A DNA stretch of 53,451 bases from contig JAAZXR010000031.1 in the NCBI GenBank assembly GCA_014240065.1, forward strand, positions 1 to 53,451, given 5' to 3'. Shown here in pieces: positions 1-53,451 of this stretch. Source of the DNA: Myxococcales bacterium (GTDB lineage: Bacteria > Myxococcota_A > Polyangia > Nannocystales > Nannocystaceae). A model generated the notes under the pieces. It had not been told where the DNA came from. It worked only from the letters and a program-made list of their open reading frames with translations, and made no database searches. Positions within the stretch are counted from its first letter, which is position 1. The number at the start of each line of letters is the position of its first letter. The translations under genes and the position numbers were made by a program.

Positions 1-344
1 TTGCTCATGCGACTTGTGGTCTATACGTTAGTACAATCTGGACCCCTCGCCAACATGCGGAAGTTCGGCTGCGCGGCAGCGTGGTTTCCGTGGTGGCCTT
101 CCGTCGAATTGAAATCGCCACGGAACTTTGTCGTGGAACCATCGAGGCCGGAGAATGAGCGCGCGCATGCTCCGGACACCGTTCTGGGTTCAGATGGACG
201 CACGGCGGCGGTGTTGCGGACTCCGTCTACTTCGGCATACCGGGGGCGGGAAATGCGGACGGACCGAGCGACCTACGACCGGCCGAATGATCCTTCGATA
301 TGCCGGGGGCGGACCATTGCCGGGGGGACCATGGGGACGGACGC

Positions 345-440
345 ACCGGACGGACGAACCGGACGGACGGACGGACAGGACGCACGCACGCGCCGGACGG
401 GCCGCACCGGACGGGCCGCACCGGACGGGCCGTACCGGGC
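345..440. repeat. Short GC-rich tandem repeats
   Basis: GGACGGAC-type octamers are followed by three near-identical 15-bp units built on CCGGACGGGCCG(C/T)A. They read as low-complexity DNA without a credible reading frame. No function can be assigned. Confidence 0.6.
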
Positions 441-542
441 GGGTCGCACGACGAAGCGACGAAGCGAGTGACTGACCGAGGCAGCGAAGGAGGCGCTGCC
501 CTGTGCCATCTGGTCGCGCCTCTTGTCTGCACTGGGCTTCGG

Positions 543-600
543 AGCAACGAGCGGGGCATCGAATCGCGAGCAACGAGCGGGGCATCGAATCGCGAGCACC
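543..600. repeat. 26-bp tandem duplication
   Basis: The unit beginning AGCAACGAGCGGGGCATCGA occurs twice head to tail, with a third partial start (AGCA) after the second copy. The two copies are identical, so the duplication is recent or maintained. It lies outside any supported gene. Confidence 0.7.
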
Positions 601-689
601 GTGCCGAGATCGAGCCTCAAAAGTGAGCTTGGAAAGCGTGCGGCCCCTACACACAATCGGTTCAAAAGAGGCCACAATGGGTCATTCAT

Positions 690-821
690 AGTGCCAATGA
701 CATTCTTTTGAAGACAATATTCGAACAATATTTGAATATAAAGAAATCTGGATTACACCAAAATATGCCTTCAAAAAAGGTTGTGGGCACCTCAACCGGC
801 GCCCGAAAGGAACCAAACATC
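690..821 (+). promoter_or_regulatory. AT-rich promoter island before lipoprotein gene
   Basis: This is markedly more AT-rich than the surroundings. It contains two AATATT palindromes separated by CGAAC (around 717-733) followed by TTGAATATAAAG, which resembles a promoter or operator. An AAGGA Shine-Dalgarno-like stretch lies about 10 bases before the ATG at 822. I cannot name a regulator. Confidence 0.4.
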
Positions 822-1268
822 ATGATTCGCTTAAATCCCACCCCAATCCTCCTTTTTATCGCCTGCGCGCTGTTTCTTGGCAGCCTCGGGTGTGCCCCAG
901 GCGACCGAGACGGCGAGCCCAGCTCGTTCGAGCGCGCCATCGCCGCTATCGATGATGACACGCCGTGCAATGAAGTTGGCCTGCTGGTGGAAGAGGCGGA
1001 GGAGCTCGGTGAGAGCGCTCGGCAGGCCGTCGAAGTTGACGCTGCCTTGTGCTCGAACTGCGTCTGTGACCTCGATGACTTGCATCAAAAATGCGAGGAT
1101 CTGCCGACCTGCGCGAAGAATTCAAAGGCGCACGCCATCAAAGGAAACACCTGCAGCGCGAAACGCTGCGACGCCGAGTCGCCGTGCGGTGGCAGGATCG
1201 TCTGCAAAAAGGGAGGCGTGGTCTGCGGCGAGCTCGGCTCTGACCTCGGCACCTGCGAATGGCAGTGA
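822..1268 (+). CDS. Cys-rich lipoprotein, function unknown
   Basis: Predicted exported lipoprotein of 148 residues. The chosen ATG gives a basic start (MIR), a hydrophobic segment and a lipobox LGSLGC near residue 23, so the mature protein should be acylated on that cysteine. The frame stays open about 38 codons further upstream, but that extension lies in the AT-rich island and would bury the signal peptide. The mature part is acidic at first and then carries about a dozen cysteines in CxxC-like spacing (CSNCVC, CSAKRC, CGGRIVC), suggesting a small disulfide-bonded periplasmic or surface domain. I do not recognise a family. It is monocistronic and followed by a strong hairpin at 1301-1333. 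Confidence 0.7.
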   Translation: MIRLNPTPILLFIACALFLGSLGCAPGDRDGEPSSFERAIAAIDDDTPCNEVGLLVEEAEELGESARQAVEVDAALCSNCVCDLDDLHQKCEDLPTCAKNSKAHAIKGNTCSAKRCDAESPCGGRIVCKKGGVVCGELGSDLGTCEWQ

Positions 1269-1300
1269 GCTGACAAGAGGATCTCGTTCGCCCACGCAGC

Positions 1301-1333
1301 CCCGACGCATCCTCATGGGAAGAATGCGTCGGG
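1301..1333 (+). terminator. Hairpin after the 822-1268 lipoprotein gene
   Basis: Perfect 10-bp inverted repeat CCCGACGCAT/ATGCGTCGGG with a 13-base loop, 32 bases after the lipoprotein stop and before the pigment operon. There is no U-tract, so it would be an atypical intrinsic terminator or an mRNA 3'-end stabiliser. Confidence 0.5.
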
Positions 1334-1520
1334 CACCGCGCCCGAGCCCATCGGCGCCGGTGATCGCGGATCAGCGCGCGAGCGGCCGACGGGGAACGTT
1401 TGGTCGCTCGTGTCGACGTGTCTGAGCGGGTCGTCGCTGGTGTCCACCGGGCCTCCGAAACGAGCTTTGGCGGGAGACAAGCGGGCCACATGAGCCCCAG
1501 CGCTGCGACTTGAGGGGGCG

Positions 1521-2336
1521 TTGAAAGCGAACGACGAGGGATGTAGTGTTACCGACCAGCATGGTCCTTGGGCCCAGCTAGATCGTCTTTTGATACCCCC
1601 ACGCACATCGTTCTCGCTGCATCTCAACTCGTGGAGGGCGTGGGCCCCTGGGTGCGAGTCGCGCGAACAGTGGCAACACTGGGCTGCGGGGCAACGGGAG
1701 CTAGGCGCTCAAGGCGTTCCTGAGGTGAAGTTTGTGAAGCCGATGTTTCGGCGGCGGCTCAGCCCCGTGAGCAAGATGGTGCTCACGGTGGCCCACTCGT
1801 GCGCCGGGGAGTGCGACCTTTCGACGGTGCCGACAGTATTTGGCTCGAGACACGGTGAGACGTCTATCTCTTTTGGGCTGCTGCAGCAGCTGTCCTCAGG
1901 GGCGCCCGTGTCGCCGACTCGATTTGGTCTGTCGGTACACAATGCCGCTTCTGGGCTGTTTAGTCTCGCGCACGGAAACCGCGCTCCAACAACCTCACTG
2001 GCCGGCATGAGAGATACATTTTTCGCGTCGTTGCTGGAGTCGTTTGTCATCTTGGCGACCCAGTCCGAGGTGCAAGAGGTCTTGATGGTCTGCGCAGACG
2101 CGTCATTGCCGGAGGCATACGACGGGTTCTCGGATGAGCTGACGACGCCATACGCAGTGGCGATGGTGCTGTCGAGGGCAGAGACCGCCGACCTCAGGAT
2201 CGAGCGGCGTGAGGAGGCCTCTCCATCGAGATCTCGACGGTTGCCAGACGCGCTGGAGTTTCTGCGGTGGCTCCTCGGGGATTGTGTGCGCGAAGATTTC
2301 GTGTCGCGAAGCGGCGACTGGGCGGTGAGTAGGTAG
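1521..2336 (+). CDS. Beta-ketoacyl synthase chain-length-factor-like protein (ApeC type)
   Basis: First gene of the aryl-polyene operon, 271 residues. The C-terminal half matches the Ketoacyl-synt_2 (chain-length factor) family: SVHNAASGLFSLAHGN near residue 140 and the following TTSLAG stretch are its hallmark. The protein is much shorter than a real ketosynthase and lacks a thiolase C-terminal half, so it should assist or restrict chain length together with the ketosynthases at the operon's far end rather than condense by itself. The TTG start is chosen because a GAGGGG Shine-Dalgarno sits 3 bases upstream and no suitable ATG precedes the conserved region. The next gene starts 4 bases after its stop. 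Confidence 0.75.
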   Translation: MKANDEGCSVTDQHGPWAQLDRLLIPPRTSFSLHLNSWRAWAPGCESREQWQHWAAGQRELGAQGVPEVKFVKPMFRRRLSPVSKMVLTVAHSCAGECDLSTVPTVFGSRHGETSISFGLLQQLSSGAPVSPTRFGLSVHNAASGLFSLAHGNRAPTTSLAGMRDTFFASLLESFVILATQSEVQEVLMVCADASLPEAYDGFSDELTTPYAVAMVLSRAETADLRIERREEASPSRSRRLPDALEFLRWLLGDCVREDFVSRSGDWAVSR

Positions 2337-2340
2337 CGCG

Positions 2341-3111
2341 ATGTACCTGATATGGCGGGTTATCATGACGGGGGTGTGTATCTTGCTCTTCGGGCTGGGC
2401 AGCGTGCTGAGTTCATTGACAGTATTCCCAGTCATCAGGCTATGTACTCGAGACCCCGCGCTGCGGCGCCGTAGGGCGCGACTCTGGCTTCGTGCGTGCC
2501 TCCGCGCGCTGCTGACGCTGATCGAGTGGTTTTGGCTCGCGAAGATCACAGTCACCGGCAAAGAAATCCTTGAGAATACGGATCGCGCGATCATCGTCGC
2601 AAATCATCCGACCTTGATTGACGTAGTGATCCTATTTTCGCTGCTACCCGCGGCGGATTGCATCGTGAAGGCGAGCATGTGGCGCAATCCGTTCACGCGA
2701 GGGTCGGTTGAGGCCTCCGGCTATATTCGCAACGACGGTGCGGCTGCGGCGGTGGTCGAAACCTGCGTCCAGCGGCTCTCGGGGCCCTGTCGGCTCGTGG
2801 TGTTCCCAGAGGGAACCCGATCTCCGCCGGGGAAGCTCGCGCCGCTGTCGAGGAGCGCGGCGCGGATAGCCCTGCGGAGTCAAGCTCCGCTGATTCCGGT
2901 GGCAATTCATGCATATCCACCCATGTTGACCAACACAACCCGCTGGTACAAACTCCCGTCCACGAGAAGTATCTACCATCTGCGGGTAGGTGAGCCGCTT
3001 TGGCCAAGAGGGGGAGACGAATCGCTCAAGCCGGAGGCTACCGCGAGCAGAGAGCTGACGGCTGCGCTGAGGATGCACTTTGAGGAGTCACTATTCAATG
3101 GAAGAGTTTGA
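2341..3111 (+). CDS. PlsC-family acyltransferase (ApeD type)
   Basis: 1-acyl-glycerol-3-phosphate acyltransferase family, 256 residues. An N-terminal membrane segment (residues about 2-33) is followed by the catalytic NHX4D box NHPTLID (His near 88) and the substrate-binding box FPEGTRS near 155-161. In aryl-polyene clusters this enzyme is thought to place an acyl chain on the glycerol or lipid anchor that holds the pigment in the outer membrane; that role is inference from context. Its C-terminus overlaps the start of the first acyl carrier protein gene by 14 bases, showing tight translational coupling. Confidence 0.8.
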   Translation: MYLIWRVIMTGVCILLFGLGSVLSSLTVFPVIRLCTRDPALRRRRARLWLRACLRALLTLIEWFWLAKITVTGKEILENTDRAIIVANHPTLIDVVILFSLLPAADCIVKASMWRNPFTRGSVEASGYIRNDGAAAAVVETCVQRLSGPCRLVVFPEGTRSPPGKLAPLSRSAARIALRSQAPLIPVAIHAYPPMLTNTTRWYKLPSTRSIYHLRVGEPLWPRGGDESLKPEATASRELTAALRMHFEESLFNGRV

Positions 3112-3358
3112 GCGCGAGATCAAGGAATTTCTTATTTCGACCCTGAGTCTTGAAGACATTTCGGTTGAAGACATCGTCAGCGAAGAGCCATTATTCGACA
3201 CTGGACTGGGCTTGGATTCCATCGACTCACTTGAGATTGGGATCGGGCTTCAGCACAAGTACGGCGTGAAAATCGATTCGAACGTCGATGACGTAAAACT
3301 CCATTTTGCCTCGGTGCGGAACCTCGCGGCCTTCGTCGCGGCCAGGAGGAGCGCATGA
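3098..3358 (+). CDS. Acyl carrier protein 1 (ApeE type)
   Basis: Small acidic acyl carrier protein of 86 residues with the phosphopantetheine site GLDSIDSLEIG (Ser about 41). The ATG at 3098 is preferred over a start 18 bases upstream because a GAGGAG ribosome site at 3081-3086 precedes it and the helix I sequence begins there. It should carry the growing polyene as a thioester between ketosynthases, ketoreductase and dehydratases of this operon. Its stop overlaps the ATG of the second carrier protein. Two carriers in tandem are typical of aryl-polyene loci, with one thought to take the aryl starter and one the extender. Confidence 0.85.
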   Translation: MEEFEREIKEFLISTLSLEDISVEDIVSEEPLFDTGLGLDSIDSLEIGIGLQHKYGVKIDSNVDDVKLHFASVRNLAAFVAARRSA

Positions 3359-3618
3359 AGGCGAGCCAATCAAGAGACGAGATCCAAGGAGAAGTGACCG
3401 CTACGCTGAGCGAGATGTTCGGCATCGAGGCGAGTCTGATTCGACCGGACTCCCATCTCTACCGAGACTTGGACCTCGACAGTATCGACGCGGTTGACTT
3501 CGCTGTCACGCTCCAGCAGCACACGGATCGCCGGTTCGAACCGACGGAGTTCGAGTCAATTCGCACCGTGGACGACGTCGTGGACGCTGTCTGTAAGATC
3601 TTGCGAGCGCAGGAGTGA
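3355..3618 (+). CDS. Acyl carrier protein 2 (ApeF type)
   Basis: Second carrier protein, 87 residues, with the site DLDLDSIDAVD (Ser about 43). It is clearly diverged from carrier 1 (only the prosthetic-group region is alike), so the two probably interact with different partners. ATG overlaps the preceding stop (ATGA). The end overlaps the next gene by 4 bases. Confidence 0.85.
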   Translation: MKASQSRDEIQGEVTATLSEMFGIEASLIRPDSHLYRDLDLDSIDAVDFAVTLQQHTDRRFEPTEFESIRTVDDVVDAVCKILRAQE

Positions 3619-4196
3619 TCCTCCTGTTTCGGATCGTGGTGGGTGCGCTGCTGGTCGCGTACCCCCTGCTCGTGTACTGGGGGTTGCAAACGTTCGATGC
3701 TCGTCGTGTCGCGATATTGCTGCTCGTGGTAGTCGCGCTGCGCGCGTCGCTGATTCGCGGCGCTCGGAGGGACGAGGCGCGGCGACTGCTGCCGATATTG
3801 GGGATCGCGGGCGCGCTCGGCTTGCTCGTCCTCCTCTCGAATCGGGAGGAGTTTTTGTTGATGAACCCGGCGTTGATGAGCCTCGCATTTCTCGGAGTGT
3901 TCGCGGTCAGTCTCGTGCGTCCACCGAGCATGGTGGAGCGGTTCGCGAGGCTCCAAGATCCGAATCTCCCGCCTCGCGGCGTCGCGTATTGCCGCGGAGT
4001 CACGAAGGTCTGGTGTGCCTTTTTCGGAGCCAACGCGGCGGCGGCCCTGTGGACCGTTTGGCACGGCGACCTGCAGCTGTGGACCCTCTACAACGGCTTG
4101 GTATCCTATTTGTTGATGGGGGCGTTGTTCGGTGCCGAATTTCTGGTGCGAATCCGTGTGAAGCGGTCATTCGCGCGTGACGAGGAGGTGTCGTGA
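3615..4196 (+). CDS. Polytopic membrane protein (COG4648-like, ApeG type)
   Basis: Inner-membrane protein of 193 residues with about five to six hydrophobic segments and charged ends. It occupies the position where other aryl-polyene clusters encode a COG4648 membrane protein of unknown function, directly after the carrier proteins and before the AMP ligase. A conserved-looking loop (residues about 97-120, RPPSMVERFARLQDPNLPPR) separates the membrane parts. Start is a GTG overlapping the previous stop (GTGA). A role in anchoring the biosynthetic complex to the membrane is a guess. Confidence 0.65.
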   Translation: MILLFRIVVGALLVAYPLLVYWGLQTFDARRVAILLLVVVALRASLIRGARRDEARRLLPILGIAGALGLLVLLSNREEFLLMNPALMSLAFLGVFAVSLVRPPSMVERFARLQDPNLPPRGVAYCRGVTKVWCAFFGANAAAALWTVWHGDLQLWTLYNGLVSYLLMGALFGAEFLVRIRVKRSFARDEEVS

Positions 4197-5932
4197 GCGT
4201 CCGCAGCCTGGATGAACGCGGCGCCAGCGAGCTGCTCGTCAGGGTGCCGGAAAACGAGCTGGTCATGGGCGTGTCGCACACGGGACCGGTCTCGAACGAA
4301 GCGCTCGCGCGTCGTCAACGCGGAGTTTGGCGTGAAGTGCGATCTCGCCCGAGCGGGCCAGTGGGGCTCGTGTGCCGCGACGGAATTAACTTCAGCGCGG
4401 GGCTCCGCGCGATCCTCGGATGCGGACGTGATGTCATCATCGCGCCTGACGACACGCCCGCCGTGTTGTCGGACATCGGGGACAGGGTCACGGCTATCGT
4501 CGCTGATTTTCCGACGGGGCATGGGCATGAGGTCCGCGTGGACGAGGGCGACTCGGAGGCTGCGCCGGATGAGGTGCGCGCCGAGGGGTCCCCGCGCGTT
4601 CACTTCTTCACCTCTGGTTCGAGCGGTGAGCGGAAATTGGTCACGAAGACTGCCGCTCAGTTGGTGGGAGAGGCCAAGCTGCTCGAGCAGATGTGGGGGC
4701 CGGTTGTCGAGAAAGGTCTCATCGCCGGGACCGTCTCGCATCAGCATCTCTACGGCTTTTTGTTTCGAATCGTGTGGCCAGCGATCACGGGAAGGCCGAT
4801 CTACGGGCCCACGTTGGAGGCACATCGAGTGGCAGAGGTCGCGGCGCGCGAGGGCATCGGCGCGTTGGTGTCTTGCCCGGCTCATTTAAGGCGCTTGCCG
4901 TCGCTGGTGAAGGGAGGGAGCGATGTCGTTGAGTTCTCTTGTATTTTCTCTTCGGGTGGACCCCTTGATTTCGACACTGCGCTCGCCTGCAGGCGGAGCC
5001 TCGGAAGCGCACCTGTCGAAGTCTACGGATCCACCGAGACTGGGGGCATCGCGTGGCGACAGCAATCGGATTCGGATGAGGTGCCGTTTCGTCCCTTCCC
5101 CGGGGTCGAAGTCCGAGTGCGGCGCGAGGTGTTGGAGATAAACTCCCCCCACGCGGATGTTGGCGTAGAGCCCTGGACGACGACGGCCGATCGAGTGGAG
5201 ATGACTGAAGATGGTCGTTTCACTCTCCAGGGGCGCGTCGATCGGATCGCGAAGATCTCGGGGAAACGGGTCTCACTGATCGAGATGGAGCAGAGGTTGC
5301 TTGAGCGACCAGAGGTGGAGGAGGTCGCGATTCTCCCCATGGTCGACGAGACGCGGGGGAGAGAACTGACAGCCGCTCTGGTCGTACTGTCTTCCCACGG
5401 GCGGACTCGACTGAAACAGGAGGTACGGCGGGAGCTCAATGACTCGTTGCGCGCGGGCTTGCGCGAGAGTTTCCCGCTGGAGGTGATCCCGCGCCGCTGG
5501 CGTTATCTCTCGACCATTCCGGTCAACACCCAGGGGAAGCGGGTGGTGTCAGAATTGAGGAAGCTCGCCGAGCAGCGCAGCGACCGTGAGGTCACGGGGC
5601 TTGAGGTCTTGGAGGTTTGTCGCGAGGACACTCGCGCCGAATTTCGGTGCGTCATTCCGGAGGATCTCAGCTATTTCGATGGGCATTTCCCCAACGTGCC
5701 CATCGTCGCGGGCGTCGTCCAGTTGGCGTGGGTCTGCCAGCTGGCGAAGGATGCGTTCGAGATCCAGGTTCAGCCGTCGTCGCTGGAGGGGGTGAAGTTT
5801 CACTCTCTTCTCCGGCCCCGAGAAGAGATCACGGTTGTGCTGGACTGGGAACTCAACCGACGCAAGCTCCGTTATGAGATCTGCCGCGCGAGCGTAAAGA
5901 TCGCCTCTGGCCGGTTTGTGATTCAGCAGTGA
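4193..5932 (+). CDS. AMP-dependent ligase fused to hotdog dehydratase (ApeH-ApeI)
   Basis: A 579-residue two-domain enzyme. Residues about 1-460 form an acyl-AMP ligase: TSGSSGERK phosphate-binding loop near 140-148 and YGSTETGGIAWRQ near 278. It should activate the aromatic acid starter and load it on a carrier protein. Residues about 475-579 form a FabA/ApeI-type 3-hydroxyacyl dehydratase with the hotdog signature HFPNVPIVAG near 497. The His of that motif is present, but I cannot check the second catalytic residue. In the E. coli cluster these are, to my knowledge, separate genes; here they are one frame with no internal stop. It overlaps both neighbours by 4 bases. Confidence 0.85.
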   Translation: MSVRSLDERGASELLVRVPENELVMGVSHTGPVSNEALARRQRGVWREVRSRPSGPVGLVCRDGINFSAGLRAILGCGRDVIIAPDDTPAVLSDIGDRVTAIVADFPTGHGHEVRVDEGDSEAAPDEVRAEGSPRVHFFTSGSSGERKLVTKTAAQLVGEAKLLEQMWGPVVEKGLIAGTVSHQHLYGFLFRIVWPAITGRPIYGPTLEAHRVAEVAAREGIGALVSCPAHLRRLPSLVKGGSDVVEFSCIFSSGGPLDFDTALACRRSLGSAPVEVYGSTETGGIAWRQQSDSDEVPFRPFPGVEVRVRREVLEINSPHADVGVEPWTTTADRVEMTEDGRFTLQGRVDRIAKISGKRVSLIEMEQRLLERPEVEEVAILPMVDETRGRELTAALVVLSSHGRTRLKQEVRRELNDSLRAGLRESFPLEVIPRRWRYLSTIPVNTQGKRVVSELRKLAEQRSDREVTGLEVLEVCREDTRAEFRCVIPEDLSYFDGHFPNVPIVAGVVQLAWVCQLAKDAFEIQVQPSSLEGVKFHSLLRPREEITVVLDWELNRRKLRYEICRASVKIASGRFVIQQ

Positions 5933-7629
5933 ACGAGATGACGACAGACTTCAGACCCGTCTTGGTGGTGCCGGTCTACAATCACCACCTCAAGCTACCG
6001 GAGATCGTCGCATCCACCGAAGGGCAGGGCTTGCCCTGCATCCTTGTGAATGACGGGAGCGGCGAGCAGACCCGTGATGTGCTTCGCTCTCTTCGAGGGG
6101 AGGGCGTGACCGTAGTGGATCTCCCCACAAATGGGGGGAAGGGCGCCGCCGTGATCGCGGGCCTCACCGAGGCCGCCGAGCGTGGGTACACCCACGCCGT
6201 TCAAATCGACGCGGACGGCCAACACAATATTGCGGAGGCGTCTTCGTTCCTCGAGGCGGCTCGTTCGGCCCCGGAGGCGGTGGTGTTGGGGACGCCGACA
6301 TACGACGAGTCGGTCCCGGCGTACCGATACTTCCTGAGATATTTGACCCACGCTTGCGTCTACCTCGAGACCTTGTCCTTTGCGATCAAAGACTCAATGT
6401 GTGGCTTCCGGGTCTATCCGCTCTCCCGGTGCATGGCGCTGATCAACCGCACCTCACTGGGCAGACGCATGGATTTCGACGTGGAGATCGCTGTCAGACT
6501 GTGCTGGAGCGGCGCAGAAATTATCAACGTACCGACGCCGGTGATCTACCGTGACGAGGAACCGTCGCATTTTCGACTCGTCCGAGACAACGTCCTCATC
6601 ACGTGGCTTCACACCCGCTTGATCTTGGGCATGTTCGCGCGACTGCCATTGTGGATTTGGCGCGGTGGCTGGGGCAGCCGACAGGTGTCACGCTGGGACA
6701 CCACGCAAGAGCGAGGCTCTCGGCTCGCGATCAAGCTGGTCATCTGGCTGTACCGTCTCCTGGGGAGGCGCGTCTGCTATTGGATTCTCTATCCTGTCAT
6801 CGGCTACTTCTTCCTCACCGGACGGCGAGCGAGGCGGCACTCTCACAACTATCTCCGCCGCGTTTGGCAGACCGAAGCGGGCCGAGCGTCGCTGGGCGAC
6901 GAACCGCGCGCGGGCGCCACGTTTCGACACTTGCTGGAGTTCGGACGCTCGTTCGTGGACAAGTTCGCGTCATGGATGGGGGAGATCCCGGCGAATGACC
7001 TCCGCTGGGAGAGCCGCGAGGTGCTCGATGAGTTGATTCAGCAAAAACAAGGAGCGGTGGTGATGAGCGGGCACCTCGGCAACCTCGAAGTGCTCAGGGC
7101 CGCCTGCGACGTCGTGCCGGGCGTCGTTGTGAATCATCTCGCGTTTACTGAACACGCCGAGAAGTTTGTCGAGCTCCTCAATGACGTGAACCCAAACGTA
7201 GGAGTGAATATGCTGTCGACGTCGTCGGTTTCGCCCGATTTCGCGGTGATGCTGCAAGATCGCGTCAGCCGCGGTGAGCTCGTGGCTGTCATGGGCGACC
7301 GGACCATCGGTGGTCCCACCGCGCGCACCGTGGAGGTAGAGTTTTTGGGCCAGACCGCCAAGTTCCCCCAAGGACCGTTTATTCTCTCTGGGCTGCTCGA
7401 ATGTCCAGTGTATTTGATTTTTTGCTTGAGGGACGCTAGCGGGGGTTATCGAATCTACCTTGAGAAGTTTTCCGATTCTTTGAAGGTGAAGCGCAAGGGA
7501 CGAGAAGCGGCGTTGACCAGAATCGTGACATCATACGCGGCCAGGCTTGAGCACTACTGCGGTCTCGCTCCGCTTCAGTGGACGAACTTTTATGACTTTT
7601 GGAACGAGGACCATGAGGCGGTCCGTTAG
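5929..7629 (+). CDS. Glycosyltransferase 2 - LpxL-type acyltransferase fusion (ApeJ type)
   Basis: Two-domain protein of 566 residues. Residues about 10-240 are a family 2 glycosyltransferase (VVPVYNHH start, DADGQH metal-binding motif near 94). Residues about 260-566 are a lysophospholipid/lipid A acyltransferase domain with HLGNLE near 382 and GDRTIGG near 455. Such fusions are a hallmark of aryl-polyene and flexirubin clusters and are believed to transfer a sugar or acyl group while attaching the polyene to its lipid anchor. A hydrophobic stretch near 275-300 probably tethers it to the inner membrane. GTG overlaps the preceding stop (GTGA). Confidence 0.85.
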   Translation: MNEMTTDFRPVLVVPVYNHHLKLPEIVASTEGQGLPCILVNDGSGEQTRDVLRSLRGEGVTVVDLPTNGGKGAAVIAGLTEAAERGYTHAVQIDADGQHNIAEASSFLEAARSAPEAVVLGTPTYDESVPAYRYFLRYLTHACVYLETLSFAIKDSMCGFRVYPLSRCMALINRTSLGRRMDFDVEIAVRLCWSGAEIINVPTPVIYRDEEPSHFRLVRDNVLITWLHTRLILGMFARLPLWIWRGGWGSRQVSRWDTTQERGSRLAIKLVIWLYRLLGRRVCYWILYPVIGYFFLTGRRARRHSHNYLRRVWQTEAGRASLGDEPRAGATFRHLLEFGRSFVDKFASWMGEIPANDLRWESREVLDELIQQKQGAVVMSGHLGNLEVLRAACDVVPGVVVNHLAFTEHAEKFVELLNDVNPNVGVNMLSTSSVSPDFAVMLQDRVSRGELVAVMGDRTIGGPTARTVEVEFLGQTAKFPQGPFILSGLLECPVYLIFCLRDASGGYRIYLEKFSDSLKVKRKGREAALTRIVTSYAARLEHYCGLAPLQWTNFYDFWNEDHEAVR

Positions 7630-7662
7630 CCCACGCATGACACGACGAGAGGGACTGGCAAC

Positions 7663-9207
7663 GTGAGGATCTCAGACGCGAAATGGACCGTGGAGGACGT
7701 CCTTCGAGTGGCACACAACGCGGCGACGCCCTTGGCGCTTGAGGGGGGAGCGTGGCGGGCACGCATCGAGGCCGGCGCCGCGTTCCTCCAACGCGAGCGC
7801 GAGACGAAAGGGGCGATCTACGGGGTCACGACGGGGTTCGGAGATTCGTGTGAAGTCACGGTCGCGCCCGAGCAGCATGGCCAGCTCCCGATCAACCTGA
7901 CGAGGTTCCATGGTTGTGGACTCGGGCGAGAGCTGTCCGTGGAGGCGTGCCGGGCGGTGCTCGCGACCCGCCTCGCCTCGCTCGCTCGTGGATGCTCGGG
8001 CGTCCGGGTGAGCCTCCTCGAATTTCTCGCAGACCTCATCAATCGAGACATCATTCCCGTGATTCCTGAGGAGGGCTCGGTCGGCGCGAGCGGCGATTTG
8101 ACCCCGCTCTCCTACGTCGCGGCTGTGATGCTCGGCGAGCGCCGGGTGTACTACGACGGAGGCGTGCACGATACGGGCGATGTGTTCGAGAGACTCGGCG
8201 TCGAGCCCTATCGCCTCTTGCCAAAGGAGAGCCTCGCGATCATGAACGGGACGTCGGTGATGACCGCGCTCAATTGCCTCGCATACGACAAGGCCGTGTA
8301 CCTGCAGGCGCTCGCCTGCCGTATCACCGCCCTCGCCACGGAGGCGTTGGTAGGGAATCGAGGTCACTTCGATCCGGTGTTGTTCGCGATGAAGCCGTTC
8401 CCCGGTCAGGCGGCGGCGGCGGCGCGGATCTACGGGGATCTATACCCGGTCCAGCATGATGACAGTCGCGATCACCTGCAGAATCGGTATTCGATCCGCT
8501 GCGCCCCACATGTGATCGGCGTCTTGAGCGACGCCCTCGTGTGGATGAAGGAGCATATTGAGATCGAGCTGAACTCTGTGAATGACAACCCGGTGATCGA
8601 TGTGGATGGGGAGCGGATTCTCCACGGTGGCCACTTTTATGGCGGCCATATGGCGTTCGTTGCGGACGCGCTGAAGGTGGCCGTCGCCAATGTTGCGGAT
8701 TTGCTCGACCGCCAGCTCGCGCTGCTCGTGGACTACCGGACCAGCCAGGGCCTACCGAAGTGCCTGTCGGGGGCGCAGGATGTGGACGCGAGCATCAATC
8801 ATGGACTGAAGGCGCTGCAAATCGGCGTCTCCGCGTGGACGGCTGAGGCGCTCAAGGGCACCATGCCGGCCAGCGTTTTTTCGCGGAGCACCGAGTGTCA
8901 CAACCAAGACAAGGTCAGCATGGGTACGATCGCGGCGAGGGATGCGCTGCGGGTCATCGAGCTCACCGAGCAGGTCGCCGCGGGGTGCTTGCTCTCGAGC
9001 GTGCAGGCGGTGCGGCTCCGCGAGCGGGAATCTCAGGGCTTGACCCTCACGCCCGCCCTGCGGCAGATGGTCGAGAGCGTCGCGGAGCTGGTGCCGCTGG
9101 TGGAGCAAGATCGCGCTCTCGAGGGTGAGCTTCGGATGTTGCTCAGCAAGATTGGCTCCCAGCACTGGAAACTGTACCCGTCTCAAGATGAGGAGGCGCC
9201 TCGCTAG
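7663..9207 (+). CDS. Aromatic amino acid ammonia-lyase (HAL/TAL/PAL family, MIO enzyme)
   Basis: 514 residues, full length for the histidine/tyrosine ammonia-lyase family. The Ala142-Ser143-Gly144 triad in GSVGASGDLTPLSY will cyclise to the MIO electrophile, and the catalytic Tyr loop IYGVTTGFGDS lies near 48-58. The substrate-selectivity pair in NLTRFHGCG is Phe82-His83; the His is what tyrosine-selective enzymes carry, while histidases have a different pair, so tyrosine is the best guess. In context it supplies a cinnamic or 4-coumaric type starter acid for the AMP ligase encoded upstream. Enterobacterial clusters lack it and use a benzoate-derived starter. GTG start with GAGGGA about 10 bases upstream; 33-base gap from the preceding gene, the largest inside the operon. 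Confidence 0.85.
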   Translation: MRISDAKWTVEDVLRVAHNAATPLALEGGAWRARIEAGAAFLQRERETKGAIYGVTTGFGDSCEVTVAPEQHGQLPINLTRFHGCGLGRELSVEACRAVLATRLASLARGCSGVRVSLLEFLADLINRDIIPVIPEEGSVGASGDLTPLSYVAAVMLGERRVYYDGGVHDTGDVFERLGVEPYRLLPKESLAIMNGTSVMTALNCLAYDKAVYLQALACRITALATEALVGNRGHFDPVLFAMKPFPGQAAAAARIYGDLYPVQHDDSRDHLQNRYSIRCAPHVIGVLSDALVWMKEHIEIELNSVNDNPVIDVDGERILHGGHFYGGHMAFVADALKVAVANVADLLDRQLALLVDYRTSQGLPKCLSGAQDVDASINHGLKALQIGVSAWTAEALKGTMPASVFSRSTECHNQDKVSMGTIAARDALRVIELTEQVAAGCLLSSVQAVRLRERESQGLTLTPALRQMVESVAELVPLVEQDRALEGELRMLLSKIGSQHWKLYPSQDEEAPR

Positions 9208-9626
9208 TGGAAGAATCCCGTCTCAGCGCGACGGTGACGCTCGAGGTCCCGTTTCACGACGTGGACGCCATGGAGGTCGTCTGGCACGGCCACTACTACA
9301 AATACTTCGAGATCGCTCGCACAGCCCTCGCGCGCCGGCTGGACTATGACCAGGAGGCCATGAGCGCGTCCGGATATGTCTGGCCGGTGATAGAATGTAC
9401 GTGCCGCTTCGCGCGTCCGCTGAAGTACGGGATGAAGTTCACTGTGACCGCGACCCTCATCGAATGGGAGCATCGAATGAAGATCCTCTATGTGATCCAC
9501 GAGCGCGACGGCGGTCGCCGCATGGCGCGGGGCCACAGCGTGCAGGTCGCGGTCGAACGTGAGACCGGGACGATGTGTTTCGCGTCGCCGCGCGCGCTCG
9601 TCGAGAGAGTGGAGCGGTGGACATGA
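9207..9626 (+). CDS. Hotdog acyl thioesterase (ApeK type)
   Basis: 139-residue 4-hydroxybenzoyl-CoA thioesterase family protein. The motif HDVDAMEVVWHGHYYKYFE near residues 14-32 contains the family's catalytic Asp and substrate-binding aromatic residues. It probably hydrolyses stalled or finished acyl-carrier thioesters of the polyene. GTG start overlaps the stop codon of the ammonia-lyase gene; its own stop overlaps the next ATG (ATGA). Confidence 0.8.
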   Translation: MEESRLSATVTLEVPFHDVDAMEVVWHGHYYKYFEIARTALARRLDYDQEAMSASGYVWPVIECTCRFARPLKYGMKFTVTATLIEWEHRMKILYVIHERDGGRRMARGHSVQVAVERETGTMCFASPRALVERVERWT

Positions 9627-10273
9627 ATTCCTGTGTGCTCCTGCTCGCGGCGGTGTTGAACCCAGGGGTGACGTCCGCGAAGGAGCCGCCGTCGACCCTG
9701 TACGCGCATCCGGTCGACGAGTCTGATCCCGACCTGCGCGCGGTACAAGCTCGGCTCGCGGCCGTGATCCACGTGCGATCAGAGTTCACCCAAACGAAGC
9801 GCATGAAGGCGCTCGCGCGGCCATTGGAGTCGCGCGGTACGGTCCTCGTGGCCGACGACCTCGGCGTCGTGTGGCAGGTGGAGCATCCGGTCACGAGCAG
9901 CGTTGTCATCAGCAGCGGGGAGATGGTCCATGTGGATGAGGCCGGCCGCAAGCGGACGATGAAGCCGTCCAGAAAACCGATCTTGTTTCGGGTGATGACC
10001 GCATTCGTCGCCGTATTGAGGGGGGACACAGCGTCCATCGCGCGGGAGTTTGAGCTGTACTTCGCGACGACCGATACGGGGTGGGAGATTGGACTCACGC
10101 CGAAGCAGCGGCTGGTCAAGCGGGCCATCCGTGACATCACGTTGCGGGGTTCGGAGACGATCGAGCAGATCCGAATCCGCGAGCCGAACGGAGACTCGAC
10201 CGTCATCGACTTGTCGTCCATCGACACAAACCACGAGTTGACCCCCGATGAACGGCGCCTATTCCCAAGGTGA
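9623..10273 (+). CDS. LolA-like outer-membrane lipoprotein carrier (ApeL type)
   Basis: Exported protein of 216 residues: a short signal peptide ending near SAKE (about residue 20), then a LolA-type unclosed beta-barrel. The stretch SEFTQTKRMKALARPLESRG near 54-73 and the following VWQVEHP (about 85-91) match LolA, where the hydrophobic barrel accepts an acyl chain in the periplasm. In this operon it should ferry the lipid-linked polyene from the inner membrane to the outer membrane together with the exporter encoded next. ATG at 9623 gives the signal peptide; an upstream in-frame start would lie within the thioesterase gene. It overlaps the exporter gene by 26 bases. Confidence 0.75.
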   Translation: MNSCVLLLAAVLNPGVTSAKEPPSTLYAHPVDESDPDLRAVQARLAAVIHVRSEFTQTKRMKALARPLESRGTVLVADDLGVVWQVEHPVTSSVVISSGEMVHVDEAGRKRTMKPSRKPILFRVMTAFVAVLRGDTASIAREFELYFATTDTGWEIGLTPKQRLVKRAIRDITLRGSETIEQIRIREPNGDSTVIDLSSIDTNHELTPDERRLFPR

Positions 10274-12605
10274 TCTGAAACGGCTGTTCCGTCTCTGGTG
10301 TCTGCTCATGCTCGTGGCGGCGTCGGTTCTGACGTGGCGCTGGAGTCGTGGTGTAGAGATCGACAGCAACATCCTCCACCTGCTCCCGGCCACGGAGCGA
10401 GATACGGTCGTGGAGGAGATCGTCGAGCAATTTGCGCAGAAGGGCACGACGCGGAGCGTGTTTTTGGTGAGCGGTCTCGAACGAGAACAGCTCCTCGCAG
10501 CGGGCGATGAGCTTGCGCGTCAGCTCGAAGCCCCGCGAGTCTTCCGGGACGTCCAATTTCGCGTGGGAGACGACGTGGGAAAGGCGACCTACGATCTGTA
10601 TTTTCCTCACCGCTACGTCACGCTGTCGCCGAGCACGCGGGCGCTGCTGGACGCCCCCCACGCCGGGACGGAGATCCTGGCGCGAGCGCGGCGCACACTC
10701 TACGCGCCGGTGGCGACGTTCAACTCGGAGCTTCTTGAGAGCGACCCGCTGCTGTTGTTCCCTGACTTCATCGACGGGCTCTCTGGCTCACGGGACGGCT
10801 GGAGCGTCGTGGATGGAGCCGTCATCATCGAGCACGCGGGCGTGGAGTACGCGATGGTCACCGCCATCGCTCGCGACAGCGCATTCTCTCGAGAGGCTCA
10901 GCGCACGTTGACGCCCGTGGTCGGCGCCGCGATAGCGCACGTCGTCGCTGATTTTCCTGAGGTTCGAGTCCTCCGAGGAGGAGCGCTCAAGTTCGCGACG
11001 GAGGCGGCGGAGACCGCCGAGCGTGAGGCGGGGATGATCGGGATTGGCTCCATGATCGGCGTGATGGTCCTCATGGGGCTGACGTTTCGTTCCCTTCGTC
11101 AACTTGCGTTGGGGGTGCTCTCACTCGCGGCCGGGTTCTTGTGTGCTGCGAGCGCGACATTTCTCTTCTTCGACCGCGTGCATCTCGTGACGCTTGGTTT
11201 TGGAGCGAGTCTTCTCGGCGTCTGTATCGACTACTCGTTTCATTTTTTCTGTGAGCACCTCGCGCACGCGGGGCAGAGCGGGCCGCGCACACTTCGCCGG
11301 GTTTTTGCGGCGATCAGCCTCGGCGCGTTGACGAGCGCGATCGGGTACGCCGCCTTGAGTTTGTCTCCATTTCCGGGCCTGCGACAGATGACGGTGTTCT
11401 CGTGTTTCGGCCTCTTTGGCGCCTACGCGACAGTCTGCTGCGTATTCCCGCTGCTCAGCGCATCGCGGGGATCTGCGCGAGCGCCGCTCTTGTTGCGGGG
11501 TGCGGGGCGTTCGCTCGGAGCCATTCGCGCGTTGGGCCGCGCCCGAGGTCTCGCCATCCTCGGGGTGATGGCGCTCGTGTGCCTCCCGGCGCTCGCGCGA
11601 CTAAAGACCGACGACGATATTCGGCTATTGCAGTCGTCGAACGCGGCGCTGCTCGGGGAGGAAGCGGAGGTCCGCGCTGTGGTGGGGGGGGGAGACTTCA
11701 GTCGCTTCATCGTCGTGGAAGGGGAGACCGAGGAGGAGGTGCTCGAGCGTGAGCTCGCGGTTCGAGAGCTGCTGGATGCGCTCGTGGGACGGGAAGAAAT
11801 CGGCGCCTACTTCGCGGTATCTGCGTCCGTGCCTCCCGTGTCGCAGCAGCGACGTGACGCGAGGAAATTGGCGACCGCGCTCTCGAGCAATCGGAGGTCT
11901 GTCGACGCTTATTTCATGGAGATAGGATTCAGTGAGCGCGCGTCGTCAGGGATGTGGTCCGCGCTGGGAGCTCCGGAGCCTTCAGCGCTCAAGGTGCGGG
12001 CGTGGTTGGAGAGCCCCGCATCGTTCGCGCAGCGCGATTTGTGGATCGGGGAGACGAGCCGCGGGGTGGCCTCGGTCATCATGCTGCAGGATGTGCGCGA
12101 CGAGGCGTCGCTTGAGGCGATAGAAGGATCGAACGTGAGCTACGTCAACAAGGTCGCCGATATCTCACGGTTGCTGAGGCTGTACCGGACGAAGGCGGCG
12201 GGCTTGGCTGGGTTCGCATACCTGGCGATCTTCCTATTTCTCGTGGTGCGTTACGGCGTGCGGTTGGGAATCTGCGCGAGCGTGCCGTCTGTCATGGCCG
12301 CGTTGTCGGTGTTTGGGGTCTTCGGCTACCTGGAATTCCCGTTGAATATTTTCCACATGCTTGGTTTACTCCTGGTCTTGGGGATCAGTGTGGACTACGC
12401 GATTTTTCTAGCCGAGTCACGGGAGGCACCGAACGCCACCCTGCTCGCGGTCACCCTCTCTGGCATCACGACGCTGCTCTCTTTTGGCCTGCTCGCGTGG
12501 AGCGAGACGCCCTTCTTACATGGGTTCGGTAGCGCCGTGTTGATCGGCGTATGCGTCGCGTTCCTCACCGCTCCGCTCGCCGTGCTCGCAGTAGGGAGAC
12601 CATAA
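10248..12605 (+). CDS. MMPL/RND-family exporter (ApeM type)
   Basis: Inner-membrane transporter of 785 residues with the classic arrangement of one N-terminal helix (about 12-30), a large periplasmic loop, a block of five to six helices (about 260-400), a second periplasmic loop and a final helix block (about 645-780). This is the MMPL/sterol-sensing fold used by aryl-polyene, flexirubin and mycobacterial lipid exporters. It should flip or extract the pigment for handover to the LolA-like protein. The ATG at 10248 lies inside the preceding frame; overlap is usual in this operon. Confidence 0.85.
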   Translation: MNGAYSQGDLKRLFRLWCLLMLVAASVLTWRWSRGVEIDSNILHLLPATERDTVVEEIVEQFAQKGTTRSVFLVSGLEREQLLAAGDELARQLEAPRVFRDVQFRVGDDVGKATYDLYFPHRYVTLSPSTRALLDAPHAGTEILARARRTLYAPVATFNSELLESDPLLLFPDFIDGLSGSRDGWSVVDGAVIIEHAGVEYAMVTAIARDSAFSREAQRTLTPVVGAAIAHVVADFPEVRVLRGGALKFATEAAETAEREAGMIGIGSMIGVMVLMGLTFRSLRQLALGVLSLAAGFLCAASATFLFFDRVHLVTLGFGASLLGVCIDYSFHFFCEHLAHAGQSGPRTLRRVFAAISLGALTSAIGYAALSLSPFPGLRQMTVFSCFGLFGAYATVCCVFPLLSASRGSARAPLLLRGAGRSLGAIRALGRARGLAILGVMALVCLPALARLKTDDDIRLLQSSNAALLGEEAEVRAVVGGGDFSRFIVVEGETEEEVLERELAVRELLDALVGREEIGAYFAVSASVPPVSQQRRDARKLATALSSNRRSVDAYFMEIGFSERASSGMWSALGAPEPSALKVRAWLESPASFAQRDLWIGETSRGVASVIMLQDVRDEASLEAIEGSNVSYVNKVADISRLLRLYRTKAAGLAGFAYLAIFLFLVVRYGVRLGICASVPSVMAALSVFGVFGYLEFPLNIFHMLGLLLVLGISVDYAIFLAESREAPNATLLAVTLSGITTLLSFGLLAWSETPFLHGFGSAVLIGVCVAFLTAPLAVLAVGRP

Positions 12606-13852
12606 TGGAGCGCCCGAACGTGCTCGTGATCGGCGCTGGGCCGGCAGGGAGCTGCGCCGCCGCGATGCTGGCGAAGGGCGGGCTGTCCGTGCAGGTTGTT
12701 GAAGCTCAGCAGTTTCCACGCTTTGTGATCGGCGAGAGCTTGCTCCCGCAGTGTATGGACATCCTCGCAGAAGCTGGGCTCGTGGAACGGGTCGAGCAGG
12801 CGGGATATCAGATAAAAACTGGGGGGACCTTCCGTCACCGTGAAAAGACGGAGATCTTTGATTTCTCACAGACCTTCACGGATGGCTGGGACTATACGTA
12901 TCAGGTGATGCGCGATCGTTTCGATCAGCTCCTCGTCGATGGCGCGAAGGAGATGGGAGCGCAGGTCGCCTTTGGGCACCGCGTGGAATCTGTGGACTTC
13001 GGCGGTGACGCGCCGACCGTGGTCGTCGCCTCGGAGGGCGGAGAGTCACACACTGTTCGGCCGGAGTTCGTGATCGACGCCAGCGGCTACGGGCGTGTAT
13101 TGCCGAGGCTCCTTGGGTTGGAGGCGAGCGCAGGGATGGCAGGGCGCACCTCCGTTTTTTGTCACATCCGCGACGATGGGGAGCTCGCCCTCGACTATCG
13201 CCGGATCTCAATCCTCATTCACCCGGAGATTCACGAGGTTTGGTACTGGCATATTCCGCTTCACGCGGGGCGATCATCGGTGGGAGTGGTCGGACCTGAT
13301 AGCTACTTCGAGCGCTTCGGAGGGGACCATGAGGCGGCGCTTCGGACCGCGATGAGCGAGCTCTCCGATTTTGCTCAAGCGTTCCCAACTCCAGAGTTCT
13401 TGTTCCCTGTTCAGCGGAAGACGGCCTTCGCGAAGGCGGTGAGCCGGATGTGTGGCCCTGGGTACGCGATCTTGGGTAACGCCGGGGAGTTTCTCGATCC
13501 TGTGTTTTCGTCCGGGGTGACCGTCGCGCTCAAGTCGGCGAGTCTCGCGAGCCGCGCCCTGCTACGAGAACGGGCCGGGGAGACGGTGGACTGGGAGCAG
13601 GCGTATGAGGCGGAGTTACGGCGCGGAATTGACGTGTTCAAAACCTACGTCAACGCCTGGTATGGCGGTACGCTCCAGCGGATCTTCTTCGCTGAACAGA
13701 AGGTAGAATCGGTCAAGCGCAAGATCTGTTCGGTGCTCGCGGGCTACGCTTGGGATCGTGACAACGAATACGTAGCCAGTCACGCGCGGGTCATGCAGGC
13801 GCTGGGGAGTCTCTTCGGGGGAGAGGGCGCGAGCGGGCGTCTCGACCAGTAG
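12605..13852 (+). CDS. Flavin-dependent halogenase-like oxidoreductase
   Basis: 415-residue single-component flavoprotein. The N-terminus VLVIGAGPAGSCAA is a Rossmann FAD site, GESLLPQC follows near 43-50, and WYWHIP at 213-218 fits the WxWxIP pattern of FADH2-dependent halogenases. Geranylgeranyl reductases and hydroxylases of the same superfamily usually lack that motif, so chlorination or hydroxylation of the aromatic head group or polyene chain are both possible. I cannot locate the halogenase active-site lysine with confidence. No flavin reductase is encoded nearby. The ATG follows directly on the exporter stop (TAATGG), and a more upstream start would lie in the exporter gene. Confidence 0.75.
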   Translation: MERPNVLVIGAGPAGSCAAAMLAKGGLSVQVVEAQQFPRFVIGESLLPQCMDILAEAGLVERVEQAGYQIKTGGTFRHREKTEIFDFSQTFTDGWDYTYQVMRDRFDQLLVDGAKEMGAQVAFGHRVESVDFGGDAPTVVVASEGGESHTVRPEFVIDASGYGRVLPRLLGLEASAGMAGRTSVFCHIRDDGELALDYRRISILIHPEIHEVWYWHIPLHAGRSSVGVVGPDSYFERFGGDHEAALRTAMSELSDFAQAFPTPEFLFPVQRKTAFAKAVSRMCGPGYAILGNAGEFLDPVFSSGVTVALKSASLASRALLRERAGETVDWEQAYEAELRRGIDVFKTYVNAWYGGTLQRIFFAEQKVESVKRKICSVLAGYAWDRDNEYVASHARVMQALGSLFGGEGASGRLDQ

Positions 13853-15075
13853 TGGATCAGATGGTGAACGGACGGATACATGATGCCGAGAGATGTGTGC
13901 TGGCTGCCCACGGCACGGTGAGCGCGGTCGGCCGGGGATCTGCGGAGGTGCGCCGGTGCCTTCGCGGGCTGGAGATGCCAGATTTTCAGGTGCTCGGCGA
14001 CGTGCTGCCCTCACGGGAGGTGTTGTTCGGTGCGGTGCGAGGAGACCTGCCCAATACTCCTGAGCATCTCTCGCGCTACGACAGCCGGAATTCTCGGCTG
14101 CTCTTGGCCGCATACCACCAGATCGATGCTGAGGCCGCTCACGCCGTTGAGCGCTGGGGAGCGCGCCGTGTGGGGGTCGTCCTGGGAACGAGCACCTCGG
14201 GGATCTCCGCCGGCGAGGCGGCGATATCACAGTTCACGGAGACTGGTACGTGGCCCGAGGGCTTCGACTACGTGTCGCAGGAGATGGGGGCTCCCGCCAA
14301 ACTCATCGCGGAGTATGTGGGCGTTCGCGGGCCCGCTTATTCAATCTCAACGGCGTGCTCGTCCAGCGCGCACGCTCTCGCGAGCGCGCGCGGGTTGATT
14401 CGCGCGGGGATCTGCGACGCCGTGATCACGGGTGGAGTGGACTCCTATTGTCGAATGACGCTCGCTGGGTTCGCGTCGCTCAACCTGGTCGGCCATGGGC
14501 GCACCAACCCCATGTCCGCGAACCGCGACGGCATCAACATCGGGGAGGCCGCGTCCGTGTTCTTGATGACACGCGGAGGTGAGGGGCCTGAGCTTGTCGG
14601 CGCGGGGAGCTCGAGCGACGCCTATCATATGTCGTCACCGGAGCCCAACGGGGCGGGCGCGCTGGCGAGCATGAGGGCGGCGCTCGCTGACGCGGGACTC
14701 TCGAGCGCCGACATCTCCTACGTCAACTTGCATGGCACGGGGACCGTGCAAAACGACGCGATGGAGAGTCTGGCTGTCGCCGAACTGTTTGGTGACACCC
14801 GGTGCAGCTCGACCAAGCCCCTGACAGGCCACACGCTCGGGGCGGCCGGAGCGCTGGAGCTTGGGCTGTGCTGGGAGATGCTGGAGAGCCCGGGCCCGTC
14901 GTACTCGCTGCCGGTGCATCATTGGGATGAGGTGAGAGACCCTAGCTTGGCGCCCGTGCAGCTTGTGACGCCACTGACGCGAGAACTGTCGCAGGGTGTC
15001 CGCCGCTACGTGTTGAGTAATTCGTTCGCCTTTGGTGGTAACAATTGTAGCCTAATTCTAGGAGCGCGAACGTGA
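13852..15075 (+). CDS. Beta-ketoacyl-ACP synthase (ApeO type)
   Basis: Elongating ketosynthase of 407 residues with the nucleophile Cys169 in STACSSSAHA, the first His in NLHGTGT and the second in GHTLGAAG, so the Cys-His-His triad is complete. It has a longer, unusual N-terminus compared with FabF (about 75 residues before the core). It probably pairs with the short chain-length-factor protein encoded first in the operon. GTG start overlaps the preceding TAG. Confidence 0.85.
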   Translation: MDQMVNGRIHDAERCVLAAHGTVSAVGRGSAEVRRCLRGLEMPDFQVLGDVLPSREVLFGAVRGDLPNTPEHLSRYDSRNSRLLLAAYHQIDAEAAHAVERWGARRVGVVLGTSTSGISAGEAAISQFTETGTWPEGFDYVSQEMGAPAKLIAEYVGVRGPAYSISTACSSSAHALASARGLIRAGICDAVITGGVDSYCRMTLAGFASLNLVGHGRTNPMSANRDGINIGEAASVFLMTRGGEGPELVGAGSSSDAYHMSSPEPNGAGALASMRAALADAGLSSADISYVNLHGTGTVQNDAMESLAVAELFGDTRCSSTKPLTGHTLGAAGALELGLCWEMLESPGPSYSLPVHHWDEVRDPSLAPVQLVTPLTRELSQGVRRYVLSNSFAFGGNNCSLILGART

Positions 15076-15536
15076 GCGACGTAGCAGCCGTGACAGCGAT
15101 TACCGATCTCATCCCGCACCAGGGCCGGATGGTCTTGTTGGATTCCCTCATCGAACACACGGAGGAGAGGACCGTGTGTCGCGTCGTGATCGGCCGCGGC
15201 TCGATGTTCATCGACGAGCGAGGAATCGTGCCGAATTGGGTGGGGATTGAATACATCGCGCAGACAATCGCGGCCTACTCTGGCTGCGAGGCCATCCGGC
15301 GCGGTGACCCAGTATCGGTTGGGTTCTTGTTGGGGACTCGAACCCTGCGGTTCCACGCGCCTCATTTCTCGTGCGGGCAGCGCTTGCTCGTAGAAGCGTG
15401 GAGCCGATGGAGCAACGAAGAGCTGGGCGCGTTCGACGGCTCAATCCGTGATGAGACGAGCGGCGCGCTCATGGTTGAGGGGAGGGTGACCGTCTATCAG
15501 CCGCGTGAACCAGAGGCATTTCTAAATGGTGGATGA
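15072..15536 (+). CDS. 3-hydroxyacyl-ACP dehydratase (ApeP type)
   Basis: FabZ/ApeP-like hotdog protein of 154 residues. ITDLIPHQGRMVLLDSLIEH (about 11-30) contains the catalytic His region of the family, and GIEYIAQTIAAYSG near 57-70 the central helix. With the dehydratase domain of the ligase fusion this makes two dehydratases, which in E. coli aryl-polyene synthesis work as a heterodimer (ApeI/ApeP). GTG start overlaps the preceding stop (GTGA), and the C-terminus overlaps the ketoreductase gene by 11 bases. Confidence 0.85.
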   Translation: MSDVAAVTAITDLIPHQGRMVLLDSLIEHTEERTVCRVVIGRGSMFIDERGIVPNWVGIEYIAQTIAAYSGCEAIRRGDPVSVGFLLGTRTLRFHAPHFSCGQRLLVEAWSRWSNEELGAFDGSIRDETSGALMVEGRVTVYQPREPEAFLNGG

Positions 15537-16266
15537 AGCAAAACGGTGGGTGTTGGTGACCGGCTCGAGTCGGGGCATTGGGCGAGCGATCGCGCGGAGG
15601 CTCGCGGGCTCCGGCTTTCACGTGGTCGTACACTGCCGCGGTAACGTCGATGCCGCGCGCGAGACGGTCGCCGCTGTACAGCGCGCGGGTGTCGAGGCGA
15701 GGATGCTTCAATTTGACGTCTGTGATCGAGACCACGCGCGGGCGACGATTGAGGCCGATATGGCGGCCCATGGCGCGTATTACGGCGTCGTCTGCAACGC
15801 AGGGATCACCGCAGATGCGGCGTTCCCCGCGATGAGCGCGGAGCAATGGGATGGCGTGGTCGCGACGGCGCTGCATGGGTTTTACAACGTGCTCCATCCG
15901 ACCGTGATGCCGATGATTCGACGGCGCGACGGCGGGCGAATTGTGACGATTTCGTCGGTCTCCGGGCTCGTGGGAAATCGTGGTCAGGTGAACTACAGCG
16001 CCGCGAAGTCTGGAGTCATGGGCGCGACCAAGGCGCTCGCGCTCGAGCTCGCGAAGCGCCAGATCACCGTGAATTGTGTCGCGCCAGGCTTAATCGAGAC
16101 GGACATCGTGGCAGAGGATCTCCCCGTCGAAGAAATTCTCAAGGCCGTCCCGATGCGCCGGATGGGGAGCCCCGAGGAGGTCGCGGGGGTGGTCGGGTTC
16201 CTGTTCTCGTCGGAGGCGTCGTATGTGACGCGTCAGGTGATCTCTGTGAACGGAGGACTTATTTAA
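15526..16266 (+). CDS. 3-oxoacyl-ACP reductase (FabG/ApeQ type)
   Basis: Short-chain dehydrogenase of 246 residues. Cofactor motif TGSSRGIGRAIA near 11-22 with an Arg after the Ser pair suggests NADPH. Catalytic Ser is in ISSVSG (near 144-149) and Tyr157/Lys161 are in YSAAKSG. It reduces the beta-keto group formed at each extension round before dehydration to the conjugated double bond. Its stop TAA shares the A with the next ATG. Confidence 0.9.
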   Translation: MVDEAKRWVLVTGSSRGIGRAIARRLAGSGFHVVVHCRGNVDAARETVAAVQRAGVEARMLQFDVCDRDHARATIEADMAAHGAYYGVVCNAGITADAAFPAMSAEQWDGVVATALHGFYNVLHPTVMPMIRRRDGGRIVTISSVSGLVGNRGQVNYSAAKSGVMGATKALALELAKRQITVNCVAPGLIETDIVAEDLPVEEILKAVPMRRMGSPEEVAGVVGFLFSSEASYVTRQVISVNGGLI

Positions 16267-17492
16267 TGAAGCGAGTCGTTGTGACAGGCATGGGCGGCAT
16301 CTCTCCGCTCGGACAAGACTGGGAGACAGTCGACGCGCGGCTTCGAAGTCGAGAGAACGCGATCAGCGTCATCGGTGAGTGGGATCGTATTGAGGGGCTG
16401 GGCACGAGGCTGGGAGGGAGAGTCTTCGATTTCGAAGCGCCATCGCACTACACTCGCAAACAGACGCGCACCATGGGACGCGTCGCGTTGATGGCAGTGC
16501 GTGCGTCGGAGCGAGCGCTTGAGGATGCCGGACTCCTCGAGGATCCGTGCATTCGAGACGGTCGCATGGGCGTCTCCTACGGATCGTGTACCGGAAGCAC
16601 AGACGCGATTCTCGATCTCGCCGCCCTGCGGAGCGAAGGCAACACGCGGCGGATCAACGCGACCAGCTACATCCGGATGATGAGCCATACGTGCGCGGTG
16701 AATATCGAGCTCTTCTTCGAACTCAAAGGTCGGGTGATCCCGACCTCGAGCGCATGTACATCTGGGAGTCAAGGCATCGGCTACGCCTACGAGGCGATCA
16801 AGCACGGCTATCAGGAGATCATGCTGGCCGGCGGCGGCGAAGAGCTCTGCGTATCTCAGGCGGCCGTCTTTGATGTCATGTTCGCGACCAGTCGCGCCAA
16901 CGACACGCCGGACAAGAGCCCTCGGCCATTTGATGAGGCGCGCGATGGGCTGGTGATCGGCGAGGGGGCGGGGACGCTGGTCCTCGAATCACTCGAGCAC
17001 GCGCAGGCGCGGGGCGCGAGCATCTACGCAGAGGTTGTGGGATTCGGCACCAATTCAGACGGCGCGCACGTCACCCAGCCGTCGGCAGCCACGATGCAAC
17101 GGGCGATGGAGCTCGCCCTTGAGAGCGCGCAGGTGGACGCCCAAGCGGTGGGCTACGTCAACGCGCATGCGACCGCGACGACCGTGGGAGATGTCGCCGA
17201 GTCAAGGGCTACCCAGGCGGTGTTTGGGGGCCAACTGCCGATCAGTTCGCTCAAGAGCTACATCGGACACACCCTCGGGGCGAGCGGCGCCCTGGAGGCG
17301 GCGATGACGATCCGGATGATGAATCAAGACTGGTACGCACCGACGGTCAATCTGGCGAAGGTTGATGAGCGCTGCGGCGAGCTGGACTACATCATGGGGC
17401 AGGGTCGTCGCATGAGTAACGAGCACGTCATGTCGAACAATTTTGCCTTCGGTGGAATTAACACCTCATTGGTGTTTCGTCGCTGGCGCTGA
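16266..17492 (+). CDS. Beta-ketoacyl-ACP synthase (ApeR type), last gene of the pigment operon
   Basis: 408-residue FabF-like ketosynthase. Nucleophile Cys164 lies in TSSACTSGSQ and the second His in GHTLGASG; the first His is in NAHATATT, where the usual HGTGT is HATAT. That substitution is common among aryl-polyene ApeR-like enzymes as far as I recall, and the His itself is kept. Presence of a full Cys-His-His triad in both full-length ketosynthases suggests separate starter and extender duties. The frame extends far upstream into the ketoreductase gene, but the ATG at 16266 precedes the conserved N-terminus VVVTGMGGISPLG. Confidence 0.9.
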   Translation: MKRVVVTGMGGISPLGQDWETVDARLRSRENAISVIGEWDRIEGLGTRLGGRVFDFEAPSHYTRKQTRTMGRVALMAVRASERALEDAGLLEDPCIRDGRMGVSYGSCTGSTDAILDLAALRSEGNTRRINATSYIRMMSHTCAVNIELFFELKGRVIPTSSACTSGSQGIGYAYEAIKHGYQEIMLAGGGEELCVSQAAVFDVMFATSRANDTPDKSPRPFDEARDGLVIGEGAGTLVLESLEHAQARGASIYAEVVGFGTNSDGAHVTQPSAATMQRAMELALESAQVDAQAVGYVNAHATATTVGDVAESRATQAVFGGQLPISSLKSYIGHTLGASGALEAAMTIRMMNQDWYAPTVNLAKVDERCGELDYIMGQGRRMSNEHVMSNNFAFGGINTSLVFRRWR

Positions 17493-17515
17493 CGCCGGTC
17501 TCGCCGTGCCCAATC

Positions 17516-18013
17516 TTAGCTTACCGGTGGCGGTGGCGCAGCCGGCTGGATGAGGGCAGAAATCTCGCGCTGGATCTGCTGATTGAGAAGATTGATCCAA
17601 TGATTATATCGACGATGAATGATCTCACCGTGCCGCGGGTGACTAGGGTCGTACTTGAGCCCGGCGCTGCTATCGAGGCGCGTGATGGTGTAGGCCTCGG
17701 TGTTGTAGGCGATGGCGACGACGGCCGAGTGGCCACCGGCTGTCACCATGGCGGTGATATTCCACGGTTCCTCGGCGGTGACGACCCAATTCTTGACGGT
17801 GAGCGCCCTGTAGATCCCAGTGCGGACTTCCTCGCCGCTCAATGGTCGGGCGGCAGGGGCGTTCGCGCGCACGTTGTATATCGGAGCCGTCTCAAACGTA
17901 CACCCTGAGGTCGCGGTCGCGCCTATCAGGACCGCGGCGGCGCAGACAGTGATAGCGAAGCGGCGGGTGAAACTAGAAATCAGCGTGCTGCGGGTTGATA
18001 TTCGTTCGTTCAC
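17516..18013 (-). CDS. Small periplasmic lipoprotein
   Basis: 165-residue lipoprotein: basic N-terminus, hydrophobic core and lipobox ATSGC near residue 38. The mature region (AEEPWNITAMVTAGGHSAVV, then an N-rich NHWINLLNQQIQREI helix) resembles an unnamed proteobacterial lipoprotein family that I know only by pattern. It converges with the pigment operon, its stop lying 23 bases from that operon's last stop, so it is a separate transcription unit. No function known. Confidence 0.7.
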   Translation of the reverse strand: MNERISTRSTLISSFTRRFAITVCAAAVLIGATATSGCTFETAPIYNVRANAPAARPLSGEEVRTGIYRALTVKNWVVTAEEPWNITAMVTAGGHSAVVAIAYNTEAYTITRLDSSAGLKYDPSHPRHGEIIHRRYNHWINLLNQQIQREISALIQPAAPPPPVS

Positions 18014-18180
18014 GGGATCATTGTACGCGGTCTGGACAAGCAGTCAAACGATGGAGATAGCGCGTCATGTACACCCATTTGGATCATGCGACATGCAGGC
18101 GAAGAGGGCGGGTGTGCCGGCCGCAGGCGCGAGCGTGAATCTGTTGAGATTGCGATGAGCTGGCTGTCTCACCGACACGC

Positions 18181-18257
18181 GTCGTCTCGAGGCGACTACG
18201 TTTGGAGACACCTTGATCGGCAGACCCCCGCGATCGCGGGGGACATGACCGATCAAG
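18181..18257. other. Two adjacent dyads with a perfect 18-bp core palindrome
   Basis: An imperfect hairpin GTCGTCTCGAGGCGAC (18181-18196) is followed by a nested structure: outer arms CTTGATCGG (18212-18220) and CCGATCAAG (18249-18257) enclose the perfect palindrome CCCCCGCGATCGCGGGGG (18225-18242). It lies between divergent genes. It could fold as a strong RNA or cruciform structure, act as an operator, or be part of a small RNA. Confidence 0.5.
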
Positions 18258-18327
18258 ACCTTCGATGCCAGGAGCCTGTCGCGGGAGGTTCTTCCTCTCG
18301 ATTCACTCACTGTATTGAGGTGTGGTG

Positions 18328-19098
18328 GTGAGCTTTGATCTACGCGCCGACGCTGATGGTGGGGGCTCGAACCACCGAGGCTGCCCCGACTCGGAGATAT
18401 GCGCGACGGCGATGCGACCTCCCGAAGACGCCGTCGCCGTGGAAGGTAGGCTGACGCGTTTTTTGATACCATCAAGCGTGGGCAAGTTTTTTCCAGCGTT
18501 TGTCGTGGGGGCCATCGCGGGCGGCGGTGCGCTGTGGGGCTGGCACACCTCGCAGCTCCCCACCACCTGCGGCGGCGTGTGTGGAGAGGGGACCGAGTGC
18601 GTCCATGGACGCTGTGAGGTGCGGGCCGAGGTCGTCGAGGTCGACGATCCGCCGCCGAAGAAAAAATCCAAGAAGAAACGGCGCAGGCGAAAACGCAGCG
18701 GCGAAAAATCCGACGGCGCATCCACGAAGGACGCGCGGGTGAACGACAGCCACGTGCCGCGCTTTAACGCGAAAAAGACGAAGACGATTGGCGAGGAGAC
18801 TGGGAGTGAGCGCCTCAGCGATGCAGCGATCAACCGCGAGCTCGCCAAGCTCGACGGCAAGTTCCAAGCCTGCATCGCGGCGGCGGCCGACGCGAGCGAG
18901 GCCGAGCTCTCCTCGGGCCGGATCGCCTACGAGTTCGGCATCGCCCCCTCGGGCAAGGTGACCGGCGTGAACGTGCGCGCGCCCGCCCAACTCAAGACGC
19001 TGGGCGTGCCGTCGTGCGTGCGGGTCGCGGTCTACGGTCACAAATTCCCGCGATTCGATGGCCTGGAGATGGGCGCTCGATCCAGTTTTTCCATCTGA
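18328..19098 (+). CDS. AgmX/PglI C-terminal-like, TonB-related protein
   Basis: About 256 residues. A hydrophobic segment (FFPAFVVGAIAGGGALWGW, about residues 53-71) follows a cytoplasmic N-terminus, then a CGGVCGEGTECVHGRCE cysteine cluster, a very basic stretch (KKKSKKKRRRRKR), and a C-terminal domain containing FQACI, GRIAYEFGIAPSGKV and VPSCVRVAVYGHKFPRFDG. This pattern matches the AgmX/PglI C-terminal (TonB-like) domain common in myxobacteria. Start is uncertain: the GTG at 18328 has a TTGAGG ribosome site, but starts at 18412 or 18478 would put the membrane helix closer to the N-terminus. The role may be envelope-spanning interaction; unproven. Confidence 0.6.
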   Translation: MSFDLRADADGGGSNHRGCPDSEICATAMRPPEDAVAVEGRLTRFLIPSSVGKFFPAFVVGAIAGGGALWGWHTSQLPTTCGGVCGEGTECVHGRCEVRAEVVEVDDPPPKKKSKKKRRRRKRSGEKSDGASTKDARVNDSHVPRFNAKKTKTIGEETGSERLSDAAINRELAKLDGKFQACIAAAADASEAELSSGRIAYEFGIAPSGKVTGVNVRAPAQLKTLGVPSCVRVAVYGHKFPRFDGLEMGARSSFSI

Positions 19099-19175
19099 GT
19101 GATTTGGTGACGTCCGTCGGCCCGAGGGACGCCCCGTGGGGGCGGTGAATCTACGAGACACCTGAGCCGTGTCGC

Positions 19176-22100
19176 TCACGTGTCCTCGGGTGGTGTGGCG
19201 TTGGAGCCCCGGCCGGTGGCCCCGTAGACCGCGGGGAGGACCAGCAGCGTGAGCACGGTCGCGCTGACGACCCCCCCGATGACCACGGTGGCGAGCGGAC
19301 GTTGGACCTCCGAGCCCGGCGCGGTGGACAGGGCCATGGGGATGAAGCCGAGCACGTCGGTGAGCGCGGTCATAAACACGGCGCGCAACCGCAGCCGCGC
19401 GGCAGACTCGATGGCGACGCCCGACGGGCGCCCCTTGGCCTCTTCGCGCCGCGCCACCGTGACGAGCACCAGGCCGTTGAGGACGGCGACGCCGAACAGC
19501 GCGATGAACCCGACCCCCGCGGAGATCGAGAAGGGGATCCCCCGGATCCACAGCGCCGCCACACCGCCCACCAGGGCGAAGGGCACCGTGAGGAGCACGA
19601 TGGCCACCGGACGCACCGCGGCAAACGCAGACCACAGCAAGAACACGATGAAGGCGAGGGCGATGGGGACGACCCACATCAGCCGGGTCTTCGCCTCTTC
19701 GTAGTGGCGGAATGTCCCGCCCCATTCGATGTGATAGCCGGTGTCGAGGCTCACCTTGTCTCGCACGGCGCGCTGCGCGTCCGCGACCACGGACGCGAGG
19801 TCTCGCCCCTCCACGTTGAACTCCACCACGATGCGCCGTGACATGGCCTCACGGTTGATGGCGGCGGGGCCCGGGACAAAGCGCAGCGTCGCCACGTCGC
19901 CGAGGGGCACCACGTGTCCGTTCATGGTGCGCAGCGGCACGCTCGAGAGGGCCTCAAGGTCACCTTGAGGTTGATGGTCGACCACCACACGGATCGCGAA
20001 TCGCCGATCTCCCTCAAGCACCTGGCCCGCTTGATGACCGACGGCCATGGCCTCGGCGGCGAGGTTGACGTCGGCCACAGACAGCCCGTAGCGCGCGAGC
20101 TTGTTGCGGTCGGGCTCGATGCGAAGGTAGCGAAGACCCGCGACTTGCTCGCTGCGGGCGTCGACGACGCCGGGGATGTCGGCGATGGCGCGCAACACCT
20201 CGTCCCCCGACGCCACCAAGCGGTCGAGGTCGGGGCCGTAGACGAGGACGCCCACGTCGGAGCGCACCCCCGCCACGAGCTCGTTCGTACGCATCTCGAT
20301 GGGCTGTGAGATCGAGGCGGCGACGTCGGGGACCGCCGCCTCCACGGCGTGTCGAATCTCGTCGGCGAGGTCGGCCTTGGTCAAGCCGGGCCGCCAGTCC
20401 TCGTTGTCCTTGAGCTTGATATAGACGTCGGTCTGCTCGATGCCCATGGCGTCCGTGGCGAGATCCGGGGAGCCCGTCTTGCACACCACGCGATCCACCT
20501 CGGGGATCGGGAGGATGGCGAGCTGCAGGCGATGGTCTTGGGCCACCGCCTCACTCAGGGCGACGCCCGGAAGCCGCCGCGCCTCGACGAGGATGTCGCC
20601 CTCGTCGAGCTGCGGCACGAACTCGGCGCCGAGCCGGGCGAAGCCGACAGCCGCGAGCACCGTCAAGGCGACGCCCCCTGCGATGGCCGCGGCCCGCCGC
20701 CGCAGGGCGAGGGAGAGGATGGGCTCGTAGATGGCGGTGACCGCCCGCATGAGCAGCGTCTCGCGGCGCTCGGGATCCGGTCGCAGCACCAGGCTCGCGA
20801 CCACGGGTACGAACGTGATCGACAGGATGAACGCGCCGATCAGCGCGAGCAGGACGGTGGTCGCCATGGGCGTGAAGAGCTTGCCCTCGGTGCCTGTGAG
20901 CGTGAGGATCGGGACGTAGACGATGGCGATGATGGCCTCGCCGTACAGGGTGGGCTTGCGGACCTCCATGGTCGCGCGCCGCACCACCTCCGTGCGTCTC
21001 TCGCGATCGAGCGGCCCCTCGGCGGCGCGCGCGTCTCGCAGCCGTCGAGAGGCGTGCTCCACGACGATCACAGATCCGTCCACGATGATCCCGAAGTCGA
21101 GGGCCCCGAGGCTCATGAGGTTGCCCGACAGCCCCATGGCCTCCATCACCGTGACGGCGAACAGCATGGACAAGGGGATGATGGAGGCGACGATGAGCCC
21201 CGCGCGGACATCCCCGAGCAAGAGCAGCAAGATGAGCACCACGAGCGCGGCGCCCTCGAGGAGGTTGGTGATGGCCGTGCGGATCGTCCGGTTCACGAGG
21301 CGGGTGCGGTCGTAGAAGACATCGACCTCTGTGCCCTCGGGGAGTGAGGACTGGAGGGACGCGATCTTGGCCTCGACCGCCTTGGCCACGACGCGGGGGT
21401 TCTCGCCCATCAGCATGAGGGTGATGCCGCTGACGACCTCACCCTCGCCGTCCATGGACGCGGCGCCGCGTCGCATGCGACCGCTGAACCGCACCTCGCC
21501 GATGGAGGCGACCGTGATGGGGGTGCCCTGGGGGGTCGCGCCGAGGACCACCGCCAACAGGTCTTCGCGGTTGGTGACGAGCCCCTGGGTGCCGATGACG
21601 AAGTGCTCGCGGTCGCGCTCGATATATCCGCCGCCGGCGTTGGCGTTGGTGCTCTCGATGGCCTCTACCACCTGCTTGGTAGAGAGCCCCGCGGCCCGCA
21701 TGAGGTCGGGGTTGAGCACCACCTGGTACTCGCGCTCAAGCCCGCCGTGCGAATTCACCTCGACCACACCGGGGACCGAGCGCACCTGGGGTCCGATGTA
21801 CCAGGTCAGCAGCTCTTGGAGCTCCATCAAGGAGAGGTCCTCGTTGCGGACCACAAATTGATAAATCTCGCCGAGCCCCGTGCTGATCGGGCCCATCTCG
21901 GGCTCGCCGTAGCCGGGAGGCACAGCGCTCCTCGCCTCGGCCATCCGTTCGCTCACGAGCTGTCGGGCGAAATAGATGTCGGTCTCGTCGTGGAACACCA
22001 CGGTCACCACGCTCACGCCGTACTTGGACAGCGAGCGCACCTCATCCACCTCGGGGATGCCCTGGAGAGATCGCTCCACAGGGATGCTGATGTACTGCTC

Positions 22101-22289
22101 GATCTCGAGGGGAGAGAGGGCGGGCGCGGAGGTGATCACCTGCACCTGAATATTGGTGACGTCGGGGACCGCGTCGATCGGCAGTCGCTTGGCGGCCCGG
22201 AGCCCCATGCCCACCAGCAACAAGGTGGCGAAGAGCACGAGCGCGCGATTTTTCAGCGACCCGTGGACGAGTGTACCGAGGAAATCCAT
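19176..22289 (-). CDS. Heavy-metal RND efflux pump (CzcA/CusA family)
   Basis: 1037-residue inner-membrane proton-metal antiporter. Twelve membrane helices are arranged as one plus a block of five, twice, with two large periplasmic loops. The helix-4 signature LGALDFGIIVDGSVIVVE (near 395-412) contains the conserved Asp residues of the HME-RND class; the DFG form is that of CzcA-type divalent-cation pumps, whereas monovalent Cu/Ag pumps differ, so Zn/Co/Cd is the better guess. It is the last gene of a four-gene minus-strand operon and starts 1 base after the stop of the membrane-fusion protein gene. Confidence 0.9.
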   Translation of the reverse strand: MDFLGTLVHGSLKNRALVLFATLLLVGMGLRAAKRLPIDAVPDVTNIQVQVITSAPALSPLEIEQYISIPVERSLQGIPEVDEVRSLSKYGVSVVTVVFHDETDIYFARQLVSERMAEARSAVPPGYGEPEMGPISTGLGEIYQFVVRNEDLSLMELQELLTWYIGPQVRSVPGVVEVNSHGGLEREYQVVLNPDLMRAAGLSTKQVVEAIESTNANAGGGYIERDREHFVIGTQGLVTNREDLLAVVLGATPQGTPITVASIGEVRFSGRMRRGAASMDGEGEVVSGITLMLMGENPRVVAKAVEAKIASLQSSLPEGTEVDVFYDRTRLVNRTIRTAITNLLEGAALVVLILLLLLGDVRAGLIVASIIPLSMLFAVTVMEAMGLSGNLMSLGALDFGIIVDGSVIVVEHASRRLRDARAAEGPLDRERRTEVVRRATMEVRKPTLYGEAIIAIVYVPILTLTGTEGKLFTPMATTVLLALIGAFILSITFVPVVASLVLRPDPERRETLLMRAVTAIYEPILSLALRRRAAAIAGGVALTVLAAVGFARLGAEFVPQLDEGDILVEARRLPGVALSEAVAQDHRLQLAILPIPEVDRVVCKTGSPDLATDAMGIEQTDVYIKLKDNEDWRPGLTKADLADEIRHAVEAAVPDVAASISQPIEMRTNELVAGVRSDVGVLVYGPDLDRLVASGDEVLRAIADIPGVVDARSEQVAGLRYLRIEPDRNKLARYGLSVADVNLAAEAMAVGHQAGQVLEGDRRFAIRVVVDHQPQGDLEALSSVPLRTMNGHVVPLGDVATLRFVPGPAAINREAMSRRIVVEFNVEGRDLASVVADAQRAVRDKVSLDTGYHIEWGGTFRHYEEAKTRLMWVVPIALAFIVFLLWSAFAAVRPVAIVLLTVPFALVGGVAALWIRGIPFSISAGVGFIALFGVAVLNGLVLVTVARREEAKGRPSGVAIESAARLRLRAVFMTALTDVLGFIPMALSTAPGSEVQRPLATVVIGGVVSATVLTLLVLPAVYGATGRGSNATPPEDT

Positions 22290-22290
22290 C

Positions 22291-23502
22291 TCAGTGGTGG
22301 TCCTCTCCGAAGGTGTCGCGCAAGAGCACGCTCTTGACGGCGAAGGCCCCCTCGCTCACCACCTGCTCGCCGTCGTGGACGCCGTGCACGATCTCAGTGA
22401 ACGCGTGGTCCACCCGTCCGAGCACCACGTCGTGGACCTCAAAGTGCCCGTCGGCGTGTTGCACGAAGACGACGGGGGACTCCGCGATGCGGGTGACGGC
22501 GGAGTTCGGCACCGCGATCACCGGCTCGGTGGTCGCGCCAGCGGTGACCACGTGGGCCGCGCCGAACAGCCCGAGGCGGAGCTCGCCGCCCTCGTTGGTC
22601 AGCGGGATTCGAGCAGACAGGGTGCGGGCGCCGGGGTCTACGGCGTGAGAGACGTACTCCACGGTCCCCGCGAAGCGCCGCTCGGGGTACGCGTTGAGAG
22701 CCACGGAGGCCTCGCTGCCCGGGGCGACGCGGGCGACATCTCGCTCGAACACATGCGCCAAGAACCACACCTCGTCAGTGGCTGCCATGGTCGCAACGAC
22801 GCTCGCCGGTGTGACCGGGGCGCCGACGTCCACGTCGCGGGTGAGCACCACGCCGTCTCTGGGCGCGCGCACCTCGAAGAGCACGGCGCGACCCTGGGAC
22901 TTTAGCCCCAGCGCCCGGAGACGTTCGCGAGCGCCGCGGGCCTCCGCCTCGAGCGCGTCGGCGTCGGCGTCAGCGCTCACAGCTTCTTGCTGGCTCGCGA
23001 GGCGCTTGCCCGCGAGGTCCTGCAGTCGCTCGGCGTTGGCCCTCGCGGAGGTCGCCTTGGCGCGCAGGGCGGCCTCCGCGGCCCGGAGACTCTGAATATT
23101 GGGGGCGCGCACCGTGGCGATAAGGTCTCCACGAGAAACCGCGTCACCCGGTTGAACGCTGAAGCTCTCCATGACGCCTTCGACACGCGCCGCGGCGGTC
23201 GCTTGGCGGTCCGGGTGGACGACGATCTCGCCCGGCAGTCGGACCGTGGGTTTCAGCGCGCGCTTGGTCGCCGCCGCCGTCACGATCTTCGCCTGTGCGA
23301 TGACCTCAGGGGAGAGCGCCACCGTGCGCGGGAGCTGGTCGTGGCGATCTTCATGTGCATGTCCGTGCTCGTCACCGTGCGCGTCACCGTGCGCGTCACC
23401 GTGCGCGTCACCGTGCTCGTGTTTATCGCCGCCGCCGGCGGGACAGGCCGTGAGGATGAGGGGGAGGAGGAGCAGCGAGGTGAGGGAGATGGTCGTTTTC
23501 AT
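22291..23502 (-). CDS. Periplasmic membrane-fusion protein with His-rich N-terminus (CzcB/CusB type)
   Basis: 403 residues. A lipoprotein signal (MKTTISLTSL... with lipobox LTAC) is followed immediately by a His/Asp/Gly-rich tract of about 28 residues built on GDAH repeats, a likely metal-binding tether. The rest is a standard adaptor: beta-barrel, lipoyl and alpha-hairpin domains (AAEAALRAKATSARANAERL region), with membrane-proximal C-terminus. The ATG at 23502 is chosen because AGAAGG lies just upstream and the signal begins there; it overlaps the preceding stop (ATGA). It links the RND pump to the TolC-type channel. Confidence 0.9.
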   Translation of the reverse strand: MKTTISLTSLLLLPLILTACPAGGGDKHEHGDAHGDAHGDAHGDEHGHAHEDRHDQLPRTVALSPEVIAQAKIVTAAATKRALKPTVRLPGEIVVHPDRQATAAARVEGVMESFSVQPGDAVSRGDLIATVRAPNIQSLRAAEAALRAKATSARANAERLQDLAGKRLASQQEAVSADADADALEAEARGARERLRALGLKSQGRAVLFEVRAPRDGVVLTRDVDVGAPVTPASVVATMAATDEVWFLAHVFERDVARVAPGSEASVALNAYPERRFAGTVEYVSHAVDPGARTLSARIPLTNEGGELRLGLFGAAHVVTAGATTEPVIAVPNSAVTRIAESPVVFVQHADGHFEVHDVVLGRVDHAFTEIVHGVHDGEQVVSEGAFAVKSVLLRDTFGEDHH

Positions 23503-24755
23503 GGTGCACCTTCTTGGAGTGGGTGGCCGGCGGCGAGGGCGAGCGCGACGGCGGCGCGGCACAGGCCGTGCTTGGATTCCACCGCGCGCAAGAGCATGCG
23601 CAAGAGCGCGTGTTGGGTGAGGAGGGCGTCGCGGACGGGGAGGGTGCCGCGCTCGATCTCAGAGGCGAGGGTGTCGAGGCTGGCGCGCGCGGAGCTCTCC
23701 GCGTCGGGGCGGTAGGCGTTGGCGGCGCTCTTGTGGGCCTCGTAGTCGTGGAAGGCGGCGGTCGCCTCGAGCGTGACGCGGCGCTGCGTGGAGGCGAGGC
23801 GGGCGCTGGATTCGTCGATGCGCGCGCGCGCGCCGTCGATCTCCCCCTTGTTCGTGCGGCCGAGGGGGAAGGGGAGCGGGATCGGCATGGACAGGCCACC
23901 ACCGATGACGCGCTCGTTAAAACCGTCGGTCTGGGCGAAGATGGACAGCGCGGGGGAGGGGACGCGACCGCGTTTGAGCAGCGCGAGCTCGGCCTGGGCC
24001 TGCTCTGTTTGGGCCCGTTGTTGGGCGAGTTCTGGGCGAGCGGCGGCGCTTTGAGTGGACACCGCGAGGTCTTCGGGCACATCCACGGGGGTCAGATCGC
24101 CGATCACGTCCGGCAGCGAACCCGCGGGGTCGAGCCCGAGGGCGCTCGCGAGGCGGGCCTCGGCCGCACGGACGGCGCCGGTCGCCAAGGCTTGTTGCTC
24201 TTGCAGCGCGGCGACCTCCGCGGCGGCCAAGTCGGTGTCGAGCGGCATCCCGAGCCCTGCCGTGGCGCGGGCGCTGGCCACCTCTTGCATCTGTAGGGCG
24301 GTGGCGTGTCCCTGCGAGATCACCACAAGCTCCGCGCGCGCGGCGAGCACGTCGTAGTAGGCCAGGAGCGCGCGGGCGATGACGTCGCGCGTGCTCGCCT
24401 CAAGCCCGCCCTCACGTTGCGCGACGAGGGCGTCGGCGGCGTCTTTGCGTTGGCGCCGTTGACCGGAGATCTCCAGGCGCTGTGACAAGGTGCCGGCCAC
24501 GTTGAGCGCGCGGTCGTCGTTGGTGTTCCAGCGCTGACCCACGGTGACCGAGACGGTGGGATTGGACGGGAGGATCACACGCGCGGCGTCGGAGAGGCCG
24601 CGCGCGGCGTCGACGCTCGCTCGCGCGGCGACGAGCCGAGGGCTGGAGGCCGCAGCGCAGTCAACCACCGCCGCCCGAGTGAGCGGGCCGGCGCACGGCT
24701 CACTCGGACTCGATGTGACCGTCATCATGAGGAGAAGGGGATGAAACAAAGGCAT
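23499..24755 (-). CDS. TolC-family outer-membrane efflux protein (CzcC/CusC type)
   Basis: 418 residues with a short N-terminal signal (MPLFHPLLLMMTVTSSPS) and two long alpha-helical repeats typical of the OEP family, rich in Ala, Arg, Glu and Gln. It forms the outer-membrane channel of the efflux complex. Alternative start codons nearby cannot be excluded, since the signal is short and lacks a clear lipobox. It is separated from the Cys-rich gene upstream by 190 bases. Confidence 0.85.
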   Translation of the reverse strand: MPLFHPLLLMMTVTSSPSEPCAGPLTRAAVVDCAAASSPRLVAARASVDAARGLSDAARVILPSNPTVSVTVGQRWNTNDDRALNVAGTLSQRLEISGQRRQRKDAADALVAQREGGLEASTRDVIARALLAYYDVLAARAELVVISQGHATALQMQEVASARATAGLGMPLDTDLAAAEVAALQEQQALATGAVRAAEARLASALGLDPAGSLPDVIGDLTPVDVPEDLAVSTQSAAARPELAQQRAQTEQAQAELALLKRGRVPSPALSIFAQTDGFNERVIGGGLSMPIPLPFPLGRTNKGEIDGARARIDESSARLASTQRRVTLEATAAFHDYEAHKSAANAYRPDAESSARASLDTLASEIERGTLPVRDALLTQHALLRMLLRAVESKHGLCRAAVALALAAGHPLQEGAP

Positions 24756-24945
24756 GGGGAGTGTGGATCCGCAGGGGAGAGAAGCGCGCGCGGGCGAATC
24801 TCTCCGCGGCGTTCACCAGGGGGTGCGCGCGTGGCCAGCCTCGAGATCTCGGGGTGCCCGCGCGCGTGGATGACCTCGGCGAGGCAACCCCAACACAGCG
24901 CTGACAGCTGTGCGGTGCGTCGACTCGCGCGGGTCAAAGATTCGC

Positions 24946-25356
24946 TCACGCTCGGGGCGGTCGGTCGATGCGGGCGCGCACACCCTCGCGTACTTCGAGG
25001 TCGTCGCTGCAGGCGCACCGCAGGTCGTTGTCGGAGTAGTTCGGGAGGACCGGAGCATGGCTCGTGGCGCCCACCACGTTGGGACAACATCCACACGAGT
25101 GCAGGGCTCCCATGCAGTCCGCGTCCTCACATCCGCCGTCGTCACAGTCCTCGCAGGGGCCCTCGTGTTCCCCGTCGTCGCAGCCTTCGGCGTCTGCTTG
25201 AGAGGAGCTGCACGGGTCGTCCCCGATGCTCGCCGCGGCGGCCACGTCGCAGACACCACCCCACACGCACAGCACGACGGCTGCGACCACCACGGTCGCC
25301 GAGCATCGGCCAAGGGCAGCGAGCATTCGTCGAATCGGGTGGTCGAGATTGGACAC
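24946..25356 (-). CDS. Exported Cys/Asp-rich protein at head of metal-efflux operon
   Basis: 136 residues with a clear membrane or signal segment (residues about 12-42). The mature part is dense in Cys, Asp, Glu and His: EGCDDGEHEGPCEDCDDGGC followed by CMGALHSCGCCPN. I count more than ten cysteines. The composition and its position as first gene of the efflux operon suggest metal binding or sensing in the periplasm; no known family is recognised. Alternatively it is a disulfide-rich protein unrelated to metals. Two further ATG codons just inside could serve as starts. Confidence 0.6.
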   Translation of the reverse strand: MSNLDHPIRRMLAALGRCSATVVVAAVVLCVWGGVCDVAAAASIGDDPCSSSQADAEGCDDGEHEGPCEDCDDGGCEDADCMGALHSCGCCPNVVGATSHAPVLPNYSDNDLRCACSDDLEVREGVRARIDRPPRA

Positions 25357-25567
25357 AGGGTCGGCTCCGCCGCGCGAGTGTACGAAGGGGACAGGGCGTC
25401 GCGCAACCGAGGCCCTGCCTCCTCACGTCACCGAATAATGCGTAGTGATTCAAGGGGCTTCGCAGAGCGGGCGCCGTGACTGGCCAGCGCGTCCCGCGAG
25501 GGGCGGCGCGAGGCGGCCGAGGATGGGTGTGGTTCACCATCAAGCTGCGATGTACGCTGCCGCTGCC

Positions 25568-26044
25568 ATGACCTCGTCTCCTGTGTTGCGCGATGCGCTG
25601 ACGTTTCGGCCAGCGACGGTCGGTGATCTGCGAGCGATCGTGGCGCTGTTGCGAGAGGACGTACTCGGAGAAGCGCGCGAGGATGCGGCCTCCATGCGGT
25701 CCTACGAACAGGCGTTCCGCGAAATCGACGCTGACCCCAACAACACGGTCTACGTGGCTGCACGGGATGGGCGCGTGGTCGGGACCCTCCAGCTCACCAT
25801 GATCCGCAACCTCACCTATATGGGAGGCCTGCGCGCGCAGATCGAGGGTGTGCGAAGTCACCGTGACGCGCGGGGTCAAGGCGTCGGCCGGTTCATGATC
25901 GAGGCGGCGGTGGAGATCGCCAACGCGCGTGGCGCTCATCTAGTGCAACTCACGTCGAACAAGGCGCGCTTGAAGGCGCTCGATTTCTACGAACGCATGG
26001 GCTTCGTCGCGACTCACGAAGGGTTCAAGCGCGTCTTGACCTAG
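25568..26044 (+). CDS. GNAT-family N-acetyltransferase
   Basis: 158-residue acetyltransferase. The acetyl-CoA binding motif A is SHRDARGQGVGRFMIEAA (R/QxxGxG/A), preceded by the beta4 strand IEGVRSH, and the C-terminal end ALDFYERMGF is typical. The ATG (MTSSP) fits the domain start; two further in-frame starts upstream would add a non-conserved Arg-rich leader. Substrate unknown. It diverges from the metal-efflux operon across a 211-base gap. Confidence 0.85.
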   Translation: MTSSPVLRDALTFRPATVGDLRAIVALLREDVLGEAREDAASMRSYEQAFREIDADPNNTVYVAARDGRVVGTLQLTMIRNLTYMGGLRAQIEGVRSHRDARGQGVGRFMIEAAVEIANARGAHLVQLTSNKARLKALDFYERMGFVATHEGFKRVLT

Positions 26045-26160
26045 GGCGGGCTAACTCGGGGTCGTTCACTGAAGGCCGTTCCCCTTGTCGCAGCGATCGT
26101 TGGGAGACTGTTACAAGACGTGCGCGTACGCTGCGGGAACCTCAGGGTACGTTGTCCACC

Positions 26161-27015
26161 ATGCCAGGTGTCCTTCACCGACCATTCACTCTGCTTTTTT
26201 TGACGACCCTCGGTGCCAGCCTCTCGGTTGGCGGGTGCGGGCGACGAAACCCTCTCGATACTGGCGGGGAGACCGACACCGACGGGGAGACCGATGGAAG
26301 TTCTTCCTGTGAGGAGGTGAATCTGAGCGTGTGCACAGATGTTACCGACCTGGCCCTCGCGTGCGGAGAGTATTCAAGCGATGAGCTCGAGGAGGCTCGT
26401 GCGACCTGCGAGGCCTACGTCAACGAGTACGCGCTCATCAGCTGTGAGTGTGGAGTCGCTGTCATCGATCACTTGCGGTGTGTCGTGGACAACGGTTGCG
26501 TCGATGCGCTTGAAGATTGCGCGTATCTAGAAGACGACATCTACGATGTCTGCTTCGATGGAGGCGGTGAGGACGGGTGGGAGGGTCACCCCAAGGCAGC
26601 CGTGGATATCGACAGCCTGGTGACCGCTGGCGTTACCATCTCCGTCGATGGCAACCTCGCCTCTGGCACGGTCCCGCTGATCGGGTCGGTCAGCGCGCTC
26701 CCGACCGATCATACGCTCGATCTCTATTTTTTAGCCGCCGTGAGTATTGAGGTCACCTCGAATACATCGGGGATCTCTGCGAGCCTGGACATGCCTGGGC
26801 TCGACTACGTGGCGAACACGCCTGCGTTCCCAGGGGAGTACGCGTTCTCGCTCAACGCCACGCGGGACGCCTGGACGGTGACCTTCTACAATGAGACCCC
26901 GATGGGCCAGATTCTGCAAGTTGGGGGCGACTATTCCGCGACTGTGTCCGTCTCGGACAACCCCTACATCGAGCCCCTCGCACCCGCGACCTTCTCGGTG
27001 CTCGTGGTGAATTAG
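26161..27015 (+). CDS. Lineage-specific lipoprotein with linker and beta-rich domain
   Basis: 284 residues. Signal peptide with lipobox SVGGC (about residue 24), then a Gly/Asp/Thr linker (TGGETDTDGETDGSSS), a short Cys-rich helical segment (residues about 48-125 with eight or more cysteines) and a C-terminal beta-rich domain ending APATFSVLVVN. A TTG three codons upstream is in frame, but the ATG is the more likely start. The linker style is the myxobacterial GDGD/TTGG type. No function can be given. Confidence 0.7.
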   Translation: MPGVLHRPFTLLFLTTLGASLSVGGCGRRNPLDTGGETDTDGETDGSSSCEEVNLSVCTDVTDLALACGEYSSDELEEARATCEAYVNEYALISCECGVAVIDHLRCVVDNGCVDALEDCAYLEDDIYDVCFDGGGEDGWEGHPKAAVDIDSLVTAGVTISVDGNLASGTVPLIGSVSALPTDHTLDLYFLAAVSIEVTSNTSGISASLDMPGLDYVANTPAFPGEYAFSLNATRDAWTVTFYNETPMGQILQVGGDYSATVSVSDNPYIEPLAPATFSVLVVN

Positions 27016-27562
27016 CGTCGCGCTCGTCGCAGCTCGTCGACGACGTCGTCGCCGTCCGAGGTCCAGGAGGGCGAGGAGCGCGAGCGCGCTCCGTGGGGCG
27101 TGCGCCGGTGCAGCATGGCAGGCGCAGCCGTCCTTCGAATTTCCCCTGGCGCCGAATGGTCTCAAGGGGGCTGGGGTCCACGCGGGATCACTCGCGTCGC
27201 CGTGGCAGGACAGCTGTCAATGAGGCGTGGCATCGCGTCCCCGGTGGCTTCAATTCGCCGGTGATGGTCGATATGCCGCTGTCGTACCGCTGGTCTCCGA
27301 GCGCGCGCATCGACCGTCGGCGAAAAGAGGTTCTCACCCTTTGCTCCATCACAACTGCAGGCCGGTCGGGAGAGCGAAAAATAGGGCGTTCGTTGCGCAG
27401 AAGAACAGCAGTCCCGAGATTTGCCGCGTGCGTTGGGTGAGAGCGGCGAAGTTGGCGTTTAGGTGGCGGGCTTCGGCCGTCGTGAACGCCGCGTCGCGGC
27501 TACATTGGTCGCGCGCTCAGTTTTCGTGCCCACTGAGTGTCGAATAAGGTAAATCTCGCTCT
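27016..27562. other. 547-base spacer without a supported gene
   Basis: No frame here has a start codon, ribosome site and credible protein together. A minus-strand open stretch at about 27347-27510 ends in a hydrophobic segment (GLLFFCATNALFFALPTGL) but has no start. The bases just before 27563 (AATAAGGTAAATC) give AAGG as the ribosome site of the next gene. Confidence 0.5.
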
Positions 27563-28690
27563 ATGAAACGTATGTCGAGAATTGTCTTGTTGGTGTCTGG
27601 ATCCATTCTCGGTCTCACGGCTGGTGCGTGCGGAAAAAAATCGAGCCAAGCGGGTTGTGAGCCGGGCACACTTACTTGTGTCTGTGATGCGGGGTCCTGC
27701 GATGCTGGGTTGGAGTGCTTCTATAATGTATGTATCAGCGGCGTTGATACGAACTCCGCGGGCGAGTCGGACGACATCGGGGAAGATTCAGAGGGTGATA
27801 CCGCAGGAGGGTCGGTGACCGGTGCTCCTTCGACCTCAGGCGATGGAGACGGAGAGTCATCGAGCAGCGGCGACGGCGATGGAGACGGAGAGTCATCGAG
27901 CAGCGGCGACGGAGATGGCGACGGAGAGTCATCGAGCAGCGGCGACGGAGATGGCGATCCCAACACCAGTGGTGATGGTGATGACCCGTGCGCATCGTTC
28001 CTTGGCTGTCAAGATGTTCCGGCAGGGACCGTGATGTGTGACTTCTGGCTCCAAGATTGCCCTGCTGGCGAAAAATGCACGGCCATCCCCAGCACGCCAG
28101 GGAGTGGATCTTGGGACGCGAATGTCTGTGTCCCCGCGGGTACGCAGCCTCCCGGTTCGAGCTGCACGACGGTGTCTGGGGTGAATGGACAAGACACCTG
28201 TGACGAGTCAGGGATGTGCTACGACATCGATCCGAATACGGGTGTCGGCACCTGCACCGAATTTTGTGTGGGGACGGCGCAGTCGAATTCGTGTCCACAG
28301 ACCGGGAATGAGTGCAATATGCTCAACAACGGCGTACTCAACCTCTGCTTGCCCGATTGCAATCCGCTCAACGCGGGGGAGTGTCCACCGGGACAGATCT
28401 GTGTGGCTGCGTACCAGGGCTCCAGCCTCGGAGGTTTCATCTGCTTCCCACCAGCGGCCCAGGGGACGTCGGGGGAGGAGTGCACGTGCGCGAACTGTTG
28501 CGCCGAGGGGCACTTGTGCACGGACGCGGGCTCGTACGGGGTCGATTGTGCGTTTAACCTGTGTTGCACCGAGTATTGCGATCTCAACGATGGGAGCTTC
28601 ACCTGCCAAGGGACAGGCCAGGTGTGCGTCCCGCTGTTTAGCGCCTCGGATCCCAACTTTGCGAACGTCGGGGCGTGTCTGGTCCCATGA
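27563..28690 (+). CDS. Lipoprotein with 12-residue GDGDGESSSSGD repeats
   Basis: 375 residues. N-terminal basic residues, hydrophobic core and lipobox LTAGAC; then CxC-rich stretches (CEPGTLTCVCDAGSCDAGLE), a repeated linker (residues about 93-140) and a large C-terminal Cys-rich domain with conserved-looking CxPGExCxxIP and CPPGQICV motifs. The architecture is the lineage-specific type found in Nannocystineae, in which many surface lipoproteins have such linkers. Function unknown; possibly surface or adhesive. Its ribosome site is AAGG. Confidence 0.75.
   Translation: MKRMSRIVLLVSGSILGLTAGACGKKSSQAGCEPGTLTCVCDAGSCDAGLECFYNVCISGVDTNSAGESDDIGEDSEGDTAGGSVTGAPSTSGDGDGESSSSGDGDGDGESSSSGDGDGDGESSSSGDGDGDPNTSGDGDDPCASFLGCQDVPAGTVMCDFWLQDCPAGEKCTAIPSTPGSGSWDANVCVPAGTQPPGSSCTTVSGVNGQDTCDESGMCYDIDPNTGVGTCTEFCVGTAQSNSCPQTGNECNMLNNGVLNLCLPDCNPLNAGECPPGQICVAAYQGSSLGGFICFPPAAQGTSGEECTCANCCAEGHLCTDAGSYGVDCAFNLCCTEYCDLNDGSFTCQGTGQVCVPLFSASDPNFANVGACLVP
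27841..27958 (+). repeat. 36-bp tandem repeat encoding GDGDGESSSSGD
   Basis: Three head-to-tail copies of a 36-base unit inside the lipoprotein gene, with only silent A/C changes between copies (GGCGATGGAGAC against GGAGATGGCGAC). The repeat preserves frame, so copy number could vary without a frameshift. Confidence 0.8.
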
Positions 28691-28970
28691 GTTCAGATTT
28701 CGACTGCTGCGATTGCAGACATGCGTCGTTGCCCTGAGGTGAGCCGAGCGCGCCGAACATCGTACTCTGAGCAGATCCACGGTACTGCGGCGCGAGGGCA
28801 CGTGCCCCGTCGGCACAAAACGGCCCGGTGGATTTTTATGGATCGGGTCCCTCGCTGTGGTCGCCACCACAAAACAATGGGAGCTTGAACTGAGGCTCAA
28901 GTTTGAGGATGCTGTCACGACTCCGTTGTTGGAACGGATGACAATTTCTTAAAAAGGAACGGTGGAAGAT
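28691..28970. other. Intergenic region upstream of 28971 lipoprotein
   Basis: No gene is supported. The last 30 bases are AT-rich with AAAAAGGA, which should serve as the ribosome site of the next gene. A short CTGC/GCAG hairpin is near 28706-28717. Confidence 0.4.
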
Positions 28971-29570
28971 ATGAAGTATCAGAGTATTTTGGTGTGTGCG
29001 GCGGCTGTTTCACTGACCGTCGGTTGTATGGAAACGACGGACGAAACCGTGGTGACGGTGGACCGCCTTGAGCAAGAAGGTCATGAGGTGACGTGGCTTG
29101 AGGAGGCGCAAGAAGAGGACGTGCCCGAGGGCCAAGGTTGTCCCACGGGTTGGGCAGACACCTCCCAAGTCGCGATCAAATGCGGCATCCCGACGGTGCT
29201 CGTGGTGAAGACCTTTGGTGGGGTGGAGTGCGCGACGTGCCAAGAGCCCAAGTGCGGCGGCCCGTGGACGTCCATCGCGACGCCCATCCTGTGCGCGCCT
29301 GGCTACGACCTTAAGCTCAACAACGCCGGCACGTGTCAGCGCTGCGTAAAGGGTGATGCCCAGTGTGCGCGTGGCGGATGCAGCGGACAAGTCTGCTATG
29401 ACACGTCCGAGTCACCACCCATCACGACCTGTGAGTACCTCCCAGAGTACGCGTGCTACGACAGCGCCAACTGCGGCCCATTTGGTCCTGGAGGTGCGTG
29501 CGCGTGGGAAGACACGCCAGCGCTCACGGCGTGCATCGACGCCGCTTCGGAGCCGCCAAAGCTCCCGTAG
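28971..29570 (+). CDS. Cys-rich lipoprotein
   Basis: 199 residues. MKYQSILVCAAAVSLTVGC gives a signal and lipobox ending at Cys19. The mature protein begins with an acidic Thr/Glu-rich segment, then about 16 cysteines in irregular spacing (CATCQEPKCGG, CQRCVKGDAQCARGGCSGQVC). I do not recognise a family. A GTG nine bases upstream (28962) is an alternative start. Possibly a surface protein held by disulfides. Confidence 0.65.
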   Translation: MKYQSILVCAAAVSLTVGCMETTDETVVTVDRLEQEGHEVTWLEEAQEEDVPEGQGCPTGWADTSQVAIKCGIPTVLVVKTFGGVECATCQEPKCGGPWTSIATPILCAPGYDLKLNNAGTCQRCVKGDAQCARGGCSGQVCYDTSESPPITTCEYLPEYACYDSANCGPFGPGGACAWEDTPALTACIDAASEPPKLP

Positions 29571-29702
29571 CCATCAGGCGAGCGGCATCATTGATCCGGG
29601 GCATTACGCCTTCGGACGGGGGCAACGCGAATCTTCGCGCTGCCCTCTTTCAATGGAGGGACGGATGTTTCGAGGAGGCGCGCGCAGCCGGTGGGGGGTC
29701 GA

Positions 29703-30776
29703 TCAGGGAGCGAGCGTGAGGTAGCTGGCGTATTCGTGGATCGCGAAGCCTACCCACGCCGCGGCGCCTTCGTAGTGCGCGGCGGTCAGCGCCAGCTCCG
29801 TCTCCATGGCGGCCTCGCCCTCTTCACAAAAACTTACCTTCTCTGGGTCGAGCCCGCAGACGGTTTCGACTCCGATGATGACCTGTTTTCCGAGCGTGGC
29901 CGCATAGTCCACCTCGCTTTGGGCGTTGTCGATGATCCCGTCTGGGGGGGATGCGTAGTCGCGGTAGTCCATGATCGCGACTCGGTCGACGCGTTCGAGC
30001 ACCAGCTCGCTCACGAGGCGCTCCACGCCGGTGTGGGTGGTGGTCCTCGTGTCGAACCAAAACGGGATGTCGACCTCCAGCGCGAGTTCGCTGCCATCCA
30101 GGGAGGCGGCGATAAGCTCAAGCATGGTGAGGTATTGGCTGGCGGTCTGATCCGAATCCGCCGTCCACTCCGGAAGCGAGTAGGGCTCGACGTCGAAGTG
30201 CACGGCGACGGGGCCGGTGGCCCCCATGCTCGCCGCGAACGCGACGGACGCGGTCGCGAGGTTGAGCGCGTCGCCATGGTTCTCTGTCAAGGCCCACGGC
30301 GCGTAGCCGAAGAGCAACGAGACTGCGATGCAGTTGTCGTGCGCTTGCTCGACGAAGGTCGCGAGCGAAGCGGGCTCGTTGTTAATGAGCGCCTCTGATT
30401 CCAGGTAGACCCCCGTGATCCCCTTGGTCGCCGCGAAGTCAAAGAATTCGAGCGCGGCCGACGGGTCCGTCGCGATCCCTTGGTCCCAGGCCCAGACGCT
30501 GCGCGGGACATCGACGGGTGGGCACTCGTCGCCGTCGCCGTCGCCGTCGCCGTTCCCTGTGGTGGTGGTTTCGCCGTCGCCGTCGCCGTCGCCGTTCCCT
30601 GTGGTGGTGGTGGTGTCGCTGTCGCCGTCACCGCCGGTGGAATCGCCACCCGTGGTGTCACCGCCTGTGGTCGTCGTGGAGTCGTCGGCTCCAGGAGACG
30701 GGCCGCAGGAGGTGGTGAGCGCGACCAGGAGGATCGCGAGGGATGACGTTCGACGGTACATACGAGCCACGGGCAT
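29703..30776 (-). CDS. Lipoprotein with TIM-barrel-like glycosidase domain
   Basis: About 357 residues. Signal peptide with lipobox LTTSC, then a long (GD)n/TTTT linker (residues about 34-85), then a globular domain. Its alternating helix-strand pattern (VWAWDQGIA, GITGVYLES, VAVHFDVEPYSLPEW, VAIMDYRDYA, QVIIGVETV, AAAWVGFAIHE) suits a (beta/alpha)8 barrel. HFDVEPY and the terminal E residues look like glycosidase active-site strands. I cannot name the family. Start is uncertain between ATG codons at 30776 and 30761. Confidence 0.6.
   Translation of the reverse strand: MPVARMYRRTSSLAILLVALTTSCGPSPGADDSTTTTGGDTTGGDSTGGDGDSDTTTTTGNGDGDGDGETTTTGNGDGDGDGDECPPVDVPRSVWAWDQGIATDPSAALEFFDFAATKGITGVYLESEALINNEPASLATFVEQAHDNCIAVSLLFGYAPWALTENHGDALNLATASVAFAASMGATGPVAVHFDVEPYSLPEWTADSDQTASQYLTMLELIAASLDGSELALEVDIPFWFDTRTTTHTGVERLVSELVLERVDRVAIMDYRDYASPPDGIIDNAQSEVDYAATLGKQVIIGVETVCGLDPEKVSFCEEGEAAMETELALTAAHYEGAAAWVGFAIHEYASYLTLAP
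30520..30650 (-). repeat. GDGDGD/TTTTGN linker repeat
   Basis: Two copies of a unit encoding GDGDGDGETTTTGN plus flanking TTGG units. It is the DNA basis of the linker in the lipoprotein encoded here and echoes the GDGD repeat of the 27.6 kb gene. Confidence 0.7.
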
Positions 30777-30947
30777 CTTCCCAAAAACTCCCCCTCCGTA
30801 AAAGGCGAAGGAGGTCGACTCGCGAGGGGGCACGCAGACGCCACCGAGGGTGCCTCCAGGCAGAGGCGCACGGTGGCGTCAGTGATGTGGAGGCGGGGCG
30901 TCCGCGGGTTCGTGAACTCACGGGATCGAGTCGCCCCACGTCGCACC

Positions 30948-32828
30948 TCAGTTGTAGGTGAAGTCAGAGAGCACCAGGTACTCGTCAGTGATCTGTTCCA
31001 CGTCGAAGGAGAGGTTGAGCGTCTGAAAGTCCACGGAGATCGGGCCACTCATGGTGCCCGGGTCCGGGAGGTTGATCTTCTCCAGGAGCGTCGATTTTCG
31101 CTGGTAGTTCATCGTGTGCACCACGAGGCTGCGGTTGTAGCTGCGGTAGGGTGCCGCGAGGTCCATGGGATCGGAGGCGTCAAAGAACGGCGCCGGGATG
31201 TTTGGATCGACCTGCGATACGTAGCTCACGTGATACTGCGGGAGGCCATAAATGTTCGTGACGACAAACGCCATCGTCCCGCTCGAGGTGTTGAAGTTGA
31301 GTGGTGTGGTGGTAGGAGGATCGCCAGGGCTGTCTGCAGCGTGGAGACCGGTCAAAATGACCTGGGGGGCAGCGATGGAGTCGCTGCCATCGACGATCCA
31401 CTGCCAGGGCCACGAGGCTGCGGTGTTCGCGATCCCATCAGAGAAGACGCCCAGCCAATTGGCGTGGGCTGCGTTGTAGAGCCCAAAGTTCGAGCCCATG
31501 GAATTGGAGAGGTCACCGTAGGTGTAGGCGCCCGGCACCGGGAGGTAGGTGCTGGTGGTCCCCGCATGGTGCAGCCCAAAGTTATGGCCCAGCTCGTGGG
31601 TGTAGACCGCGCGGGGCTCGTAGCCACCAATGCCCGGGGCAGACACGCGGAGCATCATTTTCCAGAAACGCCTGTCTTGCTCTTGGAGTCCCGCCCCGAC
31701 ATACGCGACCCCCTGAAACCCGTAGCACTGATAGCCGGGCTCGGATCCCAGGTTCCACGGGGTCATGAGCGCCAGGCTGTCGTACATCTCGCAGTACGGC
31801 GCGTTATGGAATCCGGCCCAGGGATGCAGCGGGCCGACCCCACAGAACTTCTTAGGATCGCCGTTGGGGTCGAGGCCCAGGGCGCCCGCGTCTTCGAGTT
31901 TGGCGACGGCCCTATTGATCCATCTGCCGATCTGGTAGATGCAGTGGTAGCCGCGATCGTGGACGACCACCGGACCAAAGACATCCGCGTAGTCCTCCAC
32001 GCCATCGTCGTTGCGATCAAAGGTGAATTCGATCATGTGTCCGAAGATACGGTCGAGGAACGGCACCGCGCGGTCGATGATCTCCGCTTGTACGAAGCTT
32101 GGAGCCCATGGATCGCTGACGATATTGCCGCCGCGCTCGACCTCGATCTGGACGAGGGCGAGCCGGCGCTCCGAGCTCTCGCACAATCCGGTGTGCTCCG
32201 GCGGGACGCTCCCGGGGACGTTGCCGGGGTTTTCCGCCGGGACCTGCCCGGGGAATTCGCAGGGGACGTTGTCCGGGGCTTGGCCCGGAAATGGGGAGGG
32301 GGGGCCGTTGCCGTTGTCGCCGCTGTTGCTGCCGCCGTTGCCGTTGCCACCGCCGTTGCTGCCGCCGCTGTTACCGCCGCCGTTGCCGTTCTCCATGAGC
32401 TCGACCACTTCGGCTTCGACCAGCGGAGGAACCGTAGAGTTCCCTTTTTTGTGCGGGCCGCGGATCCGCACCAGCGCGTGTGAAGGGATGTGCTCGAGCG
32501 CGGAGAGCGGCAGCCCAGAGGTGTCGACCACCACGAACTCGCCGTTGGACTCCAAGACGCCGAATATCATCCCGCGGTCGGAGGACTCCATACGCATCCC
32601 TGGCAGCGACGCGATCCTATCATCGGTGATCCCGTCCACGACGATGATCGACCACGAGCCTTCAACCACGTCTGCGGACGCAGGCGTGGCGGCCGCGGCG
32701 GGACTCGCCCCAGCGTTCGCTTCGGCCGAGGCGGCAAGAGAACCAGAATAGATTGCGAACAATCCGAATGTCGCGGCAAACAATCGAATACCGGGACGAC
32801 AGTGATACCCAAGATGTGAACTACCCAT
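30948..32828 (-). CDS. Secreted zinc metalloprotease (metzincin, gametolysin-like)
   Basis: 626 residues. A signal peptide (residues about 14-38) is followed by a 110-residue N-terminal domain, a Gly/Asn-rich linker (GGNSGGSNGGGNGNGG, about 152-180), then a protease domain. HELGHNFGLHH near 410-420 is the HExxHxxGxxH zinc site and SMGS about 30 residues on is the expected Met-turn. This fits peptidase family M11 or a near relative; the C-terminal domain (about 480-626) is beta-rich. The protein probably degrades prey or environmental proteins. The linker and the N-domain are unusual for the family. Confidence 0.8.
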   Translation of the reverse strand: MGSSHLGYHCRPGIRLFAATFGLFAIYSGSLAASAEANAGASPAAAATPASADVVEGSWSIIVVDGITDDRIASLPGMRMESSDRGMIFGVLESNGEFVVVDTSGLPLSALEHIPSHALVRIRGPHKKGNSTVPPLVEAEVVELMENGNGGGNSGGSNGGGNGNGGSNSGDNGNGPPSPFPGQAPDNVPCEFPGQVPAENPGNVPGSVPPEHTGLCESSERRLALVQIEVERGGNIVSDPWAPSFVQAEIIDRAVPFLDRIFGHMIEFTFDRNDDGVEDYADVFGPVVVHDRGYHCIYQIGRWINRAVAKLEDAGALGLDPNGDPKKFCGVGPLHPWAGFHNAPYCEMYDSLALMTPWNLGSEPGYQCYGFQGVAYVGAGLQEQDRRFWKMMLRVSAPGIGGYEPRAVYTHELGHNFGLHHAGTTSTYLPVPGAYTYGDLSNSMGSNFGLYNAAHANWLGVFSDGIANTAASWPWQWIVDGSDSIAAPQVILTGLHAADSPGDPPTTTPLNFNTSSGTMAFVVTNIYGLPQYHVSYVSQVDPNIPAPFFDASDPMDLAAPYRSYNRSLVVHTMNYQRKSTLLEKINLPDPGTMSGPISVDFQTLNLSFDVEQITDEYLVLSDFTYN

Positions 32829-33047
32829 GAAGCATCCCTTCGCCGCGGCGGGCAGGTTTGGTGGCGAAAAAAGTGCACTCGCAGACCGGCCATCCTCCGA
32901 TCGGACGACACGGCGCCCGGAACACGATTCAGCGCGTCGAAACAGCTACACGAGGGAGTCACCAATTCCTCCATGAGCGGAGTGTTCGAGCCGGCGGGAG
33001 GTGTCTTCGTATGGAGAGGCGCGATGATAATGCACTAGTATCGTTGC

Positions 33048-33437
33048 GTGAGTCACTCCGCGAAGAGCATTAGATACTTTGGATTTTATCTTGTGGGATT
33101 GGGGCTGTCGGCGTTGCTGGTGCCCGATCTGATCGGTGAGGTGATGGGCTTCGAGTCGGTGGGTGGCGCGTGGCCGCGAGTGGTGGGCATGGTGGTGTGT
33201 TTTTTGGCCTACTACTATCTCACCCTCGCGAAGCTGGATGTGCGCCCATTTTTTAAGGCGACCGTGGCGGCGCGCGCCAGCGTGCCATTATTCTTTTTAG
33301 CCTTCGTGGCGATGGGGCTGGAACGCTGGACGTTGATCTGCATCGGGGTCCCCGACTTCGCAGGTGCGCTCTGGACCTGGTCGGCGCTCCGCAAGGACGC
33401 GCGGGCTGAGGCCGAGCACCCGACGCGAGCGCCGTGA
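33048..33437 (+). CDS. Small polytopic membrane protein
   Basis: 129 residues with about four hydrophobic segments (residues about 10-30, 45-62, 75-93, 97-112) and a charged C-terminus. Start is GTG at 33048 without a clear ribosome site; the N-terminus MSHSAKSIRYFGFYLVGLG looks natural. No domain recognised. Confidence 0.6.
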   Translation: MSHSAKSIRYFGFYLVGLGLSALLVPDLIGEVMGFESVGGAWPRVVGMVVCFLAYYYLTLAKLDVRPFFKATVAARASVPLFFLAFVAMGLERWTLICIGVPDFAGALWTWSALRKDARAEAEHPTRAP

Positions 33438-33582
33438 TGTCGAAGCCCGTGACCCGCGGGACGTGGCGCGATCACAGCGGGAGCTGATGGCCGCGGAGCG
33501 GTCGATATGGCGGTCTCGCTGTATTTGAGGAGTCCGTGAGCGCGGCTCGCTGCTTCCAACCGATCACGCTATGCTCCACTTC

Positions 33583-34104
33583 ATGTCTCGCGCACAGTAC
33601 ATGCGAAGGGTCTGGTTGTGTGTCGCCCTCGGAGGGGCCTCGTCGCTGCTAGGATTGTCAGGGTGTGGGGAGGGGTCCACCGGTGCGCCGCCGACCTACG
33701 AACCCCCCACGGGCGTGTGGAGCTACGTCAACGAGGGGATATTGTCCAACAGCTGTGGGGTCGACAACCTCTACACCGATCCCAACACCGAGTTCTACCT
33801 CACCAACAACGGTGACGGCACGTTCACTGTGGCGCAGGGCACGGACGAGGACTTCAACTGCACCATGTCCGCAGAGACCTTCTCGTGCCCTGATCGCTTG
33901 GGCGGCACTGTGATGCCGGACCAGCTCGCGGTGACGTTGACGTGGCAAGCGCGCATCGACGGCAGCTTCTCCTCCGCGACCGCCATGTCCGGGGTGCAGA
34001 CCATCTCGTTTGTCTGTGACGGCGACGCGTGCGACCTCGCGGGGGCCGTGGGCATCACCTTCCCCTGCACCTACGAGTATGGGTTCTCCGCGACCAAACA
34101 GTAG
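33583..34104 (+). CDS. Lipoprotein, function unknown
   Basis: 173 residues. The start MSRAQYMRRVWL gives a basic n-region and the lipobox LGLSGC at about residue 26. The mature part has regularly spaced cysteines, a Gly/Trp/Thr-rich N-terminus (TGVWSYVNEGILSNSCG) and a beta-strand-rich body. Alternative starts lie at 33571 and 33601. It may be a surface lipoprotein of the same lineage-specific class as the 26.1 kb one. Confidence 0.6.
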   Translation: MSRAQYMRRVWLCVALGGASSLLGLSGCGEGSTGAPPTYEPPTGVWSYVNEGILSNSCGVDNLYTDPNTEFYLTNNGDGTFTVAQGTDEDFNCTMSAETFSCPDRLGGTVMPDQLAVTLTWQARIDGSFSSATAMSGVQTISFVCDGDACDLAGAVGITFPCTYEYGFSATKQ

Positions 34105-34187
34105 GCGCCTGCTGCGAGGGACAGGGCTGGCGCAGGGTGTCCCACGGGTTTACGCCATGTCGCTCAGTGAACTCCGCCGTGGCGACG

Positions 34188-35162
34188 CTAGAACTCGATG
34201 TCGGTGGTGAGGCCGCGCGCCGCGGCTTCGCGCAGGACCGCCGCGGCCACGTGGAGGTCTTGGGGGGCGACCCCGGAGCTGTCGAACACGGTGACCTCGT
34301 GGTCGGTTTGGCGACCCGGGTGGCGACCGAGCAGCACCTCGCCGATGGGGATGATTTGCGCTTCGGAGAGGACGCCGCGAGCCACCGCGTGCTGAAATTC
34401 CCCGATTCGTGCGGACTGGGCGGGGAGGTCTGCGAAGGGCCGCGCCGCGCCCATGAGCGAGGGATCGAGCTCTTGCTTGCCCCGCGCATCCGCGCCCATG
34501 GCCGAGAGGTGGGTGCCGGGGGCGACCGATTCCGCTTGGACGAGAGCCTCGCAGGCGGGGGTGACGGTGGTGACAATGTCGCTGCCGCGCACCGCCTCTT
34601 CAGGGCTCGCGACGGCGGTGAGGCTGCAGCCGAGGTCGGCGAGGTCGCGGCACAGGGCCTTCGCGCTGTCGAGACTGCGGCTCCACACCTTCACGGCGGA
34701 GAGGGGTCGGCGGTGCGCCACCGCGCGCACCTCAAAGGCCGCCTGATGTCCGGCGCCGAGCACCCCGAGGGTGCAGGCGTTGGCGCGCGCGAGCCTGTCC
34801 ACCGCGACGGCGTTGGCGGCGGCGGTGCGAAAACCGTTGAGGTAGCCGGCGCTCACTAGGGCGCGCGGCAGCCCGGTCTCAGCGTCGAGCAAGAGCGTGG
34901 TGGAGCCATGGTTGGGGATGCCGCGGGCGTGGTTGGCGGGGAAGTAGCTGCCGACCTTGAGCCCAAGAAGCCCCGCCGGGAGGTCGGTGGCGGTCTTCAC
35001 CCCGAAGCCCGCGCCGGGGGCGTCGCCGCTGGCGTGGACCACGGGCATGATGTCAGTGCGGCCGGCCGCGACCGATTCGAGGGCGTTGGACACCGCCTCG
35101 AACGCGAGGTCGAGCGTCAACACCTCGCGCACCACAGCTTCCGAGAGGACCGTGAGTTTCAT
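34188..35162 (-). CDS. Ornithine cyclodeaminase / mu-crystallin family enzyme
   Basis: 324 residues. Rossmann NAD motif VLGAGHQAAFEV (GAGxQA, near 127-138), the substrate-binding Lys in GLLGLKVGSYFP (near 67-78) and NGFRTAAANAVA are family features. Relatives either deaminate ornithine to proline or act as dehydrogenases on alanine and other N-substituted amino acids, including SbnB in siderophore synthesis. Its place as the last gene after an iron-uptake operon is suggestive, but the 46-base gap leaves co-transcription open. The start ATG at 35162 matches the family's MKLTVLSE-like N-terminus. Confidence 0.8.
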   Translation of the reverse strand: MKLTVLSEAVVREVLTLDLAFEAVSNALESVAAGRTDIMPVVHASGDAPGAGFGVKTATDLPAGLLGLKVGSYFPANHARGIPNHGSTTLLLDAETGLPRALVSAGYLNGFRTAAANAVAVDRLARANACTLGVLGAGHQAAFEVRAVAHRRPLSAVKVWSRSLDSAKALCRDLADLGCSLTAVASPEEAVRGSDIVTTVTPACEALVQAESVAPGTHLSAMGADARGKQELDPSLMGAARPFADLPAQSARIGEFQHAVARGVLSEAQIIPIGEVLLGRHPGRQTDHEVTVFDSSGVAPQDLHVAAAVLREAAARGLTTDIEF

Positions 35163-35208
35163 GGGATCGTTGTACACACAAAACCGCCGGCGCCCCAGGT
35201 GCGGCCCG

Positions 35209-36141
35209 CTATTTCAAGTAGGCGCCGCAGCGCAGGTCGCCGTCGGCCACCTCGTGCTCGGCGTCGTGGGGTGGAAACGCCGTCCGGTCGCACAGCGCCG
35301 CGAAGATGTTGAGGATCTCCTGGGCGTCGTCGCTTTGGCGGGCCATGGGGCTCCCCGGATGTCCGTTGAGCACCTTGAGCCAGCCCTCGTAGGCCTTCAT
35401 GCGGCCAAAGGCGCCCACGGTGTAATCCCCGTCGATGAGGATCTCCTGCCCGGCGTCGCCGTGGCAGCCGGAGCATCGCTGTCCGAAGGAGGCGGTGCCC
35501 GCGGCCGCGTCGGCCCCGTCGACGAGGGTGTAGTTTTTGGGCGCGTCGGTGGAGAGCGCGAAGATCTGATCGGGTCGTGGCAGCGCCCCGTCTCGCACGG
35601 CGACCACGAAGCCCACCAGCGCCTCGATCTGCGCCGGGCTCAACACCTCCCCGAAGGCGGGCAAGGTGTCGTCGCCGCGGGTGAACCAGGCGACGAGCTC
35701 CGCGGGCGTTCGGGTGTCGGTGAGCAGGTTGGTGGCGCGCACGTAGCTCTTGTTTTGGTAGTCGGGACCGTAGACGCCCTCGGTGCCGCGCAGGTCCCAG
35801 CCGAACAGATTCTTGAGGCGGTAGTCATGGCCGGTATTGGCGACGGGCTGACCGTCTCGATTGTTGAGCGTGCCGTCGTCGTTGGGGCCCGCCACGCCGT
35901 CGATCGCCTCGGTGGTTTTGGCGTCGGGGGAGAAGCCGCCGGTGTAGCCCTCCACCTTGAACCATTTGTCGTAGATTTGACCGCCCAAGGCCGTGTCGAT
36001 TTCGGTCACGGAGGCAGACGCAGAGGCGTCTGCGGTGTCGTCGGGGCGGACCGGCGGTTTGCGCTCCGACGCGGGTTCACACGCCATCGAGAGGGAGAGA
36101 CAGAGCGCGAAACAAGGGAGGTGGAGGCGTCCGAGGTGCAT
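35209..36141 (-). CDS. Cytochrome c lipoprotein with one intact heme site
   Basis: 310 residues. The ATG at 36141 gives a signal with lipobox SLSMAC (residue about 21). The C-terminal domain carries one heme-binding motif CSGCH (near 221) with a distal Met likely in GRMK or PMAR. The N-terminal half looks like a di-heme cytochrome arm (GGQIYDKWFKV, YVRATNL) but lacks a CxxCH, so only one heme should be covalently bound. It lies immediately downstream of the TonB gene in a Fur-controlled operon; iron reduction or electron transfer in uptake is a hypothesis. Confidence 0.75.
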   Translation of the reverse strand: MHLGRLHLPCFALCLSLSMACEPASERKPPVRPDDTADASASASVTEIDTALGGQIYDKWFKVEGYTGGFSPDAKTTEAIDGVAGPNDDGTLNNRDGQPVANTGHDYRLKNLFGWDLRGTEGVYGPDYQNKSYVRATNLLTDTRTPAELVAWFTRGDDTLPAFGEVLSPAQIEALVGFVVAVRDGALPRPDQIFALSTDAPKNYTLVDGADAAAGTASFGQRCSGCHGDAGQEILIDGDYTVGAFGRMKAYEGWLKVLNGHPGSPMARQSDDAQEILNIFAALCDRTAFPPHDAEHEVADGDLRCGAYLK

Positions 36142-36192
36142 CGCGAACAACCTACACCAGCCTCGCCGGGCGCGGCGCAAAAAAAATACGCC

Positions 36193-36864
36193 TCAGCCCG
36201 TACCGGTTTTGAGGCGAAAACGGACCGGGAGTTTGATCGTGGCGGAGTCCTTCTCGAACGCGGAGGGGAGCGGCAAAAACGGCGCCGCTTGCTTCACCAT
36301 GCGCAGCGCCTCCTTGTCGAGCACCTCGTGTCCGCAGCTCTTGGCCACGCTCGGGAGGCCGATGAGCTTGCCGACGCGGTCGACCTTGATTTTGACGACC
36401 ACGTCGCCTTCGAGGCCGAGCCTGCGGGCGGCGATGGGATAGCGCTTGTGGGATTCCATGGACGCGTGCATTCCCCGGGCGTAGGCCTTGAGCGCCGCCT
36501 TGCCGTCCGCTTTGGGGGTGGGCGCTGGCGCCTTGTCCGGCACAGTGGGCAGAGGCTTGGGGGCGGCTGTGTCAGGGAGGGCGGGCACCGGATCCAGGGG
36601 CGGCGGCGCGGCCTCGGTGGGTTCAATCGTGGGCTCTGGCGAGGGCTCGCGCGTCGGCTCGGGAGGGGGTGGCTCCCTGGGCTCGGGATCGGGTTCGGGT
36701 TCGGGCTCGGGTTCGGGTTCGGGCTCGGGCTCAGGTTCGGGTTCGGGTTGAGGCTCGGGAGGAATCGGGCGCATGCGCAGTTTCACGACCTCCGGTCGCG
36801 TCACGGGTGCCGCGCCCACCACGGGGAGCAGCACGATCCCCGCGTGGACGGCGACTGCCGCCAC
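36193..36864 (-). CDS. TonB energy-transducing protein
   Basis: 223 residues. The long Glu-Pro/Pro-Glu repeat (about 36-60) and Pro-rich spacer are those of TonB, and the C-terminal domain contains RYPIAARRLGLEGDVVVKIK and the final beta-strand region with FRLKTG. The first canonical codon in frame after the ExbD stop is GTG at 36864, which leaves a single short hydrophobic segment directly at the start. The in-frame codons between the stop and that GTG (AIRLQRIAGPF) would add a cytoplasmic positively charged start but contain only ATC or CTC. The true start is therefore uncertain. Confidence 0.8.
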   Translation of the reverse strand: MAAVAVHAGIVLLPVVGAAPVTRPEVVKLRMRPIPPEPQPEPEPEPEPEPEPEPEPEPDPEPREPPPPEPTREPSPEPTIEPTEAAPPPLDPVPALPDTAAPKPLPTVPDKAPAPTPKADGKAALKAYARGMHASMESHKRYPIAARRLGLEGDVVVKIKVDRVGKLIGLPSVAKSCGHEVLDKEALRMVKQAAPFLPLPSAFEKDSATIKLPVRFRLKTGTG

Positions 36865-36897
36865 GAAGGGTCCCGCGATGCGTTGGAGGCGGATGGC

Positions 36898-37302
36898 TCA
36901 GCCCCCCTGTCTTTCGGTGGTGGCGATGGCGACGGATTCAAAGCCCGCGAGGCGAGCGTCGGCCATGATCTCCACCGCCGCCTGCACGTTGGCGCCGCGA
37001 TCTGCGGTCAACAGCACCGACTCGTGGCTCGCGCGCTTGGATTTGAGCACGTCGAGCACCGCGTCGCGACTCACCTGCTCACCGTCGATGTGGACCCGGC
37101 CGTCGGCAAACACTGTGACTTGGAGCCCCTCCGTTTGATGCTGGGGCGCGCTGTCGGTTTGGGGCAGATCGATCTCCATGTCGCGCTCTTGGCGGAAGGT
37201 CGCGGTGAGCACGATAAAGATCACGAGGATGAAGGCCACGTCGATGAGCGCCGAGAGGTTGACGTGCGGCTTGCGTTCCTCGACTGCGCTAAAGTCGATC
37301 AT
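36898..37302 (-). CDS. ExbD-type proton-channel protein
   Basis: 134 residues: a short cytoplasmic N-terminus, one membrane helix (VAFILVIFIVLTATF, about 24-38) with the essential Asp in SALIDVAF just before it, and a periplasmic ExbD/TolR domain. It supports TonB by energising the receptor. The ATG at 37302 overlaps the ExbB stop by 4 bases, so the pair is coupled. Confidence 0.9.
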   Translation of the reverse strand: MIDFSAVEERKPHVNLSALIDVAFILVIFIVLTATFRQERDMEIDLPQTDSAPQHQTEGLQVTVFADGRVHIDGEQVSRDAVLDVLKSKRASHESVLLTADRGANVQAAVEIMADARLAGFESVAIATTERQGG

Positions 37303-37934
37303 GAGCGAGGATCCGAGGAGGGGTAGGCGTAGCGCAGGCGCTGCACCACGGTGGTGAGCTGGACGCGAAAGCGCGCCACGCGACTGGTGAGGTAGGCGTG
37401 CACCGACAGGGCTGGAACCGCCACGGTGAGGCCGGCGGCGGTGGTCAACAACGCCTTCCAGATCCCCCCCGAGAGCGCCTCCATGGCCATCGAACCTGTC
37501 TGCTGTCCTTGGATGCCTTGGAATAATTCGACCATGCCGACCACGGTTCCGAGGAGCCCGAGCAACGGGGCAATTTCGGCGCACAGGGCCAGGGGACGCA
37601 TATTTCGCTCGAGGCCGGCGATGGCTTCGAGGCCGGCGCGTCGCGCCTCGTCGTCGGCTTGCTCAGGTTTGTCCGCCATGGCGTGGATAAACGCCTCCGC
37701 CACGGCCCCCGCCGGGTGACGGGTGGCGGCGGCGGCTTGCTGCGCGGACTCGAGGTCGCGCTCGCGAAGGCCCACAATCACCGCGTCGAGCCATCGCACG
37801 TCGGCGAGTCGCGCGGCGGTGAAGTCGAGCACCTTCCGGATCGTCAGCATGACCACAAACACCGAGCACACGTAGATAGGGACCATCGTCCAGCCCACCT
37901 CCGCGAGGAGTTCCCATAGATTTTGTTCTTGCAT
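37299..37934 (-). CDS. ExbB-type proton-channel protein
   Basis: 211 residues of the MotA/TolQ/ExbB family. Three helices: N-terminal (about 12-32), and the conserved pair near 115-135 (IAPLLGLLGTVVGMVELFQG) and 155-178 (WKALLTTAAGLTVAVPALSV). It forms the proton channel with ExbD that drives TonB. The gap from the receptor gene is 14 bases. Confidence 0.9.
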   Translation of the reverse strand: MQEQNLWELLAEVGWTMVPIYVCSVFVVMLTIRKVLDFTAARLADVRWLDAVIVGLRERDLESAQQAAAATRHPAGAVAEAFIHAMADKPEQADDEARRAGLEAIAGLERNMRPLALCAEIAPLLGLLGTVVGMVELFQGIQGQQTGSMAMEALSGGIWKALLTTAAGLTVAVPALSVHAYLTSRVARFRVQLTTVVQRLRYAYPSSDPRS

Positions 37935-37948
37935 ATGCCTGTCCCTTC

Positions 37949-40900
37949 CTAAGATCCGAAATCGTATTTAAACCCGATGCTCGCGAAGCGTGGGCGACCG
38001 GGGCGGGCACCAAACGGGCGTCGCGAAACCATGTACTCGGCGCCGGTCACGTTCATCATGTTCATGTAGATCGACGCGCGCTCGTTCACCCACACGCGTC
38101 CGCCGAGGTCGAGGGTGACGAAACGGTCGACCCGCTGAGCCTCGGGGATCGCGCCCTGGCTCGGCGTGTCGCGCATCTGCCCGTTGTAGGCGAGGGTGCC
38201 CCATAGGCCCCACTTCTTCATGCCGCCCGCGAGCTTGAGGCTCGCGACGTGGACGGGCAAGTACGGCAGCGCGTCGCCGGCCTCCACAATTCCAAACTGC
38301 GGGCTCGCCGAGGCGAAGCTGCGCTCGAACCGAGACCAGGTGAAGGTGTAGTTGGCGTCGGTGTCGATCCAACCGTTTCGCTTGAAGCGTCGCTCAAATC
38401 CGGCCGCGACCTCGGCCCCCGCTACCTTCACCTTGCCGGCGTTGAACTGGTCGCCAATATTACTGTCGTCGCAGCCTTGGGCGAAGGTGCACTCGCCCGT
38501 GAGGTTGGAGTAGTCGTTGAAAAATCCGACGGCTTCTGCGGTGAAGCCTGCGAGTGGTTCCCCGCCGAGCCGAAATCCCCCCTCGTAGTTGATGCTGCGC
38601 TCGGGGCGGACGTCGTCGGCTTGACCCGGGGCGACCGGAGAGAAGCCCGAGTGGACGCCCGCCAGCACCCCGAGCCAGTCGGTGGCTTGGACGTGGGCGC
38701 CGACGCCCGGCACGAACACAGCGTTAAAGGCGCTCGATTTGCTCCCGTTGAGGTCGTCGGTGAAGTCGGTGCGGATAAGCTCCACGCGGGCGCCAGGCGA
38801 GACGGTGAAACGATCCACGATCACGATTTCATCGTGGAGGTGGAGCGCGCCGGCGTAGGCGGCGCCGCGGTTGAGCGTGGTCTGCTCCTCGTCGGTCCCC
38901 TCGGGCACGAGCGTGGAGGACACCATCAAGTAGCCGTCTTGGGTGTGGTCGCGGCGGATGGTGTCGGCGTGGAACCGCGCCCCAAACTCGATGGTCTGGT
39001 CGACGTACTTCGTGCGCGGTGAGATGCGGAGCGTGTTCTGGATCCCTTGGGACACGTAGCGCCGGGCGTTCGTGCCGATCATGAGGGCCTCGTCGGCGCT
39101 GGTGCTGTCTTCTTCCCCGCGGAGAATTCCCAAATAGATGGCCGACTGCCCGCCGCTGTCCGCCATGACGTCTTCGATGCTCGGTCCGCCGCGAAAGGTG
39201 TTGAACTTGGTCCACGCGCGGGAGAAATCGTGGCGGTAGGCGGTGGTCTGGAACTCCACCAAGTCGCCGTAGGCCAGCAGGTAGCTGAGCTGGGCCTGGC
39301 TTCGCCACCACCGCATCAGGCCCTTTTGAGAGCCCACGTAGCGGCGATAGGGGTTGGCCTCAAAATCGGCGTCGGTCAAGCCGAGGTAGGTCTCAAAGGA
39401 GCGCTCGGTGGAGATGCCCGCTTTGGCGTCGAACTGGTGGTACACGCGGGCCGCGGGATCCACGTTCGCGCGCAGCTTGAGCATGCCCTCGTTTTTACCG
39501 AAGCCCGTGTCCCCGCCACCGTCGAGCTCTTTGAAGCCGTTGGATTGGATGCGCACACCCTCCACGAGCATGCCGAAGTGCTTCCAGCTGCGACCCCAGT
39601 GGCCGTGGGCCTTGCCGTATCCGCGCTGACCGATGGCGAGGTCGAGCCCTCCGTCGCTCTCGCGAGGGATGTCGCGGGTGCGCAAGTTGATGGCGCCGCC
39701 GATGGTGTTGGGGCCGTAGCGCACGGCGGCGGGGCCTTTGAACACCTCGATCCCCACCATGCGGGTGGTCATGGGGAAGTAGTAGGCGGCGGGGGCTGCG
39801 TAGGGGGCGGGGCCAAGCAGCACGCCGTCCTCCATCAAGGTGATCTTGGAGCTTCGGTTGGGATCGACGCCGCGCAAGCCGATGTTGGGGCGCAAGCCAA
39901 AGCCGTCTTCGCCGCGGACGTACACGCCGGGCACGGTCCGCAGGACGCGTTGCACGTCGTCGTTCTCGTCACGCTCGAGGGTGGCCTCATCCACGAGGTG
40001 CGCTGAGCCCACGATGCGCGGAAGCTCCTCGGGTTCACCGATGATGGAGACGGTGGGGGCGGCGATGTCAGCGGTGACGCCTCGGGTGTCCACGTCGGGC
40101 TCGTCGGGGGATTGGCCCGCGGTGTCGTCGGTCGCGGGGGCGTCCTCGGCTTGCTCGTTGGGCTCGTCGTAGAAGTCGGAGAGGTCAACGTCGGCGCCTT
40201 CCTCGTCGTCAGCGGCCTCGGGCGGGGTCGGTTGCTCGGGCGGGGCGGGCTCTGCAGGCTCTGCAGGCTCTGCGGCCGTCACCGTAGTGGGAATCAACAG
40301 TCCACCCGCGAGGACGCTCAGCTTGACGCCGGGGGTCCAAGGCTTGCGCGCCGGAGCAGGACGGGGCGGTGGCGCGAGGACGCGAGCGAGGCCGCGGACC
40401 GGGTCGAGCAGCACCGACGTGAGGCGGTGCGGGTCATGGTTGCGGTCCTCGGGGTGGAGCCCAAAACCTTCGGGGGGGGCGGCGTCCGCGAGTCGCAAGG
40501 AGCCGCCGAGGCGGTCCCAAACAGCGAGCCACGTCCCGTAGTTTACCTGGCCGCGGGCGCGGGTCTTTGCGTGGTGAAGCTGGTGCTGCGCGGGGCTGAT
40601 GAACCAGCGCTCGAGCCGTGCGCCCCAGCGCCAAAAGGTGTGGCTGTGGCGCAGGTTCCCGCCGAGGGCGCTGAACGTGACGCCGAGGGCGTTCACCCCG
40701 AGGAGTTGGTTCTCCACCGCGGCCCCGCGGAAGAAAAAGTAAAACACCGCCGTGACCAGCCCGGTCACGAGGACGCCGCGCGCCTGGTACAGCGCGGTCT
40801 CCACCGGGTGTACGCGGTACAAGGTGAAGGGGGTCAGCGTCTCGGCGCTGTGGTGCACTTGGTGCACCTGCCACAGCGCCTCCACCCGGTGCATGGCCAG

Positions 40901-41317
40901 GTGGAGCAGGTAGCGGCTCAGATCCCACGCCACAAACAAAACCACCGTGTACACGAGCCCCACCTGCCAGGTCTCGAACCCCGTGAGCTCGGGCCGACCA
41001 AACAGGCGGTCCGCGCGTCGCACCAAGAAGGCCGCGATCCCATGGGCCGTGAGCGCCCACGGCAGCGCCCACAACGCGAACAACAGCGGCTTGATCGCGA
41101 TGAGCAGGTAGTCCACGCGCGCCGACGGCCCGAGCCATTGTCGGACGAGGTCACGCCCGGATCCGTGGCCGCGCGCGCGCGCGGAGAAATCGAGGGCGAG
41201 CACCACCACAGCCGCCGTGAGCAGGTAGCCCCAATAGGTCCGCGCCGCCGGGTCGAACAAGAGGTTCGTCCACGAGCGAGAGAGCGCGTCCAGCATGGGG
41301 GCGTCAGTCGGCGTCAC
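37949..41317 (-). CDS. Fatty acid hydroxylase/sterol desaturase fused to TonB-dependent receptor (FecA-like)
   Basis: A 1122-residue protein of two parts. Residues about 25-315 form a membrane-bound fatty-acid-hydroxylase/sterol-desaturase domain with several helices and the di-iron His clusters HLAMH (139-143), HQVHH (152-156) and HQLHH (245-249). A hydrophobic segment, VKLSVLAGGLLIPTTVTAAE (331-350), follows and looks like a signal sequence with a VTA/A cleavage site. After an acidic Pro-rich linker comes a FecA-like receptor: plug about 430-560 (IGLRGVDPNRSSKITLMEDG) and beta-barrel to the end. There is no ATG, GTG or TTG start within 20 codons before the internal signal, and no frameshift. 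Overlap with the imelysin gene by 14 bases; GTG start has GAGG upstream. Confidence 0.85.
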   Translation of the reverse strand: MTPTDAPMLDALSRSWTNLLFDPAARTYWGYLLTAAVVVLALDFSARARGHGSGRDLVRQWLGPSARVDYLLIAIKPLLFALWALPWALTAHGIAAFLVRRADRLFGRPELTGFETWQVGLVYTVVLFVAWDLSRYLLHLAMHRVEALWQVHQVHHSAETLTPFTLYRVHPVETALYQARGVLVTGLVTAVFYFFFRGAAVENQLLGVNALGVTFSALGGNLRHSHTFWRWGARLERWFISPAQHQLHHAKTRARGQVNYGTWLAVWDRLGGSLRLADAAPPEGFGLHPEDRNHDPHRLTSVLLDPVRGLARVLAPPPRPAPARKPWTPGVKLSVLAGGLLIPTTVTAAEPAEPAEPAPPEQPTPPEAADDEEGADVDLSDFYDEPNEQAEDAPATDDTAGQSPDEPDVDTRGVTADIAAPTVSIIGEPEELPRIVGSAHLVDEATLERDENDDVQRVLRTVPGVYVRGEDGFGLRPNIGLRGVDPNRSSKITLMEDGVLLGPAPYAAPAAYYFPMTTRMVGIEVFKGPAAVRYGPNTIGGAINLRTRDIPRESDGGLDLAIGQRGYGKAHGHWGRSWKHFGMLVEGVRIQSNGFKELDGGGDTGFGKNEGMLKLRANVDPAARVYHQFDAKAGISTERSFETYLGLTDADFEANPYRRYVGSQKGLMRWWRSQAQLSYLLAYGDLVEFQTTAYRHDFSRAWTKFNTFRGGPSIEDVMADSGGQSAIYLGILRGEEDSTSADEALMIGTNARRYVSQGIQNTLRISPRTKYVDQTIEFGARFHADTIRRDHTQDGYLMVSSTLVPEGTDEEQTTLNRGAAYAGALHLHDEIVIVDRFTVSPGARVELIRTDFTDDLNGSKSSAFNAVFVPGVGAHVQATDWLGVLAGVHSGFSPVAPGQADDVRPERSINYEGGFRLGGEPLAGFTAEAVGFFNDYSNLTGECTFAQGCDDSNIGDQFNAGKVKVAGAEVAAGFERRFKRNGWIDTDANYTFTWSRFERSFASASPQFGIVEAGDALPYLPVHVASLKLAGGMKKWGLWGTLAYNGQMRDTPSQGAIPEAQRVDRFVTLDLGGRVWVNERASIYMNMMNVTGAEYMVSRRPFGARPGRPRFASIGFKYDFGS

Positions 41318-42539
41318 CCGCGGCCTCGCTGGGGATCGAGAGCATCAAGAGCGTCGAAAAATCGCCCTTGAGCCAGTTGGTGACCTCGCGGACCGCGGTG
41401 TGGCAGGCGTTGAGGGCGGCGGGCTCCGAGGTCAGCGCCGCGGCGAACGAGCCCTCCACAGCGCCACACGTGGTGAGCGCTGTCTCGATGCTGGCTGCCA
41501 TGCTGGCGGCGAGCGGCGCCTCGCCAATGGACACGAGCAGGTCGTCAAACCCAGTGTGTTGGGCGGCGTCTGTGCCCCCGTGGAACAGGCGCTTGAACCC
41601 CTCAAGATTGGCGAGCACCGCGTCCTTTGAGCGCTGCGCGTGGACGAACTCAAGGTCGGCGATGCAGGGGGCTGCGGCGCATTCGAGGACGCCAGCGGGC
41701 ACCCCGAGTTTGTCGTCCTTCACCTCAAGATCGAGGTAGAACATGGCCCGAACCACCTCGTTGAGGCCGGCGCGAACGGTGCCGTAGGGAGAGTTGTTCA
41801 GGTCGGGATCGGCGAGCGCTACGGTGAACGGACCATCCGCTGCGGACCACGCCTGCGCCAGCCCGGCGGCCTCCGTCGCCAGCGCGGTCGCGACCGCGGT
41901 CGCATAGTTGGCGCGGCGTTTCGCGATCTCATCGGGGCCCAGCGCCGCCCACGTGCCGTCGACGTTAAGGGGGAGTTGGGGAGCGCAGGCGTTGGCGTCG
42001 CCGCCGTAAAACAGCAGGTATTCGAGGGCGTCAAGGCCGTAGGTGTTCACGAGGTTGGCGGTGAAAAAGTCGCCTTGAAGATAGCCTTGCTCCACGAGCT
42101 CTTGGTCGATGCGGCATGGGTTCACCGTGGGCCACGAGTAGATCTCATCACGCTTGCCAGCCCCGCCGACACCGCTCCCGGTGGGCGCGGCCGGACCTAG
42201 CTGCATCTGCTCCACAACCTCCCACGCCATGACCGCATCGGTCCACGCGGTTTGGGCGGCGGCGCGTTGTTCGTCGGTGCCTGAGCCCGCGGCTGCAGCC
42301 GTCGCGTAGGTGGAGGTGGCAGCTTCCAGGGAGGTCGCAGCGGCGGCGGCGGCCTCGTACGACGGAGCGATGGCGTTGTACGCGAGGCTGGTGAGCATGG
42401 CCCGGTGCATCGACGCATCGCCGGGGATGGCCGCGTTTGAGCCTGAGGAGCTCGACGACAAGTCACCGCACGCGAGCGGGGTCAACGCGCTCGCGAGGGA
42501 CGCGGTCAACGCGAAAATCGTGGGGTGCAGGTGCTTCAT
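41304..42539 (-). CDS. Imelysin-family iron-binding lipoprotein (IrpA/EfeO-like)
   Basis: 411 residues. MKHLHPTIFAL... with lipobox TPLAC (near residue 24), then an all-helical peptidase-M75-like fold. The family motif GxHxxE appears here as GLDALE (near 159-164) with Asp in place of His; other imelysins bind iron there. It probably catches iron in the periplasm or at the outer membrane and works with the neighbouring receptor. It begins 22 bases after the DUF4856 gene stop. The ATG at 42539 is preferred over an upstream start that lacks a signal. Confidence 0.85.
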   Translation of the reverse strand: MKHLHPTIFALTASLASALTPLACGDLSSSSSGSNAAIPGDASMHRAMLTSLAYNAIAPSYEAAAAAATSLEAATSTYATAAAAGSGTDEQRAAAQTAWTDAVMAWEVVEQMQLGPAAPTGSGVGGAGKRDEIYSWPTVNPCRIDQELVEQGYLQGDFFTANLVNTYGLDALEYLLFYGGDANACAPQLPLNVDGTWAALGPDEIAKRRANYATAVATALATEAAGLAQAWSAADGPFTVALADPDLNNSPYGTVRAGLNEVVRAMFYLDLEVKDDKLGVPAGVLECAAAPCIADLEFVHAQRSKDAVLANLEGFKRLFHGGTDAAQHTGFDDLLVSIGEAPLAASMAASIETALTTCGAVEGSFAAALTSEPAALNACHTAVREVTNWLKGDFSTLLMLSIPSEAAGDAD

Positions 42540-42561
42540 AGAGACTCCAACAATCGTGGGG

Positions 42562-43974
42562 CTACCAGCCACCTTCTCCGAGTTCGTCGCCCAGGTTCGA
42601 CGCGGCAAATCCGTAGGCTGACGCGAGCAGGCTTCGCGCCTCCCGCAAGTTCGCTTGATACGCGGGGTCGAGGTCAGGCGCCTCGCCGATCCACATGTGG
42701 AGCGCGATAAACTGCGCGTCGGTGAGCGTCATGCGGGGGTTGAACTGCAGCGCCAGGGCGAACCCTTTGAGCTCGCTCCAATGCTTTGCGAGCGTGTCAA
42801 AGCCGACGGCGTCGTCGTTGAGGTCTCGCAGCGTGTCGTTGATGTAGTGGACGGCCGTGGCCGCCAGCGCCTTCTCCCAGCCCTCGATGGCGGCGTCGCG
42901 TTGGGTTCGAAGCGCCGTCTGTTCCGCCTCGGACAGGTCCCCGTCGGCGGCGGCGATGATGGTCCTGCCGGTCAAGAACGCGGTCATCGTGTCCGTGGAG
43001 AGGTCTGTGGGGGCGGACTCGGCGGCTCCGCGGTCCCGCTTGGAGGCATTTCGTGCGGCGCCAAAGTTGTACTCAGAGAGCAGGTCGATGGCGCCGCTAC
43101 TGTCGTGATCGTGGGCGGCGCTGTCGGCGATATCAGCGTCGGCATAGGCGAGGTAGTCCCGAGCGCCACCCCAATATCCGAAGCCCTCGTCCCAGGCGTG
43201 TTCGAGCGCGGTGTATGGCGCTCCCTCCTCCACGGTCGAGTTGTCAGCTTGCAGCCCTTTGCCCTCGATGTCGTCGTCGAGGTAGTCGTCGGCGGCTTGG
43301 GAGAAGTTCACTGCGCCAAGCAAGAACTTCTCCATGAGCTGTTGGTAGTCGCGGCCGTCGGCGTCCACGTACCACATGGGGATCGCGGCGCCGTCGGGGT
43401 CAATGGGGATGATGCCGGTGGAGAAATCCACGGCGAGCGCGTCGAGCTCATCCATCCACTGCGCGACCAGAGCGTCAGGGGCGACCGCGTCTCCCCAGCC
43501 AACAACGCCGGCGGCGTTCCAGTCCACGTGTTGTCCCGTGGGATCTTGCCCGGCAATTTTTCCGCGCAGATCTTTGCCGGTGGTGATGTCGTCGAAGGTG
43601 ATTTGGGCGGGTGCGGGATCGGTGACCACGCCGTGGCCCAGTTGCCCGGCGGAATCGCTGTCGAAGGTGTAGTAGAGGTTCAAGCGCGCCCGCACCTCTC
43701 CCGCAGAGAACACCGCGCCGCCGTTGTCGATTTCTTCTTGGATGGTCGAGAACTCTCGCTTCATCGACGTAATGAGCACCTGACGAAAGGTTTGTCCCGC
43801 ATAGGAGACGCTGTCCGCGCCCTCGAAGCGCGAGGCAAACTCGTAGCGGGTCGGCACCGCAAGCTCGCCTCCACCGCTGTCGGTGTCGCCACACGCGGTC
43901 GCGACGGCCAGTGAGGACACGAGGAGGGGCGCGACGAGTGCGAGGAGGGAGCGGTCTTTTAGGGGGGCGGCCAT
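42562..43974 (-). CDS. DUF4856 lipoprotein
   Basis: 470 residues, first gene of the iron operon. Signal peptide with lipobox VATAC (near residue 27). The body matches DUF4856: YEFASRFEGADSVSYAGQTF at the start, YTALEHAWDEGFGYWG in the middle, and LALQFNPR near the end. DUF4856 genes are commonly found beside imelysin and TonB-receptor genes, chiefly in Bacteroidetes, and have no settled biochemical function. A partner in iron capture is the natural inference. The preceding frame extends upstream, but the ATG at 43974 gives the signal. Confidence 0.85.
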   Translation of the reverse strand: MAAPLKDRSLLALVAPLLVSSLAVATACGDTDSGGGELAVPTRYEFASRFEGADSVSYAGQTFRQVLITSMKREFSTIQEEIDNGGAVFSAGEVRARLNLYYTFDSDSAGQLGHGVVTDPAPAQITFDDITTGKDLRGKIAGQDPTGQHVDWNAAGVVGWGDAVAPDALVAQWMDELDALAVDFSTGIIPIDPDGAAIPMWYVDADGRDYQQLMEKFLLGAVNFSQAADDYLDDDIEGKGLQADNSTVEEGAPYTALEHAWDEGFGYWGGARDYLAYADADIADSAAHDHDSSGAIDLLSEYNFGAARNASKRDRGAAESAPTDLSTDTMTAFLTGRTIIAAADGDLSEAEQTALRTQRDAAIEGWEKALAATAVHYINDTLRDLNDDAVGFDTLAKHWSELKGFALALQFNPRMTLTDAQFIALHMWIGEAPDLDPAYQANLREARSLLASAYGFAASNLGDELGEGGW

Positions 43975-44030
43975 GGGGTGTGCTCTCGGACGAGCACGTT
44001 GGCCCGTGACCCCTGAGTTGTCAACGCAAT

Positions 44031-44045
44031 TGAAAAAGATTATCA
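44031..44045 (-). promoter_or_regulatory. Fur box upstream of iron-uptake operon
   Basis: TGAAAAAGATTATCA matches the 7-1-7 Fur consensus TGATAATnATTATCA at 12 of 14 specified positions. It sits 57-71 bases before the start of the DUF4856 gene, a usual place for Fur repression. It fits iron-starvation control of the whole operon. The flanks TTGTCAACGCAAT and CAATAAG are AT-rich, as expected for a promoter. Confidence 0.6.
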
Positions 44046-44100
44046 AACTCAATAAGGGGGCGAGGTCACCTAGATCTCACAAAACCCCGTATTTCGGCGC

Positions 44101-44141
44101 TAAATGCGGATGATGCGGTGAAACTGATAATCGCATTCATT
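44101..44141. promoter_or_regulatory. Interrupted dyad containing a second partial Fur-like half-site
   Basis: TAAATG...ATGCG on the left faces CGCAT...CATTTA on the right, with TGATAAT (44125-44131) between. TGATAAT is a perfect Fur half-site, but the other half matches poorly (10 of 14 overall). It lies between the iron operon and the plus-strand 44.4 kb gene and may regulate either. Confidence 0.35.
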
Positions 44142-44386
44142 TAGGGGCGTGACTCGTAATTCGCGAGCAGCGGCCAGCATTTCGCCGAATCACAGCTTCA
44201 CGCTGTCCGTGTTTGCGCGACGAACTATCGATTGAACGTGGGCGCCGCGTCACTGGAATCGACCCGTGGCGCTGTCGCCTCACTGGCTGTCCAACCGAGC
44301 TATCTGGGGACTACGCTGGGGCTGTTGGCCGGACCATCGCGCATCCCACCGCGTCAAAATGCCCATAGGTGGCCAGATTTCAACGG

Positions 44387-44417
44387 TTGACAAAAATGAC
44401 AGTTATGTTAGTTTTAT
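44387..44417 (+). promoter_or_regulatory. Possible sigma-70-type promoter
   Basis: TTGACA at 44387-44392 is a consensus -35 element; an AT-rich TTAGTTTTAT lies 16-19 bases on as a weak -10. It is the only consensus-like promoter I see ahead of the 44.4-48.1 kb genes and implies a transcription start very close to the first ATG (44421), favouring the downstream start 44499. Confidence 0.35.
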
Positions 44418-44498
44418 CACATGGGGTTGGTGGAGTGGATTGGCAATCGCGAGGTGGTGGCAGCTTGTGCTCCGCGCTGGGCCGCTGACTTGGGGCGT

Positions 44499-45356
44499 AT
44501 GGCGGTGTCGGCGTGCTCTGCGGGTCTCCTCGGTTGCAGTACGGGATTGATCTTGGCGCCGGCGGGGCACGTGGTGTTTACGGCGGATCTGGCGCCGAAG
44601 CCACCGGCGTCGACCACCGCATCCGCGGCGAACGCCACCTCCGACTCGAACGACGGCTTGGAGGTCTCCACGGCGGGCACAACGGAGGCCCCCGAAACGA
44701 CGACCGCGGCCGCCGCTGTCGCGCAACCGGCCCGGGAGGTCCCGCGCAACACACTCCAGGGATCGGTGGGTGCGGGGGTGGACGGAATCCAGACGTCCGA
44801 AGGGAATCATTACGCCGTCCTCGGTGTGCTCGGTGAGTACGGTCGGCAGTTAGGGCTCTCGCGGCGTGGACGAAGTCGCGGCGAGCTGGTGGTGGATGGT
44901 GGGTTCGGCTCCTCCTTGCGCGAGGGCGAAGACAATGACGGCTGGAACGCGGTGCTTCGCGTGGGCTGGCGCGCTCGCGTGCATCGGCGGCTTACAGTGG
45001 GCGCGGGCGTTGACGCATCCTACCGGTCCCTCTATTCACCCGTGGAGTACGAGTCCAGCGAGGGCGAAACCGGGACGATTCGCGGAGGGGCGCTCGCGGG
45101 CGCGGTCGATCTTGAGCTCGCCACTGGGGGCGGCAAGGGGCGCTACGAGTGGTCCCTCGTGGAGCGCCTGGGACCCTCGGTCTTCCAGGGTGGTGATTTC
45201 TTGTTCGCCTCCATGACCACCGTTAACCAGGCGCTCGTGCTCGGGCCGCGACGGCGGGTGGTGTTTCCCTTGGGGGTGAGCGCGCTCTTGTTGTCCGCGG
45301 GAGATGGAGTCTTCGCAGTGTTTGGGGGTATTGGATTCATGGGCTCGCTGAAATGA
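44499..45356 (+). CDS. Putative outer-membrane-associated beta-rich lipoprotein
   Basis: 285 residues from the ATG at 44499. MAVSACSAGLLGC gives a lipobox LLGC near residue 13, then an Ala/Thr-rich linker (residues about 30-80) and a C-terminal part of alternating Gly/aromatic strands (GELVVDGGFGSS, AVLRVGWRARV, LTVGAGVDASY, GVFAVFGGIGFMG) like an outer-membrane beta-barrel. No name can be given. An in-frame ATG at 44421 gives 311 residues. A hairpin follows the stop. Confidence 0.55.
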   Translation: MAVSACSAGLLGCSTGLILAPAGHVVFTADLAPKPPASTTASAANATSDSNDGLEVSTAGTTEAPETTTAAAAVAQPAREVPRNTLQGSVGAGVDGIQTSEGNHYAVLGVLGEYGRQLGLSRRGRSRGELVVDGGFGSSLREGEDNDGWNAVLRVGWRARVHRRLTVGAGVDASYRSLYSPVEYESSEGETGTIRGGALAGAVDLELATGGGKGRYEWSLVERLGPSVFQGGDFLFASMTTVNQALVLGPRRRVVFPLGVSALLLSAGDGVFAVFGGIGFMGSLK

Positions 45357-45365
45357 GCTCCTGAA

Positions 45366-45383
45366 CGACCCTGGATAGGGTCG
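45366..45383 (+). terminator. Hairpin after 44.5 kb gene
   Basis: CGACCCT-GGAT-AGGGTCG, a perfect 7-bp stem with a tetraloop beginning 10 bases after the stop. No U-tract follows. A second related TAGGGTCGACGG copy lies just downstream. Confidence 0.5.
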
Positions 45384-45661
45384 ACGGTAGACGGGTAGGG
45401 TCGACGGGGTAGACAGCGTCCCCGGTGTCCGCTGCCGCGCGGTGTTCTGGCTCGGCGCGTCGAGGGGCGGTGGCCCGGTTAAGCGAGGCGCGTCGCGCAT
45501 GTCGCGTACAGCTTGGCCGGCGTCGCACGAGGTCCAATCAGCCCTGCGCGCGAATCTGACGCCACCGATCCGCCGCGGTTGCGGCGTTGGATGATCCGAG
45601 GCCTGCGAAATCCGGTTCTTGCGCCATCTTTGGGTGAGCGCTCGGCGCCGCGAGGATCTTG
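45384..45661. other. Intergenic region before TPR-like gene
   Basis: No gene supported. It contains a repeated TAGGGTCGACGG motif (also part of the hairpin) and ends with the GAGG ribosome site (45652-45655) for the next gene. Confidence 0.4.
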
Positions 45662-46456
45662 ATGGGAATGCTTCCGAAAATTATGCTTATGGCCACGTTG
45701 TTGGCACCGGGTCTCGACCCCACGGCCGGGGAGGTTCGCGATCTGTTCGAGCAGGCGTCGGTGCAGTACGAGACGGCCGAATACAAAGGCGCGGTCACCC
45801 TGTTTACGGAGGCGTATCGGCGCTCGGCCAGCATCGAAGAGGAGGAGCTGCGCAGCCTGGTCCAGGCGGCGCTGTTTTTCAACTTGGCGCGCGCGCACTC
45901 CAAATCCTATCGCATCGACAAAGAACCGGAGCACCTGCTTCAGGCGGAGGACCTGCTCACCAAGTATTTGAGTCAGACGGCGGACTTGGCCGACAAGCAA
46001 AAGGCCGAGGAGTTCTTAGGAGAAACCCGGCGAGAGCTCGCACGGTTGGAGGCGCTCGCGGCCGAAGCCGAAGCCGAGAGATCCTCAGACACGCGAGGTC
46101 GTCGCGGGCGACGCGAAGACTTTGATCGATCGGTTGGTCGCGGTTCTCTCGCCACGGGCGGCACGTTGATCAGCTTGGGCGTACTCGGCGGCGGGGCGGC
46201 CATCGCGGGGGCGGTGCTCGCGAGCCAGGCGACACAAGAGTACGCGGACGGCCCCACCCGTGACGATCGCGACGACGCGAGGGCCAAAGGGGATCTTGGC
46301 GATCAGATGATTCTGGCGGGGTCGATCACCGCGGGCGTCCTCATCACCTCCGGGATCATCTTCACAGCGGTGGGCGGAGCCAAGCGGCGACGTGTCCGCT
46401 CGACCGCGTGGGCGACCCCTGAGGGCGCAGGGCTCACGATCATGGGGAGATTTTAA
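45662..46456 (+). CDS. TPR-like membrane protein of myxobacterial type
   Basis: 264 residues. A short hydrophobic N-terminus (MGMLPKIMLMATLLAPG) is followed by helical repeats (LFEQASVQYETAEYKGAVTLFTEAY is TPR-like), a charged coiled-coil (EAEAERSSDTRGRRGRR), and two C-terminal membrane helices (about 165-187 and 215-240). Such proteins with a TPR-like part and helical anchor are common beside signalling genes in myxobacteria. GAGG lies 6 bases before the ATG. It is followed 2 bases later by the DUF4397 gene, so they are co-transcribed. Confidence 0.7.
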   Translation: MGMLPKIMLMATLLAPGLDPTAGEVRDLFEQASVQYETAEYKGAVTLFTEAYRRSASIEEEELRSLVQAALFFNLARAHSKSYRIDKEPEHLLQAEDLLTKYLSQTADLADKQKAEEFLGETRRELARLEALAAEAEAERSSDTRGRRGRREDFDRSVGRGSLATGGTLISLGVLGGGAAIAGAVLASQATQEYADGPTRDDRDDARAKGDLGDQMILAGSITAGVLITSGIIFTAVGGAKRRRVRSTAWATPEGAGLTIMGRF

Positions 46457-46458
46457 CG

Positions 46459-48096
46459 ATGGGCAAGTTTCTCCAGAGGTTGTTCGCGTGCGCGGTGTTC
46501 TTGCTGCCGTCTTGTTTTCAAGCGCAGAGCACGTTTGGATACCCTTGCGTCGTCAATGAAGATTGTGACGGCGCGCAGCTTTGCATCGCGGGCGTGTGCG
46601 AGTCCGCGTTCGGCGTCGCGGAGTCGACCGGCGGCACCACGGGGGACGCCACCGGCGACTCCATGGGCGAGGGCACCTCGGCGTCAGATGACTCGTCCTC
46701 CGATTCCACGGGGGAGCCCTCCGACGACGACGCCAGCGACACCGACACCGGGGGCGAGACGATGGAGACCATGGTACGGCTCGTCCACGCCGCGCCAGAC
46801 TTGGGACCTGTCGACGTGTACGTCGCCGGGGACAGCGTGCCTCTCGTGGGGGGGCTCGACTATGCAGAGGCCTCCGACCGGCTGACGGTCGACGCCGGGG
46901 ACTACACCTTCGAGTTTCGCGCGGCGGGAGCGGAGGCTGTCGAGCCAGCCCTCTTTGTCAGCGAGGTGGTCACGGTTGCCGAGGGAGCGCCCAGCTCCAT
47001 CATCGCCGCGGGGCTGACCGTAGGCGTGGCAGCCGATGAGCTGCGGCTGATCACGGTGCAAGAAGACTGGGGGACCAGCCTCGCTGACAGGGCACGCGTC
47101 CGGGTGATTCACGCGGGCTCGGACGCTCCGAGTCTCACGGTGGCGGGATTGGAGGGGCCGGACTTCATCGTCGATCGATTCGGCGGGAGCGACCCTGATG
47201 GTGTGCCCATTCCCACCGCTGGGGGCGACCGAATCGAGCTGCTGGATAGCGACGGCCTGCGCACGGCATTTACGGCGCCACCCTTGACCGAGGGGGATGA
47301 GGTGTTGCTCGTGGCGACCGGCTTGTTCGGCTCGCTGGCGCGGGAAGAGGACGGGTTCGCGCTCATCGCCGTGGGGGATCAAGGGGCGCTGGGGAGAATC
47401 CGCCAGGATCCGCAGGTGTTCACCGTGCATGGTGCACGCGACGCGGCGGTGCTCGAGAACTGTACGGGCACCGGCGGGTCCGCCGTGGCGGCAAATCTCA
47501 GCTACGGGGAGGTGCAAAACGCCTTCGTGTCGCCAGGCGAGTACAACTTTGAGGTCCACAACTACCCTTCGGGGTGCACGGGGGCCTTGAACCCTGGGGG
47601 CACCGCCTCAGGTCCGCTCGAGGCGGGCGAGCGGTATATGTTGCTGCTCACGGGAGAGGTCACGCCGGTGGACATGGAGCCGGGGATCCAGGTCGCTCCA
47701 TTTCAAGAGCGGTTCACCCTCGACGGTCAAGGGGTCGCCCAGGTGCGTTTCATCCACGGCGCCTCGTTCACCCAGATCTATGTGGGCGCTGTCACGGAGG
47801 GGGAAATCAAAGAGGCTGACATCCTCACCGCGCCCATCGCGTGGCGTTCGGAGAGCCAGGAGCAGACGTTGCCGGAGGGGTCCTATGTCCTCGGGGCGGC
47901 CGACGCGGGTATCCCCTTCGCGCCGCCGCTGAGTCCGCTGGTCACGTTTGACGCGGGCGTGCCCGCGGGGGCCAGGCTCTGGGGGGTCGTCACGGGAGAC
48001 CCCTCCATCGACGATGGGGACGATCAGTTCCTCCAGGTCATGATCGTGAACACCGCAGAACCAGGCTGGTCTATCGCGCTCATCGATGTGAACTGA
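46459..48096 (+). CDS. DUF4397 repeat lipoprotein
   Basis: 545 residues. Lipoprotein signal (FLLPSC), an N-terminal CVVNEDCDGAQLCIAGVC knot like that of other lipoproteins here, a long Ser/Thr/Asp/Gly linker (residues about 54-100), then three to four DUF4397 units beginning VRLVHAAPDLGPVDVYVAG, VRVIHAGSDAPSLTV and VRFIHGASFTQIYVG. DUF4397 domains are beta-sandwiches of cell-surface proteins with no known enzymatic role. Located on the cell surface and probably in an operon with the TPR-like gene. The last units are clearly degenerate. Confidence 0.8.
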   Translation: MGKFLQRLFACAVFLLPSCFQAQSTFGYPCVVNEDCDGAQLCIAGVCESAFGVAESTGGTTGDATGDSMGEGTSASDDSSSDSTGEPSDDDASDTDTGGETMETMVRLVHAAPDLGPVDVYVAGDSVPLVGGLDYAEASDRLTVDAGDYTFEFRAAGAEAVEPALFVSEVVTVAEGAPSSIIAAGLTVGVAADELRLITVQEDWGTSLADRARVRVIHAGSDAPSLTVAGLEGPDFIVDRFGGSDPDGVPIPTAGGDRIELLDSDGLRTAFTAPPLTEGDEVLLVATGLFGSLAREEDGFALIAVGDQGALGRIRQDPQVFTVHGARDAAVLENCTGTGGSAVAANLSYGEVQNAFVSPGEYNFEVHNYPSGCTGALNPGGTASGPLEAGERYMLLLTGEVTPVDMEPGIQVAPFQERFTLDGQGVAQVRFIHGASFTQIYVGAVTEGEIKEADILTAPIAWRSESQEQTLPEGSYVLGAADAGIPFAPPLSPLVTFDAGVPAGARLWGVVTGDPSIDDGDDQFLQVMIVNTAEPGWSIALIDVN

Positions 48097-48112
48097 CGCC
48101 GCGTCCTTCGGC

Positions 48113-49036
48113 CTACAATTCCCCGCTCAAGAAAGCGACCGTATTGGCCGCGATCGCGGGAGGGTCATCCAGCCACGGGAGGTGGCCAAAATCTGGGAGC
48201 ATCTTCAAGGTCGCGCTGGGCATGCGCGCGATCGTCGTTTCGGCGACGTCGCGGCCGCCAAACCCGTCGTCTTCACCCCACAAAAACAGGGTCTTGGCCG
48301 CGACCGCACCGAGCACGGAGGGCGGGAGGCCCGTGGTTGGATCAAATGATTTCGGGTTCAGCCCCGCGGCGGTCATGTCAAAGTCGTTCCTCATCGTGTT
48401 CGTATAGCGATGAAGATCCGCGTACCATTCGAAGAAGGAATCTGGGATGCGCCCGGCGTCGAGGCTCGCGCCATGGCCGATTTGTCGCATGATGTCGTTG
48501 TTGGCTTTTCGGCTCGGCGGGAGCCGCGAAATTAACCAGCGCAAGGGCCGAATCTGAATCGCTCGCAGAAAGTCTGGCGTACGCATCCCCGGCGCGAACG
48601 CAGGGCACGCCATCTGCACCATGCGGTCGACGCGATCCGGGGTCGCCGCCGCCGACCGCAGCGCGAGAAACCCCCCAAGCGAGGAGGCGACAACATGGGC
48701 CCGCGGGAGCTCGAGCCCGTCGAGCACTTCGGCCACGAAGCGATCTGCGACATCGCACAACTCGTCCGGTCGCAGGACGCGATCGTCACTGAGCCCCGTG
48801 CCGGGTCTATCGACCAAGAAACAGCGGAATCCGTCGAGATGCGGGATGAGCGGGGCCCAAGTGCTCCCCGAATTCGGGGCGCCGTGAATGAACAAGACCG
48901 GATCGCCTTCACCAAAATCCTGAATCCGAACATTTGTTTGGGTGCTCGGGAGATGGACGCGCCGTTCTCTCGGAGAGCATCCAAAAGACCGCCAGAGGAC
49001 CTCCTCGGAGGTGCGGTAGTTGGACTTGTGCGGCAT
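48113..49036 (-). CDS. Alpha/beta hydrolase
   Basis: 307 residues. FIHGAPNSGSTW is the oxyanion-hole loop, VVASSLGGFLAL (near 118-129) the nucleophile elbow (Ser-Ser-Leu-Gly-Gly, a variant of GxSxG), WGEDDGFGG the acid and DFGHLPWLDDP the catalytic His near the C-terminus. It is probably a soluble esterase or related enzyme, substrate unknown. It converges with the DUF4397 gene (16-base gap) and diverges from the kinase gene across 297 bases. Confidence 0.85.
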   Translation of the reverse strand: MPHKSNYRTSEEVLWRSFGCSPRERRVHLPSTQTNVRIQDFGEGDPVLFIHGAPNSGSTWAPLIPHLDGFRCFLVDRPGTGLSDDRVLRPDELCDVADRFVAEVLDGLELPRAHVVASSLGGFLALRSAAATPDRVDRMVQMACPAFAPGMRTPDFLRAIQIRPLRWLISRLPPSRKANNDIMRQIGHGASLDAGRIPDSFFEWYADLHRYTNTMRNDFDMTAAGLNPKSFDPTTGLPPSVLGAVAAKTLFLWGEDDGFGGRDVAETTIARMPSATLKMLPDFGHLPWLDDPPAIAANTVAFLSGEL

Positions 49037-49333
49037 CTCGACCAGGCACTAGCATCCGTGGAAACCGTCTTGGTGACAAAGGGAGCTGTCGTGGATCGCG
49101 TGCTGCCGCCCTCGCCCGTGGACGGTGGGGATGGGCAGCATCGCGACACGGTGGAGAGCTCTGCTCGTTCCGACACCGTGGACGCGCACAAACTGCGCTG
49201 CAAACGTTGTTCGTGCGCGTTGGAACCGAGACGGGGGGCGCGCCTCCTTTGGGATCGACGGTTTGAAGTTCCTCGCTGAATTTGGGAGTTTCGCCGGCGA
49301 GGTTTGAGTAGACTGGCCTCGCGGGATGTACGG
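49037..49333. other. Divergent intergenic region before kinase gene
   Basis: No gene is supported; open frames on both strands are shadows of GC-rich sequence. It should hold promoters for the hydrolase (minus) and the kinase (plus). I see no consensus promoter. Confidence 0.4.
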
Positions 49334-52300
49334 ATGACCGAAACGTTGGAAGAGCATGCGGCAGACTTTGGGAGCTACACCCTCGGCGAATTGATCGGTG
49401 CCGGAGGCATGGGCGCGGTGTACCGCGCCGTCGACCGATCTCTCGGGAGAGAGGTCGCGGTGAAGTTGATTCGAGACTTTGGACCGGAGACAGGGCACGG
49501 TTTGCTGACTCGTTTTCAGCAAGAGGCGCGGGCCATCGCGCAGCTACGATCGCCGCACACGGTGGAACTGTACGCCTTCGGATCCACGCCCGACGGTGTT
49601 TTATACTACGCCATGGAGCTGCTTGAGGGGTGCAACCTGCAGTCGCTGGTGGATCACTTTGGAACCGTCGACCCGAGACGCGCGGTCTTTATGTTGTCCC
49701 AGGCCTGCATGTCGTTGGCGGAGGCACATGAGGTGGGGCTAGTTCACCGTGACATCAAGCCGGCCAACCTGTTTGTGGCGCGCATGGGCACCCAGGTCGA
49801 TCACCTCAAGGTTCTTGATTTTGGTGTGGTGAAACACTCTTCGGTGCCGACCGCGACCCTCACGCGTACCGGGGCGCTGATTGGTTCGCCCGCCTATATC
49901 GCGCCGGAGACGTTGATGGAGGACGGCGCCGACGCGCGAGCAGACATTTACGCGTTGGGGTGTGTCGCCTACTGGCTCGTGACGGGCGTCTCGCCCTTCG
50001 CTCGAAAGTCTGTGATGGCGACCTTGCTCGCCCACGCCTCGGAGGTCCCGACGCCGCTCGCGGACTGCTCGCCGACGCCGGTGTCCGCCGAATTTTCGGA
50101 GCTCGTGGCGCGGTGCATGGCGAAAGAACCCAGCGCTCGACCGCAGTCCATCGCGGAGGTCGCGGCGACACTCGACAGCGTTCCCGAGTCGAATTCTTGG
50201 TCCGGCGCCATGGCGAAGGCGTGGTGGCGCGAGCACCAGCCCGGATCGTCTGGCAGCCGCCACGTAGGATCGTCGCCGGCGCGCCAGCCCACCGCTGGAT
50301 CGGAAATCTCGCTCGCAGGAGCGAGCGCCCGCGGAACCGTCATCGAGACCTTGGGAGAGAGCGTCGCCGGGGGGCTTGGTCGCGACACACCTCCAGAGAA
50401 CGCGCCGCCGGAGCTTGAACCGAGCGTCGCGGACAGCGTGGACGCGAGCGGCGGTAACCTCGACCTGCCCTCGTTGGCGCTTGTTGGACGTCAGGCGGAG
50501 CTTGATGAGCTTGAGCGGTGGCTGCTTCAAGACCACGCGCGGCTCATCACCCTTCGTGGCTTTGGCGGAGCGGGCAAAACCCGGCTGGCGCTGGAGCTGG
50601 CGGACCGCGTGCGCGCGCAGTTCCCCGATGGCGTGTGGTGCTTATCCTTGGCGCCGCTGTCGTCGACAGATTCGCTCCGGGCCAAGGTCGCGGGCCTGTT
50701 TGGCGTGGGGGCGGAAGCCCTCGACGGGTACTTGGCCGGCAAACGGCTGTTGCTCGTCCTCGACAACTGCGAACACGTGCTCGACAACGTGGCGAAGCTC
50801 GCGTCTCAACTGCTGCGCGCGCGTGGCGTGGTGCTGCTCACGACGACGCGTGAGACGCTCGGGCTTCGTGAGGAGCGGCCCTTTGAGGTAGGGAGCCTAC
50901 CCGTTCCCGACATCGGCGACGATTTTGAGACCCTGTCTGCGAACGCCGCGGTGAAGCTGTTCGTTCAAAACGCGAGGGTGCTCAAGCCTGGCTTTGCGCT
51001 CGATCCCGTGACAGCGGAATCCATCGCGAGCATCGCTCGAACGGTGGCCGGAATCCCCCTGGCCATCGAGTTGGCGGCGTCGCGACTGCGGATGCTGTCG
51101 CCGGCGGAGATTGACCGCCGGCTGGAGCAGAGTTTTAAGCTGCTGCGTCGCAAGGATCGGGACACGACCCCCCATCATCAGACGCTCGATCAGGCCATCG
51201 ACTGGAGCTACAAGATGCTCTCGTCCGAGCAGCAGCAGCTGTTTCGACGCCTCTCGGTGTTTCGCGGCAGCTTTACCATGGAGGCCACCGCGGCGCTCCA
51301 TGAGACCGAGGACGATCTCGAGCTGTTGGAGACCCTGGGGGAGCTCCTCAACAAGTCGATGGTGCAGCAGAGCGCCTCGGGGACGCCGGAGATTAGCCGC
51401 TATGTATTGCTCGAGCCGCTGCGTCAGTTCGCCGAGGCTCGCATGGACGCCGCGGAGCTGAGGCAGACGCGGGACGATCACGGGGAGTATTTTGCCGGGT
51501 ACGCCGAGAGCGTCGCCCAGTTTTTGCGCGGGCCCGAACAGATCAGTTGGCTGAAGGATGTACGCGCCGATGATGCGAACCTCGTCGCCGCGATCACCCA
51601 CGCCGTGGACGCGGGGCGACCGGACCCGGCCCGGCGAATTGGGGCGGCGCTGCTGTGGTTCTGGTTGGCCGAGCGTCAGCTTGTGGAGATCAACGGACAC
51701 CTCGCGGCCGCCTTGGCCATGGAGGGTGGGGCGCCGGTGCCGAAGGCGTACGCGCTCATCAGCCACGCCTTCGCCATGTGCACGCTCGATCCGAATCGCT
51801 CGGAGGAGGCGCTCGCGCTGGTGCGAGAGGGCAGCGCGATATTCCATGAGTGTGGCGTGGGCGCGGGGATTGGTCAGGCACGAATTTACGAGGGCATCGT
51901 GCTGTGGAACCAGCGGGAGTTGCGGCAGGCCGCGGACCTGTTCGCAGAGACCCGCCCGATGATGGAGGCCGCGAACTTCGGCTGGGGCGAGAGCATGTGC
52001 CACTGGTTTATGGGATCCGTCGCGGTCTTCCACCGAGAGGTTGCGCGCGCGCGTGAACATTTTACGAAGGCGACCGCCGGTTTTCGGGCGCATGGAGACA
52101 CCTTCTTGTTGACGTGGGCGCTGCTCACCGAGGGGCGACTGGCCTTGTGCGAGCGGGATTTGAGCCGGGCCAAGGCGCTGTATGAGGAGTCGCTGCCGTT
52201 GATGCGTGAGGTGGGCGATCGCCTCGGACTCGGGACGCTTTACTTGAGCTTGGCCGTGTGCGCGCAGCAAGGGGGCGACGAAGAAGACGGTCGCCGATTT

Positions 52301-52498
52301 TCAGAGCTGGGACAGCGAGAGCTGCGACGCGGGCTCGGAGGCCAGGGGCTCAGCTGGGCGGTGTCCAACGCGCCCGTCGAGACACGGACCCTGGAACAAG
52401 TATTGGAGGCGGGTCAGCGATATCGCAACGCGCTCGATTGGGATGGTGACGACTGGGCGACGATGGTCTTCGCGGACGCCGCCTCGTGGAATGGTTGA
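49334..52498 (+). CDS. Ser/Thr protein kinase - NB-ARC ATPase - TPR regulator
   Basis: 1054 residues. Kinase domain about 14-285: glycine loop GAGGMG (22-27), Lys44 in VAVKLI, catalytic loop HRDIKPAN (near 138), DFG in LDFGVVK, APE in YIAPE. After a Pro/Ser linker, an NB-ARC/AAA-type ATPase has P-loop GGAGKTRL (near 411-418) and Walker B LLLVLDNCEH (near 475). From about 720 onward a TPR-like helical repeat region is seen. This layout (kinase, STAND ATPase, TPR) is typical of myxobacterial signalling switches, but no output DNA-binding domain is visible. The ATG at 49334 is preferred over a TTG 30 bases upstream. Confidence 0.85.
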   Translation: MTETLEEHAADFGSYTLGELIGAGGMGAVYRAVDRSLGREVAVKLIRDFGPETGHGLLTRFQQEARAIAQLRSPHTVELYAFGSTPDGVLYYAMELLEGCNLQSLVDHFGTVDPRRAVFMLSQACMSLAEAHEVGLVHRDIKPANLFVARMGTQVDHLKVLDFGVVKHSSVPTATLTRTGALIGSPAYIAPETLMEDGADARADIYALGCVAYWLVTGVSPFARKSVMATLLAHASEVPTPLADCSPTPVSAEFSELVARCMAKEPSARPQSIAEVAATLDSVPESNSWSGAMAKAWWREHQPGSSGSRHVGSSPARQPTAGSEISLAGASARGTVIETLGESVAGGLGRDTPPENAPPELEPSVADSVDASGGNLDLPSLALVGRQAELDELERWLLQDHARLITLRGFGGAGKTRLALELADRVRAQFPDGVWCLSLAPLSSTDSLRAKVAGLFGVGAEALDGYLAGKRLLLVLDNCEHVLDNVAKLASQLLRARGVVLLTTTRETLGLREERPFEVGSLPVPDIGDDFETLSANAAVKLFVQNARVLKPGFALDPVTAESIASIARTVAGIPLAIELAASRLRMLSPAEIDRRLEQSFKLLRRKDRDTTPHHQTLDQAIDWSYKMLSSEQQQLFRRLSVFRGSFTMEATAALHETEDDLELLETLGELLNKSMVQQSASGTPEISRYVLLEPLRQFAEARMDAAELRQTRDDHGEYFAGYAESVAQFLRGPEQISWLKDVRADDANLVAAITHAVDAGRPDPARRIGAALLWFWLAERQLVEINGHLAAALAMEGGAPVPKAYALISHAFAMCTLDPNRSEEALALVREGSAIFHECGVGAGIGQARIYEGIVLWNQRELRQAADLFAETRPMMEAANFGWGESMCHWFMGSVAVFHREVARAREHFTKATAGFRAHGDTFLLTWALLTEGRLALCERDLSRAKALYEESLPLMREVGDRLGLGTLYLSLAVCAQQGGDEEDGRRFSELGQRELRRGLGGQGLSWAVSNAPVETRTLEQVLEAGQRYRNALDWDGDDWATMVFADAASWNG

Positions 52499-52520
52499 GG
52501 TGGGCGCGCCTCGAGGTCGT

Positions 52521-52757
52521 CTAGCGCGCGGCGTGTGGCGCCTGCGCCACCGGGAGCGCCCGGAGCACGGCTTCGGCGAGGCTGTGCTGGTTGAGGTCGG
52601 CGAGGTCGATGGTGACGGCCGCGTCGAGATAGCCAGGTAGTCGCGCGGCGAACAGGGCCTCGAGGTCGGCGGCGCCGTCGCTGAGCTCGGTGAAGTAGGG
52701 CGCGTGTTTGGTGCGCACCTTTGAGAGCTGGTCCCGCGCGCTGCTACGCGTCACCAC
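52521..52757 (-). pseudogene. Truncated gene fragment, perhaps shikimate-kinase-like C-terminus
   Basis: A 78-codon frame whose first residues (MVTRSSA) are encoded in the inverted repeat of the adjacent insertion element, so the native N-terminus is missing. The remainder (LEALFAARLPGYLDAAVTID and SLAEAVLRALP) resembles the C-terminus of shikimate kinases or kinase-like regulators by pattern only. It was probably cut when the element inserted at 52742-53260. Not expected to be functional. Confidence 0.45.
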
Positions 52758-52800
52758 ATTTGGGACTTTTCAAGACGCAACTGCGACCCCTTCGGGATCA
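52742..52800 (+). repeat. Left terminal inverted repeat of insertion element
   Basis: Starts TGCTACGCGTCACCACATTT. Its mirror copy at the right end differs at five positions over 59 bases. Confidence 0.8.
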
Positions 52801-52875
52801 TTGAGGATTTGGAAGTCAGGGCTGCTGCGCGACAGACTGCGTGGTGCCCATGCAGACCTCGAAGGGCGAGCGATC

Positions 52876-53232
52876 AAGCGTGTGCTGGCCCAGGTGGAGG
52901 TGGCGGAGTCCAACTCGATGATCGAAGCGTTCTGGAGGTCGCTCCGGCACCAGTGGCTCTACCTGCACGAGCTCGACTCGATGGACACGCTCCGTTCGCT
53001 GGTGGACTTCTACGTGACGCAGCACAACGCCGTGATGCCGCACGCGGCGTTCAACGGCGCGACGCCAGACGAGGTGTTCTCAGGCACCGCAGGCCCCCTG
53101 GGCGCGCGTCTCGCCCATGCCCGCGACCAGGCCCGGCGGCAAAGGCTGCAACACAACCGCTCGAGGTCATGCGAGACGTGTGCGCCGGCCAAATTGCGAA
53201 GTGATCACGAGGGGGTCGCAGTTGCGTCTTGA
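52876..53232 (+). pseudogene. Transposase C-terminal remnant (rve_3-like)
   Basis: From about residue 55 of the open frame, sequence such as RVLAQVEVAESNSMIEAFWR, WLYLHELDSMDTLRSLVDFY and HAAFNGATPDEVFSG matches the C-terminal integrase core of IS3/IS481-type transposases, including the conserved Glu in MIEAF. The catalytic D-D part and N-terminal helix-turn-helix are absent. The frame ends inside the right inverted repeat, at the natural end of the enzyme. Confidence 0.75.
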
Positions 53233-53260
53233 AAAGTCCAGAATGTGATGACGCGTAGCA
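53202..53260 (-). repeat. Right terminal inverted repeat of insertion element
   Basis: Reverse complement of the left copy, ending ATGTGATGACGCGTAGCA on the plus strand. The stop codon of the transposase remnant lies within it. Confidence 0.8.
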
Positions 53261-53301
53261 CGGATACTTCCCTGGGTTGGGGGTTACGGACGGAGCACGC
53301 T

Positions 53302-53451
53302 TTACGAACTCGAAGCGGTCTGAAGGGCCGCGACTGTCCGCCGAATCCCCTCTTCGAGGGAGACCTCCGGCACATACCCGAGGTCGCGCTTCGCCTTGCC
53401 GATTTGGAAGTAGTGGTGCGTGCACAGATAGCGCACGGCAAATCGACTCAT
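53302..53451 (-). CDS. NAD-dependent epimerase/dehydratase, C-terminal part (partial)
   Basis: The gene runs off the right edge; only its last 49 codons and TAA stop are in the window. FQIGKAKRDLGYVPEVSLEE followed by GIRRTVAAL is the characteristic end of extended short-chain dehydrogenases of the 3-beta-hydroxysteroid/sterol dehydrogenase and sugar-epimerase type. The ATG at the window edge is an internal codon, not the start. It lies 41 bases from the insertion element, which did not disrupt it. Confidence 0.8.
   Translation of the reverse strand: MSRFAVRYLCTHHYFQIGKAKRDLGYVPEVSLEEGIRRTVAALQTASSS

What the first reader, a model, noticed from the sequence alone, without database searches (positions are those of the whole stretch)
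24946..25356. Cys/Asp-rich exported protein heading a heavy-metal efflux operon
A 136-residue protein with dense CxC/CC/EDCDD patterns precedes the TolC-type, His-rich adaptor and CzcA-type genes. It could be a periplasmic metal sponge or sensor that hands ions to the pump. I know of no named family with this pattern.
Basis: partly seen in the sequence, partly recalled or inferred. Interest (0 to 1): 0.5.

Follow-up and report, generated by a model that had tools for sequence, protein, structure and literature searches.

The report
Metal-sensing leader protein of efflux operon
A small, probably exported, cysteine-rich protein encoded just ahead of a heavy-metal pump operon in an uncultured myxobacterium looks like a relative of the copper-sensing leader proteins known from other bacteria, which tune the next genes while they are being made.

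Summary
The ORF (24946-25356, minus strand, GTG start, 136 aa) is real and heads an OEP - CzcB-like adaptor - CzcA-like operon. The window protein has HSCGCC and ends RIDRPPRA, with 41 residues between the last core Cys and Pro-Pro. Pfam and NCBIfam miss it, but profiles built without it score it above all background ORFs and shuffles tried. A profile matches 93 of 317 genomes of the class; 57 of 60 fetched hits have pump-operon genes downstream. In 14 of 14 distant relatives whose profile match stopped before the tail, the tail is still Pro-Pro rich. Best reading: a leader that senses metal during synthesis or export and adjusts pump expression. That mechanism is inferred: the tail is RPPR, not the proven RAPP arrest motif, and no hairpin hiding the next start is evident in the window. 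A stable CzcI-like modulator or a sponge remains possible. New member of a known kind.

The parts
24946..25356 (-). Small CutF-like leader gene, 136 aa, GTG start, stop at 24946-24948
   Evidence: frame kept in G001; homologue ahead of an OEP gene in G004
25365..25368 (-). GGAG, likely ribosome-binding site, 8 nt before the GTG
25249..25299 (-). Hydrophobic stretch, residues 20-36, probable export signal
   Evidence: in the single-sequence AlphaFold model the only helix with pLDDT above 50 is residues 6-32
25084..25116 (-). Core metal-site candidate: C81-x4-H86-x-C88-G-C90-C91
   Evidence: alignment A4; coordinates
24949..24963 (-). C-terminal tail RPPRA, codons directly before the stop
24756..24945 (-). 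190-nt gap before the OEP gene, more structured than shuffles (z -2.88), with a predicted hairpin about 24770-24808
23499..24755 (-). Outer membrane efflux protein (OEP, PF02321)
22291..23562 (-). CzcB-like adaptor with His-rich N-terminus
19176..22289 (-). CusA/CzcA-family RND transporter (TIGR00914, 1117 bits), carrying LDFGIIVDGSVIVVE

Best explanation
It is a CutF-like leader protein (upstream ORF) of a CzcCBA-type metal efflux operon. Shown by sequence: a small gene immediately upstream of the pump genes, a hydrophobic N-terminus, a Cys/His core (HSCGCC), and a Pro-Pro tail at the stop codon with 41 residues between them; this layout recurs ahead of metal-export operons in many genera of the phylum. 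Inferred: while the chain is being made and exported, the Cys/His site meets metal ions; bound metal changes how fast the chain leaves the ribosome at the Pro-Pro tail; the position of that ribosome, acting on the structured 190-nt gap, sets how much OEP, adaptor and pump is made. The ion is probably a divalent one (Zn, Co, Cd or Ni) rather than Cu or Ag, judging from the pump's Asp/Asp/Glu motif (meaning of the motif recalled). The finished protein is probably short-lived.
For: Membership: a profile of 25 relatives chosen without any use of the window protein or G004 gives the window protein E 0.0017; larger sets, also without these two rows but gathered with a profile that held them, give 1.5e-6 (85) and 1.9e-4 (10 subfamily members). 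Under each model the window protein beat all 361 background ORFs (best 0.87 over the models) and all 4000 shuffles (best 2.9e-4, under the 85-row model); 1000 further shuffles under the 25-row model reached 0.015 at best. Neighbours: 57 of 60 profile-found loci have RND, adaptor or OEP homologues on the same strand downstream. In Pfam, 33 of 59 next ORFs match OEP and 22 of 59 HlyD_D23. Chance loci, somewhat shorter: 1 of 26. Layout: last core Cys to Pro-Pro, median 42 residues, quartiles 39-44, in the 79 of 87 that could be measured; window 41. Tail: Pro-Pro within the last 15 residues in 14 of 14 distant members whose match did not reach the tail, against 14.9% of 2939 six-frame fragments. 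Published models: CutF needs its CxxxC, Pro-rich tail and signal peptide for control of cutO, and OEP is the commonest next gene of CutF-like proteins (PMC9973294, passages and sections 10-12); CruR needs CXXC for the copper response and RAPP for expression of the next gene (PMC9426467, passages). Gaps after these genes fold better relative to shuffles (mean z -1.07, n 85) than stretches inside the following gene (-0.19), p 1.3e-5.
Against: No experiment on any Myxococcota member was found. The tail is RPPR, and only 6 of 87 members have RxPP (RAPP-like) in the last 15 residues, while the arrest shown in vitro for CruR was abolished by mutating RAPP (PMC12992588, passages). CutF's own tail did not stall ribosomes in a fusion test (PMC9973294). 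In the window the OEP start region is predicted mostly unpaired (0.57-0.81), the tail codons show no special complementarity to the downstream RNA, and the family shows none either (n 76, p 0.71). The OEP start has no obvious Shine-Dalgarno sequence to hide. C>G bias near the OEP start is weak. No Pfam or NCBIfam family matches. Upstream of the best-matching complete OEP relative (G013, 53%) and of six g12 genomes of the same family no ORF passed my filter. L094 has no pump gene in the roughly 3.2 kb held downstream.
Confidence: 0.55

Rival explanations
1. A stable periplasmic modulator of the pump, like CzcI, which is described as quenching CzcCBA so that essential Zn and Co are not over-exported. 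The Cys/His core binds metal and the mature protein acts on the pump in trans.
For: CzcI is encoded upstream of czcC in the czc operon and is described as quenching the pump (PMC10127602, passages); the window pump carries the Asp/Asp/Glu motif (recalled as divalent type).
Against: CzcI is said to lack the C-terminal Pro motif (PMC9973294), whereas 80 of 87 members of our set, the window protein included, have Pro-Pro in the last 15 residues (26 of them were picked with that filter). No relevant NCBIfam match. The single-sequence AlphaFold model shows no folded domain (mean pLDDT 44.2), a weak point because no alignment was given.
Confidence: 0.25
2. A periplasmic metal sponge or chaperone that buffers ions or hands them to the His-rich adaptor.
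For: 14 Cys and 24 acidic residues; His-rich adaptor encoded in the same operon.
Against: Three of the six Cys in the first 68 residues are not kept in the same genus. Across A2 the invariant or nearly invariant columns are three core Cys, one Gly and the tail. A sponge does not need a Pro-Pro tail at the stop codon.
Confidence: 0.13
3. A leader that works through Rho-dependent termination in the gap, as CruR does, rather than through translation of the OEP gene.
For: Gap of 190 nt, close to the 162 nt of CruR; C exceeds G by 0.27 around the OEP start.
Against: 4.6% of 78-nt windows on this strand reach 0.20 or more, so the bias is not rare; the gap is structured, whereas rut sites are described as unstructured; the tail is not RAPP.
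Confidence: 0.15
4. A spurious ORF in GC-rich DNA.
For: The stretch yields many long mechanical ORFs.
Against: Homologues in place in other genera and recurrent neighbours; third-position bias.
Confidence: 0.02

Closest known systems
CutF of Rhodobacter capsulatus and the CutF-like set (PMC9973294)
   Same: Small, N-terminal hydrophobic signal, central Cys site, Pro-rich tail ending close to the stop (CutF PEPEGPPPRL; window RPPRA), metal genes just downstream, OEP the commonest neighbour of the set
   Different: CutF controls a multicopper oxidase and senses copper; its hairpin shields the cutO Shine-Dalgarno sequence, which is not evident in the window; CutF's sequence was not compared here
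CruR of Bordetella pertussis (DUF2946, PF11162; PMC9426467)
   Same: 145 aa, Cys motif, Pro-Pro a few residues before the stop, 45 residues between CXXC and RAPP, 162-nt gap to the next gene
   Different: Window protein does not match PF11162; tail is RPPR, not RAPP; downstream are export, not uptake, genes. The relative L111 matches PF11162 along its length but below the cut-off (E 0.0033)
SilD of Cupriavidus metallidurans pMOL30 (L190:7024-7419)
   Same: Heads a TolC-adaptor-RND operon; Cys motif; PRPPPRPL within the last 20 residues; SilD is a labelled node of the CutF-like network
   Different: Its pump has AVGAMVDAAVVMIE (recalled as Cu/Ag type); no profile similarity of A2 to it
CzcI of C. 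metallidurans
   Same: Heads a czcCBA operon
   Different: Said to lack the Pro-Pro tail and to quench the pump protein; its sequence was not fetched here
Unnamed leaders of Alteromonadaceae plasmids (Salinimonas P0003; Alteromonas L184:3120-3476)
   Same: Core DHCCSCHGH and ends IDRPPRA or IERPPRI ahead of TolC, adaptor and CusA/CzcA genes; A4 against P0003: probability 91.8, E 7e-7 for that one comparison
   Different: Different phylum; direct BLAST to the window protein aligns mainly IDRPPRA, E 0.006

Membership tests
CutF-like proteins (rules of PMC9973294) | Shorter than 150 residues | tested here: met
   136 aa
CutF-like proteins (rules of PMC9973294) | Pro-Pro within the last 15 residues | tested here: met
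   Ends RIDRPPRA; 80 of 87 of the set
CutF-like proteins (rules of PMC9973294) | N-terminal signal peptide | tested here: inconclusive
   Hydrophobic residues 20-36 after Arg; no predictor available
[quoted passage not shown]
   OEP gene 190 nt downstream
CutF-like proteins (rules of PMC9973294) | Cys/His metal site in the mature part | tested here: met
   C81, H86, C88, C90, C91 aligned with relatives; binding untested
CutF-like proteins (rules of PMC9973294) | Sequence link to the published clusters | not testable with these tools
   The 29 cluster profiles are not held; L111 (E 0.0033) and Sphingobium P0002 (E 0.0068) match DUF2946 below the cut-off
CutF-type mechanism | Hairpin that shields the next gene's ribosome-binding site | tested here: inconclusive
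   Gap structured (z -2.88) but start region mostly unpaired in prediction; in five genomes of genus g139 a hairpin abuts the GGAGGAG of the OEP gene, with little covariation
CutF/CruR-type mechanism | Metal-dependent control of the next gene through the Cys site and tail | not testable with these tools
   Needs reporter assays
DUF2946 (PF11162), CruR | Match to PF11162 | tested here: not met
   No match of the window protein; over the cut-off in 3 of 317 class genomes, not this one
DUF2946 (PF11162), CruR | C-terminal RAPP arrest motif | tested here: not met
   DRPPR instead; RxPP in 6 of 87
CzcI | Match to an NCBI family model of a Czc head protein | tested here: not met
   Only an irrelevant weak hit in NCBIfam; that CzcI models exist there is recalled
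HME-type RND operon | OEP, CzcB-like adaptor and CusA/CzcA transporter in order | tested here: met

The most novel reading that the evidence does not exclude
Myxococcota carry a large set of leader proteins that sense divalent metals (Zn, Co, Cd or Ni) co-translationally and use a Pro-Pro tail other than RAPP (RPPR, or APPxPPPxA in other genera of the phylum) as a new kind of metal-gated pause signal that sets expression of RND metal pumps.
Probability: 0.3. Interest if true: 0.65.

Novelty: new member of a known kind. Interest (0 to 1): 0.4.

Why it matters
It turns a 'hypothetical protein' without a family into a testable regulator, and shows that this kind of leader is common at the head of metal-pump operons in a phylum that the main survey's text does not mention (no 'Myxococc' in its main text; its supplementary lists were not seen). 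Because the pump has the divalent-type motif and the tail is not RAPP, it offers a test of whether nascent-chain metal sensing extends beyond copper and beyond the known arrest motif.

Tried and rejected
Single-protein search: the window protein alone matched 31 of 59 relatives at E 1 or better, mostly at chance level; G001 and G004 are convincing, and the G053 hit (L004) later proved to be a family member by profile (L109). A DNA pattern for core and tail hit 6 of 317 genomes; I followed only the window and G004 matches and did not examine the other four. DUF2946 by Pfam: no match of the window protein. Profile comparison of A2 with SilD: nothing. Rho signature: weak. Complementarity of tail codons to downstream RNA: no excess, n 76, p 0.71; I had hoped the hairpin model would hold in the window, and it is not supported there. 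AlphaFold without an alignment: mean pLDDT 44.2, no fold search made.

Rows dropped. In one search, 29 of 53 OEP loci passed a text filter (Pro-Pro near the stop plus a Cys or His motif); I dropped L051, L072 and L077 by eye as Arg-rich wrong-frame ORFs, leaving 26. The profile later added L100, L148 and L150 next to OEP loci seen before. From I fetched 60 matches that were not in A2; others, from about E 6e-6 upward, were not fetched. In the spacing count 8 of 87 were set aside (7 without Pro-Pro near the end, 1 without Cys in range). Of the 20 loci, 14 entered the tail count: L205 was left out because its printed tail equals that of L204, and five because their profile match reached the tail.

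Biases. 26 of the 87 were picked with the Pro-Pro filter and the other 60 with a profile made from them, so tail conservation in the 87 is partly built in; the 14 of 14 is the less biased test. The A2 and A4 profiles contain the window protein, so the tallies count it and the training genomes; only the 25-row model is free of it altogether.

Full report
What is there. The genome is a relative of the Nannocystaceae (Myxococcota, Polyangia; taxonomy): the only named match of the OEP gene, 97% identical over residues 103-418, is a contig titled 'uncultured Nannocystaceae bacterium'. On the minus strand lie, in order, the 136-aa ORF (24946-25356), an outer membrane efflux protein (23499-24755), a CzcB-like adaptor with a His-rich N-terminus (22291-23562) and a CusA/CzcA-family transporter (19176-22289). 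The gap between the small ORF and the OEP start is 190 nt.

Is the small ORF a gene? Yes. It has a GGAG 8 nt before the GTG. In the same genus (G001) the frame is kept over 68 codons, 71% identical, with differences 6/10/20 at codon positions 1/2/3; the Met at residue 11 is Ile there, so the GTG is the likelier start. The G001 contig ends at residue 68. In another genus (G004) a homologue with HHCGCC and a VDRPPRV end lies ahead of an OEP gene.

A family emerges. Of 317 genomes of the class, 48 have an OEP match at E 1e-25 or better, the window's own included. I fetched 53 loci, of which 49 have at least 600 nt upstream of the OEP (values). 26 of these 49 carry a small ORF with a Cys or His motif and Pro-Pro near its stop, and three more were found by profile. 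The alignment A2 (27 rows) shows a hydrophobic N-terminus, a core such as CPPGCPxCHC, and an RPPR tail. Upstream of the OEP in six genomes of genus g12 and in G013 (the best-matching complete OEP, 53%) no ORF passed the filter, so the association is not universal; G013 does hold a family member elsewhere, also ahead of pump genes (L127).

Neighbour test. The A2 profile matches 93 of 317 genomes, 58 of 151 genera, at E 1e-3 or better, training genomes included. Of 60 fetched matches that were not in A2, RND homologues follow in 55, adaptors in 54, OEP in 24, any of these in 57; without the three loci already seen through their OEP this is 54 of 57. Of the three misses, L121 has only 86 nt of contig downstream; L093 is followed by an 801-aa ORF, presumably the one next ORF in which Pfam finds a heavy-metal P-type ATPase; L094 has about 3.2 kb downstream without such a gene. 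Of the 59 next ORFs, Pfam finds OEP in 33, HlyD_D23 in 22 and ACR_tran in 1. Chance-level loci, with 1.5 kb on each side at most, show such a gene in 1 of 26.

Does the window protein belong? A profile of 25 members chosen without it and without G004 gives E 0.0017; larger sets without these two rows give 1.5e-6 (85) and 1.9e-4 (10 subfamily members); adding G004 to the ten gives 1.4e-5. Under each model the window protein beats all 361 background ORFs and all 4000 shuffles. Its nearest relatives form a subfamily with, in most rows, C-x4-[HQ]-x-C-x-C-[CH], and ends such as GVRARLDRPPQA and GTRARLLRPPRA. That subfamily profile matches 35 of 310 genomes drawn from the phylum, 32 of 206 genera, the window's own included. 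Of 20 loci fetched, 19 have pump genes downstream and the twentieth ends at a contig edge. Outside the class the tail is often APPxPPPxA; in 14 of 14 distinct ORFs whose profile match stopped before the tail, Pro-Pro is still there within the last 15 residues, against 14.9% of 2939 six-frame fragments.

Comparison with known systems. The published filters for CutF-like proteins are fewer than 150 residues, a putative signal peptide, Pro-Pro in the last 15 residues and a same-strand gene within 1000 nt (PMC9973294, sections 10-12). The window protein meets those that could be tested. That survey counts OEP as the most frequent next gene and labels SilD in its network. CutF control is shown to need its Cys motif, Pro-rich tail, signal peptide and a hairpin (PMC9973294, passages). 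CruR needs CXXC for the copper response and RAPP for expression of the next gene (PMC9426467, passages), and arrests translation in vitro (PMC12992588, passages). [quoted passage not shown] in our set the distance from last core Cys to Pro-Pro is looser: median 42, quartiles 39-44, 5th-95th percentile 23-46, window 41. SilD of pMOL30 has the same layout, and two Alteromonadaceae plasmids carry leaders ending IDRPPRA and IERPPRI ahead of TolC, adaptor and CusA/CzcA genes; other plasmid heads looked at are His-rich and less alike (Blastomonas, Sphingobium, Asticcacaulis).

Mechanism: what is shown and what is not. Gaps after these genes are more structured, relative to shuffles, than stretches inside the next gene, and the window gap is among the structured ones (z -2.88). 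In five genomes of genus g139 a hairpin abuts the GGAGGAG of the OEP gene; two of its pairs show changes on both sides, three are broken in two of the five sequences, and the covariation term of the whole fold is small (-0.12). In the window itself the OEP start region is predicted mostly open and has no obvious Shine-Dalgarno sequence, and tail codons show no special pairing with downstream RNA, nor does the family. The tail is RPPR; only 6 of 87 have RxPP. So a leader role is likely by layout, but the CutF hairpin model and the RAPP arrest model each fall short in a tested detail. The pump carries LDFGIIVDGSVIVVE, like a pMOL30 pump with LDFGLIIDGAVIIVE and unlike the pump behind SilD with IAVGAMVDAAVVMIE; that these mark divalent versus Cu/Ag pumps is recalled.

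Novelty. Literature searches for CzcI with czcCBA, DUF2946, CutF/CzcI/SilD/CruR, CutF-like with copper and translation, CruR with copper, and Myxococcota with these terms listed no paper that, by title and abstract opening, describes these leaders in Myxococcota; most of these lists were capped (for example 20 of 113 and 15 of 42). The main survey's text does not contain 'Myxococc'; its supplementary lists were not seen. I therefore file it as a new member of a known kind, by layout rather than by a curated family match.

Noticed in passing
10248-17492: Plus-strand genes that look like an MMPL-type exporter, an FAD oxidoreductase, two ketosynthase-like proteins, a dehydratase-like protein and a ketoreductase; reminiscent of an aryl polyene or fatty-acid-type cluster (recalled, not searched; ORFs).
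   Followed up: no
27563-28690: Cys-rich protein with a lipoprotein-like start and several near-exact DGDGDGESSSSG repeats between two Cys-rich parts.
   Followed up: no
28962-29570: Cys-rich small protein, closely similar to one at L002:576-1262 in the same-genus relative, where it lies a few hundred bases from the small leader gene.
   Followed up: no
30948-32828: Protein with an HELGHNFGLHH zinc-protease-like motif and a Gly/Asn-rich linker.
   Followed up: no
L184:3120-3476: A leader gene ending QIERPPRI ahead of the TolC, adaptor and CusA/CzcA genes of an Alteromonas macleodii plasmid is missing from the listed (incomplete) annotation.
   Followed up: partly
L126, L134, L138, L148, L150, L151: Some family members replace the Pro-Pro tail by HVPK, HVPR or RIPR before the stop, a possible variant tail.
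   Followed up: no

What the first reader, a model, noticed from the sequence alone, without database searches (positions are those of the whole stretch)
37949..41317. Sterol-desaturase/fatty-acid-hydroxylase domain fused in one frame to a FecA-like TonB receptor
One 1122-codon frame carries a complete di-iron His-cluster hydroxylase (HLAMH, HQVHH, HQLHH), then a signal-peptide-like segment with a VTA/A site, then plug and barrel of a TonB-dependent receptor. The first half belongs in the inner membrane and the second in the outer membrane, so a single polypeptide makes sense only if it is cut at the internal signal or if two proteins are made. No ATG, GTG or TTG is present just before the internal signal. 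It may be a bacterial polyprotein coupling lipid hydroxylation to siderophore or iron uptake. I know of neither this fusion nor its function.
Basis: partly seen in the sequence, partly recalled or inferred. Interest (0 to 1): 0.82.

Follow-up and report, generated by a model that had tools for sequence, protein, structure and literature searches.

The report
Hydroxylase–iron receptor polyprotein in Myxococcota-like bacteria
One gene encodes, end to end, an inner-membrane oxidising enzyme and an outer-membrane iron-uptake receptor joined by a built-in export signal; the joint recurs in about 40 genomes of nine bacterial families, so the product is probably cut in two, a very unusual way for bacteria to make a membrane-protein pair.

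Summary
Window 37949-41317 (-) is one open frame: an intact FA_hydroxylase domain with all His clusters, an internal signal peptide, and a complete FecA-like TonB-dependent receptor (TBDR). It is not a sequencing error or a one-off. The same in-frame fusion is found in 39 genomes of nine families of the phylum, and the same hydroxylase family is separately fused in frame to imelysin lipoproteins (11 loci, invariant lipobox Cys) and once to a creatininase lipoprotein. Fused genes mostly lack a start codon before the internal signal, whereas separate homologues usually have an ATG there (8/24 versus 38/52). The operon is DUF4856-imelysin-hydroxylase::TBDR-ExbB-ExbD-TonB. A Fur-box-like site lies upstream in 33 of 33 testable TBDR-fused loci (0.37 expected). 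Best explanation: an iron-starvation polyprotein. The hydroxylase inserts in the inner membrane, its C-terminus supplies the signal sequence, signal peptidase I (II for the lipoproteins) cuts, and the receptor goes on to the outer membrane. Cleavage and the hydroxylase substrate are inferred, not shown. The nearest known mechanism is FbcH (cytochrome b/c1). New variant of a known kind.

The parts
44031..44045 (-). Fur-box-like 7-1-7 inverted repeat TGATAATCTTTTTCA upstream of the operon
   Evidence: 13/14 match; 33/33 testable TBDR-fused loci have >=11/14 within 450 bp of the first gene, 0.37 expected from shuffles
42562..43974 (-). DUF4856 protein (likely start ATG 43974), first gene of the locus
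   Evidence: Pfam PF16148; start position
41304..42539 (-). imelysin (Peptidase_M75) lipoprotein, separate gene here (likely start ATG 42539)
   Evidence: Pfam PF09375; lipobox LTPLAC; start position
37949..41317 (-). fused gene hydroxylase::TonB-dependent receptor, 1122 codons plus stop, GTG start overlapping the imelysin stop
40418..41317 (-). part 1: FA_hydroxylase / sterol-desaturase-like membrane di-iron domain (Pfam match 40502-40945)
40889..40903 (-). His cluster HLAMH (residues 139-143)
   Evidence: sequence; H139 and H143 invariant in 71 homologues
40850..40864 (-). His cluster HQVHH (residues 152-156)
   Evidence: sequence
40571..40585 (-). His cluster HQLHH (residues 245-249)
   Evidence: sequence
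40271..40348 (-). internal signal peptide, residues 324-349 (basic n-region RKPWTPGVK, hydrophobic core LSVLAGGLLIPTTV, cleavage after VTA or TAA)
40055..40270 (-). acidic/Pro-rich N-terminal spacer of the mature receptor (residues 350-421)
40037..40054 (-). candidate TonB box TVSIIG (residues 422-427)
   Evidence: sequence position before the plug; (inference)
37949..40009 (-). part 2: TBDR plug (437-542) and beta-barrel (to the C-terminus), FecA-like
   Evidence: Pfam; PDB sequence match FecA; Foldseek FecA 2.8e-23
37299..37934 (-). ExbB
   Evidence: Pfam PF01618
36898..37302 (-). ExbD (likely start ATG 37302)
   Evidence: Pfam PF02472; start
36193..36864 (-). TonB
   Evidence: Pfam PF03544
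35209..36180 (-). cytochrome c-type protein downstream of TonB
   Evidence: Pfam PF13442

Best explanation
The gene encodes a polyprotein of a Fur-controlled iron-uptake operon. Translation starts at the hydroxylase, which is inserted in the inner membrane with its C-terminus on the cytoplasmic side (inferred from family topology). The basic C-terminal tail and the following hydrophobic stretch act as an internal Sec signal peptide, so the rest of the chain is exported. Signal peptidase I cuts after the AxA-type site (signal peptidase II after lipidation in the sister imelysin fusions). The hydroxylase is left in the inner membrane and the FecA-like receptor passes through the periplasm to the outer membrane, in fixed 1:1 synthesis. 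Shown here: the continuous frame, its conservation, the conserved signal-peptide features, the usual lack of an internal start, and the iron-operon context. Inferred: actual cleavage, topology, stoichiometry, Fur binding. Unknown: the hydroxylase substrate; a membrane lipid or an amphiphilic iron ligand are the likeliest.
For: Continuous frame with three Pfam domains and intact in a 97%-identical relative. Hydroxylase and TBDR in one frame in 38 surveyed loci plus G001, families f1, f11, f36, f43, f45, f51, f52, f68, f70. Separate fusions of the same hydroxylase family to imelysin lipoproteins with an invariant lipobox Cys (11 loci) and to a creatininase lipoprotein. The only common feature of the passengers is that they are exported. 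51 fused junctions have a hydrophobic stretch (combined P 6e-25), net charge +2.6 before it and -5.2 after it. An ATG within 30 codons before the signal core occurs in 8/24 fused versus 38/52 separate genes, P 0.002; 13 of 38 TBDR fusions have no ATG/GTG/TTG there at all. The linker of the close pair G148/G149 shows 6 synonymous versus 1 non-synonymous change (P 0.004), so it is translated in this frame. Fur-box-like site in 33/33 testable TBDR-fused loci.
Against: No protein-level data exist here. A few fused relatives keep a plausible internal start (G038 ATG with SD -7.4 and G144 ATG with SD -6.9; G377). No dedicated signal-peptide predictor was available; signal features were scored with simple statistics. 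The window's own linker has too few changes against G001 to test selection, and codon-position GC in the pooled linkers is not the usual coding pattern, as expected for short Arg/Pro/Ala-rich stretches but not supportive.
Confidence: 0.74

Rival explanations
1. Two proteins from one frame by internal re-initiation: the receptor is translated from an in-frame start near the end of the hydroxylase (here the GTG about 30 codons before the signal core), and the open frame between them is incidental in GC-rich DNA.
For: GC-rich frames stay open easily: the 1208-aa open frame around the G044 receptor holds no hydroxylase at all. Some fused relatives have an ATG with a fair Shine-Dalgarno match (G038, G144, G377).
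Against: The candidate GTG in the window has no Shine-Dalgarno match. 13/38 TBDR fusions have no candidate start at all. No start position is conserved. Separate homologues in the same phylum usually keep an ATG right before the signal and fused ones do not (P 0.002). In compact members the hydroxylase tail itself is the n-region of the signal (G575, G560).
Confidence: 0.15
2. The fusion stays uncut and bridges the envelope: hydroxylase in the inner membrane, long acidic/Pro-rich spacer across the periplasm, receptor in the outer membrane.
For: Spacers of about 70 to 190 residues in Nannocystaceae-type members.
Against: In other fused members the receptor begins only a few to some 25 residues after the AxA site (G557, G342, G493), too short to cross the periplasm. 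Unfused receptors of G010 and G018 carry similar acidic N-terminal spacers. Barrel assembly with an inner-membrane tether would be unprecedented.
Confidence: 0.05
3. Assembly or sequencing artefact, or pseudogene in which a lost stop fused two genes.
For: Most fused cases seen here come from draft or metagenome-style assemblies; a few members do show frame breaks (G549, G457, G481).
Against: Same architecture in 39 genomes of nine families with diverged sequence; intact active-site histidines; low non-synonymous change on both sides of the joint, ratio 0.08 and 0.07.
Confidence: 0.02

Closest known systems
FbcH of Bradyrhizobium japonicum (cytochrome b and c1 from one gene, cut by signal peptidase; own knowledge, no paper could be read here)
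   Same: One reading frame; polytopic inner-membrane protein first; internal signal peptide; exported second protein; inferred cut by signal peptidase.
   Different: Unrelated proteins; there both products stay in one inner-membrane complex, here the second goes to the outer membrane (or is a lipoprotein). Here the leader is joined to different passengers on separate occasions.
FecA / TonB-dependent siderophore receptors (PF00593, PF07715)
   Same: Plug, barrel, TonB-box-like segment, ExbB-ExbD-TonB next door; best PDB match FecA.
   Different: Covalently preceded by an inner-membrane hydroxylase; far below the FecA equivalog cut-off (78.7 of 1100 bits); no FecA-type signalling domain was seen in the Pfam scan.
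FA_hydroxylase superfamily, nearest named member ornithine lipid hydroxylase OlsE (NF052566)
   Same: Same fold family and His clusters; 39-bit match.
   Different: Below the OlsE cut-off of 475; carries a C-terminal signal peptide and passenger; sits in an imelysin/TonB iron operon.
Imelysin iron-limitation operons, e.g. Leptospira LruB locus (PMC13066512, PMC7567364)
   Same: Imelysin lipoprotein with c-type cytochrome/di-haem protein and TBDR, induced by iron limitation in Leptospira.
   Different: No hydroxylase is mentioned for those loci in the passages read; no fusion; no paper in the held library links imelysin with a fatty acid hydroxylase or sterol desaturase.

Membership tests
FA_hydroxylase (PF04116) | Profile match above gathering score | tested here: met
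   81.1 bits, cut-off 31
FA_hydroxylase (PF04116) | HX3H, HX2HH, HX2HH metal-ligand clusters | tested here: met
   Present and invariant in 71 homologues
FA_hydroxylase (PF04116) | Hydroxylase/desaturase activity | not testable with these tools
   No biochemical data
OlsE ornithine lipid hydroxylase (NF052566) | Score above equivalog cut-off | tested here: not met
   39.1 bits versus 475
TonB-dependent receptor | Plug plus beta-barrel domains | tested here: met
   PF07715 and PF00593 above cut-off; FecA structural match
FecA ferric dicitrate receptor (NF041676) | Score above equivalog cut-off | tested here: not met
   78.7 bits versus 1100
Signal-peptidase-resolved polyprotein (FbcH-like mechanism) | Single continuous frame over both proteins, conserved | tested here: met
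   39 genomes
Signal-peptidase-resolved polyprotein (FbcH-like mechanism) | Internal signal peptide with cleavage site | tested here: met
   Hydrophobic core, charge pattern, AxA motif in 34/38 TBDR fusions by pattern, lipobox Cys invariant in 11 imelysin fusions; no dedicated predictor available
Signal-peptidase-resolved polyprotein (FbcH-like mechanism) | No separate start for the second protein | tested here: inconclusive
   Absent or poor in most, plausible in a few
Signal-peptidase-resolved polyprotein (FbcH-like mechanism) | Cleavage into two products in different membranes | not testable with these tools
   Needs protein experiments
Fur-regulated iron operon | Fur-box-like site upstream, conserved | tested here: met
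   33/33 testable TBDR-fused loci, 0.37 expected; binding not tested

The most novel reading that the evidence does not exclude
A membrane di-iron hydroxylase family that serves as a recurrent translational leader: its C-terminus has become the signal peptide of exported iron-uptake proteins (TBDR, imelysin lipoprotein) on several separate occasions, so that enzyme and receptor are made 1:1 as a polyprotein and sorted to two membranes by signal peptidase. Because the enzyme needs both iron and O2, its completion could also act as a built-in check that couples receptor export to envelope lipid or iron-ligand hydroxylation during iron starvation.
Probability: 0.3. Interest if true: 0.85.

Novelty: new variant of a known kind. 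Interest (0 to 1): 0.72.

Why it matters
Bacterial polyproteins sorted to different membranes are almost unknown. This gives a phylum-wide, naturally replicated case with two main passenger types and unfused sisters as controls, so it is directly testable whether internal signal peptides can be used and cut after a polytopic membrane enzyme. It also assigns a conserved but undescribed hydroxylase to the Fur/imelysin/TonB iron-uptake locus, a functional lead for a large unannotated branch of the fatty acid hydroxylase superfamily.

Tried and rejected
Artefact or frameshift: rejected by conservation. Open frame as chance: long frames do occur by chance here (the G044 1208-aa frame around the receptor contains no hydroxylase), so only loci with both domains found by profile in one frame were counted. 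First TBDR profile was built from a wrong frame and redone. AlphaFold of the full fusion with 14 sequences was weak, pLDDT 64.6, with the plug poorly modelled. The hydroxylase part with 71 sequences was good, pLDDT 88.6, but gave no significant PDB fold or profile match. Codon-position GC of the linker did not give clean coding periodicity. Among plasmids only receptor-half matches were seen in the listed rows, none covering 80% of the query, and their annotated neighbourhoods held no hydroxylase. The PADLOC defence-model scan gave no match.

Full report
What is there. On the minus strand, 41317-37949 is one frame of 1122 codons. Pfam finds FA_hydroxylase at residues 125-272, a TonB plug at 437-542 and a TonB-dependent receptor barrel at 657-1089, all above curated cut-offs. 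The hydroxylase histidines HLAMH, HQVHH, HQLHH and two further His are invariant in a 71-sequence alignment, so the enzyme half looks functional. Between the halves lies a signal-peptide-like segment at residues 324-349. The GTG start overlaps the stop of an upstream imelysin gene, and ExbB starts 15 bases after the receptor stop. The locus reads DUF4856, imelysin, hydroxylase::receptor, ExbB, ExbD, TonB, cytochrome c-type protein. The own genome has seven FA_hydroxylase genes; only this one lies in a frame longer than 448 aa.

Is it real and general? A same-genus genome has the same frame at 97% identity. A first search of 59 relatives showed several more frames of 1127-1206 aa. Surveys of 318 genomes of the class and 379 of the phylum followed, with flanking DNA taken for nearly every hydroxylase locus and profile searches for all locus members. 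Of 97 hydroxylase loci, 38 carry hydroxylase and receptor in one frame by profile. With G001 that makes 39 genomes, in nine family codes. Two more were scored as fused by inspection (G002, whose halves end at contig ends, and G481, whose frame breaks in the plug). Eleven loci carry the hydroxylase fused to imelysin, one to a creatininase, 39 are unfused and 6 unclear. Unfused hydroxylases stop a median of 33 residues after the domain, about where the signal begins in the fused ones.

Separate fusions. On the hydroxylase tree the receptor fusions fill most of one large part, with a few unfused members inside it, while the imelysin fusions sit mainly in another part. One receptor fusion (G213) lies inside a clade of unfused genes, and one imelysin fusion (G102) lies among the receptor fusions. 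Many forks are weakly supported, so the exact number of events is uncertain; two passenger types plus the creatininase case require several separate origins. In the imelysin fusions the lipobox cysteine is invariant across all 11 members. Receptor, imelysin lipoprotein and creatininase lipoprotein share nothing but being exported.

Cut polyprotein or second start? Over 51 fused junctions the stretch after the hydroxylase holds a hydrophobic core beyond what shuffled sequence gives (combined P 6e-25), preceded by a mean net charge of +2.6 and followed by -5.2. Separate receptor and imelysin genes in the same loci have an ATG within 30 codons of the signal core in 38 of 52 cases; fused ones in 8 of 24 (P 0.002). 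In 13 of 38 receptor fusions no ATG, GTG or TTG at all lies between the hydroxylase end and the core. The window's only candidate is a GTG about 30 codons upstream with no Shine-Dalgarno pairing. In compact members the tail of the hydroxylase is itself the n-region of the signal, for example LLSAWLAPIRAA-LTLVALFLVLPAHA/ED in G575. In the close pair G148/G149 the linker shows 6 synonymous and 1 non-synonymous change (P 0.004). A minority of fused members keep a plausible internal start (G038, G144, G377), so double initiation cannot be excluded for them.

An uncut bridge across the periplasm is unlikely. Some members have a receptor that begins only a few to some 25 residues after the AxA site (G557, G342), and unfused receptors carry the same kind of acidic spacer (G010, G018).

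Function. The receptor half is FecA-like by sequence and by fold (from a modest model), but it is not FecA by the NCBIfam cut-off. A Fur-box-like inverted repeat lies at 44031-44045, upstream of the first gene; 33 of 33 testable receptor-fusion loci have one of at least 11/14 matches where shuffles predict 0.37. Imelysin/TBDR operons respond to iron limitation in Leptospira (PMC13066512, PMC7567364). So the fused gene is very probably made under iron starvation. The hydroxylase is nearest to OlsE but far below its cut-off. Its substrate is unknown; a membrane lipid or an amphiphilic iron ligand is the reasonable guess (inference).

Known or new? No paper in the held library joins imelysin with a fatty acid hydroxylase or sterol desaturase. 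The three papers that mention both a fatty acid hydroxylase and a TonB-dependent receptor were judged from their listings to be about other matters. From general knowledge, the closest mechanism is FbcH, where cytochromes b and c1 are made as one chain and cut by signal peptidase. This case differs in its proteins, in sorting to two membranes and in its repeated use with different passengers. I class it as a new variant of a known kind.

Limits. All evidence is comparative. The phylum is taken to be Myxococcota because the same-genus record is labelled Nannocystaceae.

Noticed in passing
L056 (G027):5839-7695 (-): The same hydroxylase family fused in frame to a creatininase-family lipoprotein (lipobox LFATQSSC), a third passenger type.
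   Followed up: partly
window 44031-44045: Fur-box-like site TGATAATCTTTTTCA; near-perfect versions in relatives, for example TGAAAATGATTTTCA upstream of the locus in G024.
   Followed up: yes
L113 (G289):7672-8718: In one unfused relative the gene right after the hydroxylase is a fatty acid desaturase (PF00487), hinting at a lipid substrate.
   Followed up: no
window 40055-40270: Acidic repeats of the type DVDLSDFxDE in the receptor's mature N-terminus, also in unfused receptors of G010 and G018; they are repeated in G003 and G013.
   Followed up: no
L163 (G412):5867-9307: Receptor N-terminus with a long DSGDSDGGDSDGG repeat soon after the internal signal.
   Followed up: no
window 49304-52498: Ser/Thr protein kinase fused to NB-ARC/AAA and TPR-like regions.
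   Followed up: no
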